A stretch of 64,000 bases of DNA from Nocardioides marinus. GTDB lineage: Bacteria > Pseudomonadota > Alphaproteobacteria > Rhodobacterales > Rhodobacteraceae. A program made the position numbers and the translations under genes. Positions 1 through 64,000 of this stretch are shown here, in pieces; the first letter of the stretch is position 1, and every line of letters begins with the position of its first letter. The DNA lies in NCBI GenBank assembly GCA_019801415.1, contig JAHVJD010000006.1, forward strand, positions 124,001 to 188,000, written 5' to 3'. Below the pieces are notes generated by a model, which saw only the letters and a program-made list of their open reading frames with translations, ran no database searches and was not told the origin of the DNA.

Positions 1-153
1 GCGGTGGTCAGTCCGCGGCTGAAGGTGCATGGGGTGCAGGGGCTGCGCGTCGTCGATGCCTCGGTTTTTCCCAATCTGACCTCGGGCAACACCAATGCCC
101 CGACCATGATGCTGGCGTACCGCGCCGCTGATCTCATTCTGGAGGACGCATGA
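1..153 (+). CDS. GMC-family oxidoreductase, C-terminal fragment
   Basis: The gene is cut by the window start, and only the last 50 codons are present. The fragment reads VVDASVFPN then [17 protein letters not shown], the typical C-terminus of FAD-dependent GMC (choline dehydrogenase-like) oxidoreductases. That part closes the active site with its conserved Asn and the FAD-contacting NTNAP stretch. Members oxidise alcohols to aldehydes. Its stop overlaps the start of the next gene (ATGA), and an aldehyde dehydrogenase follows two genes on, so an alcohol-to-acid oxidation series is plausible. The substrate cannot be told from this fragment. Confidence 0.85.
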
Positions 154-1322
154 GCACGCCTTATTCCATGTCCGGCGCGGTGCCGGTCGCCAACATTCGC
201 GGCAAGGACGACACCGGTCCGCGGATCCGCCGGATCGAGACCTTCTGCACGCCTTTGGTCGGCTTTGTGCGGGTCACCGCAGAGGACGGCAGCACCGGCT
301 GGGGGCAGGTGTCCACCTACAGCAGCGATCTGACCTGCGAGATCCTGCACCGGCAGGTGGCGCCCTGGGCGCTGGGGCGCGGTATGGATGCGCTGGAGGA
401 CGTGATCGCCGAGATCCCGCTGCGCGAGCACAAGTTCCCTGGAACCTATCTGCGCCGGGCCATGGCGGGACTGGACACCGCGGTCTGGGACTGGCGCGGC
501 AAGGCGGCGGGAAAGCCCGTGGCTGAACTGCTGGGCGGCACGGCAGGGCCGCTGCGGGCCTATGCCTCCTCGATGCGGCGCGACATCACGCCCGAGGATG
601 AGGCCACGCGCCTGCAACGCCTGCGCGATGACTATGGTTTTGATGCCTTCAAGGTGCGGGTCGGCGCCGAATGCGGCCAGGATCGGGACGAATGGGAGGG
701 ACGGACCGAGGCGATCATCCCGGCCATCCGCAAGGCCATGGGACCGGATGCGGCGTTGCTGGTCGACGGCAACTCGGGGTTTGGCCCCGCCCGCGCGATT
801 GAGGTCGGGCGGATGCTGGAGGCCAACGGTTACGAACATTTTGAGGAGCCTTGCCCCTATTGGGAGCTGGAACAGACCGCCGAAGTCACCCGCGAATTGT
901 CCATCGACGTGGCGGGTGGCGAGCAGGACTGGGACCTGCAGCAGTGGAAGCGGATCGTTGCGATGCGCGCGGTCGACATCATTCAGCCCGATATTCTGTA
1001 TCTGGGCGGCATGGTGCGCAGCATGGAGGTGGCCCGCATGGGCCATGCTGCCGGCCTGCCTTGCACCCCCCATGCGGCCAACCTGTCGCTGGTGACGCTG
1101 TTCACCATGCATCTGCTGCGCGCAGTGCCCAATCCGGGCCGCTACCTGGAGTTCTCGATCGAGGGCGACGACTACTATCCCTGGCAGCGTGAGTTGTTCC
1201 GCAACGATCCCTTCACCATCACGGACGGTCAGGCGGTTGTGAGTGATGCCCCCGGTTGGGGCGTCGAGATCTGCCCCGAGTGGCTGGCCAAATCCACCTA
1301 CAAATGCAGCGAGGACGCATGA
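150..1322 (+). CDS. Mandelate racemase/muconate lactonizing enzyme family protein (enolase superfamily)
   Basis: A 390-residue protein with the enolase-superfamily barrel. Visible active-site elements are a KVR version of the KxK motif (about residue 168), metal ligands Asp in LLVDGN (about 205), Glu in FEEP (232-233) and Glu in GGEQD (about 257), an Asp in IIQPD, and the catalytic His in TPHAAN (about 309). The His plus Asp dyad places it in the mandelate racemase subgroup, whose members dehydrate acid sugars or racemise alpha-hydroxy acids. It overlaps the GMC gene by ATGA and the following aldehyde dehydrogenase in the same way, so it is translationally coupled. The specific substrate is unknown. 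Confidence 0.85.
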
Positions 1323-2806
1323 TGACCTCCGACCGGATGATTTCCACCTATTTCGAAACCGGCACCTTGCCGGATCTGCCGCGCGACCATTTCATCGATG
1401 GCGCATTCGTAGCGGCTGACAGCGGCAACCGCATGGAAAGCTTCGATCCCGGCACCGGCGAAGCCTTTGCCGATTTTGCCGCCGGCACCGCGGCCGATGT
1501 GGACCGCGCCGTGACCAGCGCCGCCGAAGGCTTCGAGGCCTGGCGCAACACGCCGCCCGCCCGCCGCTGCGCCATCCTGAACGAGGCGGCGCGCCTGATG
1601 CGCGCCGAGGCGGACAGGTTGGCGGTGGTCGAAAGCCTCGACAGCGGCAAGACGCTCGCTGAGGCGCAGGGGGACGTTGCGGGTTCGGCACGTCTGTTCG
1701 AATACTACGCAGGTGCCGCGGACAAGCTGGACGGGCGCAGCGTCAACCTTGGCAACGGCAACGCCGCTTTCACCCTGCGAGAGCCTGTGGGCGTGACCGC
1801 GCATATCGTGCCGTGGAACTATCCGACCTCGACGCTGGTACGCGGTATCGCCCCGGCGCTGGCGGCGGGCTGTTCGGCGGTGGTTAAACCGGCGGAAACC
1901 ACGCCCTTTACCGCGCTGATGATTGCCGAACTGCTGCTGCGCGCGGGCGTGCCTGCCGGGGTCGTCAACGTGGTCACCGGCACCGGCATCGAGGCCGGTG
2001 CGCCGCTGGTCACCGACCCTCGGGTGCGGCACGTGACCTTCACCGGGTCGGTCGCGACCGGCGTGGGCGTGATGCAGAACGTGGCCCCGAATGTGACCGG
2101 GCTGACGCTGGAACTGGGGGGCAAGTCGCCGCTCATCGCCTTTGCCGATGCCGATCCGGAGGATGTGGCCGAGGGCGCACTCTGGGCCATTTTTTCGAAC
2201 TCTGGGCAGATCTGCTCGGCCGGATCGCGGCTGGTGATCCACCGTGATCTGCACGCCGAGGTTCTGGAACGGTTGGTCAAAAAAGCGCAAGGCTTGCGCT
2301 TTGGCCATGGGCTGCGCAACCCGGACATGGGGGCCGTCAACTCCGAACGCCATCTGGAGCAGATCGCGGGGCACGTTGAGCGCGCTCGCGCCCGGGGTGT
2401 CGAGATCGTCACCGGTGGCAACACGGCCACGGACCCGGAAACCGGTAAGGGCTGGTTCTACGAGCCAACCATTCTGGATAACCTCAGCGCGAGCGATGAT
2501 GCGGTGCTGCAAGAGATATTTGGCCCCGTTCTCGCCGTGCAAATCTTTGAAAGTGAAGAAGAAGCTTTGAACCTTGCCAATGGCACCGATTTTGCCTTGG
2601 CGGCCGGTATCTATACCAAAGACATGTCCACCGCGCTGCGTATGGCACAGCGTGTCGATGCGGGGCAGGTCACCGTCAACGATTATTGGGCGGGAGGGAT
2701 CGAACTGCCCTTTGGCGGCAACCGGAAGTCCGGGTTTGGCCGCGAAAAAGGGCTGGAGGGGCTCGACGCCTATACCCGTTCAAAATCTATCACACTTGCA
2801 GTGTAA
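1319..2806 (+). CDS. NAD(P)-dependent aldehyde dehydrogenase
   Basis: About 495 residues, the usual ALDH length. The catalytic Glu lies in LELGGKSP (about 265) and the nucleophile Cys in SGQICSAG (about 298). PWNYPTS and FTGSVATG are the cofactor-binding segments. I place the start at the ATG at 1319, which overlaps the previous stop; an open frame extends upstream to 1256 but would sit inside the enolase gene. A second ATG follows at once at 1322. With the GMC oxidoreductase upstream it would oxidise the aldehyde formed from an alcohol substrate. Similarity is to the betaine/aminoaldehyde dehydrogenase branch, but the substrate is not established. Confidence 0.9.
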   Translation: MMTSDRMISTYFETGTLPDLPRDHFIDGAFVAADSGNRMESFDPGTGEAFADFAAGTAADVDRAVTSAAEGFEAWRNTPPARRCAILNEAARLMRAEADRLAVVESLDSGKTLAEAQGDVAGSARLFEYYAGAADKLDGRSVNLGNGNAAFTLREPVGVTAHIVPWNYPTSTLVRGIAPALAAGCSAVVKPAETTPFTALMIAELLLRAGVPAGVVNVVTGTGIEAGAPLVTDPRVRHVTFTGSVATGVGVMQNVAPNVTGLTLELGGKSPLIAFADADPEDVAEGALWAIFSNSGQICSAGSRLVIHRDLHAEVLERLVKKAQGLRFGHGLRNPDMGAVNSERHLEQIAGHVERARARGVEIVTGGNTATDPETGKGWFYEPTILDNLSASDDAVLQEIFGPVLAVQIFESEEEALNLANGTDFALAAGIYTKDMSTALRMAQRVDAGQVTVNDYWAGGIELPFGGNRKSGFGREKGLEGLDAYTRSKSITLAV

Positions 2807-2842
2807 GGCGCTGCAAAGAGGCATTTCCCAAGGAGGAGGAAC

Positions 2843-4414
2843 ATGATGCTGAAGACCACCACCGCCCTGGCGGCACCGACCCGTCGCGGTTTTCTCGCGG
2901 GCGCCGCGGCGGGCGGGATGGCCCTGGGGCTGGGGCTGAACACCCGCGCCCACGCCGCAGTGCCCAAGAAGGGCGGAACCCTGCGGGTGGGCTATACCCA
3001 AGGCAGCACTTCGGATTCTCTGGACCCGGCGACCTACGCAAACGACTTCATGTTCGCCACCAGCTATGCGGTGTTCTCGACCCTGGTGGAAATCGCCCCG
3101 GATGGCTCCGCCCAGCCGGATCTCGCCGAAAGCTACGAGGCAACCCCGGACGCGCGTGTCTGGACGTTCCGGTTGCGCGATGACGCCACATTCTCGGACG
3201 GCAAGACAGTCACGGCTGTCGATGTGATCTCTTCGATCCGTCATCATATGGGGCCGGACTCCAAGTCAGGCGTGAAGCCGCTGCTGGCGCAGATCAAGGA
3301 CATCCGCGCTGACGGCGACAACGTGGTGATCTTTGAGCTGGAAGACGGCAATGCTGATTTTCCTTTCATCTTCAATGACTACCACCTGACCATCCGGCAG
3401 GACAAAGATGGCTCCATCGACCCTGAAAGCCGGATCGGTACCGGTGGCTATGTGATCGAGGCGTTTGAGCCGGGCGTGCGTATCGAACTGAAGCGCCGCG
3501 ACGATTACTGGAAGGCGGGCCGCGCCCATTTTGACAAGGTGGTGCTGCTGAAGGTTGGCGATCCGGCGGCACGGATGAACGCGCTGATGACCGGCGAGGT
3601 CGATCTGATCGACCGCCCGGACCTCAAGACCATCCACTTGCTGAAACGCAACCGCAACATCAAGATCCACACCCAGAACGGCACCCTGCATTACACCATG
3701 CCGATGCAGGTGACCGCAGCGCCGTTTGACGACGTGAACGTGCGCCTGGCATTGAAGCACGCAATCGACCGCGAGGCGATCGTGCAGAAGGTTCTGAAGG
3801 GCTTTGGCACGGTAGGCAATGACCACCCGATCGCGTCGTCCATGCCCTATTACAACGCCGAACTGGAACAGCACGCCTATGATCCCGACAAGGCAAAGCA
3901 CTACCTGTCCAAGTCCGGTCTCAGCAGCCTGGATGTGACGCTGCACACCGCAGATGCGGCGTTCAATGGCGCGGTGGATGCGTCTGTGCTGTTCTCCGAG
4001 GCGGCCAAGGGCGCGGGCATCAATCTGAAGGTCTCGCGCGAGCCCGATGACGGCTACTGGGCCAACGTCTGGCTGCAAAAGCCCTTCTGCTGCAGTTACT
4101 GGGGCGGCCGTCCGACACCGGATCTGATGTTCTCTGCCGGTTATGCCGCCACCGCCGACTGGAATGACACCAGCTGGAAAAACGAGCGCTTCAACCAGCT
4201 CTTGGCCGAAGGTCGGTCGCAGCTGGACCAGGGCTTGCGCGCCGAGATCTATGGCGAAATGCAGCAGCTGTGCCAGACCGACGGTGGGGCGCTGATCCCG
4301 GCTTTCGGCCAGTATGTCTCGGCGATGAGCACCAAGGTGCAGACCCCCGAGCGGGTCTCGGAAATGTGGGATCTGGACAGCATCCGGTTCATCGAGCGCT
4401 GGTGGATGGCCTGA
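2843..4414 (+). CDS. ABC transporter substrate-binding protein, family 5 (peptide/nickel type)
   Basis: A 523-residue periplasmic binding protein of the DppA/OppA family. The N-terminus has a twin-arginine signal (TRRGFLAGAAAGG, arginines at 13-14) ending near THAHA-like ARAHAA, so it is exported folded by the Tat system. Family features include the lobe I segment SYEATPDARVWTFRLRDD and FSDGKTVTAVDV. A strong AGGAGG site precedes the ATG pair at 2843/2846. It lies 36 bases after the aldehyde dehydrogenase and heads a four-gene importer. Given its neighbours, the ligand may be an opine, glycoside or other polar compound rather than a peptide. Confidence 0.92.
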   Translation: MMLKTTTALAAPTRRGFLAGAAAGGMALGLGLNTRAHAAVPKKGGTLRVGYTQGSTSDSLDPATYANDFMFATSYAVFSTLVEIAPDGSAQPDLAESYEATPDARVWTFRLRDDATFSDGKTVTAVDVISSIRHHMGPDSKSGVKPLLAQIKDIRADGDNVVIFELEDGNADFPFIFNDYHLTIRQDKDGSIDPESRIGTGGYVIEAFEPGVRIELKRRDDYWKAGRAHFDKVVLLKVGDPAARMNALMTGEVDLIDRPDLKTIHLLKRNRNIKIHTQNGTLHYTMPMQVTAAPFDDVNVRLALKHAIDREAIVQKVLKGFGTVGNDHPIASSMPYYNAELEQHAYDPDKAKHYLSKSGLSSLDVTLHTADAAFNGAVDASVLFSEAAKGAGINLKVSREPDDGYWANVWLQKPFCCSYWGGRPTPDLMFSAGYAATADWNDTSWKNERFNQLLAEGRSQLDQGLRAEIYGEMQQLCQTDGGALIPAFGQYVSAMSTKVQTPERVSEMWDLDSIRFIERWWMA

Positions 4415-4436
4415 TCCGTCCTCCAGAGCTGCAAAT

Positions 4437-4468
4437 GCATGAGGCGGCCTGGCCGGGCGGCCTCATGC
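4437..4468 (+). promoter_or_regulatory. Inverted repeat between binding-protein and permease genes
   Basis: Perfect 9-bp arms GCATGAGGC (4437-4445) and GCCTCATGC (4460-4468) enclose a GC-rich 14-base loop. A TTTT run follows a few bases later. It sits directly after the binding-protein stop and before the permease ribosome site. Such hairpins commonly protect the binding-protein mRNA or attenuate read-through, which gives more binding protein than permease. The role is inferred from position. Confidence 0.55.
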
Positions 4469-4507
4469 AGGCGTGTTTTCTGTCGCGACTTAACAGGAGG
4501 CTTTGAG

Positions 4508-5464
4508 TTGCCCCCATTGATGAAGCTGATTTCCAGCCGGCTGGCCCTTGGCGCCGTGACGCTGTTGGCGGTCTCTGCGCTGATGTTTGTCGGCATCGAA
4601 CTGCTGCCGGGTGATCTGGCCCAACAGATCCTCGGCCAGTCCGCCACACCGGAAACGCTGGCTGCCTTCCGCGCCGAACTCGGCTTGGACCAGCCCGCGC
4701 ATCTGCGCTACCTTGACTGGCTGGCGGCCGCCGCGCAGGGGGACTTTGGCACCTCGATGGCGTCGCAGCGGGCAGTTGCGGATTTGCTGTCCACGCGCCT
4801 GACAAATACCATGTTCCTTGCCTGTTATGCCGCCGTAATCGCGGTTCCTGTGGCGATCCTGCTGGGACTGCTCAGCGCGTTGTGGCGTAACTCGCTGTTC
4901 GACCGCAGCGTCAATGTCGGCGCGCTCGGTGCGATCTCGATGCCGGAGTTCTTTGTCGCCTATCTTCTGGTTCTGTTTCTGTCGATCCGCATGGGCTGGT
5001 TTCCGACACTCGCCCGCATCGATGAGGCTTCCTCCTTTGGCGATGCGCTCTACCGCAGCTTCCTGCCTGCGCTGACCCTGATCCTGGTGGTCATCGCCCA
5101 CATGATGCGAATGACGCGCGCGGCCATCATCAACGTGCTGGCGGCGCCTTACATCGAGATGGCCCGGCTGAAGGGCGTGCCGCGCTGGCGGGTCATCGTG
5201 CTGCATGCGCTGCCCAATGCGCTGGCACCGATCATCAACGTGGTGGCGCTGAATCTCGCCTACCTGATCGTCGGTGTTGTCGTGGTGGAGGTCGTGTTCT
5301 CCTACCCGGGTTTGGGGCAGCTTTTGGTCGATGCCGTTGCCAGCCGCGATTTCCCGGTCGTGCAGGCTGTCGGCCTGTTTTTTGCCGGCACCTACATCAC
5401 CCTGAACGTGCTGGCCGACATCCTGTCGATCCTGTCCAACCCGCGCCTGCGGCACGCACGATAA
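4508..5464 (+). CDS. ABC transporter permease, DppB type
   Basis: About 318 residues and six predicted membrane helices. It begins near SSRLALGAVTLLAVSALMF and contains the EAA-type loop around MARLKGVPRWRVIVLHALPNAL. The family signature of DppB/OppB permeases is clear. I choose the TTG at 4508 because AGGAGG at 4495-4500 lies 7 bases upstream; an in-frame ATG at 4520 is the alternative. The longer frame from 4439 would overlap the hairpin and has no ribosome site. It pairs with the next permease to form the channel. Confidence 0.9.
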   Translation: MPPLMKLISSRLALGAVTLLAVSALMFVGIELLPGDLAQQILGQSATPETLAAFRAELGLDQPAHLRYLDWLAAAAQGDFGTSMASQRAVADLLSTRLTNTMFLACYAAVIAVPVAILLGLLSALWRNSLFDRSVNVGALGAISMPEFFVAYLLVLFLSIRMGWFPTLARIDEASSFGDALYRSFLPALTLILVVIAHMMRMTRAAIINVLAAPYIEMARLKGVPRWRVIVLHALPNALAPIINVVALNLAYLIVGVVVVEVVFSYPGLGQLLVDAVASRDFPVVQAVGLFFAGTYITLNVLADILSILSNPRLRHAR

Positions 5465-5476
5465 AGGAGCGCAGAC

Positions 5477-6292
5477 GTGAAAACCCTTAAATCCGCCCCG
5501 CCTACCGCCTTGCTGGGAATGCTGATCCTGGCTGCCGTATTGGTTACTGGGGTGTTTGCCCCGCTATTGGCGCCCTACGGGGAAACCGAAATCGTCGGGG
5601 TCGAATACGAACCCTGGAGCGCCGCCTTCCCGCTCGGCACCGACAACCTGGGCCGGGACATGCTGTCGCGGATGATCTACGGCGCCCGCAATACCGTCGG
5701 TTTGGCGCTGCTGACCACCGGCATCGCTTTCACCGCAGGCGCGGCTCTGGGCATGGTGGCCGCGCTGAAGGGCGGTTGGACAGACCAGATCCTGTCGCGG
5801 GTGATCGATGTGCTGATGGCCGTTCCGCCGCTGATCCTTGCGCTGATGCTGTTGGCCATTGTCGGTCCTTCTATCCCCAACATGGTGGGCGTTATCGCGG
5901 TGATCTACATCGCGCCGGTGTTTCGCCTGTCGCGCGCCGCGGCAATGAATGTGGTCAGCCAGGATTTCATCCAGGCCGCCCAGCTGCGCGGGGAGGGGAC
6001 GTTGTGGTTGTTGCGTCGCGAGGTGCTACCGAACATCTCCTCGACTCTGATTGCAGAGTTTGGCTTGCGCTTCTGCTTCGTGTTTCTCTTCATTGCCGCG
6101 CTCAGCTTCCTTGGCATTGGCATTCAGCCGCCCACCGCTGACTGGGGCTCGATGGTGAAGGAAAATGCGACGCTGATCACCTTTGGCGACATTACCCCGC
6201 TGATCCCGGCAGCAGCCATCGCGCTGCTGACCATTGCCATCAATTTTATTGTCGACTGGATGCTGCACCGCGCCAGCGGCCTGAAGAGCTGA
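5477..6292 (+). CDS. ABC transporter permease, DppC type
   Basis: A 271-residue inner-membrane permease of the DppC/OppC family. The characteristic start region FPLGTDNLGRDMLSRMIYGARN (around residue 54 on) is present. The EAA loop is AAQLRGEGTLWLLRREVLPN, and the conserved SFLGIGIQPP and DWGSM motifs follow. It begins 12 bases after the DppB-type gene with a weak GGAG site. Together they import the ligand delivered by the binding protein at 2843-4414. Confidence 0.93.
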   Translation: MKTLKSAPPTALLGMLILAAVLVTGVFAPLLAPYGETEIVGVEYEPWSAAFPLGTDNLGRDMLSRMIYGARNTVGLALLTTGIAFTAGAALGMVAALKGGWTDQILSRVIDVLMAVPPLILALMLLAIVGPSIPNMVGVIAVIYIAPVFRLSRAAAMNVVSQDFIQAAQLRGEGTLWLLRREVLPNISSTLIAEFGLRFCFVFLFIAALSFLGIGIQPPTADWGSMVKENATLITFGDITPLIPAAAIALLTIAINFIVDWMLHRASGLKS

Positions 6293-6302
6293 GGACACGC
6301 CC

Positions 6303-7907
6303 ATGAGCAAGCTACTGGACATCCGCGGCCTGCGGCTCGAGGCGGGGCCGAAGGGGAAGCGCACCACCATTTTGCATGGTCTGGACCTGAGCCTGAACAG
6401 GGGCGAGGTGTTGGGGTTGGTGGGCGAAAGCGGCGCCGGCAAGAGCTCAGCCGGGCTGGCGGCGATGGGCTACACCCGCGGCGGGGTAGCGATCACCGCG
6501 GGCGAGATCCTGTTTGACGGGATCGACCTTGCGCAGGCAAGCACGGCGACGCTGCAAGATTTGCATGGGCGCCGCATTGCCTATGTGGCGCAGTCTGCGG
6601 CAGCCAGCTTCAACCCGGCGCACCGGCTGATCGACCAGTTCTGCGAGGCACCATTGCTGCATGGCACCGCCGCGCGGGCCGAGGCCGAGGCCGACGCCAT
6701 CGCACTCTACCGCCAGATGCAGCTGCCGGACCCTCAACAGATTGGTTTTCGCTATCCGCATCAGGTGTCAGGCGGCCAGTTGCAGCGGGCGATGACGGCC
6801 ATGGCGATGGCGTGCCGACCTGACCTGATCATTTTCGATGAGCCGACGACGGCGCTGGATGTGACCACCCAAATCGAAGTTCTGGGCGCGATCCGCGATA
6901 TTGTCGAACGTTATGACACGGCGGCGATCTACATCACGCACGATCTGGCCGTCGTCAGCCAGATGGCCGATCGCATAACGGTGATGCAACATGGCCGGGA
7001 GGTGGAAACGGCGCAGACGCGAAAGATGTTGGAGGCGCCCAAAGCGGACTACACCAAGTCGCTGTGGGCCGTGCGGGCGCTGGATCGACCCCGACGCGAT
7101 ACAAACGACACGGAGACGGTCCTGTCACTGAGCGGGGTTACTGCAGGCTATGGAACCACCAAGGTGCTGGATGGTGTCAGCCTCGACCTCCCCAAAGGCC
7201 GGACCACTGCGGTTGTTGGCGAAAGCGGATCGGGAAAGTCCACCTTGGCCAAGGTGATTGCCGGCGTCTTGCCGCCCGGAGAAGGCAAGGTTCTGTGGCA
7301 GGGCAAACCCCTTCCCGGGCCTTATCAGAAGCGCAACCGCGCCACGCTTCGTCATATCCAGATGGTGTACCAGATGGCGGATACTGCACTGAACCCGCGT
7401 CACACCGTGCGCGAGACACTGGAGCGACCGGTGCGGCATTTCCTGGGTCTGCGCGGATCTGCGCTGCGGGCGCGGGTGAACCAATTGATGGAACTGATCG
7501 AGTTGGATCCGGCCACCTTCCTTGATCGCCGCATTCCCGAGCTGTCAGGTGGACAGAAGCAACGCATCGGCATCGCGCGGGCCCTTGCGGCGGAGCCGGA
7601 GTTCATTATCTGCGATGAGGTCACCAGCGCGCTTGATCAGCTCGTGGCGGAAGGGATCTTGCGGCTGTTGTTGCGGCTGCAGGATGAGTTGGGGCTGACT
7701 TATTTGTTCATCACCCACGATCTCGCCACGGTTGAGGCGATTGCCGATCAGGTCGTCATCATGCAGCGGGGAAAGATTGTAGAGACCGGTGCGCAGCATC
7801 AAATTTTCGCCGCGCCGAAGTCGGATTACACGAAACGGCTGCTGGCCTCGGTCCCGCAAATGGACGCGGGCTGGCTTGACGGCGTCAGGCAGAGACTGGC
7901 CAGTTGA
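6303..7907 (+). CDS. ABC transporter ATP-binding protein with two fused ATPase domains (DppD-DppF type)
   Basis: A 534-residue protein with two complete nucleotide-binding domains. The first has Walker A GESGAGKSS (about residue 41), signature VSGGQLQRA and Walker B LIIFDEPT. The second has Walker A GESGSGKST (about 306), signature LSGGQKQRIGIARAL and Walker B FIICDEVT. Usually DppD and DppF are separate proteins; here one chain supplies both. It ends the importer operon. A region of decayed insertion sequences follows it. Confidence 0.93.
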   Translation: MSKLLDIRGLRLEAGPKGKRTTILHGLDLSLNRGEVLGLVGESGAGKSSAGLAAMGYTRGGVAITAGEILFDGIDLAQASTATLQDLHGRRIAYVAQSAAASFNPAHRLIDQFCEAPLLHGTAARAEAEADAIALYRQMQLPDPQQIGFRYPHQVSGGQLQRAMTAMAMACRPDLIIFDEPTTALDVTTQIEVLGAIRDIVERYDTAAIYITHDLAVVSQMADRITVMQHGREVETAQTRKMLEAPKADYTKSLWAVRALDRPRRDTNDTETVLSLSGVTAGYGTTKVLDGVSLDLPKGRTTAVVGESGSGKSTLAKVIAGVLPPGEGKVLWQGKPLPGPYQKRNRATLRHIQMVYQMADTALNPRHTVRETLERPVRHFLGLRGSALRARVNQLMELIELDPATFLDRRIPELSGGQKQRIGIARALAAEPEFIICDEVTSALDQLVAEGILRLLLRLQDELGLTYLFITHDLATVEAIADQVVIMQRGKIVETGAQHQIFAAPKSDYTKRLLASVPQMDAGWLDGVRQRLAS

Positions 7908-8034
7908 CCATCCACGAGTACTTGGCATAAATTTCCGGCCCCAATGGAGATACCCTTGGCACCGGGATAGCCGGTTTAAGTCGCTACTGTTGTGTCAGCG
8001 GCGTCAGATCCTGTTGGTAACTTTATCTGTCTGG

Positions 8035-8450
8035 TCGTAGGAGCCACCCGCTTTTGACTGATTTTACACAACGCTTTCGCGATGGTGACCGGTTTTCTGG
8101 CAACGGCGGTGAGCGCTGCGGCCTGCTTCTGGCCGACATGCGAAGAAGCAGGCGATGACTTTCGCATCGATAAGGTCTATGCCAGCGCGCGTGCCTCGGC
8201 TCTGCGCAAAGGCCGTCACCTGAGCTGGTGGCACCTCCCGGCTGCAACGTCTCCTCCCTCCAAAAAATGCCCAGAGCTGCCATTCTGGACCGCCAGCCGA
8301 CGTAAGCGGGCAAGGGCAACTCTGTTACGGACAAGATCCGCGACCGCAGCATGACCTGTCGGAGCATTGGGCACTCTGCAACGATGCCCATTAGGGTGGC
8401 GATAAAGGTCCAGCCAATCGCGGCTGACGTTTTTCCGGACGTGGCGGCCA
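8035..8450 (-). pseudogene. Decayed IS110-family transposase
   Basis: Reading the minus strand across frames gives three IS110-like blocks. First is NVSRDWLDLYRHPNG (about 8428-8385; family form DVSKDWLD, so the first catalytic Asp is Asn here). Second, after a frameshift, is VPPAQVTAFAQSRGTRAG followed by DLIDAKVIA (family form KTDRIDAxVIA, about 8245-8145). Third, after loss of the whole centre, is ALTAVARKPVTIAKALC (about 8110-8060), the usual C-terminal block. The DEDD catalytic core is incomplete and frames are broken, so it cannot encode a working enzyme. No intact ends or target duplication were found. Confidence 0.7.
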
Positions 8451-8579
8451 TGCTCTCTTCCTTCTGGTACGCGGTCCTGTAAGGCCGCAATCAACTGTTC
8501 GAGACGGTGAAGAGAGGCGATGCCGACAGGCTGGGAGCGTTGACATGGCACAAGGGGCAGGTCGCATACCGAAGAGATA

Positions 8580-8885
8580 GTTGACCAACGCTGCGGGCGT
8601 GCGGGCTGACAGGAATTCCTTGGTACACCTACGCGGAGTGTTGCGCTGCTTTCGATCCGGGATACAGACGCGAAACCCTTTGTCCCTTGGCGCTCCTCTG
8701 CACCTGTCCGCGCCATAACCACGATATGCAAGCAGCCAACTGACTCATGGTAAGATCCTTAGAAGCGCCTGCGAGCCGATGTAATCGGTGATCTGCCCTG
8801 CCGCCTTTAACAGGCTGATTGGCCGACCCTTGCCGTCACAGACGGCATTGTGTGTTGCGTTGATGCCGCCTGGGCCGATAGCGAC
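8580..8885 (-). pseudogene. Decayed IS5-family (IS427-like) transposase
   Basis: One minus-strand frame reads GGINATHNAVCDGKGRPIS, then AAGQITDYIGSQALLRILP. An in-frame TGA at 8745-8747 comes next, followed by WLLAYRGYGADRCRGAP and KGFRVCIPDRKQRNT. These match the IS5/IS427 core (NTKLHAVxDxxGRP ... WLLxDRGYDADWFR ... CIPGRKxR). The catalytic Asp before RGY is Tyr here. The end of the reading, FLSARTPAALVNYLF, resembles the family C-terminus brought close by deletion. The gene is dead through the stop, the active-site change and the deletions. Confidence 0.7.
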
Positions 8886-8901
8886 GTATATTGAATCGGC
8901 C

Positions 8902-8923
8902 AAGCGGGCCTCTCGGCCCGCCT
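8902..8923. terminator. GC-rich hairpin downstream of etfA
   Basis: Arms AAGCGGGCC and GGCCCGCCT pair over 7 bp, plus one outer pair after a mismatch, around the loop TCTC. A short T-rich stretch (CTCTTTGTG) follows on the plus strand. It lies about 105 bases past the etfA stop and could end etfA transcription or be a leftover of the adjacent transposon debris. Confidence 0.35.
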
Positions 8924-9028
8924 GGCTCTTTGTGTGTATTGGCAGCGTTCAACTGCGCGTGGCGGATGCTAAATAGCCCGGAAAACGGACCGGAAAGAAC
9001 GAGGTTTTCCGTCACCGCCACGCGAATG

Positions 9029-9955
9029 TCACAGTTTCCCGGTCAGTTCCGGCACGGCCTGAAACAGATCGGCGACAAGCCCGTAATCGGCCATCTGGAA
9101 GATCGGCGCCTCTTCGTCCTTGTTGATCGCAACGATGATCTTGGAGTCTTTCATACCGGCAAGGTGCTGGATCGCTCCCGAGATACCTGCGGCGATGTAA
9201 AGATCTGGGGCAACTACCTTGCCGGTCTGACCGACCTGCAAGTCGTTCGGGGCGAAGCCCGAGTCCACGGCGGCCCGGGAGGCACCTACGGCGGCGCCCA
9301 ACTTGTCAGCCAGTTTCTCGATCAGGGCGAAATCTTCCTGACTGCCCACGCCACGCCCACCCGAGACGACGATACCGGCCGAGGTCAACTCGGGTCGGTC
9401 ACTTGCCGCGACCTTGTCTTCGACCCATTCGGAGAGGCCCGGGTTGTCCGCCACCGGAATGCTCTCGATCGGGGCCGAACCACCTTCACCAGCCGCGTCA
9501 AAGGTCGAGGTCCGGATGGTGAGCACCTTCTTTGCATCCGAGGACCTGACGGTCTGGATGGCATTGCCAGCGTAGATCGGGCGCTCGAACGTGTTGCCAT
9601 CGACAACGCCCGAGACATCCGAGATCACCATTGCATCCAGCAGGGCTGCGACACGTGGCATGATGTTCTTGGCGTCGGTGGTGGCAGGGGCGACTATGTG
9701 CTCGTACGCATCAGCCAGCGACACGATCAGCGCAGCGGTGGATTCCGCAAGACGATGACCCAGCGAGGCGTCCTCGGCGACCAGCACCTTGGAAATGCCG
9801 TCGATCTTGGCGGCGGCCTCTCCGGCGGCAGCGGCAGACCCACCGCAGCACAGCGCGGTCACTTCGCCCAGTTTGGTGGCGGCGGTGACGGCCTTTGCGG
9901 TCGCGTCGAAAACGAGTTCGCCATCTGTGACTTCGGCGAGAAGAAGAACAGCCAT
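9029..9955 (-). CDS. etfA: Electron transfer flavoprotein alpha subunit
   Basis: A 308-residue protein. The C-terminal FAD-binding domain carries the family signature [17 protein letters not shown], followed by [15 protein letters not shown]. The central GGRGVGS motif is also present. EtfAB accepts electrons from acyl-CoA dehydrogenases and passes them to ETF-ubiquinone oxidoreductase. Its ATG shares one base with the etfB stop (TAATG). It follows the long beta-oxidation operon whose two acyl-CoA dehydrogenases it can serve, and may be a second etf copy dedicated to that pathway. Confidence 0.96.
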
Positions 9956-10713
9956 TACACAGCCCCCGCGTCTTTGAGTTTTGCAACAAGCTCGTCGACC
10001 GAGCCTACGATTTCACCAGCTTTGCGGGCCTCGGGTTCGTCGGTCTTGACGATCTCAAGGCGCGGGGTGACATCGACGCCGTAATCGGCCGCGGTTTTCT
10101 CATCCAGCGGCTTTTTCTTGGCTTTCATGATGTTCGGCAGCGACGCATAGCGCGGCTCGTTCAGGCGCAGATCCACGGTGATGATCGACGGCATCTGGAC
10201 TCTGATCGTCTGCAACCCGCCGTCGACCTCGCGGGAGACCAGCGTGTGATTGCCTTCGATGTCGAGCTTCGAGGCAAATGTGCCCTGCGACCAGCCCAGC
10301 AGCGCAGACAGCATCTGGCCGGTCGCGTTCATGTCGTTGTCGATCGCCTGCTTGCCTGCCAGAACGATACCCGGCTGCTCTTCCTCGACGATCGCCCTGA
10401 GGATCTTGGCCACCGCCAGCGGTTCGATGTCGGTATGGATATCATCGGCGGCCACAACCAGGATGGCGCGGTCGGCACCCATTGCAAGCGCGGTGCGCAG
10501 CGTTTCCTGGGCTTGCTTGACCCCGATCGAAACCGCGATGACTTCGTCTGCCTTACCGGCTTCCTTGAGACGGATCGCCTCTTCGACGGCAATTTCGTCA
10601 AAGGGGTTCATCGACATTTTTACATTGGCAAGATCGACACCGCTTCCATCCGCTTTGACGCGGACCTTCACGTTATAGTCGATCACGCGTTTGACAGGCA
10701 CGAGCACCTTCAT
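9955..10713 (-). CDS. etfB: Electron transfer flavoprotein beta subunit
   Basis: The product ([19 protein letters not shown]...) is about 252 residues. It shows the beta-subunit landmarks [11 protein letters not shown] near residue 40, [18 protein letters not shown] near 120 and the signature [20 protein letters not shown] near 180. I choose the ATG at 10713 because a GGAG lies 9 bases upstream. Further upstream there is only a TTG frame extension. The protein binds AMP and forms the heterodimer with EtfA. Confidence 0.95.
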
Positions 10714-11008
10714 AGGCATGGTCTCCAAGTTGTTGTTTGGAATTGATGAAACGACTGAAGGCCGGTGGTTGCGCGCCTTAGGAACAGCGCGTGGACATCG
10801 TGGGTGCCTTCATCGGGGGTCACGGTTTCAAGGCATCAGCAAATGCCGAATGACATGAAGTTCTGCGGACATCGCGTTGCCGCCATGCGCCTCGGGTTCA
10901 GTGCTGGCAACGAAAGGGTCCGTGAAGCAGGAGGACCATCGGTCGTTTTCTGGCGGCGGCTTTCATCCCGGCCGGGGTTGGAACCATTCATGTCATTCAC
11001 CACCTGCG
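10714..11008. other. Intergenic region between acyl-CoA ligase and etfB
   Basis: About 295 bases without a supported gene. It lies downstream of the ligase operon and upstream of etfB on the minus strand. It must hold either the etfBA promoter or an operon spacer. I see no strong hairpin, palindrome or convincing sigma-70 pair. Confidence 0.4.
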
Positions 11009-12544
11009 CTATCCCTCTGCCGTGGGTCGGGCCAGCTGGTCCGCGAAAACGGACAGCAGTTTGTGTTTCAGAATCTTGCCTGTCGGCGCAGCCGGGAGCT
11101 GGGTTGTCAGGATGATGCGGGATGGCCGCTTGTACCCAGTCAAACGATTGGCAGCAAAGGCGGCGAGTGCCTCCTGGTCCAGCGCCGCCGGATCAGCGCA
11201 CTGAACAAAGGCGAGGATTTCCTCGTCGCCGTTGACGGAATTGCCGATCACGGCTGACTGGATCACGTCTGGGTGGTCGTTCAACGCGGCTTCGACCTCG
11301 GGCGGGTAGACGTTAAAGCCGCCGCGAATGATCAGTTCCTTGCAGCGTCCCACAACGTGCAGATTGCCCGCCTCGTCCATCTTTCCAAGATCACCGGTGC
11401 GCAGCCATCCGTCTGCGTCAATGGCGCGTGCGGTTTCTGTCGGGTTCCTGAAATATCCCTTCATGACCTGCGGGCCGCGGACCAGAATTTCACCGGCATC
11501 CGGATCGCCCTCCGCGCCGACCGAGGTGTCGAGCCGGATTTCTGTCTCCGGCAACGCAAAGCCCGCACTGATATCCGGAGATCCGATAGGATTGCGGGTG
11601 CTGCAGACGCCGGCGGTGCTTTCCGTCAGCCCGTACCCGTTTTGCAGGGGCAGCCCGTAGAAAGCCTCGGCCTTGCGTTTCCATGCCGGATCAAGGGGGG
11701 CTGCGCCGGAGGAAACATAGCGCAGCTTACTGTTTTCGAGCCGTGTAAGCCCCCGATCCTTGGCATATTGCATTAGCAGGGCGTGCATCTGCGGCACCGC
11801 GGGCAGAACGGTGGCTTTGTCCATCAGCGCCGCATACAGGGCGTCCGGACGAAAGCGGGGTTCAAGCTGGATCGTCGCCCCGATACCGCAGGCGGCCATC
11901 AGCATAGAAGCAAGCCCGAAAACATGGGTCAACGGCAGCACGCCATAGATCCTGTCGTCCTGTCTCATACCTCGCAGTTCGGCCGAGGCCCTGCCGGCAA
12001 AGCGCAGGTTTGCGTGTGTCAGCATCACCCCTTTGGGGTCGCCAGTGGTGCCGGTCGTGTAGAGCAGAACGGCGGTTTCGTTCGGGCCGCCCTCGACCAC
12101 TTCCGGGGCGCTGGCACCGGTGACGGCGATGGCGAAACTCCCAAAAGAAGTTTCCTGCGGTTCAGCGCGCGCGGTCTCCGCATGGGCCGCCGCTTCTTTG
12201 GAGGCTTCGGTTGTGAAGACAATCACGCGCGGCGTTGCATGCGCCATCACGCGGGCGACTTCGATTGCGGTCATGCGCGCATTGATTGGCAGCGCGTAGG
12301 CCCCGACGATGCTGGCCGCAAAAATGAAGACCGCCGTCGTGATGCAGTTTTCAGCCACGATCGCGACGCGGTCGCCCGGCTGCACGCCCCGGTTTTGCAA
12401 CAAGGTGGCAGCTTCGGCGATCGCGGCCTGGTATTCAGTGTATGTGACCTGGCGGCCGCTGCCATCTATCAGGGCAATCGCATCGGGATAGGCACGCGCG
12501 CTCTCCTCGACAAGATGATGAATCCGGAAGCTGTTTTCGGTCAT
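11009..12544 (-). CDS. Acyl-CoA ligase (AMP-forming), PimA-like
   Basis: A 511-residue ANL-superfamily enzyme with P-loop YTTGTTGDPKG (about residue 170), the NGYGLTES motif, WLRTGDLG and the hinge/GRCKELIIRGGFNVYP region. The catalytic Lys is in APTGKILKHK near the C-terminus. It activates a carboxylic acid with ATP and CoA. It is the last gene of a chain of overlapping genes (ATGA overlap with the gene before it) encoding pimelate-type beta-oxidation, so a mid-chain dicarboxylate or related acid is the likely substrate. The acid specificity cannot be read from the sequence. Confidence 0.88.
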   Translation of the reverse strand: MTENSFRIHHLVEESARAYPDAIALIDGSGRQVTYTEYQAAIAEAATLLQNRGVQPGDRVAIVAENCITTAVFIFAASIVGAYALPINARMTAIEVARVMAHATPRVIVFTTEASKEAAAHAETARAEPQETSFGSFAIAVTGASAPEVVEGGPNETAVLLYTTGTTGDPKGVMLTHANLRFAGRASAELRGMRQDDRIYGVLPLTHVFGLASMLMAACGIGATIQLEPRFRPDALYAALMDKATVLPAVPQMHALLMQYAKDRGLTRLENSKLRYVSSGAAPLDPAWKRKAEAFYGLPLQNGYGLTESTAGVCSTRNPIGSPDISAGFALPETEIRLDTSVGAEGDPDAGEILVRGPQVMKGYFRNPTETARAIDADGWLRTGDLGKMDEAGNLHVVGRCKELIIRGGFNVYPPEVEAALNDHPDVIQSAVIGNSVNGDEEILAFVQCADPAALDQEALAAFAANRLTGYKRPSRIILTTQLPAAPTGKILKHKLLSVFADQLARPTAEG

Positions 12545-13563
12545 GATGCCAGCACCTCTGCGCGTTGCGTTGCAAGGGATTGGGGGCGCAGGCGCGCCAG
12601 CGCGACACCTGCCTCTTGTTCCAGTTGGGCGACAATGTCTGCCAGCGGGGCGATGGCGTCGGTCAGGCCCAGGGCCTGTCCTGCAGACAACATCCCGCGC
12701 GACACGTCACCGGTTTCATATGCCTTGCGGCCAATCGCGCCGGACACATAGGGCATCAGTTCGGTAATGCTGATATCGGGGTTATCTGCCTCAAGCTGGC
12801 GCACGATCTCGGTCGTTTCGTTGCTGAGCGTGCGCACCGTGTTGCGCACGCTGCTCATCGTCAATGTCGTGTCTCGTTCGTTGGCCGCCACCAAGGCCCG
12901 CTTGTATTGCGGGTGCGCCGAGATTTCCTCGGACACCAGAAAGCGCGTGCCAATCACGACGCCCGCAGCGCCGGAGGCCAGGGCCGAGACGATCTGGCTA
13001 CCGGCACCGATACCGCCGCCGATCAGAAAGGGGATATCGAGCTGGCGTTCGGCCAGCGCTTGGTTGACCATGCTTCCAATCAGATCGAGCCCGGGGTGGC
13101 CGCCGCATTCCGCGCCGACGATGGAGACCATGTCGACCCCAACTTGCTGTGCCTTCACCGCGTAGCGCACGCTTGGCACCTTATGCAGAACTTGGATGCC
13201 AGCGTCCCTTAGGAACGGTAAGAAGGCTTCGGGATTGCGCCCCGAGGTTTCGACAAAGCGCACGCCCTCATCCGCGATAAGGCGGAAAGTGTCCGCAATC
13301 CTTTCGCCTTCGACCAGTTTGGGCAGCATTGAGACATTCACACCAAACGGGCGATCACCGCAGAGCTTTCGGCACTTTGCGATTTCGGCGCGCAGATCGG
13401 CGGGCTCGGGAAAACTGGCCGCCGTGAGGAAGGACATGATGCCGGCATTGGCACCGGCAGCCACATAGGACGCATCTGAAAGCCACATCAGGCCACCGGC
13501 GACAATTGGCAGACGGCACCCATAGGTCCGAGTAACGGCGGTGTCGAAGGTCGGATCTGTCAT
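12541..13563 (-). CDS. Nitronate monooxygenase / 2-nitropropane dioxygenase-like flavoprotein
   Basis: A 340-residue TIM-barrel FMN enzyme. Family marks are PIVAGGLMWLSDA at the start, GAECGGHPG near residue 150, IPFLIGGGIGAGSQI and GAAGVVIGTRFLVSEE. These are the FMN-phosphate and barrel motifs of the NPD group. Such proteins often sit inside acyl-CoA or aromatic degradation operons, where they may act as FMN-dependent enoyl reductases or nitronate detoxifiers. It overlaps both neighbours by ATGA, so it is made together with the CoA ligase and hydratase. Its exact reaction here is open. Confidence 0.82.
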   Translation of the reverse strand: MTDPTFDTAVTRTYGCRLPIVAGGLMWLSDASYVAAGANAGIMSFLTAASFPEPADLRAEIAKCRKLCGDRPFGVNVSMLPKLVEGERIADTFRLIADEGVRFVETSGRNPEAFLPFLRDAGIQVLHKVPSVRYAVKAQQVGVDMVSIVGAECGGHPGLDLIGSMVNQALAERQLDIPFLIGGGIGAGSQIVSALASGAAGVVIGTRFLVSEEISAHPQYKRALVAANERDTTLTMSSVRNTVRTLSNETTEIVRQLEADNPDISITELMPYVSGAIGRKAYETGDVSRGMLSAGQALGLTDAIAPLADIVAQLEQEAGVALARLRPQSLATQRAEVLAS

Positions 13564-14357
13564 GTGGTGCCTCGCGCTTTGGTAAAGTCAGGACGGCGTT
13601 TTTCGAGGAATGCGGCGATGCCTTCGGCGGCTTCCGCGTCTGCAATGGCATCCGCCATTGCGTCGCGTTCAGCGTTCATCTGCTCCACGCGGGATGACGT
13701 ATGCGCGCTGTTGACCAGTGCTTTGATGCGGCCCTGGGCGCCTGATGGCCCGGCGCCAAGCCTCTCGGCCAGCGCAAGCGCGGCCGGGACAACGTTGCCC
13801 GCCGGTTCAATCTGCGAGATAGCTCCAAGGCTGACCAGTCGTTCTGCCGTCACCGGCTCCCCCAGCAAGGTCATGCGCATCACCAACTCGCGTGGCAGAT
13901 GCGCGGCCAATGTGCTGGTGAGGCCACCATCTGGGACCAGTCCAGCCTTGACGTAGGCGGCGGTGAATGTCGCATCCCGGTCAGCCACGATCATGTCGCA
14001 GGCAAAGGCAAGCGAAACACCGGCGCCAGCCGCGCCGCCCTCGACGGCGGCGATCACCGGTTTCGGGCAGATCAGGACCGCGCGGATCACGTCGTGCAGT
14101 TCTTCAATTCGCGCGAGACGCTGATCTCGGGACATCTCCCGGCGGGTTGCAAGCAGGCTCAGGTCGCCACCAGCGCAGAAATAGCCGCCTTCTCCTCGCA
14201 GGACGACCGAGGTGATGCGGGGCTCTCTCGCCGCAAGGTCCAGTCCATCGACCAAAACGCGATAGAGGTCCGGCGACAGCGCGTTACGCTTCGAGGTGTT
14301 CGAATTGACGACAATCAGGTGATCACCATGGTCTTCGCAACGGGCAAGCTCATGCAT
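13560..14357 (-). CDS. Enoyl-CoA hydratase/isomerase family protein
   Basis: A 265-residue crotonase-fold protein. The oxyanion-hole segments are GEGGYFCAGGDL (about residue 55-66) and AAVEGGAAGAGVSLAFACD (about 100-118). It is a second hydratase besides the N-terminal domain of the bifunctional enzyme in the same operon. It fits a role with unsaturated or branched intermediates and corresponds in position to the extra hydratase of pim-type operons. It shares one base with the thioesterase stop upstream and overlaps the flavoprotein gene downstream. Confidence 0.85.
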   Translation of the reverse strand: MHELARCEDHGDHLIVVNSNTSKRNALSPDLYRVLVDGLDLAAREPRITSVVLRGEGGYFCAGGDLSLLATRREMSRDQRLARIEELHDVIRAVLICPKPVIAAVEGGAAGAGVSLAFACDMIVADRDATFTAAYVKAGLVPDGGLTSTLAAHLPRELVMRMTLLGEPVTAERLVSLGAISQIEPAGNVVPAALALAERLGAGPSGAQGRIKALVNSAHTSSRVEQMNAERDAMADAIADAEAAEGIAAFLEKRRPDFTKARGTT

Positions 14358-14797
14358 CAGCCGTCACTCCCTTTCGGTGCGTCCAATTTGTCAGCTGGGA
14401 CGCGTTTGAATACACCCGTTGCCGTGGCGATCAGCCGACCTGACCCGTCCCGCAATTCGCCATCCACGAACAATAATGAGCGGCCACCACCCACGATTTC
14501 ACCGGTTGCGATCAGTTTTGATTTCTCGGTCGCAGCAGCGACGAACTGCGTGGTGAGCGAGACGGTCAGGAACGGTGCGCGGCCGCTTGGGTCAACCGAC
14601 AGGCTGGCGGTTGCGCCCATGGCGCTGTCCAGCATCGTCGTGGCGATGCCACCGTGCAGGACATTGTGGCGATTGAGGTGATGATCTGTCACCGACAGCG
14701 TGCAACGAGCACGCTTGTCGGGTTGTCCGACGTCAATGACATAGCCGATCAGCCGCTGCGTGCCGGTTTCGTCTTTTATCAGATCGCCCGCCGTCAT
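14357..14797 (-). CDS. PaaI-type hotdog-fold acyl-CoA thioesterase
   Basis: A 146-residue single hotdog domain. The segment HNVLHGGIATTMLDSAMG (about residue 48-65) matches the PaaI/YbgC-like motif NxxGxxHGGxxxxxxD. Such enzymes hydrolyse dead-end acyl-CoA esters and free CoA within catabolic operons. It begins 3 bases after the acyl-CoA dehydrogenase stop and its own stop overlaps the next start, so it is part of the coupled chain. Confidence 0.82.
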   Translation of the reverse strand: MTAGDLIKDETGTQRLIGYVIDVGQPDKRARCTLSVTDHHLNRHNVLHGGIATTMLDSAMGATASLSVDPSGRAPFLTVSLTTQFVAAATEKSKLIATGEIVGGGRSLLFVDGELRDGSGRLIATATGVFKRVPADKLDAPKGSDG

Positions 14798-14800
14798 GGA

Positions 14801-15934
14801 TCAAGCCACGGCCAGCGAGATAAAACGGTCAAGATGATAGATTGCATCGCCAAACCGGTGATCGACCATGATCAGCCGCTTGGCGAGATGCCCCAACTCG
14901 TACTCGTCGGTCATGCCGATGCCGCCGTGCATCTGAATGCTTTCTTCGGTAACAAGTTTGGCGACATTGCCGATCAGGTTCTTGGTTGCGCTCACATGCT
15001 TTTCGCGGATCTCCTCAGGGTGATCGATGTGCCCGGCGAGGTTGATAACGGCCGAGCGCGCCTGTTCGATCTCGATCAGAACATCGGCCATCCGGTGTTG
15101 CAGCGCCTGGAACTTGCCAATCGGTTTTCCGAATTGCTTGCGGGTCTTGAGATAGTCGGTGGTCAACTCCCGGATGCTTTCCATCAGGCCAAGCGCCTCG
15201 GCGGAGATCGCCAGCGTGGCGCGCGCCTGAGCGTGGGTGATAGCCTCGAATGCACCACCTTCGTCGCCCAGCAGGGCGTCACTGCCCAGTCGGACATCTT
15301 CCAACAGGACTTCCGCGGCCTGCCCACCGGAGACAAGCGGGTAGCTGCGCAGCGTCAAGCCCGGGGTGGATGCAGATACGAGGAACAGGCTGATCCCGTC
15401 CCGATCCGCCGCGTCACCGGAGGTGCGGGCGCTGACAAGGATTTGATCGGCAGCGGGGGCATTGATCACCACGGCCTTGCGCCCGTTCAGGACATACCCG
15501 TCGCCATCGCGGGTTGCCGAGGTTTCGACGCGCGACAGATCATAGCGGCTCGCCGGTTCGCCATGGGCAAAGGCAAGCTGGACTGAACCGTCAATCACCG
15601 CGTCGATGACCGGCTTCTGTGCGTCGTTGCCCAGGGCTGCAACCAGGCCACCGCCAAGAATGGCCGTGTCAATCAGAGGGTCAACCGCGCCAACCCGGCC
15701 AAGCTCTTCAAACACAACGGCAATGTCGAACCCGGACCCGGCAAAACCGCCGTCATCTTCGGCAAACAACGCACCGATGACGCCCATCTCTGCAAGCCCG
15801 GACCAGACATCAAGGGAATATCCGCGGTCACACTTTTTGAGTTCAGCCCGGATGGATGGCGTGTAGCTGTCCCGCAGATACCGGCGCAGACCGTCCTGAA
15901 GCATCTGGCGTTCTTCTGTCAGTTCAAAATTCAT
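14801..15934 (-). CDS. pimD: Acyl-CoA dehydrogenase, pimeloyl-CoA dehydrogenase small-subunit type
   Basis: A 377-residue acyl-CoA dehydrogenase. The FAD-contacting segment TRKQFGKPIGKFQALQHRMADV (about 240-262) and the C-terminal QMHGGIGMTDEYELGH are clear. The N-terminal substrate-binding half is divergent, with HGEPASRYDLSRV in place of the usual TEPxxGSD. This pattern, next to a larger paralogue, is that of PimD/PimC pairs in which two chains form one enzyme. Electrons would go to EtfAB at 9029-10713. The symbol rests on gene order and family resemblance, not on demonstrated substrate. Confidence 0.8.
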   Translation of the reverse strand: MNFELTEERQMLQDGLRRYLRDSYTPSIRAELKKCDRGYSLDVWSGLAEMGVIGALFAEDDGGFAGSGFDIAVVFEELGRVGAVDPLIDTAILGGGLVAALGNDAQKPVIDAVIDGSVQLAFAHGEPASRYDLSRVETSATRDGDGYVLNGRKAVVINAPAADQILVSARTSGDAADRDGISLFLVSASTPGLTLRSYPLVSGGQAAEVLLEDVRLGSDALLGDEGGAFEAITHAQARATLAISAEALGLMESIRELTTDYLKTRKQFGKPIGKFQALQHRMADVLIEIEQARSAVINLAGHIDHPEEIREKHVSATKNLIGNVAKLVTEESIQMHGGIGMTDEYELGHLAKRLIMVDHRFGDAIYHLDRFISLAVA

Positions 15935-15943
15935 GGTCTGTCC

Positions 15944-17140
15944 TTACAGTTCCAGAATGGCTTTGCTGAGGATCGTGCGCTGGATCTCATTCGATCCGCC
16001 AAAGATCGACAGTTTTCGGTTATTGAGGTACTGCGCGGTGGCGCCTTCGGCATAGTCGGGGCCCACGGGGCCAAGATTGCTACCGTCTTCCAGCGCCTCC
16101 GAGGCGAAGGGCATTGCGTAGGGCCCAACGGCTGACCGGGTGAGCGCGTTGATTTCCTGACGGATGACGGTGCCCTTGATCTTCAGTATCGAGCTTTCGG
16201 CACCGGGGGCCTGACCCGCCGCAGCTTTGGACACGACACGCAAGTTGGTCGTCGACATGGCCATGAGGTCGATTTCGATCCGAGCGATCCGCGCCGCAAA
16301 ATGCGGGTTCTCAATCAGTGGACGCCCATTGGCCTGTTCGAGCCGGGCGATGCGCTTCAGATTTTCCAGACCGGCATTTGCAAAACCTACGCCTGCAATA
16401 TTGGTGCGTTCATGGGTCAGCAGGTATTTCGCATAGGTCCAGCCCTTGTTTTCCTCGCCCACACGGTTCTCGACCGGAACCCGGACGTCATCGAAGAACA
16501 CCTCGTTGACCTCGGGCTCACCGTCGATCAGCACGATCGGGCGAACTTTGACGCCGGGGCTGTTCATGTCGATCAACAGGAAAGAGATTCCCTCTTGCGG
16601 CTTGCCCTCTTTCGAGGTGCGCACGAGGCAGAAGATCTTGTTGGCGTGCTGGCCAAGGGTGGTCCAGGTCTTTTGCCCATTGACCACGTAGTGATCGCCA
16701 TCGCGTTCAGCAGTCGTGCGGACCGAGGCGAGGTCAGATCCTGCGCCGGGTTCGGAATACCCTTGGCACCACCAGTCTTCCCCACTCAGGATCCGTGGCA
16801 GATAGTAGTCCTGCTGTGCCTTGGAGCCGAATTTCTGCAACACCGGGCCAAGCATCCCAAGGCCGAAGGGAACGATACGGGGCGCAGAGGCCCGGGTCAT
16901 TTCATCCTCAAAAATATGGCGTTGGACCGCATCCCAACCGGCCCCGCCAAACGCCTTGGGCCAGTTTCCGGCAAGCCAGCCCCGTTTGTTGAGGATCGCG
17001 TGCCATTCCTCGTGATCCTGCTTGGTCAGAGTTTTTCCGAGCCTGACCTTGTTCACGAGCCGGGCAGGGAGCTCTTCGGCCAGGTAGCTGCGCACTTCAT
17101 CCCGGAACGCCTTTTGTTCGTCGGTATAATTCAGGTCCAT
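15944..17140 (-). CDS. pimC: Acyl-CoA dehydrogenase, pimeloyl-CoA dehydrogenase large-subunit type
   Basis: About 398 residues from the ATG at 17140, which has GAGAAGGA 7 bases upstream; an open frame to 17191 lacks such a site. FAD and substrate motifs are GYSEPGAGSDLASV (about 127-140), KTWTTLGQHA, and the C-terminal SIFGGSNEIQRTILSK. It resembles PimC/FadE26-type chains. It lies 9 bases before the PimD-like gene, supporting a heteromeric enzyme acting on a CoA ester with a polar or bulky end. Confidence 0.82.
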   Translation of the reverse strand: MDLNYTDEQKAFRDEVRSYLAEELPARLVNKVRLGKTLTKQDHEEWHAILNKRGWLAGNWPKAFGGAGWDAVQRHIFEDEMTRASAPRIVPFGLGMLGPVLQKFGSKAQQDYYLPRILSGEDWWCQGYSEPGAGSDLASVRTTAERDGDHYVVNGQKTWTTLGQHANKIFCLVRTSKEGKPQEGISFLLIDMNSPGVKVRPIVLIDGEPEVNEVFFDDVRVPVENRVGEENKGWTYAKYLLTHERTNIAGVGFANAGLENLKRIARLEQANGRPLIENPHFAARIARIEIDLMAMSTTNLRVVSKAAAGQAPGAESSILKIKGTVIRQEINALTRSAVGPYAMPFASEALEDGSNLGPVGPDYAEGATAQYLNNRKLSIFGGSNEIQRTILSKAILEL

Positions 17141-17153
17141 CGGGCGATCCTTC

Positions 17154-18329
17154 TCAGTAGATTTCAAACAAGCCGGCGGCACCCTGGCCACCGCCGATGC
17201 ACATCGTCACGACGCCAAGTTTCGCCCCGCGACGATGCCCTTCGACCATCAGATGTCCGGTCATCCGCGCACCGGTCATGCCGAATGGGTGACCCACAGC
17301 GATTGAGCCGCCATTGACGTTGCAGATGTCATTGTCGATGCCGAGCGTATCGCGGCAATAGAGCGCCTGGCTGGCAAAGGCTTCGTTCAGCTCCCAAAGG
17401 TCTATGTCATCGACCTTGACGCCCTGACGTTCCAGCAGACGGGGCACAGCAAAGACCGGGCCGATGCCCATTTCGTCCGGCTCACAGCCCGCAACTGCAA
17501 AGCCGCGGAACGCACCCAGAGGGGTCAGCCCAAGACGTTCGGCCTCCTTGGCGTCCATCATCACCAGCGCGGCGGCACCGTCGCTGAGCTGCGAAGCATT
17601 GCCCGCGGTGATGAACTCATCGGGGCCGCGCACAGGCTCCAGCTTCTGCAGGGCTTCAAGTGTTGTCGTGGGCCGGTTGCATTCATCGCGGGCAATGGTT
17701 GTGTCAACCTCTGAAACTTCGCCGGTTTCCTTGTCCTTCCGCGCCATTGTGACGGTGATCGGGGCGATCTCCTGATCGAAGCGGCCCGCCTCTTGCGCTG
17801 CCGCGGTGCGTTGCTGGCTCTGCAGCCCAAGCTCATCCTGCGCATCGCGGCTGATCCCGTATCGTCTGGCAACGATGTCGGCGGTCTCGATCATCGTCAT
17901 GTAAAGATCTGGCTTGTTCGCTTCGATCCAGGCCTCGCGTGAATGTCGGACCGGCGGTTGCACCATCGAAATGCTTTCAACGCCGCCCACCAGCACGGCC
18001 TTGGCCCCCTCGTTGTTGATCAGATGGGCGCCCATTGCCACGGCTTGCAGGCCGCTGGCGCAGAAGCGGTTTACGGTGGTCCCCGCGATGCTGACGGGCA
18101 GGCCTGCGCGGATCACGATCTGGCGTGCGATGTTGCCGCCGGTGACATATTCCGGATAGCCACATCCCCAGACGCTGTCCTCAATCAGCGCCGGGTCTAT
18201 CCCTGCGCGTTTCACGGCCTCCGCCGCGACGTGCCCGCCCATGGTTGCGCCATGCGTAATGTTGAAGGTGCCGCGTCCGGCTTTGCCGATGGGCGTGCGG
18301 GCGATGGAAACGATAACGGCGTTGGACAT
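17154..18329 (-). CDS. Acetyl-CoA C-acyltransferase (thiolase), PimB-like
   Basis: A 391-residue thiolase with the nucleophile Cys in [11 protein letters not shown] (about residue 90), the [14 protein letters not shown] segment, the catalytic His in [12 protein letters not shown] (about 346) and the second Cys in [10 protein letters not shown] (about 377). It cleaves 3-ketoacyl-CoA to acetyl-CoA and a shortened acyl-CoA. An AAAGGAAC ribosome site precedes the ATG. It sits 12 bases after the bifunctional hydratase/dehydrogenase, so the two act in sequence. Confidence 0.92.
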
Positions 18330-18341
18330 GTTGGGTTCCTT

Positions 18342-20435
18342 TCAGCGCTGGTTCAGGCTGTCGAAATTGCGGCCCTCGGCCACGAGCTGTTCCAGCAGCG
18401 GCGCGGGTGACCAGAAGTGATCGTCGGTTTCGGCGAACGTGCGGATGTCGGAGAGAATGCTGTCGAGGCCACGCATGTCGGCGTATTTCATCGGTCCGCC
18501 GCGCCAGCGTGGGAAGCCGTAGCCATACAGAAACACGACATCCACATCGAGCGGGCGCTGCGCGATGCCCTCTTCCACCAGGCGCGCACCTTCGTTGACC
18601 ATTGCGGCCATATAACGACGGACAATCTCATCATCGGTGAAGGTGCGGGGGCTGGTGCCAGCCTCATTTCGGGCCTGCGCGATGATTTGCTCGACCTGTG
18701 GGTCGGGCCGCCCTGCGCGAGTGCCCTCTTCGTAGATGTAGTAGCCGTGGCCGGTTTTCTGCCCCAGCCAGCCTTTGTGATAGAGCGCATCGGCAAAGAC
18801 CGGGTAGCGGTCGCGCGGATGGGCGTCCGCCGCCTTGCGTTGGCGGGTCGCATAGCCGATATCGAGGCCCGCGAGGTCGGAGACCTGATAAGGACCCATG
18901 GCGAAGCCAAAATCGGTCAGCGCCTTGTCAATCTGATAGGGGCTCGCCCCGTCCAGCACCATGTGATCGGCCGCCGTGCGGTAATGCGACAGAATGCGGT
19001 TGCCGATGAAACCGTCGCAGACACCCGCGCGCACGGCGGTTTTGCCGAGCCTTTTCGCAAGCGCAAAGGCGGTCGCCACCACGTCCGGCGCGGTTCTGTC
19101 CGCAACAACGACCTCAAGCAGCTTCATGATATGTGCGGGCGAGAAAAAATGCAGACCGATGACGTCTTCGGGCCGCGAGGTCGAGGCGGCGATTTCGTTG
19201 ACATCGAGGTAGGAGGTATTCGTCGCAAGGATCGCGCCGCGCGGCAGAATTTCGTCCAGCGTGGCGAACACGCTTTTCTTCACATCCATGCTTTCGAAGA
19301 CGGCTTCGATAACCAGGCCGACGTCGGACAGGGCACCGTAGTCGGTGACGGTCCTGAGGGAGCTCGCAAGAATCTCGTCACGTCGGTCGCTGCCAATCTT
19401 TCCGCGCCTCACGGCCGCGTCGAGGTTTCTGGCGATGGTCGTCCGGGCCTTTTCCGCGGCCTCGTTGTCGCGTTCGACCAGTGTCACTGCGAGGCCGTTC
19501 AGCACCGCAGAGGTGGCGATGCCCGCTCCCATGGTGCCGCCGCCGATAATGCCGACACCTGCAATGTCACGAGGCGCAACGTCGGCGATTTCCGGTAATT
19601 TCGACACGGCGCGTTCGGCGAAGAACGCATGGATCAGCCCACTGCGTTGGGGCGTGTCCATCAAGTGCTGGAACAGGCGGCGCTCTTCCTTCAGCCCTTC
19701 GGCAAAGGATTTCCCGACCGCGGCTTCGACCGCTTCAACCGCGGCCAGCGGGGCGACCTCGCCGCGCAGGTAGTGTTCAAGCTTCGTGCGCCAGTTTTGC
19801 AGGGCTCCTTCCTCATCCGTGGCACGGGGCATGCCGCTGACCGGGCGGGGCGGGGCTTGGTGCTCCAGCAGTGAGTGCGCATAGGCGAGGGCCGCCTCGC
19901 GAATGTCGCAGCCATCGCCGATCTGGTCGATCAACCCGGTCTCTAGCGCATCGCTTTCGGTTATCGGCGTCCCGCTGGTGATCATTCCGAGGGCAGCGTC
20001 GATCCCGACGATACGCGGCAGACGCTGCGTGCCGCCTGCGCCCGGAATGAGGCCAATCTTTACTTCAGGCAAGCCCAACCGCGTGCCGGGCAATGCGATG
20101 CGGTAATGGGCGCCAAGGGCCACTTCAAGCCCGCCGCCCAGTGCCATGCCGTGAATGGCGGCGACAACGGGTTTGTCGCAGGCTTCGATCTGGCTGATCA
20201 CGTCGGGCAGGCTGGGGCTTTGCGGCGGCTTGCCGAATTCGGAAATATCGGCCCCCCCGATGAACATCCGCCCAGCCCCGACAATCACCGCAATAGCGGC
20301 CGTGTCGTCAGACTGAAAGCGCGCGAAAGCTTCAGAAAGGCCGTGTCGGATGGCCTGTGACAGCGCGTTGACCGGAGCATTGTCGACAGTGACCACCGCC
20401 ACCCGGCCAACATTTTCGTAGGATACCGATCCCAT
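18342..20435 (-). CDS. pimF: Bifunctional enoyl-CoA hydratase/3-hydroxyacyl-CoA dehydrogenase, PimF/FadJ-like
   Basis: A 697-residue two-domain enzyme. The N-terminal crotonase domain shows GRMFIGGADISEF (about 55-67) and HGMALGGGLEVALG (about 95-108). The NAD-binding domain has VGIIGGGTMGAGIA near 295, then the 3HCDH domain with NTSYLDVNEIA, HFFSPAHIMKLLEVV and GFIGNRI. The start at 20435 is chosen for AAGGAAAGG 7 bases upstream; an upstream ATG at 20462 has none. It is the first enzyme gene after the regulator and has two palindromic boxes upstream (20467-20484 and 20504-20522), so transcription probably restarts here. Confidence 0.9.
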   Translation of the reverse strand: MGSVSYENVGRVAVVTVDNAPVNALSQAIRHGLSEAFARFQSDDTAAIAVIVGAGRMFIGGADISEFGKPPQSPSLPDVISQIEACDKPVVAAIHGMALGGGLEVALGAHYRIALPGTRLGLPEVKIGLIPGAGGTQRLPRIVGIDAALGMITSGTPITESDALETGLIDQIGDGCDIREAALAYAHSLLEHQAPPRPVSGMPRATDEEGALQNWRTKLEHYLRGEVAPLAAVEAVEAAVGKSFAEGLKEERRLFQHLMDTPQRSGLIHAFFAERAVSKLPEIADVAPRDIAGVGIIGGGTMGAGIATSAVLNGLAVTLVERDNEAAEKARTTIARNLDAAVRRGKIGSDRRDEILASSLRTVTDYGALSDVGLVIEAVFESMDVKKSVFATLDEILPRGAILATNTSYLDVNEIAASTSRPEDVIGLHFFSPAHIMKLLEVVVADRTAPDVVATAFALAKRLGKTAVRAGVCDGFIGNRILSHYRTAADHMVLDGASPYQIDKALTDFGFAMGPYQVSDLAGLDIGYATRQRKAADAHPRDRYPVFADALYHKGWLGQKTGHGYYIYEEGTRAGRPDPQVEQIIAQARNEAGTSPRTFTDDEIVRRYMAAMVNEGARLVEEGIAQRPLDVDVVFLYGYGFPRWRGGPMKYADMRGLDSILSDIRTFAETDDHFWSPAPLLEQLVAEGRNFDSLNQR

Positions 20436-20466
20436 CAATTTGCCTTTCCTTGGTTCATTCACTTGA

Positions 20467-20484
20467 TAACCGATTCATCGGTTA
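20467..20484. promoter_or_regulatory. 18-bp inverted repeat upstream of pimF-like gene
   Basis: Perfect 8-bp arms TAACCGAT and ATCGGTTA are separated by TC. It lies about 32 bases upstream of the pimF-like ATG, between that start and the IclR-type box. The form is typical of a dimeric HTH regulator site, possibly TetR-like. No TetR gene is in this region, so the binding protein would be encoded elsewhere. Confidence 0.5.
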
Positions 20485-20503
20485 ATTTCAACATGCGATA
20501 CTG

Positions 20504-20522
20504 AATTCCGCTATGCGGTATT
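20504..20522. promoter_or_regulatory. Candidate IclR operator upstream of pimF-like gene
   Basis: The sequence AATTCCGCTATGCGGTATT is a near-perfect palindrome (ATTCCGC / GCGGTAT around TAT). It has the form of known IclR-family sites. On the minus strand a TAAAAT element lies directly upstream. A related box stands before dctP (24366-24384), and an IclR regulator is encoded right next to this site. The regulator probably blocks this promoter without inducer. Confidence 0.6.
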
Positions 20523-20530
20523 TTAAGGCC

Positions 20531-21340
20531 TCACAGATCTCGATTCGTTTTTGAAAACCCCTGGCCCATCATCCGTTCGAGCTCTTGCACGGTTTCACGC
20601 AGTTTTGGGCCGACCTCGGTACGCATCCGGGGCACGGACAGCATTTCGGGCAGGGCGCCGCAGGTGAAGATCACCGGCTCGCTCAGGTCGCGGGAATAGA
20701 ACGGGGAGGCCACCGCGTGGATGTTGGAGGCAAAGTATTCATCGGGATCGGTGACGACGAAACCTGTGGTCACAAGCTGATTGTGCGCCGTGCGGCGAAT
20801 TTCCGTTGCGCGCTCGCGGGTCAGGCCGCGGTCGCCATCTGCCGCGGTCACGATCTGATCGAACCCTTCTTCGGAGGTCGAGGCCAGCAGTGCATGGCCG
20901 GAGGATGTTCCGTTGAATGGCAGCCGATGCCCGACTTCAAGCCAGAGCGAGGCAACCCCCCGTGGCCGCCATGTCTTGACGATCAGCAGCTTGCCGTCGT
21001 CTCGCACCAGCAACAGGGCAAGGGTGCCTGTCTCATCCGCCAGCCGTTGCATCAGCGGCGATGACAGATCCACAAAGGAGATCGATGCGCTTGCCATGTT
21101 GCCGAGCGCCAGCAACGCGGGGCCGGGGCGATAGCGGTCATGGCGCCGCGCATGGGTGAGATAGCCGAGCTTTTGCAAGGTGAAGGTCAGCCGCGACACC
21201 GTGGATTTGGGAATACCGGTACGCTCCGAGATATCGGCATTGCCCAGGCCATCGTCGGATGGCCGGAATGCCCGCAAGACGCTCAATCCGCGCGCCAGTG
21301 TGGTCGCGAACCTTCTATCGGTTTCAATCTCGTCGGGCAT
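20531..21340 (-). CDS. IclR-family transcriptional regulator
   Basis: About 269 residues. The N-terminal winged helix is visible in NADISERTGIPKSTVSRLTFTL (about residues 35-57). The C-terminal effector domain shows GTSSGHALLAS and a late FTCGALPEM. I take the ATG at 21340 (AGGA five bases upstream); the frame extends to 21355 without a site. It stands between the TRAP transporter genes and the beta-oxidation genes on the same strand. It is the likely local regulator, with candidate sites at 20504-20522 and 24366-24384. The effector is probably the transported acid or its CoA ester. Confidence 0.88.
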   Translation of the reverse strand: MPDEIETDRRFATTLARGLSVLRAFRPSDDGLGNADISERTGIPKSTVSRLTFTLQKLGYLTHARRHDRYRPGPALLALGNMASASISFVDLSSPLMQRLADETGTLALLLVRDDGKLLIVKTWRPRGVASLWLEVGHRLPFNGTSSGHALLASTSEEGFDQIVTAADGDRGLTRERATEIRRTAHNQLVTTGFVVTDPDEYFASNIHAVASPFYSRDLSEPVIFTCGALPEMLSVPRMRTEVGPKLRETVQELERMMGQGFSKTNRDL

Positions 21341-21369
21341 AGTGTTCCTCATCACCTTGTTATCCCGGT

Positions 21370-22707
21370 CTACATCGAGTTCGGGATCAGCAGCGAAATG
21401 ACCGGGAAGGCAATGATCAGGATCAGAACGATCACGTCAACTGTCAAAAATCGCAGGATTCCCGAGAATATTCTGTCGATCGACACGTCCTTGCCCACAA
21501 CGTTTGCGATGACGAACACATTCAATCCAACCGGCGGCGTGATCAGACCGATCTCTAGCAGCTTGATGACAACGACGCCGAACCAGATCAGGTCGAAGCC
21601 GTAATTTTCCACCAGCGGGATCATCAGCGGCAAGGTCAGCACCATGATGCCGATGGGATCCAGGAACATGCCAAGCACCAGGTAGATCACCGCGATGGCC
21701 GCCAGCAGCATGACTGGCGAAAGCTGCGCGTCTGTCACGGCGCTGACGATGCTCGGGGCGACCCCGGTCAAGGCGATAAAGGCGACAAAGATCTTGGCCG
21801 CGGCGGCAATCAGGAAAATGCTGGCGGTCTGAATGCAGGTTTCGCGCAAGGACTCGATCACTCCGCGGAGATCCAGCTTGCCTTGCGCGAAACCGATGGC
21901 GACTGCTGCGGATACGCAGACCGCAGCCGCCTCGGTCGCCGTGAAAATGCCGCCATAGATACCGCCAACAATGATAACGAAGAGGCCAATCGCCGGCCAG
22001 GAATCCAACGCGGCCCGGCCCCGGTCCCGCATCGTGATCTGCCCTTCGAACCTCGGCGCCGCTTCTGGTGTCCGGTGCACCCAGAGGAAGATGACCAGAA
22101 CGAAACCCAGCAATGAAATGAGGCCGGGCAGGATGCCTGCGAGGAACAGGGCGCTGATAGAGGTTTCGGTGAAAATCCCGTAGATGATGAAAAGGACAGA
22201 AGGCGGGATGAGCGATCCGAGCGTCCCGCCCGCGGCGACGCTGGCAGTGGCAAGCCGCTTGTCATAGCCCATGCGCAGCATCTCTGGAGAACAGATCCGC
22301 CCCATGGTGGAGGCACAGGCGATGGACGATCCGGTGATCGCGGAAAACCCGCCGCAGCCGACAACCGAGGCCATCGCGACACCACCGGGCACACTCGCCA
22401 GCCACACGCGGGCAGCTTGATAGATCTTCGTCGTGATCTCGGCGCGATAGGCAATGTGGCCAAGCGCGATGAACAGGGGGATCATGGACAGATCGTAGGA
22501 ATGGATCAGGTCGAAGGAATTGGAAAAAACCAATGACGTCGTGGGTTTCAGCGCTCGTTCAGGTGCGAAGGTACCGGTGCGAAACGCAAAGATAACAAAG
22601 GTGCCGACTGTGGCGACTCCGGCAAGTGCGAAGGCGATGGGTACCCTGACCGCAAGCAAGCCGATGACACAGGCGAAGGCGACAATGCCGATGACGGTGC
22701 CGTCCAT
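21370..22707 (-). CDS. dctM: TRAP transporter large permease (DctM)
   Basis: A 445-residue membrane protein with about 12 hydrophobic segments. Family marks are ITGSSIACASTMGRI, AAGGTLGSLIPPSVLFIIYG, FLDPIGIMVLTLP and LITPPVGLNVFV. It forms the sodium-coupled translocation unit of a tripartite carboxylate importer together with DctQ and the periplasmic DctP. Its start overlaps the dctQ stop (TGATG). The operon context suggests a carboxylate later degraded by beta-oxidation. Confidence 0.93.
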   Translation of the reverse strand: MDGTVIGIVAFACVIGLLAVRVPIAFALAGVATVGTFVIFAFRTGTFAPERALKPTTSLVFSNSFDLIHSYDLSMIPLFIALGHIAYRAEITTKIYQAARVWLASVPGGVAMASVVGCGGFSAITGSSIACASTMGRICSPEMLRMGYDKRLATASVAAGGTLGSLIPPSVLFIIYGIFTETSISALFLAGILPGLISLLGFVLVIFLWVHRTPEAAPRFEGQITMRDRGRAALDSWPAIGLFVIIVGGIYGGIFTATEAAAVCVSAAVAIGFAQGKLDLRGVIESLRETCIQTASIFLIAAAAKIFVAFIALTGVAPSIVSAVTDAQLSPVMLLAAIAVIYLVLGMFLDPIGIMVLTLPLMIPLVENYGFDLIWFGVVVIKLLEIGLITPPVGLNVFVIANVVGKDVSIDRIFSGILRFLTVDVIVLILIIAFPVISLLIPNSM

Positions 22708-23222
22708 CAGACGCTCTCCTCATGTTCATGAGCCGGGGAAATCACGCTGCCACCGGCGCGGATCGTGCGAAGGTCGCCGATCACCATCAGCAGCAGCCGA
22801 AGCCAGCAGAAGGAGATCCCGACAAGGAAAACCACACGGCCCGGCCATTTCGGCAGGTTGAGTTGACCAAAGAAGAAGGCGCCGCTTTCGACGGTATGGG
22901 CAACCTCGCGCCAACCCGCGTAGATCAGGGGGGAGAGGGCAAAGAGACCAAAGGCGCTTCCACCGACGAGCAGCCAGTCCTGCACGCGGAGGGGCATCAT
23001 TTTGCTGAGAAACTCCACCACGATATGCGCCCGGTCCAGTGTCGCTACTGCCAGGGGCAAAACGATGGCGGCGACCATCAGTTCGCGCACGATCACAATG
23101 GTGTCCGGGATGCCGGAATTGAATGCGGCCCGCAGAAATACGCTGCCTGTGATCAACACGCCAAGGCTGACAACGGCGACAACCGCCAAGTCGAGCAATA
23201 GCTTTTCAACGCGACGCAACAT
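22707..23222 (-). CDS. dctQ: TRAP transporter small permease (DctQ)
   Basis: A 171-residue protein with four predicted membrane helices (starting LLLDLAVVAVVSLGVLI) and the DctQ-type segment AFNSGIPDTIVIVRELMV, then ATLDRAHIVVEFL. It joins DctP and DctM in the TRAP complex. It is separated from dctP by 78 bases that contain a weak CCGCGG...CCGCGG hairpin, as often seen after binding-protein genes. Confidence 0.88.
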   Translation of the reverse strand: MLRRVEKLLLDLAVVAVVSLGVLITGSVFLRAAFNSGIPDTIVIVRELMVAAIVLPLAVATLDRAHIVVEFLSKMMPLRVQDWLLVGGSAFGLFALSPLIYAGWREVAHTVESGAFFFGQLNLPKWPGRVVFLVGISFCWLRLLLMVIGDLRTIRAGGSVISPAHEHEESV

Positions 23223-23300
23223 CGGTCAACTCCGTCGAAATATCATGAAGGGAAGTGCCGCGGCGCCGGTCTTGCACCGCGGAGATATGTGCAGCTGGTC

Positions 23301-24350
23301 TCAGCCGCGCGCCCAGGGATAGCCTTGGCTGTCACGCTCTTCGGCATATTTTTCCAGAAGCGTGCGGTATTGTTCCAGCAGCGACGTGCCGTCGAGCCCC
23401 GCCGCATTCGCACGTTCGACCCATTCATCAACGTATTGCTTGCCTTGCTGAACCAGCTTGTCGCGCTCTTCCGCTGGCAAGTCGATGACCTCGACACCGG
23501 CGTCCTTCATTGTTTCCAAGGCCGCGTCATTGGCCGCGGTAATCAGTTCACCCAGCTTGTCGGCCATCGCGATACCGGCATCAGCCATCGCGGACTGGGT
23601 CTCGGCGTCGAGGGAATCGTACACATCCTTGTTCATGAAGATTCCCAAGGCACCGACCTGACCCCAATTGAGCAGGGTGTAGCTCGTCATGACTTCCTGT
23701 TGTTTCAGCGCGGCAACGGCGTAGGAGTAGCCTTGCGAACAATCCAGCAACCCGGTGTCGAGACCCTGATAGGCATCGTAAATCGGCATCGCGACCATGT
23801 TTGCACCAAAATCGCGGAAGGTGTCGCCATATGCGCCGACGCCACGGACTTTCAGACCGGAAATATCCTCGACCGTGCGAATTGCCACGTCCTTGCACGC
23901 AATGTTCACTGCCGAGGTTGTGAAAGTGCCGATGTATACGAGGTTCTGGTCCGCCAGGCTTTTCGTGATCGCGTCGGAGGTCCGCATCAACTCGTCCGTC
24001 GCGCGCATTCCGACCCAGGCATCCTCATTGCGCATCGGCAGGTCGGCGAAGCTGTAGCTCAGCATTTCCTGCGGGAAATACACTGCGATGACCGTGCCGA
24101 GGTCAGCCACTCCGTCCGCAATGGATTGTGCGGCGGCATTGGCCTTGAACAGCGCTCCCCCCCATTGAATGTCGATATTTACTTCGCCGTTTGTACGGGC
24201 CGTTACGTCGTCGGCAAAGGACTGCAATGCTGCGGCCCGGGCTCCCCGATTCGGGCCGGCTTCTCCCAGAATCAGCGTTGTGTCGGCGCTCGCGATTGTC
24301 GCGGCTGCCAAGCAGAGTGCCGCCGCGGTGGATGCTAGCAGGGCTTTCAT
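23301..24350 (-). CDS. dctP: TRAP transporter solute-binding protein (DctP)
   Basis: A 349-residue periplasmic binding protein with a Sec signal (MKALLASTAAALCLAAATIASA). DctP-family marks include GEAGPNRGARAAALQSF, KVRGVGAYGDTFRDFGANMVAMP (the conserved Arg that pairs with the ligand carboxylate) and QGLDTGLLDCSQGY. A GGGAGGAG site precedes the ATG. It opens the operon, and an IclR-type box lies immediately upstream. The ligand is likely a carboxylate; mid-chain dicarboxylate is the best guess from the downstream genes. Confidence 0.92.
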   Translation of the reverse strand: MKALLASTAAALCLAAATIASADTTLILGEAGPNRGARAAALQSFADDVTARTNGEVNIDIQWGGALFKANAAAQSIADGVADLGTVIAVYFPQEMLSYSFADLPMRNEDAWVGMRATDELMRTSDAITKSLADQNLVYIGTFTTSAVNIACKDVAIRTVEDISGLKVRGVGAYGDTFRDFGANMVAMPIYDAYQGLDTGLLDCSQGYSYAVAALKQQEVMTSYTLLNWGQVGALGIFMNKDVYDSLDAETQSAMADAGIAMADKLGELITAANDAALETMKDAGVEVIDLPAEERDKLVQQGKQYVDEWVERANAAGLDGTSLLEQYRTLLEKYAEERDSQGYPWARG

Positions 24351-24365
24351 TAGGTCTCCTCCCTA

Positions 24366-24384
24366 AATTCTACTATGCGGTTTT
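24366..24384. promoter_or_regulatory. Candidate IclR operator upstream of dctP
   Basis: On the minus strand this reads AAAACCGCATAGTAGAATT. It matches the box before the pimF-like gene (ATACCGCATAGCGGAATT) in ACCGCATAG and GAATT. One half-site is imperfect. A TATAAA element lies at 24393-24398 just upstream on the minus strand, so the box would cover the transcription start, fitting repression by the IclR protein encoded at 20531-21340. Confidence 0.55.
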
Positions 24385-24772
24385 GAATTCCATTTATACG
24401 AACGGTAAGGGGAATAGTTGCGAGGAGTCAAGCTGAGTGTTTCTTGCAGTGCACCGTGAGGAGGGCCCCCGTCTTTAAAGCGCCCATGAACAATGGTTGG
24501 ATTCTCCACATCATCCCAAATACTGCGACCGCTAAGTTGCCGCAGTCTGATATGGGTTGGCGGAAATCCCCGTAGCGCTCGGCAGTCGCATGTTCGGCTA
24601 TAGAGACCCGCTGCAACGCAGCCCGTCGCCATGTTCGAGGTCATGTTGCCTTTTCAGTTAGTCGACAGGCCGAGTGCGCAAATCTCGCTGACCCATCAAC
24701 GTACTCTGGGACCTTGTGGAAGGTGGGCATGAAACCCGCTGAGCTGATGGCAGGCAACCCAGCGGTACATGC
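24385..24772. other. Gene-free stretch between dctP and BCCT gene
   Basis: About 390 bases with no frame that I can support as a gene. Small frames here have no recognised domain and no good ribosome site. The part nearest dctP holds its promoter region. The part nearest the BCCT stop has a weak CCGCTG/CAGCGG inverted repeat (about 24738-24765) that might terminate the BCCT transcript. Confidence 0.4.
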
Positions 24773-26443
24773 TTAAGAACCGCGCTCCGGGAAGGCCGTT
24801 GGCTCTCCGTGTGACGCGCGGATACTGTCATTCAAAATCGCCTTGATCAGGGCAACGCACATCAGCACCATCACCAACGAGAACGGCAGCGCGCCGATCA
24901 CCATCGCGGTTCGGATCGCATCCAGGCCGCCGACCAGCAACAGTGCTGCCACCACGAGGCTCAGCGCTACACCCCAAAAGAGGATATGCGGGCGGGCTTT
25001 GGGACCTTCGTCGCCTGCGGCGTTGATCGTATTCACGATCAGCACCGCGGAATCGGCAGTGGTGACTAGGTAGGTCATCAGGAGAACCACGATCGCCACG
25101 GCCATGATCCACCCGAGCATGTCTCCGAGCATGTAATTGGTCATGGCAAAGATCTTGTCCCCATCGGAGGCACCAAAGATCGTGCCGTTGGCCCCACCGG
25201 ATATCTCCAGTTCAATCGCCGTTCCGCCAGCAAAGGCAAACCAGACAAAGCATATGAGTGCCGGAACGATGACCGCGCCAAGGACAAACTCGCGGATCGT
25301 GCGCCCGCGCGAGATCCGCGCCAGGAACAGGCCCACAAAGGGCGCGAAGGCCACCCACCAAGCCCAGTAGAACACCGACCAGCCGCCCTGCCAGGCTTCC
25401 AGTTTGTCGGTCACACCGCCGCTGCCGTCGCCCTTGTAGATGGTGAAGAGCAGGTCAGGTAGCGCCAGAACATAGTGCCACAGGCCAATGAAAAGCGCGT
25501 AGATGCCAAAACCGGTAGCACCAAAGACGAGGAAGAAAACCAGTAGGAAAATCGACAGTCCCATGTTGAGATTTGACAGCCATTTGATGCCTTTGCCCAC
25601 TCCGGAAAGCGCCGACAACGTGGACGCACCCATGATGATCACCAACGCCACGATGATACCGGTGGCCGAGGCGGTGCCTTCGCCGTTTAGCAACCAGCCG
25701 CCGACGCCGATGCGTGCCATGCCAGCCACGAATTGCTCGACCCCGAAGCCCAGCGTTTGAGCCACTCCCAAGATCGTGGCGATTACCGCAACAATGTCGA
25801 CCAGATGTCCGGTCCAGCCGGACAGGCGGCTTCCGAACAAGGGGGCCAACGCCGAACGGATGGTCAGCGGCAGCCCGCGACGGTAGGCGAAAAAGCCCAA
25901 TGCCAGCCCGGCAATTGCATAAGAAGCCCATGCCGAGAAGCCCCAGTGCAGGTAGGACCATTTGTAGGCGTTGAGAATGTTGTCCGGGCCTGCCGCGGTA
26001 GCAAAGCCCTGAATGACATCCGGGTTGTTCTGGAAGTGGTAGACAGGCTCGGCCACGGCCCATGTAAGCATGCCGACCCCGATCCCGGCGCCGAACATCA
26101 TGGAGAACCAGGAAAACCTCGAGAATTCCGGTTTGTCGTCATAGCGGCCGATTTTCAATCGCCCTGCCGCAGGCCAGAGCGCCAAACCGATGCAGACAAG
26201 CACGAAAGCTGCCATTACCAGAATGTACCAAGAAGCGAAGTGAGTCAGGATGAAGCTGTTGAACCCGGCCAAAACCGAGCCCGCGTGTTCCGGAAAGGCC
26301 ACCGCCCAGAGCACCAACCCGCCGACCGCCAGTTTGCCGGTCACCGTGACGTCGACATTGAAGCCGGAATAAAACCCTTTCTCAGCCGTCTTGATCGGGA
26401 GGACTCTTAAGGGCTCCCTTATCCTCCTTCTAATATTGGACAT
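24773..26443 (-). CDS. BCCT-family betaine/choline/carnitine-type transporter
   Basis: A 556-residue transporter with about 12 hydrophobic segments. The BCCT signature is visible as YWAWWVAFAPFVGLFLARIS then SRGRTIREF. The earlier segment FSWFSMMFGAGIGVGMLTWAV is also typical of the family. It imports quaternary ammonium compounds or their sulfonium/sulfonate analogues with sodium or protons. A strong AGGGAGGAAC site precedes the ATG. It lies just downstream of the [2Fe-2S] reductase gene on the same strand, pointing to catabolism rather than osmoprotection. Confidence 0.93.
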   Translation of the reverse strand: MSNIRRRIREPLRVLPIKTAEKGFYSGFNVDVTVTGKLAVGGLVLWAVAFPEHAGSVLAGFNSFILTHFASWYILVMAAFVLVCIGLALWPAAGRLKIGRYDDKPEFSRFSWFSMMFGAGIGVGMLTWAVAEPVYHFQNNPDVIQGFATAAGPDNILNAYKWSYLHWGFSAWASYAIAGLALGFFAYRRGLPLTIRSALAPLFGSRLSGWTGHLVDIVAVIATILGVAQTLGFGVEQFVAGMARIGVGGWLLNGEGTASATGIIVALVIIMGASTLSALSGVGKGIKWLSNLNMGLSIFLLVFFLVFGATGFGIYALFIGLWHYVLALPDLLFTIYKGDGSGGVTDKLEAWQGGWSVFYWAWWVAFAPFVGLFLARISRGRTIREFVLGAVIVPALICFVWFAFAGGTAIELEISGGANGTIFGASDGDKIFAMTNYMLGDMLGWIMAVAIVVLLMTYLVTTADSAVLIVNTINAAGDEGPKARPHILFWGVALSLVVAALLLVGGLDAIRTAMVIGALPFSLVMVLMCVALIKAILNDSIRASHGEPTAFPERGS

Positions 26444-26550
26444 ATTTGTTCCTCCCTTATGGTTCTAGGTGCGTGGTTTGACCATCTTCGTGCCGTTCAA
26501 GGGGCTGTGCCGCGTCGCCTCCGCTCTGAGCGGGCAAGCGGTGTGACTTC

Positions 26551-27612
26551 TCACGCGTCGAGTGCTACTGCGCCTTTGGGCCAGCTGCAGCAGGCCAGTA
26601 CATAGCCAGCCTCGGCCTCGTCTGGCTGCAGCCCGCCCATGTCCTGCATTTCGACCTGCCCTTGGGTCAGCACCACCTTGCAGTTGCCGCAGACCCCTTG
26701 CTGGCAGGCGGAATCGATCCAGACACCGGCATTCAGTGCCGCTTCCAGCAGCGTTTCGCCCTGGGCGCAGTGGCCGTTCTTGCCGCTGAGGGAAAAGAAC
26801 ACCTCGCCGCCGGTGCCGGAGGCTTCTTCGATAGTGATCTTCTCGCCGAAGCTCTCTTCGTGGACCGCCGCAAAGGGAATCTTGTCGGCAACCGCACGGG
26901 CCGCTTTCATGAACCCCTCCGGGCCGCACATGAAGATGCTGCGCTCAGCGTGGTCCGGCACCAGCCTCTGCATCAGCTCCGCCGATATCTGCCCTGTCTC
27001 ACCCGTAAATGAAGGGTGATCCGCCGAGTCCACTACCAGATGCACGGTCACGTTCCGGAACCGCTTGCCCAGGAACTCCAACTGGTCACGGAAGATGATG
27101 TCTTTCGGGGAGCGGGCAAAATGTACAAAGACGACATCCTTGGGAAGGGTCACATCGGTGATGTACTGCAGCATCGACATCACCGGGGTGACGCCAGAGC
27201 CGCCCGACAGCAGAAGCGGTTTTTCGCAGGGGATGTCTATCCAATTGAAGCTGCCGGAGATATCGGCAATTTCCACTTCGGCGCCAGGCCGAACTTCATC
27301 GTTCAGGTAGTTCGACACCAGCCCGCCCGGCACCCGCTTGACGGTTACCTGGATATTGTGCGGCCGGGTCGGGGTGGAGGAAATCGAATAGGCCCGGACA
27401 TGGGCCTTACCTGCGATTTGGAAGCTGAAGGTGACATACTGTCCGGGTTTGAAGTCAAAGCTGCGGCTCTGACTGTCTTCGAAGACAAAGGTCTTGCTGT
27501 CGTGCGTCTCATCGATCACGGCCTTGCAGATCAGGGTTGCCGGCCCGCCTGAATAACAGGGTTGAGAGTTTGCTGAGCTCAGTGAAAACGGGCTATCGGT
27601 AGCGACGAGCAT
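26551..27612 (-). CDS. FAD/[2Fe-2S] ferredoxin-NADH reductase of oxygenase systems (GbcB/CntB-like)
   Basis: A 353-residue electron-transfer protein. An FNR-type FAD domain (RAYSISSTP at about 93, then GGLVSNYLND) and NAD domain (LLLSGGSGVTPVMSM, IFMCGPEGFM) are followed by a plant-type [2Fe-2S] domain. That domain has cysteines in DSACQQGVCGNC and a fourth near LACCS. The order FAD-NAD-[2Fe-2S] is that of the reductases of glycine betaine, carnitine and stachydrine monooxygenases. No large Rieske oxygenase is encoded nearby. Its natural partners here are the Rieske ferredoxin and the amidohydrolase-fold protein across the LysR gene. Confidence 0.88.
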   Translation of the reverse strand: MLVATDSPFSLSSANSQPCYSGGPATLICKAVIDETHDSKTFVFEDSQSRSFDFKPGQYVTFSFQIAGKAHVRAYSISSTPTRPHNIQVTVKRVPGGLVSNYLNDEVRPGAEVEIADISGSFNWIDIPCEKPLLLSGGSGVTPVMSMLQYITDVTLPKDVVFVHFARSPKDIIFRDQLEFLGKRFRNVTVHLVVDSADHPSFTGETGQISAELMQRLVPDHAERSIFMCGPEGFMKAARAVADKIPFAAVHEESFGEKITIEEASGTGGEVFFSLSGKNGHCAQGETLLEAALNAGVWIDSACQQGVCGNCKVVLTQGQVEMQDMGGLQPDEAEAGYVLACCSWPKGAVALDA

Positions 27613-27690
27613 GGTGCGGGAACCTCCACGATTGAATTCGTGGGAAGATACCCGGCACCCCGCCCGGTAAAATGCACCAGAAATGCCTCT

Positions 27691-28566
27691 TTAATCGAAA
27701 CTTTCGATTATTCTGGCCTGAATCAGATTCTGGAAGAGCAGAACGGCCTGCGCGACAAGCGGATCGTGGCGTTTGCGGTTGTGAACAATGGAATACAAAG
27801 GCTGCGGTATGACGGGTGCTCCTTCCACCAGCTGCAGACCGGGAATGGTCTCCATCAGGCTGGGGGCGGACAGGCTGGGAAAATAGGCTGTGCCGCCGTC
27901 TGCCTTTAGAAAGCCGGACGCCAGATCGTCACTGCCAACCACTGTCGGAACATGCAGCAGATTTGGAAACAACTCGTCGTGCTGACGGTCGAAGTAGGAG
28001 GTGTAGGCCACCTTGATGTATCGGGTCCAGTCGACTTCAATCAACCTGCAGCAGTCGGTCGACATCATCACGTAATTTTCAGCGCCAAATTCCGCCACGT
28101 GCACGTCGGGAAACTGCTGCGGTGCAAAAACGATTCCCACGTCGGTTTCACCGGTCAGGACATCACGTTGGATCTGCTGCGAAAAATTTGCCTCCAGATA
28201 AAGATCCAGCTTGGGCACCTGCCCACGTATCTGCTTTGCCCAATCCACCAGGACTGGCTGGGCCAGCGTGAACTGAACTGAAACCCGAAGGCGCGGCCGC
28301 GCCAAACCACTACCGGCGGAGACGTCCCGCTTGGCCAGGCTCCATGCAGCCAGAAGGGATCGGCAATGTGTCTCAAACCGCCGCCCGGCTGCTGTCGGAT
28401 CAGCCCCTCCACGGCCGCGCTCGAACAGCCGCGTGGCCAGTTCGTCCTCCAGCTGCCGGATCCGGGCGCTGACGGTCGATTGGGTGACGTTCAGCCTTTC
28501 GGCGGTGCGGTTGAAGTTCCGGGTTTCCAGAACATCCATGTAGGTGAGGAGCAGCTGACGATTCAT
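27691..28566 (-). CDS. LysR-family transcriptional regulator
   Basis: A 291-residue LysR regulator with an N-terminal HTH (MDVLETRNFNRTAERLNVTQSTVSARIRQLE in residues 10-40) and a periplasmic-binding-like effector domain. It is divergent from the amidohydrolase-Rieske-BetB operon and upstream of the reductase gene. An AATC-N9-GATT element lies just before its ATG, and a related perfect palindrome overlaps its own 3' end. It therefore likely controls both flanks. Confidence 0.92.
   Translation of the reverse strand: MNRQLLLTYMDVLETRNFNRTAERLNVTQSTVSARIRQLEDELATRLFERGRGGADPTAAGRRFETHCRSLLAAWSLAKRDVSAGSGLARPRLRVSVQFTLAQPVLVDWAKQIRGQVPKLDLYLEANFSQQIQRDVLTGETDVGIVFAPQQFPDVHVAEFGAENYVMMSTDCCRLIEVDWTRYIKVAYTSYFDRQHDELFPNLLHVPTVVGSDDLASGFLKADGGTAYFPSLSAPSLMETIPGLQLVEGAPVIPQPLYSIVHNRKRHDPLVAQAVLLFQNLIQARIIESFD
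27692..27710. promoter_or_regulatory. 19-bp perfect palindrome upstream of the reductase gene
   Basis: TAATCGAAACTTTCGATTA has 9-bp perfect arms around one base. It overlaps the last codons of lysR and lies about 80 bases upstream of the reductase start. It fits the T-N11-A form of LysR sites and resembles the element at 28569-28585. It could alternatively be a small transcript-ending hairpin, but no T-run follows. Confidence 0.5.
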
Positions 28567-28568
28567 TC

Positions 28569-28585
28569 AATCACTATTTCCGATT
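28569..28585. promoter_or_regulatory. Candidate LysR site in the lysR/amidohydrolase divergent region
   Basis: AATCACTATTTCCGATT shares 12 of 17 positions with the palindrome core AATCGAAACTTTCGATT at 27693-27709, including both AATC and GATT ends. It lies directly upstream of the lysR ATG, the usual place for an autoregulatory site that also activates the divergent operon. Confidence 0.45.
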
Positions 28586-28692
28586 AAAGGAGGTGTATCA
28601 ATTGCATTTATTCGTCCTCGATCAGTTTTTATCACTGCGCCTCAGAGACTGCCCACAGCCCGTCCGGCTTGGACAAGCGAGAGGAGAAGCAC

Positions 28693-29775
28693 ATGTTTAT
28701 CGTCGATTGCGACTGCCACAATTACTGGTGCAGCGCCACGGTTCTGGAACCCTACATGGAAGGCCTGTTCAAGGACATGTTCGTTCGCGGAGAACGGACT
28801 GGTCCGCGCGGCGCGTTCCCGCATGGCCACCGCCCCTGGTTCCATCCCGAAGGCTTCGCCCGTCATGACGTCAACCCGGTGGAGGAAGATGACAACTACC
28901 TGATCATGAAGGCAAAGCACCTCGATAAGTACGATATCGACGTGGCGATTCTGACTGGTGACGAACCGATCGAAGCCTCCACGCTGGCCAATCCTTATTA
29001 CGCCAACGCGCTGTGCAAGGCCTACAATGATTACCTGATCGACTATTGGCTGCCAAAGGACGACCGGTTCTGGGGCTCGATCGTGGTGGCGCCGCAGGAT
29101 CCGCATCTGGCCGCCGCTGAAATCCGTCGCCTGGGCGGCCACCCGCGCATTGTACAGGTTCTGGTCAGCCACGGCGCGGCACGTCCCTATGGTGATCCAT
29201 TCTATCACCCGATCTACGAGGCCTGCGCCGAAATGGGCCTGCCCTTCGCCATGCACTTGGGCGGGCAAGGGGGCATCAACTCCACCCCGATTGGTGCCGG
29301 CCCTTCAACCTTTTTCTGGGAAACCCACGCAATCCTGCCGCAGACCGCGATGACGCATATGGCGAGCCTGATTGCCAACGGCGTGTTCGAAAAGTGGCCC
29401 TCGTTGAAAGTGGTCGTGATCGAATGCGGCGTGGCCTGGGTGCCGTCGGTGCTGTGGCGCCTGGACGCCAATTACAAGGCGCTGCGCAAGGAAACGCCGT
29501 GGCTGAAGCGCCTGCCGTCGGAATATTTCAAGGACCACTTCCGCTTTTCGACCCAGCCACTCGAACAGCCGGAAAACATCCAGCACCTCTGGGCAGCGCT
29601 GGAAGCAATGGACGGCGAGAACACTCTGATGTTCGCCTCGGACTACCCGCATTGGGACTACGACGACGTCAACAAGCTGCACGTGCCGCCGGCCTGGCGC
29701 GAGAAGATCTTCGGCCTCAATGCGCTCGACGTCTACACCCGCCTGCCGCGCCCGGCGGCGCAGGCCGCTGAATAA
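28693..29775 (+). CDS. Amidohydrolase-fold (PF04909-type) metalloprotein
   Basis: About 360 residues. The start at 28693 follows an AGGAG six bases upstream. The TIM-barrel metal sites are seen as DCDCHNYW (D-x-D-x-H rather than HxH) at the N-terminus, His in FAMHLGG, Glu in VVIECGVAW where many relatives have His, and Asp in FASDYPHWD. Classic members are hydrolases or decarboxylases such as ACMSD. Some amidohydrolase-fold enzymes are non-heme iron oxygenases. Here it is 12 bases from a Rieske ferredoxin gene and near an FNR reductase with no other terminal oxygenase, so I suspect an oxidative role. The substrate is unknown. Confidence 0.85.
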   Translation: MFIVDCDCHNYWCSATVLEPYMEGLFKDMFVRGERTGPRGAFPHGHRPWFHPEGFARHDVNPVEEDDNYLIMKAKHLDKYDIDVAILTGDEPIEASTLANPYYANALCKAYNDYLIDYWLPKDDRFWGSIVVAPQDPHLAAAEIRRLGGHPRIVQVLVSHGAARPYGDPFYHPIYEACAEMGLPFAMHLGGQGGINSTPIGAGPSTFFWETHAILPQTAMTHMASLIANGVFEKWPSLKVVVIECGVAWVPSVLWRLDANYKALRKETPWLKRLPSEYFKDHFRFSTQPLEQPENIQHLWAALEAMDGENTLMFASDYPHWDYDDVNKLHVPPAWREKIFGLNALDVYTRLPRPAAQAAE

Positions 29776-29787
29776 GGAGACCCGGAG

Positions 29788-30141
29788 ATGACAACCAAGC
29801 ATTTTGCCTGCAAGGCCGATGAGGTTCCTCAGGACGCGGCCAAGATCGTCACCGTCTCCAACATGCCGATCGGCGTGTTCCGGCTGGAGGACGGTTTCCA
29901 TGCGCTGCTCAATATCTGCCCGCACAAGGGTGCGGCACTGTGCGAGGGGCCAGTCTGCGGCACCACCAGGCAGACTGATTCAACCGAATTCGTTTATGAC
30001 CGGGCGGGCGAGATTGTCCGCTGCGCCTGGCACGGCTGGGAGTTCGACATCCGCTCGGGCGAATTCCTGGTGGATCCTTCGGTAAAGACCCGCCGCTTCG
30101 ACGTCTCGGTCGAAGGCAGCGATCTTTACGTTCACATCTGA
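29788..30141 (+). CDS. Small Rieske [2Fe-2S] ferredoxin
   Basis: A 117-residue single-domain Rieske protein. Cluster ligands are CPH (about residues 45-47) and CAWH (about 83-86) in [15 protein letters not shown]. The stretch between the two ligand boxes is about 36 residues, longer than in ordinary ferredoxins, and holds two further cysteines (ALCEGPVCG). There is no catalytic oxygenase domain, so it is an electron carrier. It lies between the amidohydrolase-fold gene and the BetB-like gene with short gaps. It could link the FNR reductase (26551-27612) to that amidohydrolase-fold protein. Confidence 0.88.
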
Positions 30142-30158
30142 CCGTTAGGAGCGCCAGC

Positions 30159-31619
30159 ATGACGCAATTCCCGTGCCAGTCCGAAGCCTCCCACTATATT
30201 GGCGGGGCCTACCTGGAAGACCCCGCTGGCACTCCGTTCGACTGCATTAACCCGGCAACGGGTGAGGTGATAGCCCGTTTGAATGGTGCATCCCCGTCCA
30301 TGATCGAACGGGCCGTGGCCTGCGCACGCGATGCGCAGGCCATTTGGGCCACGACACCGCCTGCCGAACGCGGTCGCGTGCTGCGCCGGGCTGCAGATAT
30401 CATCCGGGACCGCAATGAGGAGCTGTCGGTGCTGGAAACCCTGAACACCGGCAAGCCGATTTCCGAGACCCGTGTGGCCGATGCCGCCAGTGGTGCGGAT
30501 TGTCTCGAATATTTCGGTTGTCAGGCTGCTACACTGACCGCCGACCACATTCCGCTGGGCGGCGACTGGGCCTATACCATCCGCGAGCCGCTGGGCGTCT
30601 GCCTCGGCATCGGCGCCTGGAACTATCCGATCCAGATCGCCTGCTGGAAGGCCGCTCCGGCACTGGCCTGCGGCAACGCGATGATTTTCAAACCGTCCGA
30701 ACTCACGCCGCTTACAGCGCTGAAACTGGCGGAAATCCTGTCCGAAGCCGGTGCGCCGCCGGGCCTGTTCAACGTGGTGCAGGGGCTGCGGGAGACCGGT
30801 GCCGCGCTGACCGCACATCCCGGCATTGCCAAAGTGTCGCTGACCGGTTCGGTGCCCACCGGCCGCGCGGTGGCCGCCGCTGCCGCCGCGCAGATGAAAC
30901 ACCTCACAATGGAGCTTGGTGGCAAGTCCCCATTGCTGGTCTTTGATGACGCAGACATCGACAGCGCAGTTTCCGCTGCCATTCTCGGCAATTTCTATTC
31001 CACCGGTCAGATCTGCTCCAACGCAACCCGCGTGTTCGTGCAGAAGGGGATCAAGGAGGCTTTCCTCGCGCGTTTGGTAGAGCGCACCGCGAAGATCCGG
31101 ATCGGCGACCCGATGGAACCTGAAACCCAGATCGGCCCTCTGGTGAGCGCCGGGCAAGCCGAAAGGGTGGAGGGGTATATCGCTGCCGCGGAACAGGAAG
31201 GGGCGATCCGCGTGACACCACCGCTGCCTTTGCCCGACGGCCGCGCCTGGGTCAGCCCGGTGGTCTTTGCCGGTGTGACTGATGACATGGCCATCGCCCG
31301 CGAGGAAATCTTCGGACCCGTTATGTCGGTGCTGGATTTCGACAGCGAAGACGAGGCTGTCGCCCGCGCCAACAGCACTGAGTTCGGTCTCGCTGCCGGT
31401 GTCTTCACCCGCGATCTGTCCCGCGGACACCGTGTTGTGTCGCGCCTCAGGGCGGGCACCTGCTGGATCAACGCGTATAACCTGACCCCGGTTGAAATGC
31501 CCTTTGGTGGTGTTGGGCAATCCGGTATCGGGCGGGAAAACGCCCGTGCTGCGATCGAACACTTTAGCCAGCTGAAGTCCGTCTACGTTGGCATGTCTCC
31601 CTTGGAAAACGACTACTGA
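30159..31619 (+). CDS. Betaine aldehyde dehydrogenase-like enzyme (BetB type)
   Basis: A 486-residue ALDH, the length of BetB. Catalytic Glu is in MELGGKSP (about 252) and Cys in [10 protein letters not shown] (about 286). The C-terminal stretch [17 protein letters not shown] then [20 protein letters not shown] closely follows bacterial BetB. That strongly suggests an (amino)aldehyde such as betaine aldehyde as substrate. With a BCCT importer nearby and no GMC choline dehydrogenase here, betaine aldehyde would have to arise from another precursor, produced by the electron-transfer system of this locus. Confidence 0.88.
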
Positions 31620-31631
31620 ACAGAGGCTGCA

Positions 31632-32660
31632 ATGCTGGCACAGCTGAACCGCACCGCCTTTGGGCGGCCGTCATCCATATTGTCGACTGCTTGCGCCATT
31701 TACCCCGGCATCGCGCTGGCGGCGGTTGTCGGGTTGGCCGCGTTGTTCCTGTCGGAACATTACGGTGCGCCGGTCATGCTGCTGGCACTGCTGATCGGCA
31801 TGGTGTTCAATCCGCTGGCGGAAGAGGCTGCCGTTGCCCCGGGCATCGGCTTCAGCTCCAAAGCCTTGCTTCGCGCCGGGGTGGCTCTGCTAGGGGTGCG
31901 GGTCAGTTTTAGTGACATCGCCTCGCTCGGCGTGGCGGGTTTCAGTGCTATTGCCGGGCTTCTGGGCGGCACGATCCTGCTGGGTCTGCTGCTGTCGCGC
32001 CGCGACTGGCAATCTGGCGTACTGACCGGCGGTGCGGTGGCAATCTGCGGTGCCTCGGCTGCGCTGGCGATTTCGGCCTGCCTTCCCAAGGGAAAGGCAT
32101 TGGAGCAAGAGACGCTGTTCACAGTAGTTGCGGTCACGGCTCTGTCGACACTGGCGATGATTTTCTATCCAGTTGCGCTAGCGCAGCTTGGATTCAATGA
32201 GGCTCAAACGGCCTTTGTCCTGGGGGCCTCAATACATGACGTGGCGCAGGTCGTGGGCGCGGGGCTGACGGTTTCAGAAGAAACTGCGGAGCTGGCCACG
32301 CTGGTCAAAATGGTGAGGGTGAGCCTGCTGCCGCTGGTGCTGTGCATCCTGGTTCTGACCGTCTCGGCCACAGGCCGGAAGGAGAGGACACACAGGATCC
32401 CAGTGCCGGGGTTCCTGATAGTTTTTTTTGCCCTGGCGCTATTGGCGAACATCGGAGTGTTGACTGTAGCCATGGCAGATTTTGCCGCAGCAGTGTCGAA
32501 GTGGCTGCTCATCATCGCGATATCGGCTCTCGGAGCCAAGACATCGTTGCGGAGCTTGACCACCGTCGGAGGGTCAAAGCTGATGCGGATAGGCGGCCTG
32601 ACATTGGTTCTGTTCGGTGCCTCGGCTCTCATTGCGCAGCTGTTGCCCGGCCTTTCCTGA
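31632..32660 (+). CDS. YeiH-family membrane protein (putative sulfate/sulfite exporter)
   Basis: A 342-residue protein with about ten hydrophobic segments. It matches the YeiH/UPF0324 family through GISFSSKALLRAGVALLGVRVS-like GFSSKALLRAGVALLGVR, GGAVAICGASAALAI, and FVLGASIHDVAQVVGAG. The family is annotated as putative sulfate exporter; YeiH in enterobacteria is linked to sulfite response. It begins 12 bases after the BetB-like gene and so belongs to the same operon. That hints that sulfite is released from the substrate. Confidence 0.85.
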   Translation: MLAQLNRTAFGRPSSILSTACAIYPGIALAAVVGLAALFLSEHYGAPVMLLALLIGMVFNPLAEEAAVAPGIGFSSKALLRAGVALLGVRVSFSDIASLGVAGFSAIAGLLGGTILLGLLLSRRDWQSGVLTGGAVAICGASAALAISACLPKGKALEQETLFTVVAVTALSTLAMIFYPVALAQLGFNEAQTAFVLGASIHDVAQVVGAGLTVSEETAELATLVKMVRVSLLPLVLCILVLTVSATGRKERTHRIPVPGFLIVFFALALLANIGVLTVAMADFAAAVSKWLLIIAISALGAKTSLRSLTTVGGSKLMRIGGLTLVLFGASALIAQLLPGLS

Positions 32661-32978
32661 GAGGTCTGCGACCTGTCGTTTTATCTTTTCAGAACATGCC
32701 CAGTGCGCCAAATGCGGTGATCAGCGCCACCCGTGCTGGAAACCATTGTGCTGATCGATCAAAGGCGGGTCATGCGTTAACAGTCAAAATGGACCACTAA
32801 GATGGGGCTGAAAGATGGGGCTGATCAAACCACGCAGCACTCCTGAAAACATCGAGGCTCGCCTCTGACGCGATTCACTGGATTTTTTCGTTAAAATGCA
32901 TTATCGTATCGTAGTTTGCCAATAGATGGCTTGCCGGGTTTTCCGGAGATACTCCGCACCTTAGGGAAAGGTGGCGAG
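32661..32978. other. Intergenic region upstream of the cox operon with possible insertion-element remnant
   Basis: There is no supported gene in this 318-base stretch. A small AGGTC-TGC-GACCT hairpin with T-rich tail (about 32661-32690) may end the yeiH transcript. Around 32781-32835 the sequence CAGTCAAAATGGACCACTAA resembles the end motif of IS21-family elements, and a short direct repeat follows. The last 100 bases are AT-richer and probably carry the cox promoter. Confidence 0.4.
32801..32824. repeat. Short tandem direct repeat
   Basis: GATGGGGCTGA occurs at 32801-32811 and again at 32814-32824 with two A residues between, giving a 13-base period. It lies next to the IS21-like end motif TGGACCACT and may be part of the same remnant. 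Confidence 0.5.
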
Positions 32979-33809
32979 ATGCTGATTGTTGCCGCACTCG
33001 TCCTGATCGTACTGGGGTCCATCGCCTTCCATCTATCAAGCCCATGGTGGTGGACGCCGATCGCGTCGAACTGGGACTATATCGATAACACGCTGGTCAT
33101 AACCTTCTGGATCACCGGCGCGGTCTTTGCTGCTGTTGTTCTGTTCATGGCCTATTGTGTGCTGAAATTCCGGCACCGGCCGGGGCACAAGGCAGAGTTC
33201 GACCCGGAGAACAAGCGTCTGGAACTGTGGCTGACCGGAGTGACCACCATCGGGGTGGCGGCGATGCTGGTGCCCGGGCTGTTCGTGTGGAAGCAGTTCG
33301 TCACCGTGCCGGACGAGGCAACCGAGCTTGAAGTCTTCGGGCATCAATGGAGCTGGGCCTACCGCTTGCCCGGTGCCGACGGCGTACTGGGCACCGCGGA
33401 TGCCGAATGGGTAAGCGCTGAAAATCCTCTGGGGGTCAATCCGCATGACAGGTTCGGCAAGGATGATCTGATTGTCGAGGGGGGCGAGGTCTATTTGCCG
33501 GTGGACCAGCCGGTGAAGTTGCTTCTGCGCTCGATCGACGTCTTGCATAACTTCTACGTGCCCGAATTCCGCGCCAAGATGGACATGGTGCCAGGCATGG
33601 TCACCTACATCTGGTTCACTCCAACCCGCACCGGCACCTTCGAGGCGCTCTGTGCGGAGTATTGCGGCACGGCGCACCCCTATATGCGCGGCTTTGTGAC
33701 CGTGGTGGAGGCAGAGGAATACCAAGAGTGGCTGCAGAAGCAGCTGACCTTCGAAGAATATGCCAGCAACGCTCGCGCCGGGCAGTCGGTGCAACTGGCA
33801 GGGAACTGA
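32979..33809 (+). CDS. coxM: Cytochrome c oxidase subunit II (CuA), CoxM-like
   Basis: About 276 residues from the ATG at 32979; the frame extends to a TTG at 32916, but that start has no good site. Two membrane helices are followed by the periplasmic cupredoxin domain. All CuA ligands are visible: His in SIDVLHNFYVP, then Cys, Glu, Cys, His and Met in CAEYCGTAHPYM. The protein therefore accepts electrons from cytochrome c rather than quinol. No heme c motif is present. It opens a five-gene oxidase operon of the CoxMNOP type. Confidence 0.92.
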   Translation: MLIVAALVLIVLGSIAFHLSSPWWWTPIASNWDYIDNTLVITFWITGAVFAAVVLFMAYCVLKFRHRPGHKAEFDPENKRLELWLTGVTTIGVAAMLVPGLFVWKQFVTVPDEATELEVFGHQWSWAYRLPGADGVLGTADAEWVSAENPLGVNPHDRFGKDDLIVEGGEVYLPVDQPVKLLLRSIDVLHNFYVPEFRAKMDMVPGMVTYIWFTPTRTGTFEALCAEYCGTAHPYMRGFVTVVEAEEYQEWLQKQLTFEEYASNARAGQSVQLAGN

Positions 33810-33839
33810 CCGGCGCACTGCCGGAAGCAAGGCCTGATC

Positions 33840-33862
33840 GGGCCGCCCCCCTTCTGCGGCCC
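33840..33862 (+). promoter_or_regulatory. Hairpin between oxidase subunit II and I genes
   Basis: GGGCCGC (33840-33846) pairs with GCGGCCC (33856-33862) around a nine-base pyrimidine-rich loop in the 111-base gap between the two genes. There is no T-run. A role in mRNA stability or partial termination is possible. Confidence 0.35.
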
Positions 33863-33920
33863 TGATGGCCCGGCGCGCCGAACGCCGCCGGGGACAGAGG
33901 ACACACGCAGGGAGGAAAGC

Positions 33921-35693
33921 ATGGTAGACCGAGGTTCCGACGACCGGATGCAGCTGCCGCCGCGCGAAGTCGAGGATGTGATGCCGCCGCATGCGCACAG
34001 CTGGATCGGCAAGTACGTTTTCTCGCAGGATGCCAAATATATCGCCATCCAATATTCTGGCACAGCCGTGGCGATCGGCCTGGTGGCGCTGGTGCTGTCC
34101 TGGCTGATGCGACTTCAGCTGGGCTTTCCCGGCACCTTCGATTTCATCACCGCCGAGGCTTACTACCAGTTTGTCACCATGCACGGGATGATCATGGTGA
34201 TCTACCTGCTCACGGCGATCTTTCTGGGTGGGTTCGGCAATTACCTGATCCCGCTGATGGTCGGCGCGCGGGACATGGTGTTTCCCTTCGTCAACATGCT
34301 CAGCTACTGGGTCTATCTGCTCGCAGTTCTGGTACTGGTTGCCAGCTTCTTTGTCCCCGGCGGGCCCACCGGCGCGGGCTGGACGCTCTACCCGCCGCAA
34401 GCGGTGCTCTCGGGCACGCCGGGCGGGGCGCAAAGCGGCATCATCCTGATGCTGGTCTCGCTGATCCTGTTCATCATCGGCTTCACCATGGGCGGACTGA
34501 ACTATGCTGTGACCGTGCTGCAGGCCCGGACCCGCGGCATGACGATGATGCGGCTGCCGCTCACGATCTGGGGCATCTTCACTGCGACGGTGATGGCGCT
34601 GCTGGCCTTCCCGGCCTTGTTCGTCGCCTGCGTAATGATGCTGTTTGACCGGCTGCTGGGTACGTCGTTCTTCATGCCGACGCTGGTGGAACTGGGCGAA
34701 AAGCTCAGCTACGGCGGCGGCAGCCCGATCGCCTTCCAGCACCTGTTCTGGTTCTTCGGCCACCCGGAGGTCTACATCGTGGCGCTGCCCGCCTTCGGCA
34801 TCGTTTCCGACCTGATCGCGGTGCATGCGCGAAAGAACGTCTTCGGGTACCGGATGATGGTCTGGGCCATCGTGATCATCGGCGCGCTCAGCTTCATCGT
34901 CTGGGCGCACCACATGTATGTCAGCGGCATGCACCCATGGTTCGGCTTTTTCTTTGCTACCACCACGCTGATCATCGCGATCCCGACCGCGATCAAGGTC
35001 TACAACTGGGTGCTCACGCTCTGGAAAGGCGACATCCACCTGACCATCCCGATGCTGTTTGCACTGGGGTTCATCGTGACCTTCGTCAATGGCGGGCTGA
35101 CCGGGCTGTTCCTCGGCAATGTGGTGGTCGATGTGCCGCTCTCCGACACGATGTTCGTGGTTGCGCATTTCCACATGGTGATGGGGGTGGCGCCGATCAT
35201 GGTGATCTTCGGCGCGATCTACCACTGGTACCCCAAGATGACCGGCAGGATGCTGAACGAGGCGATGGGCCAGATCCACTTCTGGGTCACCTTCATCGGC
35301 GCCTATGCAGTGTTCTTCCCGATGCACTACGTCGGCTTGGTCGGCGTGCCGCGGCGCTATTTCGAGATCGGCGAGCCTGAATTCCTGACCGCGCCGGTAG
35401 ACGGGCTCAATGCCTTCATCTCCGCCGCCGCGCTGATCGTGGGGGCGGTGCAGGTGCTGTTCCTGTTCAACATCTTCTGGAGCCTGCGCCATGGCCGTAA
35501 AGCGGGGGGCAACCCGTGGCGCGCGGCCTCATTGGAATGGCATACCCCCGACACCCCGCCCAAACACGGCAACTGGGACGAGCTGCCCAATGTCTACCGC
35601 TGGGCCTATGACTACAGCGTGCCCGGAGCGCCTGAAGACTACTTGGCCCAGAACGATTCCTGGGTCCCGGACGGGGAGGAACGGCGGCTGTGA
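33921..35693 (+). CDS. coxN: Heme-copper oxidase subunit I (A1 type), CoxN-like
   Basis: A 590-residue catalytic subunit with 12 helices. Visible elements are the proton-channel Glu and CuB His/Tyr in FGHPEVYI, the CuB pair WAHHMYVSG, the two heme ligands in VVAHFHMV, and the N-terminal heme a region FVTMHGMIMVIY. The HPEVY form defines the A1 group. A GGGAGGAAAGC site precedes the ATG. It reduces oxygen to water and pumps protons with subunits encoded around it. Confidence 0.95.
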   Translation: MVDRGSDDRMQLPPREVEDVMPPHAHSWIGKYVFSQDAKYIAIQYSGTAVAIGLVALVLSWLMRLQLGFPGTFDFITAEAYYQFVTMHGMIMVIYLLTAIFLGGFGNYLIPLMVGARDMVFPFVNMLSYWVYLLAVLVLVASFFVPGGPTGAGWTLYPPQAVLSGTPGGAQSGIILMLVSLILFIIGFTMGGLNYAVTVLQARTRGMTMMRLPLTIWGIFTATVMALLAFPALFVACVMMLFDRLLGTSFFMPTLVELGEKLSYGGGSPIAFQHLFWFFGHPEVYIVALPAFGIVSDLIAVHARKNVFGYRMMVWAIVIIGALSFIVWAHHMYVSGMHPWFGFFFATTTLIIAIPTAIKVYNWVLTLWKGDIHLTIPMLFALGFIVTFVNGGLTGLFLGNVVVDVPLSDTMFVVAHFHMVMGVAPIMVIFGAIYHWYPKMTGRMLNEAMGQIHFWVTFIGAYAVFFPMHYVGLVGVPRRYFEIGEPEFLTAPVDGLNAFISAAALIVGAVQVLFLFNIFWSLRHGRKAGGNPWRAASLEWHTPDTPPKHGNWDELPNVYRWAYDYSVPGAPEDYLAQNDSWVPDGEERRL

Positions 35694-36388
35694 CGGTCAT
35701 TCTTGCCTTCCTTACGCTGGTTGCCCTGGTTGCGGGCCTGTGGCTGTCCCAGCAGCGGCTGGCCTCCAAGCCCTGGCTGGAGACCGGGATCGCGCCCTTG
35801 GCGGGGCACGGGCCGGGCCGGGCGCCGGGGTTCATCTTCATCGCGGTGTTTCTGGCCGTGGTCGGCGGTCTGTTTGCGATGCTGGGCAGTGCCTTTGTCA
35901 TGCAGATCGAGGAGACCCCTTGGGAGCTGGTCCCGCTGCCCGGACGGGTCTGGCTCAACACAGCGCTCCTGCTGCTGGCCAGCCTGTTTCTGCAGTTCGT
36001 GGTGATCTCGGCACGGGCCGGCACCACGCGCTGGCTGCGCGCCAGCCTGATTGCTGCCAGCGTCGCCACGGTCGCCTTTCTTGCCGGGCAGGTGCAGGTG
36101 TGGATCGCGCTGACCGCAAGCGGCTACCGGCTGGAAGGCACCCCGGCGGCGAGCTTTTTCTATCTGATCACCGGCCTGCACGGGCTGCATGTGCTGGGCG
36201 GCATTATCGCGCTGACGGCGGTCTGCCTGCGCCACGCCGGCGCGGGGGACGTCAGGGCGCTGCTACCGGGCGTTCGGGCCTGCGCACTATACTGGCACGC
36301 CTTGCTGGCCTTCTGGTTGATGCTGTTTGCGCTGCTGCAGGGCTGGGGCAACGCGTTTCTGGCGCTGTGCCGCGCCGTCGTGAATTAA
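35690..36388 (+). CDS. coxO: Oxidase subunit III-like membrane protein, CoxO-like
   Basis: A 232-residue protein with about seven hydrophobic segments. The HGLHVLGGIIALT stretch and ALYWHALLAFWLMLF near the C-terminus correspond to the HGxHV and YWHxxD regions of oxidase subunit III. The subunit is divergent, and the usual acidic residue after YWH is missing. It starts at a GTG overlapping the coxN stop (GTGA). A second, more typical subunit III follows, matching the double subunit III arrangement of CoxMNOP operons. Confidence 0.8.
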   Translation: MTVILAFLTLVALVAGLWLSQQRLASKPWLETGIAPLAGHGPGRAPGFIFIAVFLAVVGGLFAMLGSAFVMQIEETPWELVPLPGRVWLNTALLLLASLFLQFVVISARAGTTRWLRASLIAASVATVAFLAGQVQVWIALTASGYRLEGTPAASFFYLITGLHGLHVLGGIIALTAVCLRHAGAGDVRALLPGVRACALYWHALLAFWLMLFALLQGWGNAFLALCRAVVN

Positions 36389-36401
36389 GGGGGGAGGAAA
36401 C

Positions 36402-37118
36402 ATGGACAGCAAATTCCAAGGTCAGGACCAGACCCTGCTGCAGCAAGGCCACAGCGGCTTTGCCGCCGATTGGAGCTCGGACCAGCGGGTGTTCAAAGGG
36501 GTCTCCTGGGGCAAGGCGATGATGTGGATCCTGCTGCTGAGCGATACCTTTGTCTTTGCCTGTTTCCTGGCCGCCTATATGACCGCGCGCAGCTCGACCA
36601 CGGTGGATTGGCCCAACGCAAGCGAGGTGTTTGCCCTGCATATCGGCGGCCACAACTTCCCGCTGCTCCTGATTGCGATCATGACCTTCGTGCTGATCTC
36701 CTCCTCCGGGACCATGGCCATGGCGGTCAGCAGTGCCTACCGCAAGGCTCGCGTGCCCACTGCGCTGCTCTTGCTGGCCACTGCCGGACTTGGAGCTGCC
36801 TTTGTCGGCATGCAGGCTTTCGAGTGGACCAAGCTGATTTCCGAAGGTGTCCGGCCTTGGGGAAACCCCTGGGGGGCCGAGCAGTTCGGGGCGAGCTTCT
36901 TCATGATCACCGGTTTCCACGGAACTCATGTCTCCATCGGGGTCATTTTCCTCGCGATCATGGCCAGGAAGGTCTGGCGTGGGGATTTCGACGGTGGCGA
37001 GCGCAGCTGGCTATCGCGCGGCAATGGCGACTACGAAGGTGTCGAGATCATGGGGCTCTACTGGCACTTCGTCGACCTGGTCTGGGTCTTTATCTTTGCA
37101 TTCTTCTATTTGTGGTAG
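36402..37118 (+). CDS. coxP: Heme-copper oxidase subunit III, CoxP-like
   Basis: A 238-residue subunit III with the conserved MITGFHGTHVSIGVIFL and the C-terminal EIMGLYWHFVDLVWVFIFAF. The Glu in FVGMQAFEWTKL is also typical. GGGAGGAAAC precedes the ATG. Subunit III stabilises subunit I and supports proton uptake. Together with the CoxO-like protein it gives two paralogous subunits III in tandem. Confidence 0.9.
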   Translation: MDSKFQGQDQTLLQQGHSGFAADWSSDQRVFKGVSWGKAMMWILLLSDTFVFACFLAAYMTARSSTTVDWPNASEVFALHIGGHNFPLLLIAIMTFVLISSSGTMAMAVSSAYRKARVPTALLLLATAGLGAAFVGMQAFEWTKLISEGVRPWGNPWGAEQFGASFFMITGFHGTHVSIGVIFLAIMARKVWRGDFDGGERSWLSRGNGDYEGVEIMGLYWHFVDLVWVFIFAFFYLW

Positions 37119-37127
37119 GGGGGCGGA

Positions 37128-37493
37128 ATGACACAAACTGCACGAACCGCACAGACCCGCGCCAAGGCTGTTGTTGATGAGCATGGCGGCCAGCAGCATC
37201 CGATCAGGCTTTACTTGCTGGTCTGGGGGCTTTTGTTCGTTCTCAGCGCGGCGTCCTATCTTGTCGATTATGCTGGGCTGCAGGGGCTGTTGCGCTGGAC
37301 GCTGATCCTGATCTTCATGATATTGAAAGCAGGATTGATCGTAGCCGTATTCATGCATTTTGCATGGGAACGCCTCGCCCTGAGTTATGCGATCCTGCTG
37401 CCGTTGCTGGCCCTGATCGGCTTGCTGGTCATATTGTATCTGGAAGCCGACTATACTGTGGCGACACGGTTGATCGAATTCGGGTCCCGCTAG
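37128..37493 (+). CDS. Small oxidase subunit IV (prokaryotic COX4 type)
   Basis: A 121-residue protein with three predicted membrane helices. The HPIRLYLLVWGLLFVLSAASYLV beginning and the middle FMILKAGLIVAVFMHFAWER are the usual form of bacterial COX4/CyoD-like subunits. It lies 9 bases after the subunit III gene and ends the oxidase operon. Confidence 0.85.
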   Translation: MTQTARTAQTRAKAVVDEHGGQQHPIRLYLLVWGLLFVLSAASYLVDYAGLQGLLRWTLILIFMILKAGLIVAVFMHFAWERLALSYAILLPLLALIGLLVILYLEADYTVATRLIEFGSR

Positions 37494-37954
37494 GAACAGC
37501 CCCAGATTTACTGCCGGAACGGCAATGTTGGCGGAACGGATCGGTTGGCAAGGGCCTTATACCGACCAAATCAAGCGCCTTGGGACCCGCAGCCCCTGAA
37601 ACCATTGATTTCCCTCAGGCAGCGTACATCACGGTTCGGCAAGCGCGGTGAGCATGCCTGTTCTCCCTTGGCTGACGGGCGCGCAGATGTCGTGCTTGGA
37701 GCCCAGTTTTCCGAAGTCCCATGGCGAGACGCGTGTCGGTGACCGTCTCGTGTCGAGTGGGATATTCTTGTTATCGGATCAGCAGTGCGCGGACGAGGCA
37801 ACGTTGCTGCTTCGGGATCCGGACCGCGGCCGAACAATGAACGGATATCTGCGGGTGATGATCCGCCAACGTGGTCCTAACATCCCCCGGAGGCCTCAAG
37901 CAGTTACGCTGATTTCGCGTGAGGGCACTGCGCGCAAATTGAAATCTCTGCAAA
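37494..37954. other. Gene-free stretch between oxidase operon and acyl-CoA synthetase
   Basis: A 461-base region flanked by the ends of two convergent operons. A weak hairpin TGCCG-GAA-CGGCA (37512-37524) lies just after the oxidase operon. Small frames in both strands have no domain I recognise and no good ribosome sites. I see no repeat or RNA gene. Confidence 0.4.
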
Positions 37955-39667
37955 TTAACATTTCACACCCGCTTGTAACTGCTGCACCATCGCTTCGCGC
38001 ATCTTGAACTTCTGCGGCTTGCCGGTGACGGTCATCGGCAGCGCGTCCACGATCCGCACGAAATGCGGGATCTTGAAATGCGCGATCTGGCCGCGGCAGT
38101 GGCTGCGCACCGCCTCTTCGTCCAGGACGGCGCCCGGCGCGGGCACGATCCAGGCGCAGACCTGCTCTCCGAATTTGCCGTCCGGCACCCCGAATACCTG
38201 GGCATCCGCGATCTGCGGGTGGCGGATCAGGAACTCCTCGATCTCGCGCGGGTAGATGTTCTCGCCGCCGCGGATGATCATGTCCTTCACCCGCCCGGTG
38301 ATGCTGCAGAACCCCTCCGCATCAAAGGTGCCAAGGTCGCCGGTGCGCATCCAGCCGTCTTGGATGGCCTCCGCGGTTGCCTTTGCGTCGTCCCAATAGC
38401 CCTGCATCACCGAATAGCCGCGCACCAACAGCTCGCCGCGCGCGCCCGCGGGCACGGTGCGGCCCTCGGTGTCCACCGCCTTCACCTCCAGATGCGGATG
38501 CACCCGGCCCACGGTGGTGCAGCGTTTCTCGGCCGGGTCGGTGGTGAAACTCTGAAAGGACACCGGCGCGGTTTCGGTCATGCCGTAGCAGATCGTCACC
38601 TCCTGCATGTGCATGTCGCGGCTGACCCGCCGCATGATCTCGATCGGGCAGGGCGCGCCCGCCATGATCCCGGTGCGAAGACTGGAGATGTCGCGCGGGG
38701 TTTTGTCCAGCTCCTGCAGCATGGCGACAAACATCGTCGGCACGCCATAGAGCGCGGTGGCGCGTTCGGCGGCGGCGGCATCCAGCACCGCGGCCGGCTC
38801 GAACGCCGCGCCGGGGAAGATCATCGCGGCGCCCTTGGAGACCGCCCCCAGCACGCCCATCACCATGCCGAAGCAATGGTAGAGCGGCACCGGGATCAGC
38901 AGCCGGTCGGCCCCGGTCAGCTTGATGCGGCTGGTGACGAACCGGGCGTTGTTGACGATGTTGAAATGCGTCAGCGTCGCGCCCTTGGGCAGGCCGGTGG
39001 TGCCGGAGGTGAACTGGATGTTGATCGCCTCTTCCGGCGAAAGCCCGGCGCTGAGCGCATCCAGCTCTGCGGTATCGGCACCCGCTCCCATTGCCTGCAG
39101 GGTCTCGAAGGGCAGAATGCCGGGGCCGGGGTCTGCCGCCATCACCACCGCGTGGCGCAAGGACGGCAGCCGCGCTGCGGCGACAGCGCCGGGGGCGGCG
39201 GCGGCCAGCTCGGGCGCCAGTTCGCGGATCATGCCCAGGTAGTTGGAACTCTTGAAGCTTTCCGCCGCGATCAACACCTTGCAGCCGGTCTTGTTGAGCG
39301 CATATTCCAGCTCCGCCAGCCGGTAGGCCGGGTTGATCGTCACCAGAATGGCGCCAATCCGGGCGGTGGCGAACTGGGTCAGCACCCATTCGCAGCGGTT
39401 GGGGGACCAGATGCCGACCCGGTCGCCCTTCGCAACCCCGAGCTCCAGCAGGCCCGCGGCCAGTTCATCCGCCTTCCGGGCCAGCTCCGCATAGGTCATC
39501 CGGATGCCTGCCTCCGTAAACACCAGCGCCTCACGGCTGCCGTGCTGCTCCACCGCCTGCCGCAGCAGCGCCGGGATGGTGATATGCTGCAGCGGCGGCG
39601 CGCTTGGCCCGCGCACATGCGAGAGGCCATCAATCGGGGCGGCGGGATCGGTTTGCGGGTCAGTCAT
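37955..39667 (-). CDS. Acyl-CoA synthetase (AMP-forming, ACSF2/FadD type)
   Basis: A 570-residue ANL enzyme with P-loop [16 protein letters not shown] (about residue 215), [24 protein letters not shown], and [18 protein letters not shown]. The catalytic Lys is in [13 protein letters not shown]. It converts a carboxylate to its CoA ester. It is the last gene of the strand carrying the amine dehydrogenase genes and follows an aldehyde dehydrogenase, so it would activate the acid derived from the amine. The spacing is 67 bases. Confidence 0.9.
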
Positions 39668-39734
39668 GGTCAGTCTCTGCTGAGGGAGCGGACCGGGCCG
39701 CCGCGGCGGCAGCCCGGCCGGATTTCAAATGGGA

Positions 39735-41144
39735 TCAGCCGCGGGCGACGTTGATCACCTGCATCTGGGTGTATTCCGCCAGCCCCTCGACCGACTGTTC
39801 CACCCCCAGGCCAGAGCCCTTGAAGCCGGCCATCGGGATATGCGGACCGATGTTCAACTGCTGGTTCACCCAGATGGTGCCGGATTCGATGCGCCCGGCG
39901 ATCTCGGTGGCCTTGGCCGTATCCGAAGAATGCACCGACCCGCCCAGCCCGTAGTCGGAGGCATTGGCCCGCGCGATCACATCGTCAATGTCGTCAAAGC
40001 GGATCACCGGCAGCACCGGGCCGAACTGCTCCTCGTCGACGATTTTCTGGCCGTCGGCCACATCGCGCACGATGGTCGGCGGCACGAAATAGCCCGGACC
40101 GTCCTTGGCGCTGCCGCCCGCGATGATCCGGCCGCAGGCGCGGGCGTCGTCCAGGAAACCCTTGATCTTGTCGAACTGCGCCTTGTTCTGGATCGGGCCG
40201 ATCGTCGTCCCCTGCTTCATGCCGTCATCGACCACGGCCTGCTCCGCCAGCGCGGCCAGCTCGGCGCAGAAGTCCTCGTAGATGTCGCTGTGGACATAGG
40301 CGCGCTTCACCGCCAGGCAGACCTGACCGGCATTGAGGAACGCCCCGCCATAGACCTTTTCCGCGGCCGCCTTCACGTCCACATCCGGCAGCACGATGGC
40401 CGGGTCGTTGCCGCCCATCTCCAGCGTCACCCGCTTCATGGTGTCTGCGGCGCTCGCCATGATCCGTTTGCCGGTCTCCGACGAGCCGGTGAAGCCGATC
40501 TTGGCGACATCCGGATGCGCCGTCAGCCTGGGGCCGAGGTCATTGGCATCGGTGATGATGTTCACCAGGCCCGGCGGGAAGATCCGGGCGCAGATTTCGC
40601 CCAGCTTCAGCGCCGTGACCGGAGTGGTCGGCGCGGGCTTCAGCACGATGGCATTGCCCGCCATCAGCGCCGGGCCGATCTTCCAGCAGCAGAGCAGCAG
40701 CGGGAAGTTCCAGGCGATGATGCCCGCCACCACGCCCAGCGGCTTGTGCCGGGTCTCGATGCGGAACTCGGCGTCGTCCTGGATCACCCGGTCCGGCAGC
40801 TCCAGCGTGGCGGTATGGGCGAGATAGCCCTGCGACCAGGCGACCTCGCCTTGCGCCTCGGGCAGCGGCTTGCCCTGCTCCATGGTGATCAGCCGGGCCA
40901 GCTCGTCCGCCTCTTGGCCGATGGCGGCGGCCAGCGCCTCGACCCTGGCGCGGCGCTCGGCCATCGGGGTTTCGGCCCAGGCCTTCTGAGCCGCCTTGGC
41001 GGCAGCCACCGCCGCGTTCATCTGCGCCTCGGAGGCATGCGGCACGCGGGCAAACACCGCCTCCGTTGCCGGGTTGATCACCTCGATCATGCGCTCCGCC
41101 GAAACCTGTTCGCCGTTGATCAGCATGCGGTAGTCCATTGCCAT
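39735..41144 (-). CDS. NAD-dependent aldehyde dehydrogenase of the amine pathway
   Basis: A 469-residue ALDH with catalytic Glu in LEMGGNDPAIVLP (about 245) and Cys in NAGQVCLAVKRAYV (about 279), plus IAWNFPLLLCCWKIGPAL and FTGSSETGKRI. It starts 9 bases after the AraC gene, which itself overlaps qhpE. Position implies that it oxidises the aldehyde made by quinohemoprotein amine dehydrogenase to an acid for the following acyl-CoA synthetase. Confidence 0.9.
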   Translation of the reverse strand: MAMDYRMLINGEQVSAERMIEVINPATEAVFARVPHASEAQMNAAVAAAKAAQKAWAETPMAERRARVEALAAAIGQEADELARLITMEQGKPLPEAQGEVAWSQGYLAHTATLELPDRVIQDDAEFRIETRHKPLGVVAGIIAWNFPLLLCCWKIGPALMAGNAIVLKPAPTTPVTALKLGEICARIFPPGLVNIITDANDLGPRLTAHPDVAKIGFTGSSETGKRIMASAADTMKRVTLEMGGNDPAIVLPDVDVKAAAEKVYGGAFLNAGQVCLAVKRAYVHSDIYEDFCAELAALAEQAVVDDGMKQGTTIGPIQNKAQFDKIKGFLDDARACGRIIAGGSAKDGPGYFVPPTIVRDVADGQKIVDEEQFGPVLPVIRFDDIDDVIARANASDYGLGGSVHSSDTAKATEIAGRIESGTIWVNQQLNIGPHIPMAGFKGSGLGVEQSVEGLAEYTQMQVINVARG

Positions 41145-41153
41145 TCTCCCTGT

Positions 41154-42146
41154 TTATCCCTCAGCCGGGTGTGTCCGGGAAAGACAAGCACGGCCCGTCC
41201 GAACGGTCTTGGGCAGCGGTGCCAAAGAGTTTGCGTCCTGCGCCAAAGATCCGCTGTGATTGCAGGAGGAGAGGAAGCCGCGCGGCGAACAGCCGAACTG
41301 CTGGCGGAAGCTGCGGTTGAAGTGGGAGATGTCGCCGAAGCCGGCGCCATAGGCGATCTGGGCGATTGGCACGCGGGCGCCCTGCCGCGCCGCGTGGCGC
41401 AGCTTGCCCGCCACCGCGGCCAGCCTTGTGCGGGTCAGGCAATCGGTGAAGGTGGTGCCGTTCTCCTGGAACTCGCGCTGCAGCTGGCGCCGCGACAGGC
41501 CGGTGCGGGCGGCCAGCCTGTCCACCGTCAGCGCCGGGTCCGCGCTGAGCAGCTCCAGCGTCTCGCGCAGAAGCCGGAAGCGGTGCCTGCGGCTGCCAAG
41601 GCTGCCGGCATTTGGCTGCGCTCCGGCGGCAAAGGCCAGCGGCACCAGGTCGAAGATATAGCCCGCGCTGTCCTCCGCGCCGGTCCCATCCAGCAGCCCG
41701 CAGAGGCTGGCGTGCAGGGGATGGGCCGGGGTGATCTTGCGGCCCGCCGCGGGCATCTCCCGGCGCCGCTCCAGCACCAGCGCCCGCGGCAGATGCGCCG
41801 ACAGGAAGGCGGCCGGCCCGCCGGTGATGCTCAGCTCCGCCGCGCGGGTGGAATCGAGCAGCAGGAACTCCCCCGGCCGCAGCAGCGTCTCGCGGCCCGC
41901 GTGGAGGATGCCGGTCTCGCCCGCCAGCTGGCGCAGCAGGAAGAAATGCTCCTGATCGTCGCGCAGGATGCCCTTGCGGGTGCGCTCGATGCGGGCGGGC
42001 GGGCAGCGGACCTCGGCCACGTCGACGCCGCAGCGCCGGCGCAGGGTGAAAGACCCCGCCCAATCCCGCACGGCCCGGTCCGGGGCCGCGTAGTAGTGTC
42101 CGCAGCTTTCGCGCAGGGTGCCGTTCCAGGTGTCAAAGCCCATCAT
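41154..42146 (-). CDS. AraC-family transcriptional regulator
   Basis: A 330-residue regulator. The C-terminal double HTH is visible in LTVDRLAARTGLSRRQLQREF and IAQIAYGAGFGDISHFNRSFRQQFGCSPRGF (about 225-300). The N-terminal half resembles the AraC-binding-like sensor of the NdmR/FeaR group. A tail of about 30 residues follows the HTH. Its ATG overlaps the qhpE stop, so it is co-transcribed with the amine dehydrogenase genes. Together with QhpR it makes two AraC regulators for this locus. Confidence 0.88.
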   Translation of the reverse strand: MMGFDTWNGTLRESCGHYYAAPDRAVRDWAGSFTLRRRCGVDVAEVRCPPARIERTRKGILRDDQEHFFLLRQLAGETGILHAGRETLLRPGEFLLLDSTRAAELSITGGPAAFLSAHLPRALVLERRREMPAAGRKITPAHPLHASLCGLLDGTGAEDSAGYIFDLVPLAFAAGAQPNAGSLGSRRHRFRLLRETLELLSADPALTVDRLAARTGLSRRQLQREFQENGTTFTDCLTRTRLAAVAGKLRHAARQGARVPIAQIAYGAGFGDISHFNRSFRQQFGCSPRGFLSSCNHSGSLAQDANSLAPLPKTVRTGRACLSRTHPAEG

Positions 42147-42799
42147 GCGGGCTGCGGGCCTCCCGCCCCGATGCGTTCGCGGCCGGTGAAGGACGGGCTC
42201 TGCAGCATTGCTTCAACCCCGCCGCCCGTGATGGCCCGGGCCAGCAGCCCGGTGAAATGCGCCGCCGCCAGGCTGGCGCCGCGGACCGGCGCGCCGGGGC
42301 TGCCCGGGCAGGCGCCGTATCGCGCGCCGGGCAGGTCCAGCCGCGACCACTGGCCGGGGGCGCAGCGGGCGTCGCCCTGTACGGAGAGAACGCCCGCGCA
42401 GCCCGCCGGATAGACCGGCGCGCCGCGGGCAGGGGCGGAGGCCACCAGCAGCTTGCCCGCCGCCAGCACCGCCGCCGCGGCCTCTGCCAGCACCGGGCTG
42501 GCCTCCCCATGGCCAAAGGAGCAATGGACGATCGCGGCCTCGCTTGCCGCGGCATGGCGCAGGGCCTCTGCCACTGTAGCAAGGGCGGTGGACAGGCGGC
42601 CGGGAAAGATGCTGAACCCGAGGAGCTGCGCTTCGGGGGCGTTGGCGCGGATCGCCGCAGCCATGCGGCTGGCGTGCAGGGCCGCCGGGCTTGCGGCCGC
42701 CCGCGGATGCAGCGCGCACATGTCCCTGCGGGCAGCGAGGCCCGGGGTCTGCGCGGCCAGCGGGCCGTCGATCAGCGCAATCAGCGCGGGTTGGCGCAT
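42143..42799 (-). CDS. qhpE: Subtilisin-like maturation protease QhpE
   Basis: A 218-residue compact subtilase without a signal peptide. The catalytic triad can be placed as Asp11 (ALIDGP), His42 (ALHASRMAA) and Ser176 (RGASLAAAHFTG, the equivalent of GTSxAxP). The region that usually holds the oxyanion Asn reads VASAPARGAPVYPAG, without Asn. In Paracoccus, QhpE removes the leader of the gamma subunit in the cytoplasm after cross-linking. It overlaps qhpF by 19 bases and the AraC gene by ATGA. Confidence 0.85.
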   Translation of the reverse strand: MRQPALIALIDGPLAAQTPGLAARRDMCALHPRAAASPAALHASRMAAAIRANAPEAQLLGFSIFPGRLSTALATVAEALRHAAASEAAIVHCSFGHGEASPVLAEAAAAVLAAGKLLVASAPARGAPVYPAGCAGVLSVQGDARCAPGQWSRLDLPGARYGACPGSPGAPVRGASLAAAHFTGLLARAITGGGVEAMLQSPSFTGRERIGAGGPQPA

Positions 42800-44535
42800 G
42801 GGCGGGCCTCCGTCAGGGTGATCTCCATGTCGAAATCCCCCTCCGCCGCCGCGCCGCCGTGGGCGGTGAGGATGCGGGTGGCATGGGGGAAGGCTGCGTC
42901 GATATGGGCCAGGATCCGGGCCGCGGCGGCGGGATCCACCTCCGAGAGCGCCTCGTCGAGGATCAGGATATCGAAGGGGCTCAGGAGCACGCGCAGCAGG
43001 CAGAGCCGCTGCCGCTCGCCGCCGGACAGGGTGAGGCCGCTTTCGCCCAGCATCGTGTCCAGGCCCTGGGCGCTGCGGAACCTCTCTGCCAGGCCGAACA
43101 GCTCAAGCAGCGCCCAGACCTGCGCTTCGTTTTCGGGATCGGCCCAGAAGCCGCGGCTCTGGAACAGGTTGCCGCGCAGGCTGGCGCGCAGGGTGAAGGG
43201 GCGCTGCCCGGCATAGGCCACGCGGCCGGGCAGGGCGGCGCCGTCCAGCAGGCCGAGATCGGCGCCGCCCAGGGTGACACGCCCGGCCAAGGGCCTCGCC
43301 CGCCCGCAGAGCACCGCCAGCAGCGAGGTCTTGCCCGCGCCGCTGGGGCCCTTGAGCGCAACCCGGGAGCCTTCGGGAATGGTCAGGGTGAGCGGGCCGA
43401 GCGGGACGGCGTCTCCCCGGGCCACGGTGACGCCGTCCAGGCGCAGGGCATAGCCTGCGGGAGAGAACCGGGTCGGGCGGGCAGGGGGGGCCTGCATCAC
43501 CGCATCCAACCGGGCCGCCGCCGCCTTGACCCGCGCCTGCGCGTGCCACAGGCCCAGCAGCGACTGCATCGGCCCGGTCATGAAACCCATGTAGGCCACG
43601 AAGGCGATCAGCGAGCCCAGCGGCCAGTCGCCGCGGATCACCATCAGCCCGCCCGCCAGGAACACCGCGGAGCGGGTCAGCGCCGACAGGAGCACCGGCA
43701 CCGCGCGGGTGAACTCGCCCCAGAGGTTCTGGGCAATCAGCCGCCGGCTCAGGCCGACGTGGTCGCGCAGGCTGCGCCGTTCGGCCCAGAGCGTGCCGCG
43801 GGCGGCCTGCAGCGCGGGCAGTCCGAACAGGGTCTCCGACAGCCCCGCGGCGTAGCGCCCCTGCATCTCGCGCACCGCGGCGGCGTGGCGTTCGGTGCGG
43901 GGGCGGGCCCAGGCCAGAAAGGCGAGTTCGGCCGGCGCCAGCAACGCGGTCAGCAGTCCCAGCCGCCAGTCCAGCACCATCAGCATTACCGAGCCGCCAA
44001 CCAGCCGGATCAGCGCCGAGGAGCCGCCCAGCACGGCGTTGAAAGCGAATTTCTGCACTTCGGCGGCGTCTCCGTCGACGCGGGACAGCAGTTCACCGGC
44101 GCGCTGCGCGGCAAACCAGCCGGCCGGTTTGGCGGCCAGCCGGGACAGCAGCCGCCGCCGCAGCTGCGCCAGCATCCGGACGGAGGCCCGCATGTGCAGG
44201 ATGTTGCTGAGCGCGCCGGTGCCGGTGGCAAGCAGGCCCACGGCAAACAGCGCGGCGGACCAGAGCAGGAGCTGCCCGGCATCGCCCGCCATCAGCCCGC
44301 GGTCGATCACCAGCTTGCTGATGTAGGGCGGCAGCAGGCCGATCGCGGCGGCGAGAAAGCTGATCAGCAGCAGCAGCGCCAGCCGGTGCCGGTGCGGGCG
44401 CAGCAAGGGCAGCAGCCACTCCGCCGAGGAGGCGGAAAAAAGCGCCGCGCCTGCGCGTGAGGGCAGGCGCGGCCAGGCGCGGGCCGCCGCGGGGCGGCCC
44501 GGCTGGGGAGCCAGCTTGCCGGCGCTTCCGGTCAT
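42781..44535 (-). CDS. qhpF: ABC exporter QhpF (fused membrane and ATPase domains)
   Basis: A 584-residue half-exporter. The N-terminal membrane domain has about six helices. The ATPase domain has Walker A GPSGAGKTS (about 370), signature LSGGERQRLCLLR and Walker B ILILDEALSE. In known qhp operons it is proposed to move the cross-linked gamma subunit to the periplasm. Its ATG overlaps the qhpB stop and its end overlaps qhpE, so the order of synthesis is tightly linked. Confidence 0.9.
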   Translation of the reverse strand: MTGSAGKLAPQPGRPAAARAWPRLPSRAGAALFSASSAEWLLPLLRPHRHRLALLLLISFLAAAIGLLPPYISKLVIDRGLMAGDAGQLLLWSAALFAVGLLATGTGALSNILHMRASVRMLAQLRRRLLSRLAAKPAGWFAAQRAGELLSRVDGDAAEVQKFAFNAVLGGSSALIRLVGGSVMLMVLDWRLGLLTALLAPAELAFLAWARPRTERHAAAVREMQGRYAAGLSETLFGLPALQAARGTLWAERRSLRDHVGLSRRLIAQNLWGEFTRAVPVLLSALTRSAVFLAGGLMVIRGDWPLGSLIAFVAYMGFMTGPMQSLLGLWHAQARVKAAAARLDAVMQAPPARPTRFSPAGYALRLDGVTVARGDAVPLGPLTLTIPEGSRVALKGPSGAGKTSLLAVLCGRARPLAGRVTLGGADLGLLDGAALPGRVAYAGQRPFTLRASLRGNLFQSRGFWADPENEAQVWALLELFGLAERFRSAQGLDTMLGESGLTLSGGERQRLCLLRVLLSPFDILILDEALSEVDPAAAARILAHIDAAFPHATRILTAHGGAAAEGDFDMEITLTEARPCANPR

Positions 44536-45611
44536 CCCTGCGGCACGACTTGCAGGGTGGAGACAGACATGTCGCCGCCGGAGGGCATGCGGATCTCGCC
44601 GATGCGCTCCAGCGTCTCGCTGTCGTAGATGCCGATGTCGTCATTGGTGCCGCCGACGTAGATTTCCTTGCCGTCGCTGGACACGTTGATGACGTAGTAG
44701 GTGTGCGGCAGGTCGACCCGCTTCACCAGCTCGCGGGTTTCCAGGTTGTGCTTGGAGAGCTGGGTGTAGACCCCGTACAGATACTTGGGATCCACGCCGC
44801 TGCGCACGCCGGAGAACATCAGCACCTCGAAGGAGGCGAAATCGGCGATCTCGGTCTCGCCGGTGGTGAGGTCGACGGATTGGTAGCCCCAGACAAAATC
44901 CGCCAGCTCCTGCTGGCTCTCGTCGGTGAAGACCGCCGCGGTGTACATCAGCATGAACTCGTCGTTCTGGCTTCCGGTGGGCCAGAAGGCCAGCACGTCG
45001 GGCGGGCTGTATGCCGGGCGGTCCCAGCTGGCGTTGGCAATCGCCACCTCGGTCTCGCCGGTTGCCGGATCGATCCGGTAGACATCGTGGCCGGCCAGGT
45101 AGACGCTGCCCTTGCGGTCGGTGGCCATCAGCGTCGCCCGCCGCGGCGCCTCGAACAGCGCTGCGGGTTCCGCCTCCAGCCCGGCATCGGCCTGATAGAC
45201 CGCGAACTCGGGCTGCATCACCTCGTAGCGGTCGATCTTCTTGCGCACCGGGTTGCGCACCGTGTAGATCTCGCTGCCGTCCTTCGAGACCGCCAGCGAG
45301 GCCAGCGAGCGGCGGGTCACATCGCCCTCCGACTGGGCGGCGCGGAACACGGTTTCGCAGGTTTCGATATTGACGCCGACCACGTCCTGCCAGTGGTTCA
45401 GCAGCACATAGGCGATGCTGTTGTCGGGCGACATGGCGATCACCCCGGGCGTCACATTGGCGCCGAGGTCGCAGTCCTGCCGCAGCGCGCGGGTTCCGGC
45501 ATCGAACACGTAGAGGTTGGAGGGGCGGGCCACCGTCACCAGCAGATCGCCCGCGGCCAGCGGCAGGGCAGAGGCGCAGAGCGCCGCGGCAGCAAGAAGC
45601 GCGGATTTCAT
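44532..45611 (-). CDS. qhpB: Quinohemoprotein amine dehydrogenase beta subunit
   Basis: About 359 residues from the ATG at 45611 (GAGGAG nine bases upstream). A Sec signal (MKSALLAAAALCASALPLAAG) leads into a seven-bladed beta-propeller with repeated VSxDGxEIY-type blades (AVSKDGSEIYTV, NVSSDGKEIYVGG). It has no cofactor itself; it forms the active-site wall against the CTQ-bearing gamma subunit in the periplasm. It follows qhpC by 13 bases. Confidence 0.93.
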   Translation of the reverse strand: MKSALLAAAALCASALPLAAGDLLVTVARPSNLYVFDAGTRALRQDCDLGANVTPGVIAMSPDNSIAYVLLNHWQDVVGVNIETCETVFRAAQSEGDVTRRSLASLAVSKDGSEIYTVRNPVRKKIDRYEVMQPEFAVYQADAGLEAEPAALFEAPRRATLMATDRKGSVYLAGHDVYRIDPATGETEVAIANASWDRPAYSPPDVLAFWPTGSQNDEFMLMYTAAVFTDESQQELADFVWGYQSVDLTTGETEIADFASFEVLMFSGVRSGVDPKYLYGVYTQLSKHNLETRELVKRVDLPHTYYVINVSSDGKEIYVGGTNDDIGIYDSETLERIGEIRMPSGGDMSVSTLQVVPQG

Positions 45612-45624
45612 GATGCGGGTCTCC

Positions 45625-45948
45625 TCAGGTTTCGGCGTCGGTGGGGTAGGTGGTGCCAAGCGCGCGCCAGTCGGTGGCGGCATTGGGCGCGCCCTCGTCC
45701 CAGTTCTGGTGGTTGACCATGATGTCGGGCACCTGCGCGGGCCACCAGCAGGGGTCGGAGCAGCCGTAGAGATCCGCCTCCATCGGCTGGCACAGCGCCG
45801 CGAGGCCGCCGAAGGGGTCGACCTCCCAGCCCGGGTCGAATGTGGTGGCGCAGCCGGCGGTTACGGTCTGCATCGCGCGGACCTCTTCCATCTGGCCTTC
45901 GGCCGCGGCCTGCTGAACGCGTTCGGCTTTCTGATTGAGCGGTTTCAT
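45625..45948 (-). CDS. qhpC: Quinohemoprotein amine dehydrogenase gamma subunit precursor (CTQ and thioether cross-links)
   Basis: A 107-residue precursor: a 26-residue leader ([20 protein letters not shown] then EEVRAM) and an 81-residue mature chain beginning QTVTAGC. With Gln as residue 1, Cys7/Glu16, Cys27/Asp33, Cys41/Asp49 and Cys37/Trp43 all fall exactly where the Paracoccus protein forms its three thioether bridges and the cysteine tryptophylquinone. The core motif is [16 protein letters not shown]. The ATG overlaps the qhpD stop (ATGA). The gene is easily missed because of its size; a longer upstream frame lies inside qhpD. Confidence 0.96.
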
Positions 45949-47369
45949 TTTCCAAACGCCCTCCTCGGCGCAACGTGGTGGTGGAAGTACTGCGGCGCCT
46001 TGGCGATCAGCTCGGCATAGGCGGCCACGCCAAAGTCGATCCAGTCGCGCATCAGGTCGCAGTAGTGATAGGTGGGCATCATCGGGTCGCTGAAATGGGC
46101 GTAGCTCTCGTGGTAGCAGCCGCCCGCGCACAGGTTGCGGATCCGGCAGGTGGCGCAGCCCTTCTCGGTGCGGTCGGAGCGGGCCTTGATGAAGCCCGAC
46201 AGCTCCTTGCGCTTGATGCCCTCATCGACGGTGCCGAACTGGTCCATTTCCGATCCGGTGAACCGGTGGCACAGGTTCAGCGCGCCGTCGTGGTTGACCG
46301 CCAGCATCCCCACCCCGGCGCCGCAGGGGAGCGCCTTGGAGCGCCCCTCGTAGAGGTCGTTCATCATCTGGTGCATGTTGGAAAAGCCGATATTGCGGCC
46401 CTCGAGCGCCTCCTCCACATAGAGGCGGCCCAGGGATTTCATCCCCTCGAACACCTCCAGCAGCTCGGCGCCGTTGAGGTTGAACGCATCCATCTCCCCC
46501 GAGGTGACCGGCGAGAAGCCGACCTCGGCAAAGCCGATATCGTTCTTCAGATGATCCCAGATTTCGACGATATTGGTGATCCCCGCGGTCAGGGTGACAC
46601 GGGCGCCCACCGGCTTGGATTTGTACCGCGACAGCAAGAGCCGCGCCTTGGCGGCCACGGTGTCGTAGGTGCCCTTGCCGCCCACCGTCTTGCGGTTCAG
46701 GTCATGCTGCGCCTTGGGCCCGTCGATGGAGACCGTGAGGCCGAAGCGGTGCTGGTCCAGCCAGTCGATCAGCGGCTCGGTCAGCAGCGTTGCGTTGGTG
46801 GTGAGGCTGAAGTTCACCGCCTTGCCAAGGGCGGCGAAATGCGGCTCGGCCCAGTCCACCACCTGCCGGATCAGGGGCAGGTTCGACAGCGGCTCGCCGC
46901 CGAAGAACACGATGTTGTAGCTGTCCCGGTCCGGGTTCTCGGCCAGCAGCATCTCCGCCGATTTCCGCGCCGTCTCGAAAGCCATCTTCTGGCCCTTGGA
47001 CGGGATCGCCAGATCCTCCTTGTAGCAATAGGAGCAGGCCAGGTTGCAGCCGGTGTTGACGTTGAGAACAATCGTCGTCAGCGGGAAGGTCTCGATCTCG
47101 ATCGGCGGGCGTTCCGGCTGCAGCGGGCGGCCGTCGTTGATGATGTCGAGCCGCACCAGCCCGTCCAGCCGGGCCGCCGCATCCGATGCCGCGAACCGCG
47201 CCGCGAATTCGTCCATCGAGAACGCCTGCGCCTGCGCCGCATAGTCGAGGATGTCCCGGTCCACCCCGTCCATCTCGAAGATCGAGGTGGTGGGGACGTG
47301 GAACAGCACCTCGCGCCCCTCGAGCGCAACCCTGTGCGCGTTGGCGGGCTGGTAGTGGAAGTCTTTCAT
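45945..47369 (-). CDS. qhpD: Radical SAM/SPASM enzyme QhpD
   Basis: A 474-residue radical SAM protein. The cluster motif CNLACSYC lies near residue 103. C-terminal SPASM cysteines appear as [17 protein letters not shown] then [21 protein letters not shown] and YHYCDLM. In Paracoccus, QhpD forms the three Cys-to-Asp/Glu thioether bonds in the gamma precursor. Overlap with qhpC suggests stoichiometric coupling of enzyme and substrate peptide synthesis. Confidence 0.95.
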
Positions 47370-47386
47370 GGTCTCTCTCCCCTGTC

Positions 47387-48910
47387 TCAGCGGATCGGCG
47401 GGTCGATGAAGCGCTGCACGGTGACGATCAGCATCGCCTCCGCCTGCTGGCCCATCGCCTCGGCCTGCACTTTCAGCTCGCCCGCGTTGTTGGCGCTGAA
47501 GGGACGCTCCGGGTTGGGGCCGGCGATGGCGGGCTGGAAGATGCCGTTGGCCTGCATCTCACCGGCATATTCGGTGTCCTTCATGTGGGCCGCGTGCTCA
47601 TGCGCGTTGGCGACCGACCATTGCGCCTCGACCCGGCCGATGCGTATGTCGTCTTCGGTCCCGGCCTCGCCGTCAGGCCCGTTCCACATGCCGACCGCGT
47701 TGAAATAGGCAGGCACCGCATCCGGGCCTGCATCGCTGCCGCCGCCCACGCGGGCGATGGTGAGCGCGGGCTCCACCCGCAGGCTGTCGACGGAAGTGTA
47801 ATGCGCGATCTGCCCCTCGGCCCCGCCCGCGCTGAAGGTGACAACACCGTTGCCCTCGGCCGCCAGCGTCAGCGCCGCGCCAAAGCCGTTTGCCGATGCT
47901 GCGCCGGTGGAGCTTTCCAGCCCGTCCAGCCCGGTGCCGACCACCTGCACCTGCGCCTCGCCCGCCGGAACGGCAGAGGGGACGGTGCCGAGGATGACGC
48001 TGCCCGCGCCCTCCCGCACCCCGTGCAGCGGCGCGCCAAGGGCGTCGTTGCCGCGGTCGAACTGGCGGCCCTGCAGGCTGTTGCCATCCTCCGACAGCGC
48101 CAGCACCTGGCGGTAGACGGTGCCGCCGATGTCCAGGTTGGCGCGCCATTCATAGCCGGTATAGAGGTTCATCTGCCCCGACGCCGGATGCGCGGTGCCG
48201 TCCGCCGTCACGAACTCGCCGCTGATCTGGTAGGGCGAGGCCTCGCCGGTGACCGTCAGCTTGCCATAGGCCTCGCCGATGCCGGGCAGATCGGTCATCA
48301 CTACCCAAGCGCCCGCCACCGGCTGTTTCTCGCCAACCTGCCAATCCGTCCATGCGGCGGTCTCCAGCGGGTTCTGCTCCGCGAGATAGTCGGCGATCTC
48401 GGTCTTGGCGATCTTGTACCACTCCCGGTCGCGGCCAAGCGCCTGGTATTCGATGGTGGGGAAATGGCCGACATGGAAATCCATATGCAGCTCCCATTCA
48501 TCGGCTGTGCGGTTCTGCAACAGCGCGCGGGCGCCGGTATGGCAGCGCGCGCACATCGAGGCGAAGGGCTCGTCAAAGCTTTCCTGCGCGTTCGGGTCCT
48601 TCTCCAGCGCATAGCGGAAGGGCGCGGCCTCCGACGGCGCCAGGCCTTGCGTGTCCGCCAGGTGCTGCACGATGGCGCGGCGGTCCTCGGCGCTGATGTC
48701 CAGACCATGCGCCTGCTGCATCCGGACAATGGTCATTATCCAGCCCTCGGGTGTCTTGCGCTGGCCGGTGATCCGAGTCAGCCCGCCGTCCTCGGCGGTG
48801 TGGCAGCCGCCGCAGGTGTCCTGCAGCAGCTCCTCCGACGGGAAGGCCGGTGTTGCCCCGGCAAATGTCAAAAGCATTGCGGCGGTCAGACCGCCTGATC
48901 GTGATGCCAT
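47387..48910 (-). CDS. qhpA: Quinohemoprotein amine dehydrogenase alpha subunit (diheme)
   Basis: About 507 residues from the ATG at 48910 (GGGAG nine bases upstream). A signal peptide (MASRSGGLTAAMLLTFAGATPAF) precedes the diheme domain with heme c motifs CGGCH (about residue 36) and CARCH (about 122). Three beta-barrel domains follow. The hemes take electrons from CTQ to periplasmic cytochrome c or a copper protein. The start region overlaps the end of qhpG by 25 bases. Confidence 0.95.
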   Translation of the reverse strand: MASRSGGLTAAMLLTFAGATPAFPSEELLQDTCGGCHTAEDGGLTRITGQRKTPEGWIMTIVRMQQAHGLDISAEDRRAIVQHLADTQGLAPSEAAPFRYALEKDPNAQESFDEPFASMCARCHTGARALLQNRTADEWELHMDFHVGHFPTIEYQALGRDREWYKIAKTEIADYLAEQNPLETAAWTDWQVGEKQPVAGAWVVMTDLPGIGEAYGKLTVTGEASPYQISGEFVTADGTAHPASGQMNLYTGYEWRANLDIGGTVYRQVLALSEDGNSLQGRQFDRGNDALGAPLHGVREGAGSVILGTVPSAVPAGEAQVQVVGTGLDGLESSTGAASANGFGAALTLAAEGNGVVTFSAGGAEGQIAHYTSVDSLRVEPALTIARVGGGSDAGPDAVPAYFNAVGMWNGPDGEAGTEDDIRIGRVEAQWSVANAHEHAAHMKDTEYAGEMQANGIFQPAIAGPNPERPFSANNAGELKVQAEAMGQQAEAMLIVTVQRFIDPPIR

Positions 48911-50244
48911 GGAAGTATCTCCCTGTTGCTGGTGTCCCAGGGGATCTGCGCCCCCTCGGTGAAGCCTTGCGATAGAAGCCATTGGTGGATCGCCTCGGCC
49001 GCTGGCGGCGGGGCGTGCGGCAGAACCAAGCTGTGAAAACGGGCCGCGTCCGGCATCGGTTGTCCGTCGAGGCGCCGCAACAAGGGCACGATTTCATGCC
49101 CGGCAATAAAACCGGCGCCGCCCGGGGCATCGCGGGTGATCAGCACCTCGCGCCGTGCCAGATGCCCGTCCTGCACAACAACCCGCGTGCCGATATGCGG
49201 ACGGAGGCCCGTGTCATGAGCCGGGGTATCGTCCGGCCAGGCCGCGCGCTCTTGCCAGAACGGCGTGCTGAGCCCCGCCTCGCGGTAGAAGTCGCGGCCC
49301 ACCCGGGCCTGCCGCCAGAAGGTCTCTGCCACCCGGTTGCGGTAGAACTCGCGGGCGAGGTCCGTCTCCCCCGCCAGCAGTGCCCGCGCGATGGGCACTG
49401 CCATCAGCGCCGAGGACACCGCCCAGAACATTCCGTGCCCCGACAGGGGATCCAGCGCCACCGCCGCATCGCCCAGCCGGGGGCAGCGCGGATCCAGATC
49501 CGGTGCCGTCAGCCGTGGCGCAATTGCATGCACCACGGGACGCGGGGGGAGGGGAAGAGCCTCCGCTACAGCCCTCCACAAAGCCGCCACTGCGTCTTTG
49601 CCGCCATTCCGACCCAGCGAGGCCGCGGGTCCGACCACTTGCAGCCAAAGCCGATCCCGGTTCACTGGAACCGACCAGATCCAGCCCTCAGGCCGCGCCT
49701 CAAGACGCGGCGTTTCCATATTTCCGGTCTGAGGTGGCACGAGCCCGGCAACGGAAATAGTGTCTGGTCCCATCTGTTCAGTTCGGACCGAATTCGAACT
49801 TTGGCGCGGCGCCCGGCGGCCGCGGGCTTCAAACAGCAACTTGGCAGACAGGCATTGGCCATCGGCCAGCCGGATTTCCCCGGCCTCTGGTCGCAGGCTC
49901 GCAACAGCTGCCAAGACAACGCTGACGCCCTCGGCCCGTGCGGCATCCAGTAGCGCGCTGTCAAAGGCGCACCGGTCGGCCGGATGCTCGCTGTTCTGCC
50001 CGCCCTGGAACGCGCCCCAGCTGACATGGCGCTGCGCCGCCGGGCCGATCCCGGCCAGCGGCAGCCGGTGACGCGCGAGGATCGCCGCGACGCGGGCGGA
50101 CATGCCCTCATAACGGGCCCCGCGCGGCGGCAAGGTGGCCAGCGCTACGCGGAACCCGGCCCGCGCCAGCAGAACCGCGGCCACCGACCCGGCCGGGCCG
50201 CCGCCTGCAATCGCGATATCAAAGGTGCCAATTTGAGGTGCCAT
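48886..50244 (-). CDS. qhpG: FAD-dependent monooxygenase QhpG
   Basis: About 452 residues from the ATG at 50244. The FAD-binding motif FDIAIAGGGPAGSVAAV opens the protein, and the second FAD motif GDAAVALDPLSGHGMF lies near 285. QhpG is reported to dihydroxylate the gamma-subunit Trp that becomes CTQ. The longer frame to 50415 would cross the qhpR start region and is rejected. It is the first gene of the qhp operon, divergent from qhpR. Confidence 0.9.
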   Translation of the reverse strand: MAPQIGTFDIAIAGGGPAGSVAAVLLARAGFRVALATLPPRGARYEGMSARVAAILARHRLPLAGIGPAAQRHVSWGAFQGGQNSEHPADRCAFDSALLDAARAEGVSVVLAAVASLRPEAGEIRLADGQCLSAKLLFEARGRRAPRQSSNSVRTEQMGPDTISVAGLVPPQTGNMETPRLEARPEGWIWSVPVNRDRLWLQVVGPAASLGRNGGKDAVAALWRAVAEALPLPPRPVVHAIAPRLTAPDLDPRCPRLGDAAVALDPLSGHGMFWAVSSALMAVPIARALLAGETDLAREFYRNRVAETFWRQARVGRDFYREAGLSTPFWQERAAWPDDTPAHDTGLRPHIGTRVVVQDGHLARREVLITRDAPGGAGFIAGHEIVPLLRRLDGQPMPDAARFHSLVLPHAPPPAAEAIHQWLLSQGFTEGAQIPWDTSNREILPWHHDQAV

Positions 50245-50287
50245 TTCGCCAAGGTGCCCTGGCAGGCCACCCCTTGTGGCGGGCACA

Positions 50288-50316
50288 TCCGGACAACAAC
50301 CCGACATTTCCGGACA
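50288..50316. promoter_or_regulatory. Direct repeats in the qhpG/qhpR divergent region (candidate QhpR sites)
   Basis: TCCGGACA occurs at 50288-50295 and 50309-50316, exactly 21 bases apart, i.e. two helical turns in the same orientation. This is the arrangement expected for an AraC-family activator. The repeats lie 44-72 bases upstream of the qhpG start, a suitable place to activate the qhp operon. Confidence 0.5.
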
Positions 50317-50404
50317 GAATCGGCCGCCCCGGCGCCGGTTTCGGCAATTTTTCTGGAATAGCGGATTTTTGCGGTATTCTGGCGCAATCCTGAGGAACTG
50401 CGCG

Positions 50405-51415
50405 ATGCCACACACTTATCAGCCCCGGATTTCCGCCTCCACCTTGAACGACCCGCTGCGGGCCGTCGAGTTCATGAACGGCGATGCCGCCTCGATTTCC
50501 CGCAACGCCGGGATCAGCCCGCAGGACCTGGAGGGCAATATCGGCCTGAAGAAATTCGTGGACTTCTGTGAACATGCCTCAGACCAGCTGAACCTTCCGG
50601 ATTTCGGCTGGCGCGTCGGGTCGGTCTTCAACCTGCAAAACCTTGGTACGCTTGGGGAATGCATCATGCAGGCGCCAGCGCTGGGGGCCGCCTTGGCGCT
50701 GTTCCGAAACGCCTTTTCAATGGTGCAAAGCGACTCGGAACTGCGGCTGACCGTCGAAGGCGACAAGGCGCGGCTGACCTACCGGATTCTTGACACCAGC
50801 ATTTGGCCGCGGCAGCAGGACGCGGAACTGACGCTATCGGTTTTCCACAGCCTGATCCGTTCCGCCACCGGTCCGGACTGGCGGCCCGATCTGCTGTCGC
50901 TGGAGCACGAATCAAGCGCGCTGCACAGCCACAGTGCCGTCGGGCCACGGTGCCCGGTCCAGTACGGGGCGCCTTCAAACACGCTGGTGTTTTCATCAGG
51001 TCTGCTCGATCTGCCTCTGGCGGCGAGTGAAAATCCCGCCTTCAAGGTTGCCTCGCAATCGATCGTGCGAATTGCGCGCCAGGGCGAGCGCGAAGCGCCG
51101 GTTGCCGTGCGGGTGCGCCGCGAGCTGATGATGCGGATCGGCCGCGAGAGCATTGAGCAGACCGCGATCGCTGCCGCCTTGGGGATGTCGCGCCGCACCC
51201 TGCGGCGCAGATTGGAGGATGAGGGGCAGAAGTTCTCCCGTCTGTTGGCGGGCTGCCGGATGGAGATCGCCAAGCGATTGCTGCTTGTTCCGGGTATGCA
51301 GATTCATGACGTTTCTGAAAGGTTGGGCTATTCCGAGGTATCTGCCTTCGAGCGCGCCTTTCGGCAGCAGCTGGGGACCACCCCCAGCCAGTTCAGAAAG
51401 CAAAACTCTGCCTGA
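50405..51415 (+). CDS. qhpR: AraC-family regulator QhpR
   Basis: About 336 residues from the ATG at 50405 (GAGGAA six bases upstream); the frame reaches back to 50276 without support. The N-terminal sensor is of the arabinose-binding-like PF12625 type found in QhpR, and the C-terminal HTH shows TAIAAALGMSRRTLRRRLEDEG and VSERLGYSEVSAFERAFRQQLGTTPSQF. In Paracoccus QhpR activates the qhp operon in response to n-butylamine. It is transcribed away from qhpG. Confidence 0.9.
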   Translation: MPHTYQPRISASTLNDPLRAVEFMNGDAASISRNAGISPQDLEGNIGLKKFVDFCEHASDQLNLPDFGWRVGSVFNLQNLGTLGECIMQAPALGAALALFRNAFSMVQSDSELRLTVEGDKARLTYRILDTSIWPRQQDAELTLSVFHSLIRSATGPDWRPDLLSLEHESSALHSHSAVGPRCPVQYGAPSNTLVFSSGLLDLPLAASENPAFKVASQSIVRIARQGEREAPVAVRVRRELMMRIGRESIEQTAIAAALGMSRRTLRRRLEDEGQKFSRLLAGCRMEIAKRLLLVPGMQIHDVSERLGYSEVSAFERAFRQQLGTTPSQFRKQNSA

Positions 51416-51516
51416 GATTTGTGGGCCAATTTGATAGCCATGTAAATGGCGCTACACGCACAGCGGTCTTTGGAGAGTGTGTAACCACGGCCTTCGTTGC
51501 AGGAAGGTTCGGCAAC

Positions 51517-52041
51517 CTAGTTTACCGCCAAAGCTTCGGCACAACTGTTCTGTACTTCCTTGATCATGAAGTTCACCAGCGTCCTGGAGACGTTGAGCTC
51601 TTCGGCGATCTGCTTTTGTGGGACTTCGGACAAGCGGTGCCGCAGAAACGCATCCCGTTTTCGCGGCGGCAGGGCAGAAAGCGCGTTGGCAACGCTCAGA
51701 AGCTCCTGTCTTCGCTCCAGACATGTCTGGCCGCACAGAGGTGTCGTGCCAGCTGACGCCAGCTGACTTTCATCCTCAAACGGGGTTGCAATTTCCTTGC
51801 GGTTTTTGCGCAGGTAGTCGACTGCCGCGTTGCGGACCATACGCGTCACATAGCGGCCGGGCTGTTCAGGCAAGGTCTGCGGCGGCCCGGATAGGCACTT
51901 CAGAGCGGTGTTCTGCAGCACATCTTCGGCTGCATCCATCGAGTGAACAAATTTAAGTGCGGTACAGAGATGAAGTTTTCGGCGGCTGATAAGCTCATGA
52001 ATAAGTGCTTCGCGCACCGGACGGGGCGTGTGATCGGCCAT
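51517..52041 (-). CDS. ECF sigma factor, RpoI/FecI-like
   Basis: About 174 residues. Region 2 is seen in FVHSMDAAEDVLQNTALKCL and RYVTRMVRNAAVDYLRKNRK; region 4 in LSALPPRKRDAFLRHRLSEV then QKQIAEELNVSRTLVNFMI. I use the ATG at 52041 with GGGAAA just upstream. No anti-sigma gene is adjacent, as for PvdS and rhizobial RpoI. It lies beside the siderophore genes and is the likely iron-dependent activator of that locus. Confidence 0.87.
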   Translation of the reverse strand: MADHTPRPVREALIHELISRRKLHLCTALKFVHSMDAAEDVLQNTALKCLSGPPQTLPEQPGRYVTRMVRNAAVDYLRKNRKEIATPFEDESQLASAGTTPLCGQTCLERRQELLSVANALSALPPRKRDAFLRHRLSEVPQKQIAEELNVSRTLVNFMIKEVQNSCAEALAVN

Positions 52042-52142
52042 GAGTTTCCCAACGGCAGGCAGCCGGAACAAAGCTCCGGTCAGGTTCAGATTTTTTTTGG
52101 AGAAACTACCTGAGGCACGATCGGCCCTGGGTTGCGTGTGCT

Positions 52143-52171
52143 TTTATCCTGCAGAACTCCAGTCCGGTCAA
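52143..52171 (-). promoter_or_regulatory. Sigma-70-like promoter of the ECF sigma gene
   Basis: On the minus strand TTGACC (52171-52166) and GATAAA (52148-52143) are separated by 17 bases, about 100 bases upstream of the ECF sigma gene. This would be the housekeeping promoter on which iron control acts. I could not identify a clear Fur, RirA or Irr box. Confidence 0.4.
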
Positions 52172-52223
52172 ACGCAAGATCGTTAAGATCCGCACGAGTA
52201 GTCCATTTTTCGCCGATCGCCCT

Positions 52224-52255
52224 GGGCGCGGCCCGGACAGGACCGAGCCGCGCCC
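52224..52255 (-). terminator. Hairpin after the N-hydroxylase gene
   Basis: GGGCGCGGC (52224-52232) and GCCGCGCCC (52247-52255) form a perfect 9-bp stem just downstream of the N-hydroxylase stop on the minus strand. There is no poly-T tail. It probably ends the acyltransferase-hydroxylase transcript and separates it from the sigma gene. Confidence 0.5.
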
Positions 52256-52263
52256 TAAGTAGG

Positions 52264-53577
52264 TCATTCCGCAGCGGTCAGCCGGGCCTCAGTATCCTGC
52301 CTCGGCGCAAGAAGCTCACTGGCAATCTCATCCACGCGTACGGCCAGCACCGACAGCAACGTATCGCTGAGCCCATGTGTTTCCTCGCAGTAGCCCTGCA
52401 GGAAAATCCGGGGGTGGAAGCTTTCAGCCGTGGCGATCTGATAGGTGCGCCCTGTTTCGCGGCCGCTGACATAATCGTTGAGCCCAGACAGAAGCGTTTC
52501 CCCGATCCGTCGTTGATAGCCGGTTGCAAGCACCACCAGATCATAGCTCCGAGTTTCGGCATTGCCGCCATGGGTCGGGCAAAGCGTCAGCGCTATCTTC
52601 CCACCTTGAGCCTTGGCTGCGGTAACCTGCGTGTTGCGCAGCAAGCCGTAGGCCGAGCCGCCTGTCACGTCCTGTTCATAGAACAGTCCGTAAATCTGGG
52701 CGATCAGGTCGCCATCCACCACCGAATAGTTTGTGTTGGAATATTCTTCCATCAATGCGCGGCGACGCGCGGGCGGCTGTTGGTAGACGTATGATGTGAA
52801 ATCGGCGTTGAAAATTTCGTTCACGAAGGGGCTGTCGTCCGAAGGCTTCAGCGCGTGGCTCCGGAAGATGAAATCCACCTCGGGCCGGGCCGGGTCTTTG
52901 GCCAGATCGTTGAAGATTTCCGCACCGCTCTGGCCCGAGCCGATGACTGCGATCTTCATCGGCTTATCCGCCGCCGCCAGTCGTGGCTTGACCGTGCTGA
53001 GATAGGCGGAACTATGGACAACCTCTGCCGTACCCTGCACCTCGGCAAAAACTTCAGGAACGGAGGGCTTGCCGCCAACCGCCAGAACCAGGTTCCGGGT
53101 CAGGCGGCGGGTTTGCTCGCCCTTGCTGTCCTGTGCAATCACGGCCAGCAAATCGACGCTGCCGCCGCGCGCTTGAACCGGCTCCACACCGATGACGTGC
53201 TGGTCATAGGCGCAAATGCCGCCCATCTGTTCCGCGGCCCAGGCAAAATAGTCGTTGAACTCATGTCGGCTGGGAAAAAAGCTCTTTCGATTGACGAACC
53301 GCTCCAGCCGCCCCTTGGCGTGCAGGTAGCTGAGGAATGAAAAGGGGCTGGCTGGATTGCGCAGTGTCACGAGGTCCTTGATGAAGGAGACTTGCATATC
53401 CGAGTTGTCGAGCAACATATCCGGATGCCAGGCAAAAGCGGGTTTCGATTCCAGGAAAACGGCGTCGAGAACCGATGCCCCCTGCTGCGCCTTTTCCCGA
53501 AGCGCAATCGCAAGAGCCAAGTTGGATGGGCCGAAGCCTATCCCGGTTACATCATGAACCTGTTGCGGGTCGGTCAT
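52264..53577 (-). CDS. L-ornithine (or lysine) N-hydroxylase of siderophore synthesis, VbsO/PvdA-like
   Basis: A 437-residue flavin N-monooxygenase. The N-terminal FAD motif GIGFGPSNLALAIAL, the substrate segment DNSDMQVSFIKDLVTLRNP, the NADPH motif AVIGSGQSGAEIFNDL (about 210) and the C-terminal VVLATGYQRR are all present. Such enzymes make N-hydroxy-ornithine or N-hydroxy-lysine in the cytoplasm, the first step to hydroxamates. Its start overlaps the acyltransferase stop (ATGA), so hydroxylation and acylation enzymes are coupled. Ornithine is more likely, by resemblance of the whole locus to vicibactin genes. Confidence 0.92.
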   Translation of the reverse strand: MTDPQQVHDVTGIGFGPSNLALAIALREKAQQGASVLDAVFLESKPAFAWHPDMLLDNSDMQVSFIKDLVTLRNPASPFSFLSYLHAKGRLERFVNRKSFFPSRHEFNDYFAWAAEQMGGICAYDQHVIGVEPVQARGGSVDLLAVIAQDSKGEQTRRLTRNLVLAVGGKPSVPEVFAEVQGTAEVVHSSAYLSTVKPRLAAADKPMKIAVIGSGQSGAEIFNDLAKDPARPEVDFIFRSHALKPSDDSPFVNEIFNADFTSYVYQQPPARRRALMEEYSNTNYSVVDGDLIAQIYGLFYEQDVTGGSAYGLLRNTQVTAAKAQGGKIALTLCPTHGGNAETRSYDLVVLATGYQRRIGETLLSGLNDYVSGRETGRTYQIATAESFHPRIFLQGYCEETHGLSDTLLSVLAVRVDEIASELLAPRQDTEARLTAAE

Positions 53578-54647
53578 TGGGCAACTCCAGTAGTCAGTTG
53601 AGCGGAGACGGATAGGCTTAGCGGTCGGCCCGGATCGGCCGGGTTTGGCCGGGCCCAGAGGCGCGATTTGAAGAAATAGTCGCGTTCCAGCCGCACCAGC
53701 ACCGCGCGCTTATGGGCAAAGTCGAACTCCTTGACCTTGGCAAAGCCTGAGCGGGTGAGGTTGCGCAGCTGCTGCGTGTGGCTGGCGGCGGGCTCGCCGA
53801 CCAGCGCTTGGGTGCGCGGCTCGGCCAGGAACATGAAGTGCATCAGCGAAGGCAGCCAGGTGGTGATGTAATCGGCACCGCGCGTGTGTTCATCGCCTAC
53901 CAGAACATGCCAGCCGCGGTCCCAGGCACCGGCCTCATAATGGGCGCCTATGCGGTTTTCACGTGCCCAATAGAGCTCGAAGTAGCAGAAAGGGCGCCCA
54001 TCGAGGCAGCCCAGCACCGGCATCATATGCGGATCCGCTGCCATGCGGGCCAGGTAGTCGCGGTGGTAATCAAGCGTTCCGGATTCTTCAAAGAAGGCCG
54101 CCACCCGCTCATCGTTCATCCACCGGTTGAACAAGCCCAGATCCGTGGCTGCATCCAGCGTCCGAATGGAAAAAACCTGGTCCAACCAGGGGATATTGCG
54201 GTGGTACAGGGTCCCTGAAGGTTTCGCAGGACGCAGCGGGTGCTGCCCGTGCGGGCCGGGGACCATGATTTGCGGAAAGCTGTGACGGCCTTGTGGTAAC
54301 CAAAGATCCGGGAGCTGCCACAGAAGCTCCGGGAATACCGCCAGCCAGTCGTCACCCAGCACTTGCGCGGCACCACGCGCCAGCAGTTCTGGTTCCACGG
54401 CCTGCCAATGCTGCCGACGCAGCGTGATCAGCACTTCTTCGTCGTTCCAGTTGCTGAGCGCCTCACAGGCAGCCAGCGTCCCTAGAAAGTCCGGCGGCGT
54501 CTGTAGCGGCTCCAGCACCAGTCGGCCGCCGCCTTGGTCGGTCACAGCCATTTCCTGGCAGGTCCCATCGGCGAAGACGGTTACACCGTCTCCGGTTCTG
54601 CGCGCCCAGCAAGGCAGGTCTTTGTTAGCGGTGGTATCCAGTGACAC
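53574..54647 (-). CDS. Siderophore N-acyltransferase (IucB/VbsA-like GNAT)
   Basis: A 357-residue protein whose C-terminal half is the siderophore-type acetyltransferase domain: FNRWMNDERVAAFFEE, HVLVGDEHTRGADYITTWL, and VGEPAASHTQQLRNLTRSGF followed by KVKEFDFAHKRAVL. The first 150 residues are a divergent N-terminal extension. It should acylate the hydroxyamino group from an acyl-CoA. It begins at GTG with GGAGGG upstream, and an 18-bp palindrome lies in its leader. Confidence 0.9.
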   Translation of the reverse strand: MSLDTTANKDLPCWARRTGDGVTVFADGTCQEMAVTDQGGGRLVLEPLQTPPDFLGTLAACEALSNWNDEEVLITLRRQHWQAVEPELLARGAAQVLGDDWLAVFPELLWQLPDLWLPQGRHSFPQIMVPGPHGQHPLRPAKPSGTLYHRNIPWLDQVFSIRTLDAATDLGLFNRWMNDERVAAFFEESGTLDYHRDYLARMAADPHMMPVLGCLDGRPFCYFELYWARENRIGAHYEAGAWDRGWHVLVGDEHTRGADYITTWLPSLMHFMFLAEPRTQALVGEPAASHTQQLRNLTRSGFAKVKEFDFAHKRAVLVRLERDYFFKSRLWARPNPADPGRPLSLSVSAQLTTGVAQ

Positions 54648-54667
54648 GCGGTCCCTCCATCTAGTGC

Positions 54668-54685
54668 GGCGCGAAATTTCGCGCC
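54668..54685. promoter_or_regulatory. Perfect 18-bp palindrome in the acyltransferase leader
   Basis: GGCGCGAAATTTCGCGCC is a perfect palindrome centred about 29 bases upstream of the acyltransferase GTG. It overlaps no gene. It could be an operator for an iron regulator or a cruciform/hairpin in the mRNA leader close to the ribosome site. Confidence 0.5.
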
Positions 54686-54794
54686 TGGTCTGCTAAGAGG
54701 AACGAAGCGGCAGCGGGGAAATTTATAAGAAAAGGCCCGAATTCCGGGAATTTTTGCTGCGCTGAAACCCTGTGCGGAAGGCATTCCGAAAGAC

Positions 54795-54828
54795 CCTGCT
54801 CCGCGAGACGGGCAGGGTCCGGAGCAGG
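54795..54828 (-). terminator. Hairpin after the esterase gene
   Basis: CCTGCTCCG (54795-54803) pairs with CGGAGCAGG (54820-54828), with an alternative overlapping stem ACCCTGC/GCAGGGT. It lies 26 bases past the esterase stop, with GTCTTTCGG following on the minus strand. It likely ends the MATE-PLP-esterase transcript. Confidence 0.55.
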
Positions 54829-54853
54829 TCTGGCCGCGAATGGCCGGAGGGCC

Positions 54854-55723
54854 TCAGCTCAGTGCGAAAACCTTCTGGATGGCGCGGTTTACGGCCACTG
54901 GCAGTACGGACATGTGGTTTTCGCCTGTGTAGGTCTCATATTCCACTGTTACCCCCGGAAGATCTGCCAGTTCTGCGGCCATTTGCTGCGCCGCCGCGAT
55001 GGTGCGGGTTTTCGCTTTTTCCGCCAGCCGGGCGGCGGCGTCCTCCGTGCCTTCCTGAAACGGCGCAAGGCGGTCGCCTTCCCATTCGCCGGCGGACAAA
55101 TGCACATAGAGGCGATGGGCGCCTGGGTCGAACCGCGCCTGATGCTCAAGCAGGAAGCTGTCCTCCCAGGTGATCGCCGGGCTTGCGGCGATCCAGTGGC
55201 TGAACGCCGCGGGTTGGGTGAACATCAACCACAGTGCAAACAGCCCGCCGAACGAATGACCGAACAATCCCTGGTGCGCCGGGTTTACCTGCGTCTGTGC
55301 TGCCACGAACGGGCGGACCTGCTCGAGCAGGAACCGCGCCATTTCCGCGCCGCCGCCGGTGCGCACCTCTTTGCCGCCTTCCCAGAACGGGGGGTAGCTT
55401 CGCCCGGGCGGCGGGCCGAGGTCCCAGCTGCGCCGGAACGGATCATAAGCGTCATCGGTGGGATAGCCGACCGCCACAAGCACACCCCAGCCCACATTGG
55501 TTCCGGACGGATAGCAGGCTTGCGCCCGCATCGCGTCAATCGCGGTTCCGATCACTGCATTGCCGTCGGTCATGTAAAGCACCGGCCAGCCCTCTGACGG
55601 CGCCTCGCCGGGTGGTTGCCACAGGAACACCCGCCGGATGGAACCGATCGCGCTGTCTACCAGGTCATACCAGCGGGCACCTGTCCAGGTGTTGCCTTCG
55701 GCCAAGGGTTTGATGCCTGTCAC
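54854..55723 (-). CDS. Fes/IroE-like siderophore esterase (alpha/beta hydrolase)
   Basis: About 289 residues from the GTG at 55723, which has GAGGAGG seven bases upstream and overlaps the preceding stop (GTGA). The nucleophile elbow is GLFGHSFGGLFALWLM (Ser near 158), WPVLYMTDGNAV is the oxyanion strand, and the catalytic His is in YTGENHMSVLPVAV near the C-terminus. No signal peptide is seen. The type (esterase D/IroE) cleaves ester-linked siderophores such as trilactones to release iron, which suggests that the product here is an ester-linked cyclic compound. Confidence 0.87.
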   Translation of the reverse strand: MTGIKPLAEGNTWTGARWYDLVDSAIGSIRRVFLWQPPGEAPSEGWPVLYMTDGNAVIGTAIDAMRAQACYPSGTNVGWGVLVAVGYPTDDAYDPFRRSWDLGPPPGRSYPPFWEGGKEVRTGGGAEMARFLLEQVRPFVAAQTQVNPAHQGLFGHSFGGLFALWLMFTQPAAFSHWIAASPAITWEDSFLLEHQARFDPGAHRLYVHLSAGEWEGDRLAPFQEGTEDAAARLAEKAKTRTIAAAQQMAAELADLPGVTVEYETYTGENHMSVLPVAVNRAIQKVFALS

Positions 55724-56910
55724 TTTCGGGCCTCCTCGATCGCGTTCAGCACGTCGTCCACCAGCGTCTCGCCGCATTCAAGCCCGGCTGCTAGGCGCAC
55801 CGATCCGGCAGGCGTGCCAAAGCGCTGGAAGACATTGGCCGCGCCCGACAGCCCCAGCGCTGCCTCGGCCGGGATCACCAGACTTTCAGGTCCCCCCCAG
55901 CTGACGCCGATCTTCACAACCTTCAGCGCATTGGTGAAGCGGGGGATGTCGACGCTTTCATCAAGGTCAAAGGCAAACAGCCCGCCATAGCCCGACAGGC
56001 AAGCGTTGCCCGGATTGGCTTCAAATGCCGGGTGACGCACCCGTGTCACCGATGCGTTCGCGGACAGCGCCCGCCCCAAGGTCAGACCGTTTTGCATATG
56101 GCGCGCCATGCGCAGGTGCAGGGTGCGCATGCCCCGCAACACCAGCCAGGCGTCAAACGGGGACATCTTGCCACCAAGATAGTGGTAGGAGTCGTGATTG
56201 ATCCGGTCGATCAGGTGTTTTGGCCCGGCAACAAGCCCGGCAATCGTATCGGAATGGCCTGCCAGGTATTTCGAGGCGGCGTGAACGATCAGGTCGATGC
56301 CGAAGTCCGCCGGGCGCTGGAACAGTGGCGTGGCCCAGCTGTTGTCGATCACCGATATGACGCCCTGTTCCCGTGCAGCTGCGCCGATGGCGCGCATATC
56401 CTGCGTGGTGAAGCTCCATGACGTGGGGCTTTCGAGATAGACCAGCTTGGCCCCGGGCAGCGCCGCGACCACTGCCTCAGTGTCAGTGCCGTCAACATAT
56501 TCTGTGGTGACACCGAATTTCTTCAGCACGCATTCGAACAGTCGAAAGGCGTCGGAGTAAAGGTTCTCGACTGCCACCACCCGGTCGCCTGCCTGTACAA
56601 AGGGTATCACTGCCGCCGCGATCGCCGCCATGCCGGAAGCAAAGCCACGCGCGGCTTCCACACCCTCCATCCGGGCAATCAGGTTTTCGAGTTCTGCTAC
56701 CGTCGGATTATTGCCGCGCGTGTAGATGTAGCGCTCGCTTTCACCAGCAAACACCGCTGCCATGTCCTCGTAGCGGTCGAACAGGAACGATGAAGTCTGA
56801 AAGATCGGCACCGAACTTGCGTCATGCGGCATGGCTGCGTGCGGGGCGATCAGCTCGGCAGTCATCCGGTCTGAAACCGGGATGCCGGGGGCAGGGGGAT
56901 GGTCTTTCAT
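55720..56910 (-). CDS. PLP-dependent Cys/Met metabolism family enzyme, possible siderophore amino-acid epimerase (VbsL-like)
   Basis: About 396 residues from the ATG at 56910. Fold-type I marks are YTRGNNPTVAELE, GFASGMAAIAAAV, SVIDNSWATPLFQRP and the PLP Lys in VHAASKYLAGHSDTIAG. By sequence it belongs with cystathionine gamma-lyase/synthase. It is coupled on both sides (ATGA with MATE, GTGA with esterase), so it works in siderophore synthesis rather than general sulfur metabolism. From memory, VbsL of vicibactin synthesis epimerises ornithine intermediates; whether it is of this same PLP family needs checking. Confidence 0.82.
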   Translation of the reverse strand: MKDHPPAPGIPVSDRMTAELIAPHAAMPHDASSVPIFQTSSFLFDRYEDMAAVFAGESERYIYTRGNNPTVAELENLIARMEGVEAARGFASGMAAIAAAVIPFVQAGDRVVAVENLYSDAFRLFECVLKKFGVTTEYVDGTDTEAVVAALPGAKLVYLESPTSWSFTTQDMRAIGAAAREQGVISVIDNSWATPLFQRPADFGIDLIVHAASKYLAGHSDTIAGLVAGPKHLIDRINHDSYHYLGGKMSPFDAWLVLRGMRTLHLRMARHMQNGLTLGRALSANASVTRVRHPAFEANPGNACLSGYGGLFAFDLDESVDIPRFTNALKVVKIGVSWGGPESLVIPAEAALGLSGAANVFQRFGTPAGSVRLAAGLECGETLVDDVLNAIEEARK

Positions 56911-58247
56911 GCAGGATGTCCTTTCAAAATGAAACGCGGCAGGTGCCAAAGGATCAGCGCCGCACCGATACCGGTCAGCAGCGCCGCGGCGGGCAGGCTG
57001 GCGGCCAGTCCTTCAAATCCCCACAGGCGGGTGAAGATGAACAGCAGTGGCAAGAACAGCCAGCCCAGTGGCGCAAGCCCCAGCACCGCGGCAAGCGGGG
57101 CGCGGGCCATGGCTTGCAGCGTGACCTGGGCGGAATGGCGCAATGCCGTGGCGGGCAGCGATAACGACAGGGCAAAAACCGTAGCAGGGGCGAGCGCGAG
57201 CACGGCGGGATCGTCTGTGAAAAGGCTGCTCAACTGCGGTGCTGCCAGCAGTCCCGCTGCCATGAAGACTGCGGCAGACCCGCATGCTATGGCTGCTATG
57301 GTGAGGGCCGCGCGGTTCAGTCGGCTGCTGCTCCCCGCGCCCACGGCATGGGCCAGAACCGGCTGCGCGCCCAGACAGAAGCCTTCGATGGGCAGCGATG
57401 CCAGCACCCAAAGCCGCAGCGCAATCCCCATCGCTGCCTGGCCGATGGTTCCTGCAAGATCTCCTGCCAGTCGGTACAGCAGCAGTAAGGCAAGGCTTGC
57501 CAGCAGCACAGAACCTGCCTCCGGCAGGCCGACCCGCAGCACCGGCCAGAGCCTTGCGAGCGTGTTCAAGGGCAACGCGGGGCGGAGCCGGATCGCACCG
57601 CGCTCCCGCGTGAAATAGGCGGTGTATAGCCCAAGCGTAGCCAGTTGCGCCGCCGAGGTCGCCAGCGCCGCGCCTTTGACGCCGAGGCCAGCCCAGAAGA
57701 TTAGAACCGGATCAAGCGCCATGTTCAGGGTGAAGCACATCACCAGGCTCAGCAGGCTGAAGCGGGCATTGCCTTCCCCGATAGCGGTGAAGTCGCAGAG
57801 GATCTGCACCATCCCCAGGCCGGCCGAGAACGCCAGGATGGAAAGGTAATCCAGCGCCGACGCCTGCACCGGTGGGGCCGCACCCAGAAGGTCCAGAACC
57901 GGTAGGCGTGCGGTCCACAGCCCTGCCGACAACCCGACCGCCAGCAGCAGGCAAAGCGCCATCGCGGCAGAGGCCATCCGCCCGGCCTCGTCATGGCGCC
58001 CCGCTCCCAGGGCACGCCCCACGAAGGCAGCGGTTCCGACGCCTAGACCGACGCCCACAGCTGCGGTCAGCCCGGTCAACGGCAGCGCAAGGCTTACGGC
58101 GGCAAGCGCTTCGGGGCCCAGTTGCCCCACGAAATAGGCGTCCACGCCCTGATGCGTTGCGTTTATGGACAGCCCGCCCACTGCCGGCAGCGCTGTGCGC
58201 AGCAAGGTTTGAAACAGGGCAGGGCTGCCCAAATCGATCGGTTGCAT
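56907..58247 (-). CDS. MATE-family efflux transporter, likely siderophore exporter
   Basis: About 446 residues and 12 predicted helices. The MATE pattern is visible in LSINATHQGVDAYFVGQLG, GVGLGVGTAAFVGRALGAG and the related second-half segment FCLGAQPVLAHAVGAGSSSR. I use the ATG at 58247. The frame to 58301 would enter the shared divergent promoter. As first gene of the MATE-PLP-esterase operon beside the NRPS, it probably exports the finished siderophore. Confidence 0.88.
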   Translation of the reverse strand: MQPIDLGSPALFQTLLRTALPAVGGLSINATHQGVDAYFVGQLGPEALAAVSLALPLTGLTAAVGVGLGVGTAAFVGRALGAGRHDEAGRMASAAMALCLLLAVGLSAGLWTARLPVLDLLGAAPPVQASALDYLSILAFSAGLGMVQILCDFTAIGEGNARFSLLSLVMCFTLNMALDPVLIFWAGLGVKGAALATSAAQLATLGLYTAYFTRERGAIRLRPALPLNTLARLWPVLRVGLPEAGSVLLASLALLLLYRLAGDLAGTIGQAAMGIALRLWVLASLPIEGFCLGAQPVLAHAVGAGSSSRLNRAALTIAAIACGSAAVFMAAGLLAAPQLSSLFTDDPAVLALAPATVFALSLSLPATALRHSAQVTLQAMARAPLAAVLGLAPLGWLFLPLLFIFTRLWGFEGLAASLPAAALLTGIGAALILWHLPRFILKGHPA

Positions 58248-58302
58248 GGGGTGGTTGCTCCGGCTGGTATAAGCTGTCCGTGGTATGACGGGCGGGGGCA
58301 CT

Positions 58303-58350
58303 GGAAATTCACCCCAACGAAAAACTTTTTTGGTCTGCGGGTGAATTCCG
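58303..58350. promoter_or_regulatory. Face-to-face GGAA(A)TTCACCC motifs in the MATE/MbtH divergent region
   Basis: GGAAATTCACCC (58303-58314, + strand) and GGAATTCACCC (58349-58339, - strand) form an inverted repeat with 9-bp perfect arms AATTCACCC/GGGTGAATT and a 24-base spacer. Each copy points toward one of the divergent operons. GGAAAT resembles the -35 element of FecI-type ECF promoters, so these may be two sigma-dependent promoters, or one wide operator. Confidence 0.5.
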
Positions 58351-58398
58351 TGCGCTGGCGCGCGTCAGGGAGGGGACAAGACCCTGATGGAGACCCCG

Positions 58399-58596
58399 AT
58401 GACCCAATCCGATTCCGGCCAGTGGATATGTGTGCAGAACAATGAGGGACGCTGGTCCGTTTGGCCCGCGGACCTTCCTGTACCTGCGGGGTGGCATGCG
58501 GAGGGCGCGCCTGCCACCCGAGAGACTTGCCTCGCGGAGATTGAGGCCCGCTGGAGCGATCCGCGCCCAAATGCGTTGAAAGAGGTGATGGCATGA
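58399..58596 (+). CDS. MbtH-like protein
   Basis: About 65 residues from the ATG at 58399 (GGAG six bases upstream; an ATG at 58387 is the alternative). It has the MbtH pattern NNEGRWSVWPADLPVPAGW followed by AEIEARWSDPRP. MbtH proteins bind and activate NRPS adenylation domains. Its stop overlaps the NRPS start (ATGA), as expected for partners. Confidence 0.95.
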   Translation: MTQSDSGQWICVQNNEGRWSVWPADLPVPAGWHAEGAPATRETCLAEIEARWSDPRPNALKEVMA

Positions 58597-61500
58597 GCAC
58601 TGGAGACAGCCTGGCGCCCGGTCTGATCACCCTGACACCTGAAGAAAAGCAGATCTGCGCCCACGACCAAGTTGGTCAGCTTGCACCTTATGGCGTTCAG
58701 AAGATGTTGATCGAAGCCGATCAGCGATGGAGTGCTGCGCAGGTGCGTCAGGCGGCGGAGGCGGTGATCGCCACACAGCCCGTTTTCTCGGCCCGAATTC
58801 ACCGCGGTGCAGGTGGCGATCTGGCACGTACCCAAAAGGACGAAAATCGGATTTCGCTGACCGAAACGACTGCAGAAAGGGCTGAAACCGCCCTCGCATC
58901 CGCGCGTTTCGATCTGGATGGCGGTCCCGGGGCACAGGCGTTCATTGCACCGAAGGTAGGCGGCCAGCTGTTCGCCGTGGCTCTGCATCCCGCCTTTGGG
59001 GATTTTGGAGTGCTCGAGAATATCGCTGTAGGATTTGCCGAGGCGCTTCAAGGAAAGGCGCAGGCCCCCCAAGACCTCGCAGCAGTTCCGCCGCTTCCGG
59101 AGGACGAGCAGCGCGCGCGGCTGGAGTACTGGAGGCCTTTGCTGGATGGCGAAAGCTGCGTGAACGCGCGTCTTCCGCACCGCTACAATGGGACGGAACA
59201 GATGGAGCGCGGCGAGGCTTGCCACGTTCTGGATGCCGAAACCACAGCAGTGCTGCAGCAAGATGGCACGCCGCTGGACGTCCTGCTGGCGGCTGCAGTT
59301 GGTGCTGCGCTGCAGCGTTATACCGGTCATCGCCACTTGCGCTTCGCCTTCGGTCAGACTGACTGCAAAAACACGCGGCGGAGTGAAGACCTCCTGCCGT
59401 TTTGCCTGAACATGCAGCCGGAAAGGCCATTCAGTGCTGCGGTGGCTGAAGCTGCACAGGCGCTGGCGCAGGCGCGGGCCAATGCGCTGCCGTCGGGGGT
59501 GATCGTACAGGATATGCTTCGCCGCGACGGGGCGGATCGCCATGTCATGGGCGCCGTCACCCTGCATGTGCAAAAGGAGATCGATCTGGCTGATGGCCTG
59601 CGACGCCTGTTCCTGCCCCAGCCGACAGCCCGGGGTGAGTGCCTGTTGCTGGCCTATCTGCGCACCGATGGAACGCTGGAGCTGCGGGCCAGTTACGCCC
59701 GCGGCTTGTTTGAGCCTGCGCTGGTAGAACGTTTCCTGGTCCATGTCGCCCGAATACTCGAAACCGGGCTTCGTGAGCCGGAACTGCCCGCTGGGCGGAT
59801 TCCGCTCTTGGCGCGAAATGAACTGGATCTGCTTTCAGCCCCCTATGAGGACGATGCGCAGAACGACCCGCGCCCGGTGCATGAGCTGATCGCGGATCAC
59901 GCCAGGCTGACTCCGGATAAAACGGCGCTGATCTGCGCAGGCGTGGAGTGGAGCCATGGCCAATTGAACCGCCACGCAAACCGGCTGGCGCATCGGCTGC
60001 TGGAGTTGGGGGTGGGCGCGGAAGTGCCTGTTGCAGTGATGATTGAACGCGGCAACGAGGCGGTGATGGCGATCCTCGCCACGCTGAAGGCGGGTGGTGC
60101 CTATATCCCGGTGGAGCCGGACCACCCGGAAAGCCGCAATCACCACATTCTGACTGATGCGGGCGTGCAAGTGGTGATCACCCGCCAGCGATATCTGGAC
60201 CGGCTGCCCGACGGCACCGGCGCGCATATCCTCTGTCTGGATGACGACCCCGGTGCAGGCCAGCCGGAAAATGATCCGGACGTAAGCATCCACCGGGACC
60301 AGATCGCATACATCATGTACACTTCCGGCTCGACCGGCAAACCCAAGGGGGTGGCGGTCGAACACGGGCCGCTCAGCGACCATCTGCAGGACACCGCGCG
60401 GGTTTATGAAATGAGCGGCGAAAGCCGCGAACTGCCGTTCCTGCCCTTTTCATCGGACGGCGGCCATGAGCGCTGGATGAATCCGCTGATGATGGGTGGC
60501 TCGGCGGTGATACCGGACGGGCCGCTGTGGACGCCGGAGCAAACCTATGCCGCGATGCGCAAATACGGCTGCAACAACGCCTCGATCCCGACCACCTATC
60601 TGCAGCAGCTGGCGGAATGGGCCGAAGAAACCGGAGAGGCACCGCCGATGCGGCTGTATTCCTTTGGCGGCGAAGGGCTGGCGCAGGCGACGTTCGACTT
60701 GTTGTCGCGGGAGTTGCGCGCACCGCTCTTGATAAACGGGTATGGGCCGACGGAAACGATCATGACACCGATGGTTTGGAAGGTGCGTGCCGGTACAAAA
60801 TTCGAAGGCGCCTATGCGCCTTTGGGGCGCGCCGTCGGCAACCGTCGGGCCTATGTGCTTGACGAACGCATGATGCCCTGCCCGATTGGCGTGACCGGCG
60901 AAATCCACCTTGGCGGCGAAGGCGTTGCACGCGGCTATGTGAACCGCCCCGGCACCACTGCGGACCGCTTCATCCCTGATCCCTTTGCGCCTGAACTTGA
61001 TGGTCGCGAGGGGGCACGCCTGTACCGGTCCGGCGACTTGGGCCGCTGGCGCGAGGATGGAACCATCGAATTCCTTGGCCGGGTGGACCACCAAGTAAAG
61101 CTCAATGGATACCGGATCGAGCCGGGGGAGATCGAGGCGGCCCTGCTGGAACAGCCGGGGGTGTCCGAGGCGCTGGTGCTTCTGCGCGAGGACGGGGGCA
61201 AAAAGCAATTGGTTGGATATGCTGTTGCGGCAAAGGAGATCGAGGAGGATGATCTCATGCGCGCGCTTGAAGCACGGCTGCCCAAGCACATGCTGCCCTC
61301 GGCGATTGTGGTGCTGGACCGGATGCCGACCAACCCGAATGCCAAGCTGGACCGGGCGGCATTGCCTATGCCGGGCGCGCGGCGACGAGCGTCTGAAGGC
61401 GTGGCGCCGGAAAGCGCCGACGAAGCCCGTGTTCTGGACATCTGGCAACAGGAAATTGGCAATCCGGATATGGGCGTGTCCGATGATTTCTTCGACATGG

Positions 61501-62465
61501 GAGGTAGATCGCTCACTGCGCTGAAAGTGCTGGTGCGGTTGCGCAAGCTGTGGCCGGGTACCGCCCTGACCATCGCCGACCTGTTCGACGCACCAACGGT
61601 GCGGGCTCTGGTGAAGCGAATAGCCGCAGGGAATGCCACAGGGCGGCAGGCAATTGCTCTGCGCGGCACCGGTAGCAAGCCGATGCTCTATTGCTTCCCC
61701 GGTTTGCTGGTATCCACCCGCGAATACATGCGGCTGACGGCCTATCTTGGCGATGACCAGCCAGTGACCGGCTTCCTCTGCCACTCGTTGAACGAAGACA
61801 AACGAATGAATGTTTCGGTGCCCGAGGTTGTTGCGGGCTATGTGTATCACATCCGTAAGGAAAGCGCGGGGCGCCCCTGCGCCTTCCTTGGTTGGAGCTG
61901 GGGGGGGCTTCTGGCCTGGGAGGCGGCAAGACAGCTGCAAGGGGAGGTAGACATCCGCATGGTCGGGATGGTCGACGTCTGTGATCTCGGCAGCGATTTC
62001 GCGCCCGGAGCTGTCCCGGAATTCGCGCCGGGTGAGCGCGAGCAGCTGGAAGCAGACATGCTCGCATGGCTCGGAAAGACGAAAATGCGTGCGCAGTGGG
62101 ACGCATTGATCGGGGCAATGGACCCGCTTTGCTATGATCAATTCCTCCGCTTCATCGGCGACGAAGCTGAGCCGTTGCCATTTGACGGGCCAGAGGTTTC
62201 CAGCCGCGAGCACACGTTCTGGGTTCTGATCGACAACGCGCTCGTGTTCCGTCAGTACCATTTGGAACGGCTGGATCTGCGGGTGGCGTCCTTTAGCGCG
62301 GGCGACAGCCTCAGCCGCGGCCTCAACCTGGTAGACTGGCGGCGGTATTCGCCGCGGGCCAATCCGGCAACGGTCGTTCCTGGCACCAACCACCTGCATA
62401 TCATTGGCGACCAGCTGTTCCATCGCCGGTTCAAGGAAGAATTGAACAAAGCGTTCGACGGCTGA
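58593..62465 (+). CDS. Single-module nonribosomal peptide synthetase (C*-A-T-TE) for siderophore assembly
   Basis: A 1290-residue NRPS. Residues 1-410 are a condensation-like domain whose HHxxxDG motif is degenerate (LHPAFGDFG, about 131-139). The adenylation domain (about 430-920) has YTSGSTGKPKG at 576, NGYGPTE at 715, YRSGDLGRW, GRVDHQVKLNGYRIEPGEIE and NPNAKLDRAAL at 914. The carrier Ser is Ser973 in DMGGRSL. The thioesterase has GWSWGG with Ser1102 and a late His in GTNHLH. The order equals EntF and suggests iterative use, condensing and cyclising one acyl-hydroxamate amino acid several times. Confidence 0.93.
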   Translation: MSTGDSLAPGLITLTPEEKQICAHDQVGQLAPYGVQKMLIEADQRWSAAQVRQAAEAVIATQPVFSARIHRGAGGDLARTQKDENRISLTETTAERAETALASARFDLDGGPGAQAFIAPKVGGQLFAVALHPAFGDFGVLENIAVGFAEALQGKAQAPQDLAAVPPLPEDEQRARLEYWRPLLDGESCVNARLPHRYNGTEQMERGEACHVLDAETTAVLQQDGTPLDVLLAAAVGAALQRYTGHRHLRFAFGQTDCKNTRRSEDLLPFCLNMQPERPFSAAVAEAAQALAQARANALPSGVIVQDMLRRDGADRHVMGAVTLHVQKEIDLADGLRRLFLPQPTARGECLLLAYLRTDGTLELRASYARGLFEPALVERFLVHVARILETGLREPELPAGRIPLLARNELDLLSAPYEDDAQNDPRPVHELIADHARLTPDKTALICAGVEWSHGQLNRHANRLAHRLLELGVGAEVPVAVMIERGNEAVMAILATLKAGGAYIPVEPDHPESRNHHILTDAGVQVVITRQRYLDRLPDGTGAHILCLDDDPGAGQPENDPDVSIHRDQIAYIMYTSGSTGKPKGVAVEHGPLSDHLQDTARVYEMSGESRELPFLPFSSDGGHERWMNPLMMGGSAVIPDGPLWTPEQTYAAMRKYGCNNASIPTTYLQQLAEWAEETGEAPPMRLYSFGGEGLAQATFDLLSRELRAPLLINGYGPTETIMTPMVWKVRAGTKFEGAYAPLGRAVGNRRAYVLDERMMPCPIGVTGEIHLGGEGVARGYVNRPGTTADRFIPDPFAPELDGREGARLYRSGDLGRWREDGTIEFLGRVDHQVKLNGYRIEPGEIEAALLEQPGVSEALVLLREDGGKKQLVGYAVAAKEIEEDDLMRALEARLPKHMLPSAIVVLDRMPTNPNAKLDRAALPMPGARRRASEGVAPESADEARVLDIWQQEIGNPDMGVSDDFFDMGGRSLTALKVLVRLRKLWPGTALTIADLFDAPTVRALVKRIAAGNATGRQAIALRGTGSKPMLYCFPGLLVSTREYMRLTAYLGDDQPVTGFLCHSLNEDKRMNVSVPEVVAGYVYHIRKESAGRPCAFLGWSWGGLLAWEAARQLQGEVDIRMVGMVDVCDLGSDFAPGAVPEFAPGEREQLEADMLAWLGKTKMRAQWDALIGAMDPLCYDQFLRFIGDEAEPLPFDGPEVSSREHTFWVLIDNALVFRQYHLERLDLRVASFSAGDSLSRGLNLVDWRRYSPRANPATVVPGTNHLHIIGDQLFHRRFKEELNKAFDG

Positions 62466-62483
62466 CAGCCTTCGTCTGAAATT

Positions 62484-62513
62484 GCCACGGGCCGGAAACT
62501 TCCGGCCCGTGGC
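62484..62513. terminator. Strong bidirectional hairpin between convergent NRPS and binding-protein genes
   Basis: Perfect 14-bp arms GCCACGGGCCGGAA and TTCCGGCCCGTGGC with a two-base loop lie 18 bases after the NRPS stop and 28 bases before the stop of the convergent binding-protein gene. There is no long T-run, as is common in GC-rich genomes. It should end transcription from both sides. Confidence 0.8.
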
Positions 62514-62540
62514 GCGCCCCTGCGAAGTCAGAATACCGTA

Positions 62541-63527
62541 CTAAAGACCGGAAGTTTCCACGCCGGGTGCGGCTGAAGATGCCGGGTTCCCGTCCGCTGC
62601 CGCACTTAGCGCCGGGCCAAGGCGGTCCAGCGCCCAAGGGATCGACAGCGGCGACTGGAAGCTCATCGCTCCCGTCAAAAGGCGGTCCGCCCAGACCGAC
62701 CGGCCTTCGCGGGCGAGGCGCAGCGCCTGATAGGAGGGCAGCGCTTCGATCTGTTTCCGGGCGGGGGCGTCCACCAGCCAAAGGACCGCATCCAGATCAA
62801 ACAGGTCTGCCCGCTCGAGGCTGACACTGAAGTTGCCGCCTGGTCCGGCCAGCTCTTCAAACTCAGGGGGCGTCTTGATGCCCAGCCGGGCAAGCAGCCG
62901 GTTTGCTCCATCTGCAGGTCGGTAGCCGATGATCTGGCCGCCCGCGAAATGCGCCGCGGTGCCGCGCAGGCCGTCGAGTTCGGGATAGGCCTCGGCAGTT
63001 GCACTGATTTTCGCGTCGAGCTCTGCAATAGCCGTTTCCGCCGCCGCACCGCGCCCCGTGGCCTTGCCGATCAGCCGCAGCTCCTCTTCCCAAGGTGCGC
63101 CCCATGCGGGAAAGCCCTTGGGCGGCCCCACCACCGGCGCGATCTGTGACAGGATGCCATAGGTCCGCGCATCCATAGGTGCAAAGGTTGCGACAATCAG
63201 ATCGGGTTCCTGCGCCAGCACCCATTCGATGTCGATCTCGAAACCTCGCTGCACATCGGGTTCGGCACCCAGCGCCCTGCGGGCCGTTTCGGCCCAGGGC
63301 CAGGTCGCATAGGGATAGCCGCCAAACCACTCATGCACCCCGGTTGGGGCAATCCCCAACGCATAGAGGAAATCCTGCTCGTGATAGCCAACTGAGACGA
63401 TGCGCTGTGGTTCGGCAGGCACGACAGTTTCACCGAACTGGTGGGAAACGCGGACCGGGAAACCATCCGCCTGCAAAGTCGAGGCGGGGATCAGAAACGT
63501 CAGCAGAAACAATAACATTTGCCGCAT
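62541..63527 (-). CDS. Iron-siderophore ABC transporter substrate-binding protein (FepB/FhuD type)
   Basis: A 328-residue periplasmic binding protein (PF01497 type) with a Sec signal (MRQMLLFLLTFLIPASTLQA). The N-terminal lobe has PAEPQRIVSVGYHEQDFLYALG and LAQEPDLIVATF; the C-terminal lobe has SVSLERADLFDLDAVLW. It captures the ferric siderophore after outer-membrane uptake. It is divergent from the permease gene at 63694, with a 166-base shared promoter region. Confidence 0.9.
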   Translation of the reverse strand: MRQMLLFLLTFLIPASTLQADGFPVRVSHQFGETVVPAEPQRIVSVGYHEQDFLYALGIAPTGVHEWFGGYPYATWPWAETARRALGAEPDVQRGFEIDIEWVLAQEPDLIVATFAPMDARTYGILSQIAPVVGPPKGFPAWGAPWEEELRLIGKATGRGAAAETAIAELDAKISATAEAYPELDGLRGTAAHFAGGQIIGYRPADGANRLLARLGIKTPPEFEELAGPGGNFSVSLERADLFDLDAVLWLVDAPARKQIEALPSYQALRLAREGRSVWADRLLTGAMSFQSPLSIPWALDRLGPALSAAADGNPASSAAPGVETSGL

Positions 63528-63693
63528 GGCCTGCCTTTCAATTGAGAGAAGACCTGGCGGCGAGCTGGGCGTATTCCAAGATGCCTAAGCCCTGCCCGGC
63601 GCGGGGTCAAGACGTCGGCCCTTGACCCCTTGCACGGGTTGTTACAGTCAGGAGCAGCCAGCGCATCGCCAGCAGAGTTCCGATTCCCAGCTT

Positions 63694-64000
63694 ATGGCAA
63701 TGTGCATGCGCTTGCGATCTCTGCAACCTCTTGTGGTTTTCACCGCTCTGTCCGGCCTTTGCGCTGCAGCTTTTGCGGCGGCGCTGATGTTCGGCGCACG
63801 TGCTGTTCCGCCCGAAGCGACCTGGCAGGCGCTAATCGCCTTTGATCCGGCGGACCCGGCCCAAGGTATCATACGCGGGCTGCGGCTGCCGCGCGCGTTG
63901 ACCGGGCTTGCCTGCGGTGCAGCACTCGCCACCGCTGGGGTGATCATGCAGTCACTGACACGGAACCCACTGGCGGATCCTGGCCTGATGGGGGTGAACG
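63694..64000 (+). CDS. FecCD-family iron-siderophore ABC permease, N-terminal part
   Basis: The gene runs off the window end; about 102 residues are visible. The first helix ([21 protein letters not shown]), [19 protein letters not shown] and the family hallmark [16 protein letters not shown] identify a BtuCD/FecCD-type permease. The start could be 63694, 63700 or 63706, all ATG in frame; none has a clear ribosome site. It is likely followed by further permease and ATPase genes outside the window. Confidence 0.9.

Follow-up and report, generated by a model that had tools for sequence, protein, structure and literature searches.

The 2-oxoglutarate enzyme TauD hydroxylates its substrate beside the sulfonate, whereupon sulfite is lost, and the alkylsulfatase dioxygenase AtsK hydroxylates the oxygen-bearing carbon. 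The alpha subunit of Rieske oxygenases has some 400 residues and includes a mononuclear iron domain; this fold is used by plant choline monooxygenase for choline hydroxylation, and an alpha subunit is likewise present in GbcAB and CntAB, which act on glycine betaine and carnitine. Another class, the amidohydrolase-related dinuclear oxygenases (AROs), is described in three papers (PMC10811679, PMC10401708, PMC7782822). One of these enzymes is the 2-aminoisobutyrate monooxygenase AibH1H2-AibG-AibF of Rhodococcus wratislaviensis, whose gene cluster encodes a PF04909 hydroxylase, a small Rieske ferredoxin, a flavin/[2Fe-2S] reductase, a permease and an aldehyde dehydrogenase (PMC7782822, PMC10401708). 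SfbO and the AROs of structures 8sm7, 8sm8 and 8sm9 have a Rieske neighbour and native substrates that are unknown; SfbO oxidises the N-side carbon of 2-aminoethylsulfonate surrogates (PMC10811679). Among PF03601 transporters, Salmonella owes its sulfite resistance mainly to yeiH, a mutant being strongly sulfite-sensitive (PMC12880088), and SuyZ, a relative of YeiH in sulfonate catabolism, is argued to export sulfite (PMC11582611).

The window analysed here is a stretch of 64,000 nucleotides from an assembly labelled Nocardioides marinus and placed in the Rhodobacteraceae (GCA_019801415.1, contig JAHVJD010000006.1, positions 124,001 to 188,000). It carries a cluster of seven genes, all open and full-length, in two divergent groups separated by 126 bases (Table 1), the successive plus-strand genes lying 12, 17, and 12 bases apart. 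This is the inventory given earlier by a sequence-only reading, and profile searches returned the expected family for each gene. The same reading had placed the reductase with those of betaine/carnitine oxygenases. Its best NCBIfam match is the glycine betaine monooxygenase reductase GbcB, although the score (303.5 bits) is below the cut-off of 500; it would serve as electron donor to the Rieske ferredoxin, which has the motifs CPH at residue 44 and CAWH at residue 79. A BetB-like dehydrogenase had also been named, and the gene proved to be a second betaine aldehyde dehydrogenase BetB of the genome, scoring well over the NF009725 cut-off and narrowly below that of TIGR01804 (661.6 vs. 668.6 bits). 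The YeiH, the sole PF03601 gene of the genome, falls below the cut-off of TIGR00698 (117.4 vs. 232.6 bits) and is likely a sulfite (or sulfate) exporter, outward transport being presumed. An Rfam scan of the window gave no match.

Table 1. Genes of the cluster, with positions in the window and profile matches.
Predicted product	Position	Strand	Profile match
BCCT-family importer, betaine/carnitine/choline type	24773..26443	-	PF02028 485.6 bits
FAD/[2Fe-2S] NAD(P)H reductase (FNR), GbcB-like	26551..27612	-	PF00970, PF00175, PF00111
LysR-type regulator, divergent from oxygenase gene	27691..28566	-	PF00126, PF03466
Oxygenase component, amidohydrolase-related dinuclear oxygenase (ARO)	28693..29775	+	PF04909 183.6 bits
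Small Rieske ferredoxin, 117 residues	29788..30141	+	PF00355 54.4 bits
BetB, betaine aldehyde dehydrogenase	30159..31619	+	NF009725 751.1 bits (cut-off 593)
YeiH transporter	31632..32660	+	PF03601 186.7 bits (cut-off 24.5)

That the PF04909 protein is the oxygenase of the cluster and an ARO is well supported by sequence comparison and predicted fold. Searched with phmmer against structures it matched 8sm7 (302 bits), SfbO (8sm6, 263 bits), and AibH2 (6m1w_B, 172 bits). With an AlphaFold model (pLDDT 86.7, uncertain at the lid loop with values below 50 at residues 36–41 and 43–53), Foldseek placed only ARO chains at ranks 1–20, AibH1 partner subunits included, and identity to the nearest solved relatives, the 2024 ARO structures (SfbO, 8sm7, 8sm8, 8sm9), was 33–44%. 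Residues D7, H9, H188, E244, D317, H320, and D322 are invariant in all rows of a 44-row alignment of the window protein and those of 43 of 79 related loci, from which L148, L149, and L152 as well as the other 33 loci (close copies and fragments) were left out. The acidic residue D342 of AibH2, which aligns with D322, occurs in binuclear members only, where the metals are held by three His and three carboxylates, and the conserved His and acidic residues probably include the metal ligands here too. As a member of the class the protein is predicted to hydroxylate with O2 at a dinuclear cofactor, Fe2 or Mn/Fe, and together with the Rieske ferredoxin and the GbcB-like reductase it probably forms a three-component system like AibH1H2-G-F. 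The Aib hydroxylase is however a heteromer of two PF04909 subunits, whereas this cluster has one PF04909 gene, and the Aib substrate is an amino acid with no sulfur gene named in the available text, whereas YeiH is present here (PMC7782822, PMC10401708). A plain amidohydrolase or decarboxylase was ruled out, since the closest structural relatives of the protein act as oxygenases and it retains the acidic residue typical of binuclear members. GbcAB and CntAB share the GbcB-like reductase and the quaternary-ammonium theme with the cluster, but a Rieske oxygenase of the GbcA, CntA or plant choline monooxygenase type was likewise ruled out, the sole Rieske protein being the 117-residue ferredoxin and no alpha subunit being encoded.

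The sulfate site of SfbO was sought in the window protein by alignment, and its contacts R232 and R235 were not found; H212 and L215 take their place and are conserved in 44/44 aligned rows. Contact W341 is kept as W321, and N67 and Y280 are without a safe alignment. The lid motif FPHGHRPW of the window protein is absent from the aligned SfbO and 8sm7.

Neighbouring genes were counted in the 79 related ARO loci, many of which lie on contigs that stop inside the flank; the 84% ARO identity cut and the 10-kb distance limit are our own choice. A Rieske gene was found near the ARO in 74/79 loci, a LysR homologue in 53, an FNR homologue in 43, a BCCT or choline/betaine binding protein in 16, a BetB-like gene at ≥60% identity in nine and a YeiH-family gene within about 10 kb in eight (one broken), with none in the flanks of the remaining 71. 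The 15 loci with ARO identity ≥84% all have Rieske, LysR, and FNR homologues nearby, and the other genes recur in part, i.e., BCCT in 8/15 (69–87% identity in seven, 36% in the eighth, L090), BetB in 7/15 (one broken, one partial) and YeiH in 5/15 (one broken), so that the grouping around the ARO exceeds chance. The related loci do not consistently lack yeiH and betB, the outcome that the sequence-only reading had named as refuting it; still, most of them are without these genes. A similar cluster on pSymA of Sinorhizobium meliloti 1021 has BetB, YeiH, and a betaine-type binding protein, with no BCCT in the stretch examined, and no YeiH was seen in 5/9 plasmid ARO loci examined, including that of S. 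meliloti RCAM1115 (L176). A literature search by presumed S. meliloti locus tags returned nothing useful. Glycine-betaine-type ABC, MttB-like, and FAD demethylase-like genes were found in some Mesorhizobium loci. An Rfam scan of loci L107, L108, L172, and L101 returned one group II intron.

By chance, YeiH and the ARO would be expected to lie about 10 kb or less apart in 0.24 of the 79 loci, compared with eight observed. The Poisson probability for eight linked loci is about 2e-10 under an independence that the loci do not have; when lineages picked by eye are counted instead, it rises to about 5e-6 with five of them and about 1e-4 with four. This count replaces an earlier tally of 9/36 genomes against 0.14 expected, which was biased because the 36 genomes were picked after the neighbour survey, with the window's genome and those of the eight linked loci all among them. 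Besides the window, linked loci belong to roseobacters, Sinorhizobium/Ensifer, a Pelagibacteraceae MAG, a Rhodospirillales MAG, and Pseudomonas. In a tree of 35 YeiHs (reduced from 40 by removing five second copies of linked rows; one unlinked YeiH, G942:C12, had no locus) the linked proteins are not a single clade and the linked label needs seven changes, at least four of them forced by well-supported branches, and the pairing therefore recurs; clustering of the label does not clearly exceed that after shuffling, as low a number of changes being reached in 43 of 500 shuffles. The place of the Pelagibacteraceae YeiH is unsure because of its very long branch. In that MAG (locus L101) only 62 bases separate the end of the YeiH gene from the start codon of the ARO, and a genome-wide search for choline sulfatase at E ≤ 1e-100 was negative. 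The sulfur clue of the sequence-only reading, a sulfite-type exporter in the operon, thus gains from its recurrence in several lineages. SuyZ and the Salmonella YeiH are likewise PF03601 transporters tied to a sulfur oxyanion, but the YeiH of the cluster accompanies an oxygenase whose presumed substrate is a trimethylammonium compound.

The best single reading of the cluster, to which we give slightly less than even confidence, is that a trimethylammonium ethanesulfonate, in all likelihood taurine betaine, is taken up and oxidatively desulfonated, yielding betaine aldehyde and sulfite. The BCCT would import the substrate, and electrons would pass from NAD(P)H through the reductase and the Rieske ferredoxin to the predicted Fe2 or Mn/Fe site of the PF04909 oxygenase, where the sulfonate-bearing carbon would be hydroxylated. 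The resulting alpha-hydroxysulfonate would break down to betaine aldehyde and sulfite, the former being converted by BetB to glycine betaine and the latter presumably exported by YeiH. A trimethylammonium-type substrate is suggested by the BCCT or choline/betaine binding-protein genes nearby and by the ABC, MttB-like, and FAD demethylase-like genes of some Mesorhizobium loci, an aldehyde product is supported by the separate BetB of the cluster, and a sulfur oxyanion by the excess of YeiH near the ARO. The proposed chemistry resembles that of TauD, but the cluster has no 2-oxoglutarate enzyme gene and TauD-type desulfonation within it was ruled out on this ground. Of the pathway first put forward, the O2-type three-component oxygenase, the trimethylammonium-type substrate, the separate BetB, and the sulfite-type exporter are retained, whereas the TauD-like enzyme gives way to an ARO. 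Speaking against taurine betaine are the missing SfbO arginines, the attack of SfbO on the N-side carbon, the 71/79 loci without YeiH, the score of the cluster's YeiH below the TIGR00698 cut-off, and choline sulfatase near the ARO in 5/79.

These five choline sulfatases, together with a nearby BetI, are a pointer to choline chemistry. The gene is over its cut-off in L156, a Geodermatophilaceae MAG (712.4 vs. 433.45), and in L133 (899), and was identified by similarity in L134, L157, and L163, the last with a choline-sulfate-type LysR (343 vs. 324.8); BetI lies about 4 kb from the ARO in S. meliloti M162 and ChoX adjoins it in Pseudomonas taeanensis (391.2 vs. 379.05). Along with BetB in the operon, this would suit a choline monooxygenase that, like the plant enzyme, hydroxylates choline at its alcohol carbon and yields betaine aldehyde hydrate, YeiH exporting sulfate freed by BetC or being incidental. 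We regard this as unlikely, as BetA was found in 15/15 and BetC over its cut-off in 14/15 of the ARO genomes searched (15 of the 36, nine YeiH-linked and six others), so that the choline step is already covered, and as the partner of YeiH is the ARO: among the 14 BetC-bearing genomes a YeiH less than 10 kb from BetC was seen only in Ensifer aridi, inside the ARO locus. In the window's genome the canonical choline and choline sulfate enzymes are present elsewhere, BetC (899 bits) and BetA adjoining on contig C2 a BetB to which that of the cluster is 64% identical. Oxygenolytic cleavage of choline-O-sulfate by the ARO at the oxygen-bearing carbon, to betaine aldehyde and sulfate for export by YeiH, would account for BetB and YeiH together and for the choline sulfatase and LysR of L163; it is nevertheless rather improbable, given the BetC of this genome and the role of Salmonella yeiH in sulfite stress (PMC12880088).

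In a further reading the ARO hydroxylates 2-(trimethylammonio)ethylphosphonate or some comparable C-P compound in the manner of TmpA, and the HD-domain oxygenase that neighbours it in other loci takes the second step in the manner of TmpB. This would fit a distant PhnZ/TmpB-like HD protein near the ARO in 19/79 loci and a TmpA/GBBH-like gene in L107, L108, and L172. It appears very improbable, as neither a 2-oxoglutarate hydroxylase nor an HD oxygenase is among the seven genes, BetB and YeiH are left unexplained, and HD and YeiH occur together in 1/79 loci. The HD protein (L162) reaches 27–32 bits against PhnZ/TmpB cut-offs of 214–300, and the YxxE motif given in PMC8177086 is absent from the one HD sequence inspected; its candidacy as a true PhnZ/TmpB was dropped as a weak match only. 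SfbO-like N-dealkylation of taurine betaine, or of a dimethyltaurine, to an amine and sulfoacetaldehyde that passes to Xsc has a precedent in the action of SfbO on MES and PIPES (PMC10811679), and Xsc is encoded in the genome (917 bits, above the cut-off of 676), but on another contig. It is the least probable of the readings weighed, the aldehyde dehydrogenase scoring as a betaine aldehyde dehydrogenase and reaching only 292 against the cut-off of 700 for SafD.

Most PF04909 oxygenases have no natural substrate assigned to them, and 555 uncharacterised AibH2-like proteins are counted in PMC10401708; for one ARO clade the cluster offers a short list of substrates. A bacterial pathway of taurine betaine catabolism was not found in a literature searched by title and the start of the abstract, with subscription journals mostly outside it, which is weak evidence. 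It may be, although this is more tentative than the desulfonation reading itself, that a sulfobetaine pathway is widespread in marine roseobacters, SAR11-type bacteria, and rhizobial symbiotic plasmids, in which an amidohydrolase-fold C-S desulfonase of the Mn/Fe type works with a dedicated BetB and a YeiH recruited several times. The comparable pSymA cluster of S. meliloti 1021 makes the system open to genetic study. Madracis corals are reported to be rich in taurine betaine (PMC5557254), and if this is the true substrate, the cluster would provide a route from a coral osmolyte to glycine betaine and sulfite and its oxygenase a new enzyme class for the cleavage of C-S bonds.

All seven genes described in the sequence-only reading were found in the window, and profile searches assigned them to the families it had stated. 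The short gaps between the plus-strand genes make it likely that the PF04909, Rieske, BetB and YeiH genes form an operon. The genome (3.89 Mb) has a single PF04909 match and a single PF03601 match, both inside the cluster. The neighbouring IclR and TRAP genes (DctP 112 bits) are probably unrelated to it, as TRAP homologues occurred in only 3 of 79 ARO loci (best 80 of 101) and were distant (32–34% identity).

Features of the window (C6:124001-188000) and of ARO loci (L numbers) in relatives
Feature	Position	Strand	Remark
Window, LysR-FNR-BCCT group		-	divergent from + group across 126-base gap
Window, PF04909-Rieske-BetB-YeiH group		+	12–17 bases between genes
Window, PF04909 gene	28693-29775	+	
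Window, IclR regulator and TRAP transporter	20531-24350	-	downstream of BCCT, same strand
L089 (= place of L080), uncultured Pelagimonas	11550-13000		BetB and YeiH both fragmented
L163, Ensifer aridi	1-6142		choline sulfatase (cut by locus end), ChoX-like SBP
L108, Pseudomonas	5092-7672	-	metal ABC importer directly after reductase gene, same strand
L172, another Pseudomonas	5117-7685	-	as L108
L107, Marinobacterium jannaschii	14235-15449	+	PF11449 'ArsP_2' heavy-metal exporter (426 bits) after ARO, Rieske, BCCT
L081, alphaproteobacterial MAG	3-1996		with L159: two ARO genes flank one Rieske, contig end
L159, alphaproteobacterial MAG	9989-11984		see L081

Among solved structures, phmmer matched the PF04909 protein to amidohydrolase-related dinuclear oxygenases (ARO), namely 8sm7 (302 bits), SfbO 8sm6 (263), 8sm9 (221), 8sm8 (209) and AibH2 6m1w_B (172); decarboxylases ranked below these at no more than 81 bits, with the oxygenase PtmU3 (71 bits) among them. 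Chains of the same ARO proteins occupied Foldseek ranks 1–20 for its AlphaFold model (mean pLDDT 86.7). Three papers, in excerpt, define AROs as having a dinuclear site, either Fe2 or Mn/Fe, with a small Rieske protein encoded nearby (PMC10811679, PMC10401708, PMC7782822), and an excerpt of the last has the acidic position D342 of AibH2 retained in binuclear members only. This position aligns with D322 of the window protein, which like D7, H9, H188, E244, D317 and H320 is identical in 44/44 rows (window and 43 homologues); the Rieske protein carries CPH and CAWH motifs. Judged from solved relatives, fold, metal-site residues and Rieske motifs, the cluster very probably encodes a three-component ARO monooxygenase, its catalysis itself being predicted. 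The metal importer in two Pseudomonas loci, whose SBP best matches Mn/Fe EfaA and manganese MntC (below cut-offs), would be consistent with an oxygenase cofactor of the Mn/Fe type. The exporter of M. jannaschii may handle arsenic or manganese, and arsenobetaine-like substrates come to mind.

An alignment-based scan of genome contigs gave 79 loci (best 80 of 101), with AROs 44–98% identical to that of the window, in roseobacters, Sinorhizobium/Ensifer, Mesorhizobium, Pseudomonas, Marinobacterium, a Paenibacillus MAG, Pelagibacteraceae and Rhodospirillales MAGs, Chloroflexota and Actinomycetota. Plasmid tblastn (E <= 1e-40) returned 94 records, 48 of them Sinorhizobium, including pSymA of S. meliloti 1021. 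Neighbours up to about 10 kb from the ARO in these 79 loci, many on contigs ending early, were Rieske (74), LysR (53), FNR (43), HD-domain protein (19), DppA-type SBP (19), BCCT (9), BetB-like protein of at least 60% identity (9), YeiH (8), choline/betaine SBP (7), MttB-like (6), DMGDH-like (6) and GBBH-like (2) genes; the majority had neither YeiH nor BetB. The gene order in S. meliloti M162 is YeiH-LysR-FNR-ARO-Rieske-BetB-OpuAC SBP-hydrolase-BetI, and strain 1021 has YeiH, LysR, FNR, ARO, Rieske, BetB and SBP; YeiH was absent from the stretch examined in RCAM1115 (L176). The Pelagimonas ARO and Rieske genes remain open and about 97% identical to those of the window, and in Paracoccus seriniphilus (L167) the aldehyde dehydrogenase annotated after Rieske spans only 192 bases. 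Five Chloroflexota loci (L140-L144; AROs 64–66% identical) have MBL-fold, enolase-superfamily MR_MLE and 3-hydroxyisobutyrate-dehydrogenase-like neighbours, suggesting a pathway different from that of the window.

A BCCT or choline/betaine-type SBP was present in 16/79 loci (best 80 of 101; many contigs short); ChoX of P. taeanensis exceeded the NCBIfam cut-off, the SBP of S. meliloti is OpuAC, and on one Mesorhizobium plasmid, genes for an ABC system of the glycine-betaine type, an MttB-family protein and two FAD oxidoreductases lie downstream. That transporters of different families accompany one oxygenase suggests a trimethylammonium substrate whose product enters glycine betaine metabolism. 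The window BetB exceeded the NF009725 cut-off and shares 64% identity with another BetB, on contig C2 of the same genome, where BetC, BetA and a BetI-like gene accompany it.

The eight YeiH-bearing loci (L088, L089 in pieces, L098, L099, L101, L108, L123, L163) compare with 0.24 expected over the sequence available for the 79 loci (best 80 of 101) from the density in 36 ARO genomes, which hold 0 to 2 full-length PF03601 copies each; another tally (9/36 genomes) was set aside as biased by the choice of genomes. A tree of 35 YeiH proteins did not place the 10 ARO-linked copies, including window and plasmid ones, in one clade: that of P. taeanensis was sister to an unlinked YeiH of the same genome, whereas those of the window and Leisingera formed their own branch. 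The linked label changed 7 times, and well-supported branches require 4 or more of these changes, with gains indistinguishable from losses and one linked row on a very long branch. This scatter looks like repeated recruitment of YeiH to ARO loci. Choline sulfatase exceeded its cut-off in 14/15 genomes and choline dehydrogenase in 15/15, and YeiH lay within 10 kb of BetC in one of the 15, Ensifer aridi, inside the ARO locus; YeiH thus tracks the oxygenase rather than choline sulfatase. Excerpts of PMC12880088 report strong sulfite sensitivity of a Salmonella yeiH mutant and, for a mutant in its regulator yeiE, a defect under sulfite and none under sulfate; sulfite export is argued for the relative SuyZ in an excerpt of PMC11582611.

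The sequence-only reading had proposed that taurine betaine is converted to betaine aldehyde and sulfite, and the enzyme class can now be named: the ARO would hydroxylate the sulfonate carbon, and both products would arise from this single reaction. It would account for importer, electron chain, BetB and YeiH together, and we hold it tentatively, at slightly less than an even chance. Against it, the sulfate contacts R232 and R235 of SfbO, which acts on MES and PIPES, correspond to H212 and L215 in 44/44 rows, and in the surrogate substrates of SfbO it is the carbon on the N side that is attacked (excerpt of PMC10811679). We propose H44-H46-R47 as a candidate anion site, in a lid motif (FPHGHRPW) present in 43/44 aligned rows, in a loop poorly predicted in the AlphaFold model. 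A choline sulfatase gene neighbours the ARO in 5/79 loci (best 80 of 101; L133, L134, L156, L157, L163, with TIGR03417 confirming L133 and L156) and BetI does so in S. meliloti M162, and because of these neighbours choline, an unlikely substrate, and choline sulfate, an improbable one, were kept as rivals to taurine betaine. In the Ensifer aridi island a choline-sulfate-type LysR and an HD protein also adjoin YeiH and ARO, uniting partner genes mostly separate in other loci.

In the ARO tree (44 rows) the YeiH-linked and HD-linked proteins fell on opposite sides of one branch (support 90/70), counted on those 16 rows only, eight of each, with L163, which has both, placed with YeiH; over all 44 rows the labels changed 5 (YeiH), 4 (HD) and 3 (BetB) times. 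Between six Mesorhizobium AROs of the HD clade and the eight YeiH-linked ones, 34 positions differed, gaps occurring at two; loop 199-204, which reads PIGAGP in the window and AIASGP in L124, is among the differences. This loop was rejected as a YeiH marker since PIG-GP forms also occur in YeiH-less Chloroflexota and Actinomycetota rows. The group split, the residue differences and the weak resemblance of the HD protein to PhnZ/TmpB suggest, as a lead, that other branches of the clade may act on other compounds, perhaps the corresponding phosphonate. The oxygenase type is known but rarely understood; the cluster is a real, coherent catabolic unit, and its reaction is likely new.
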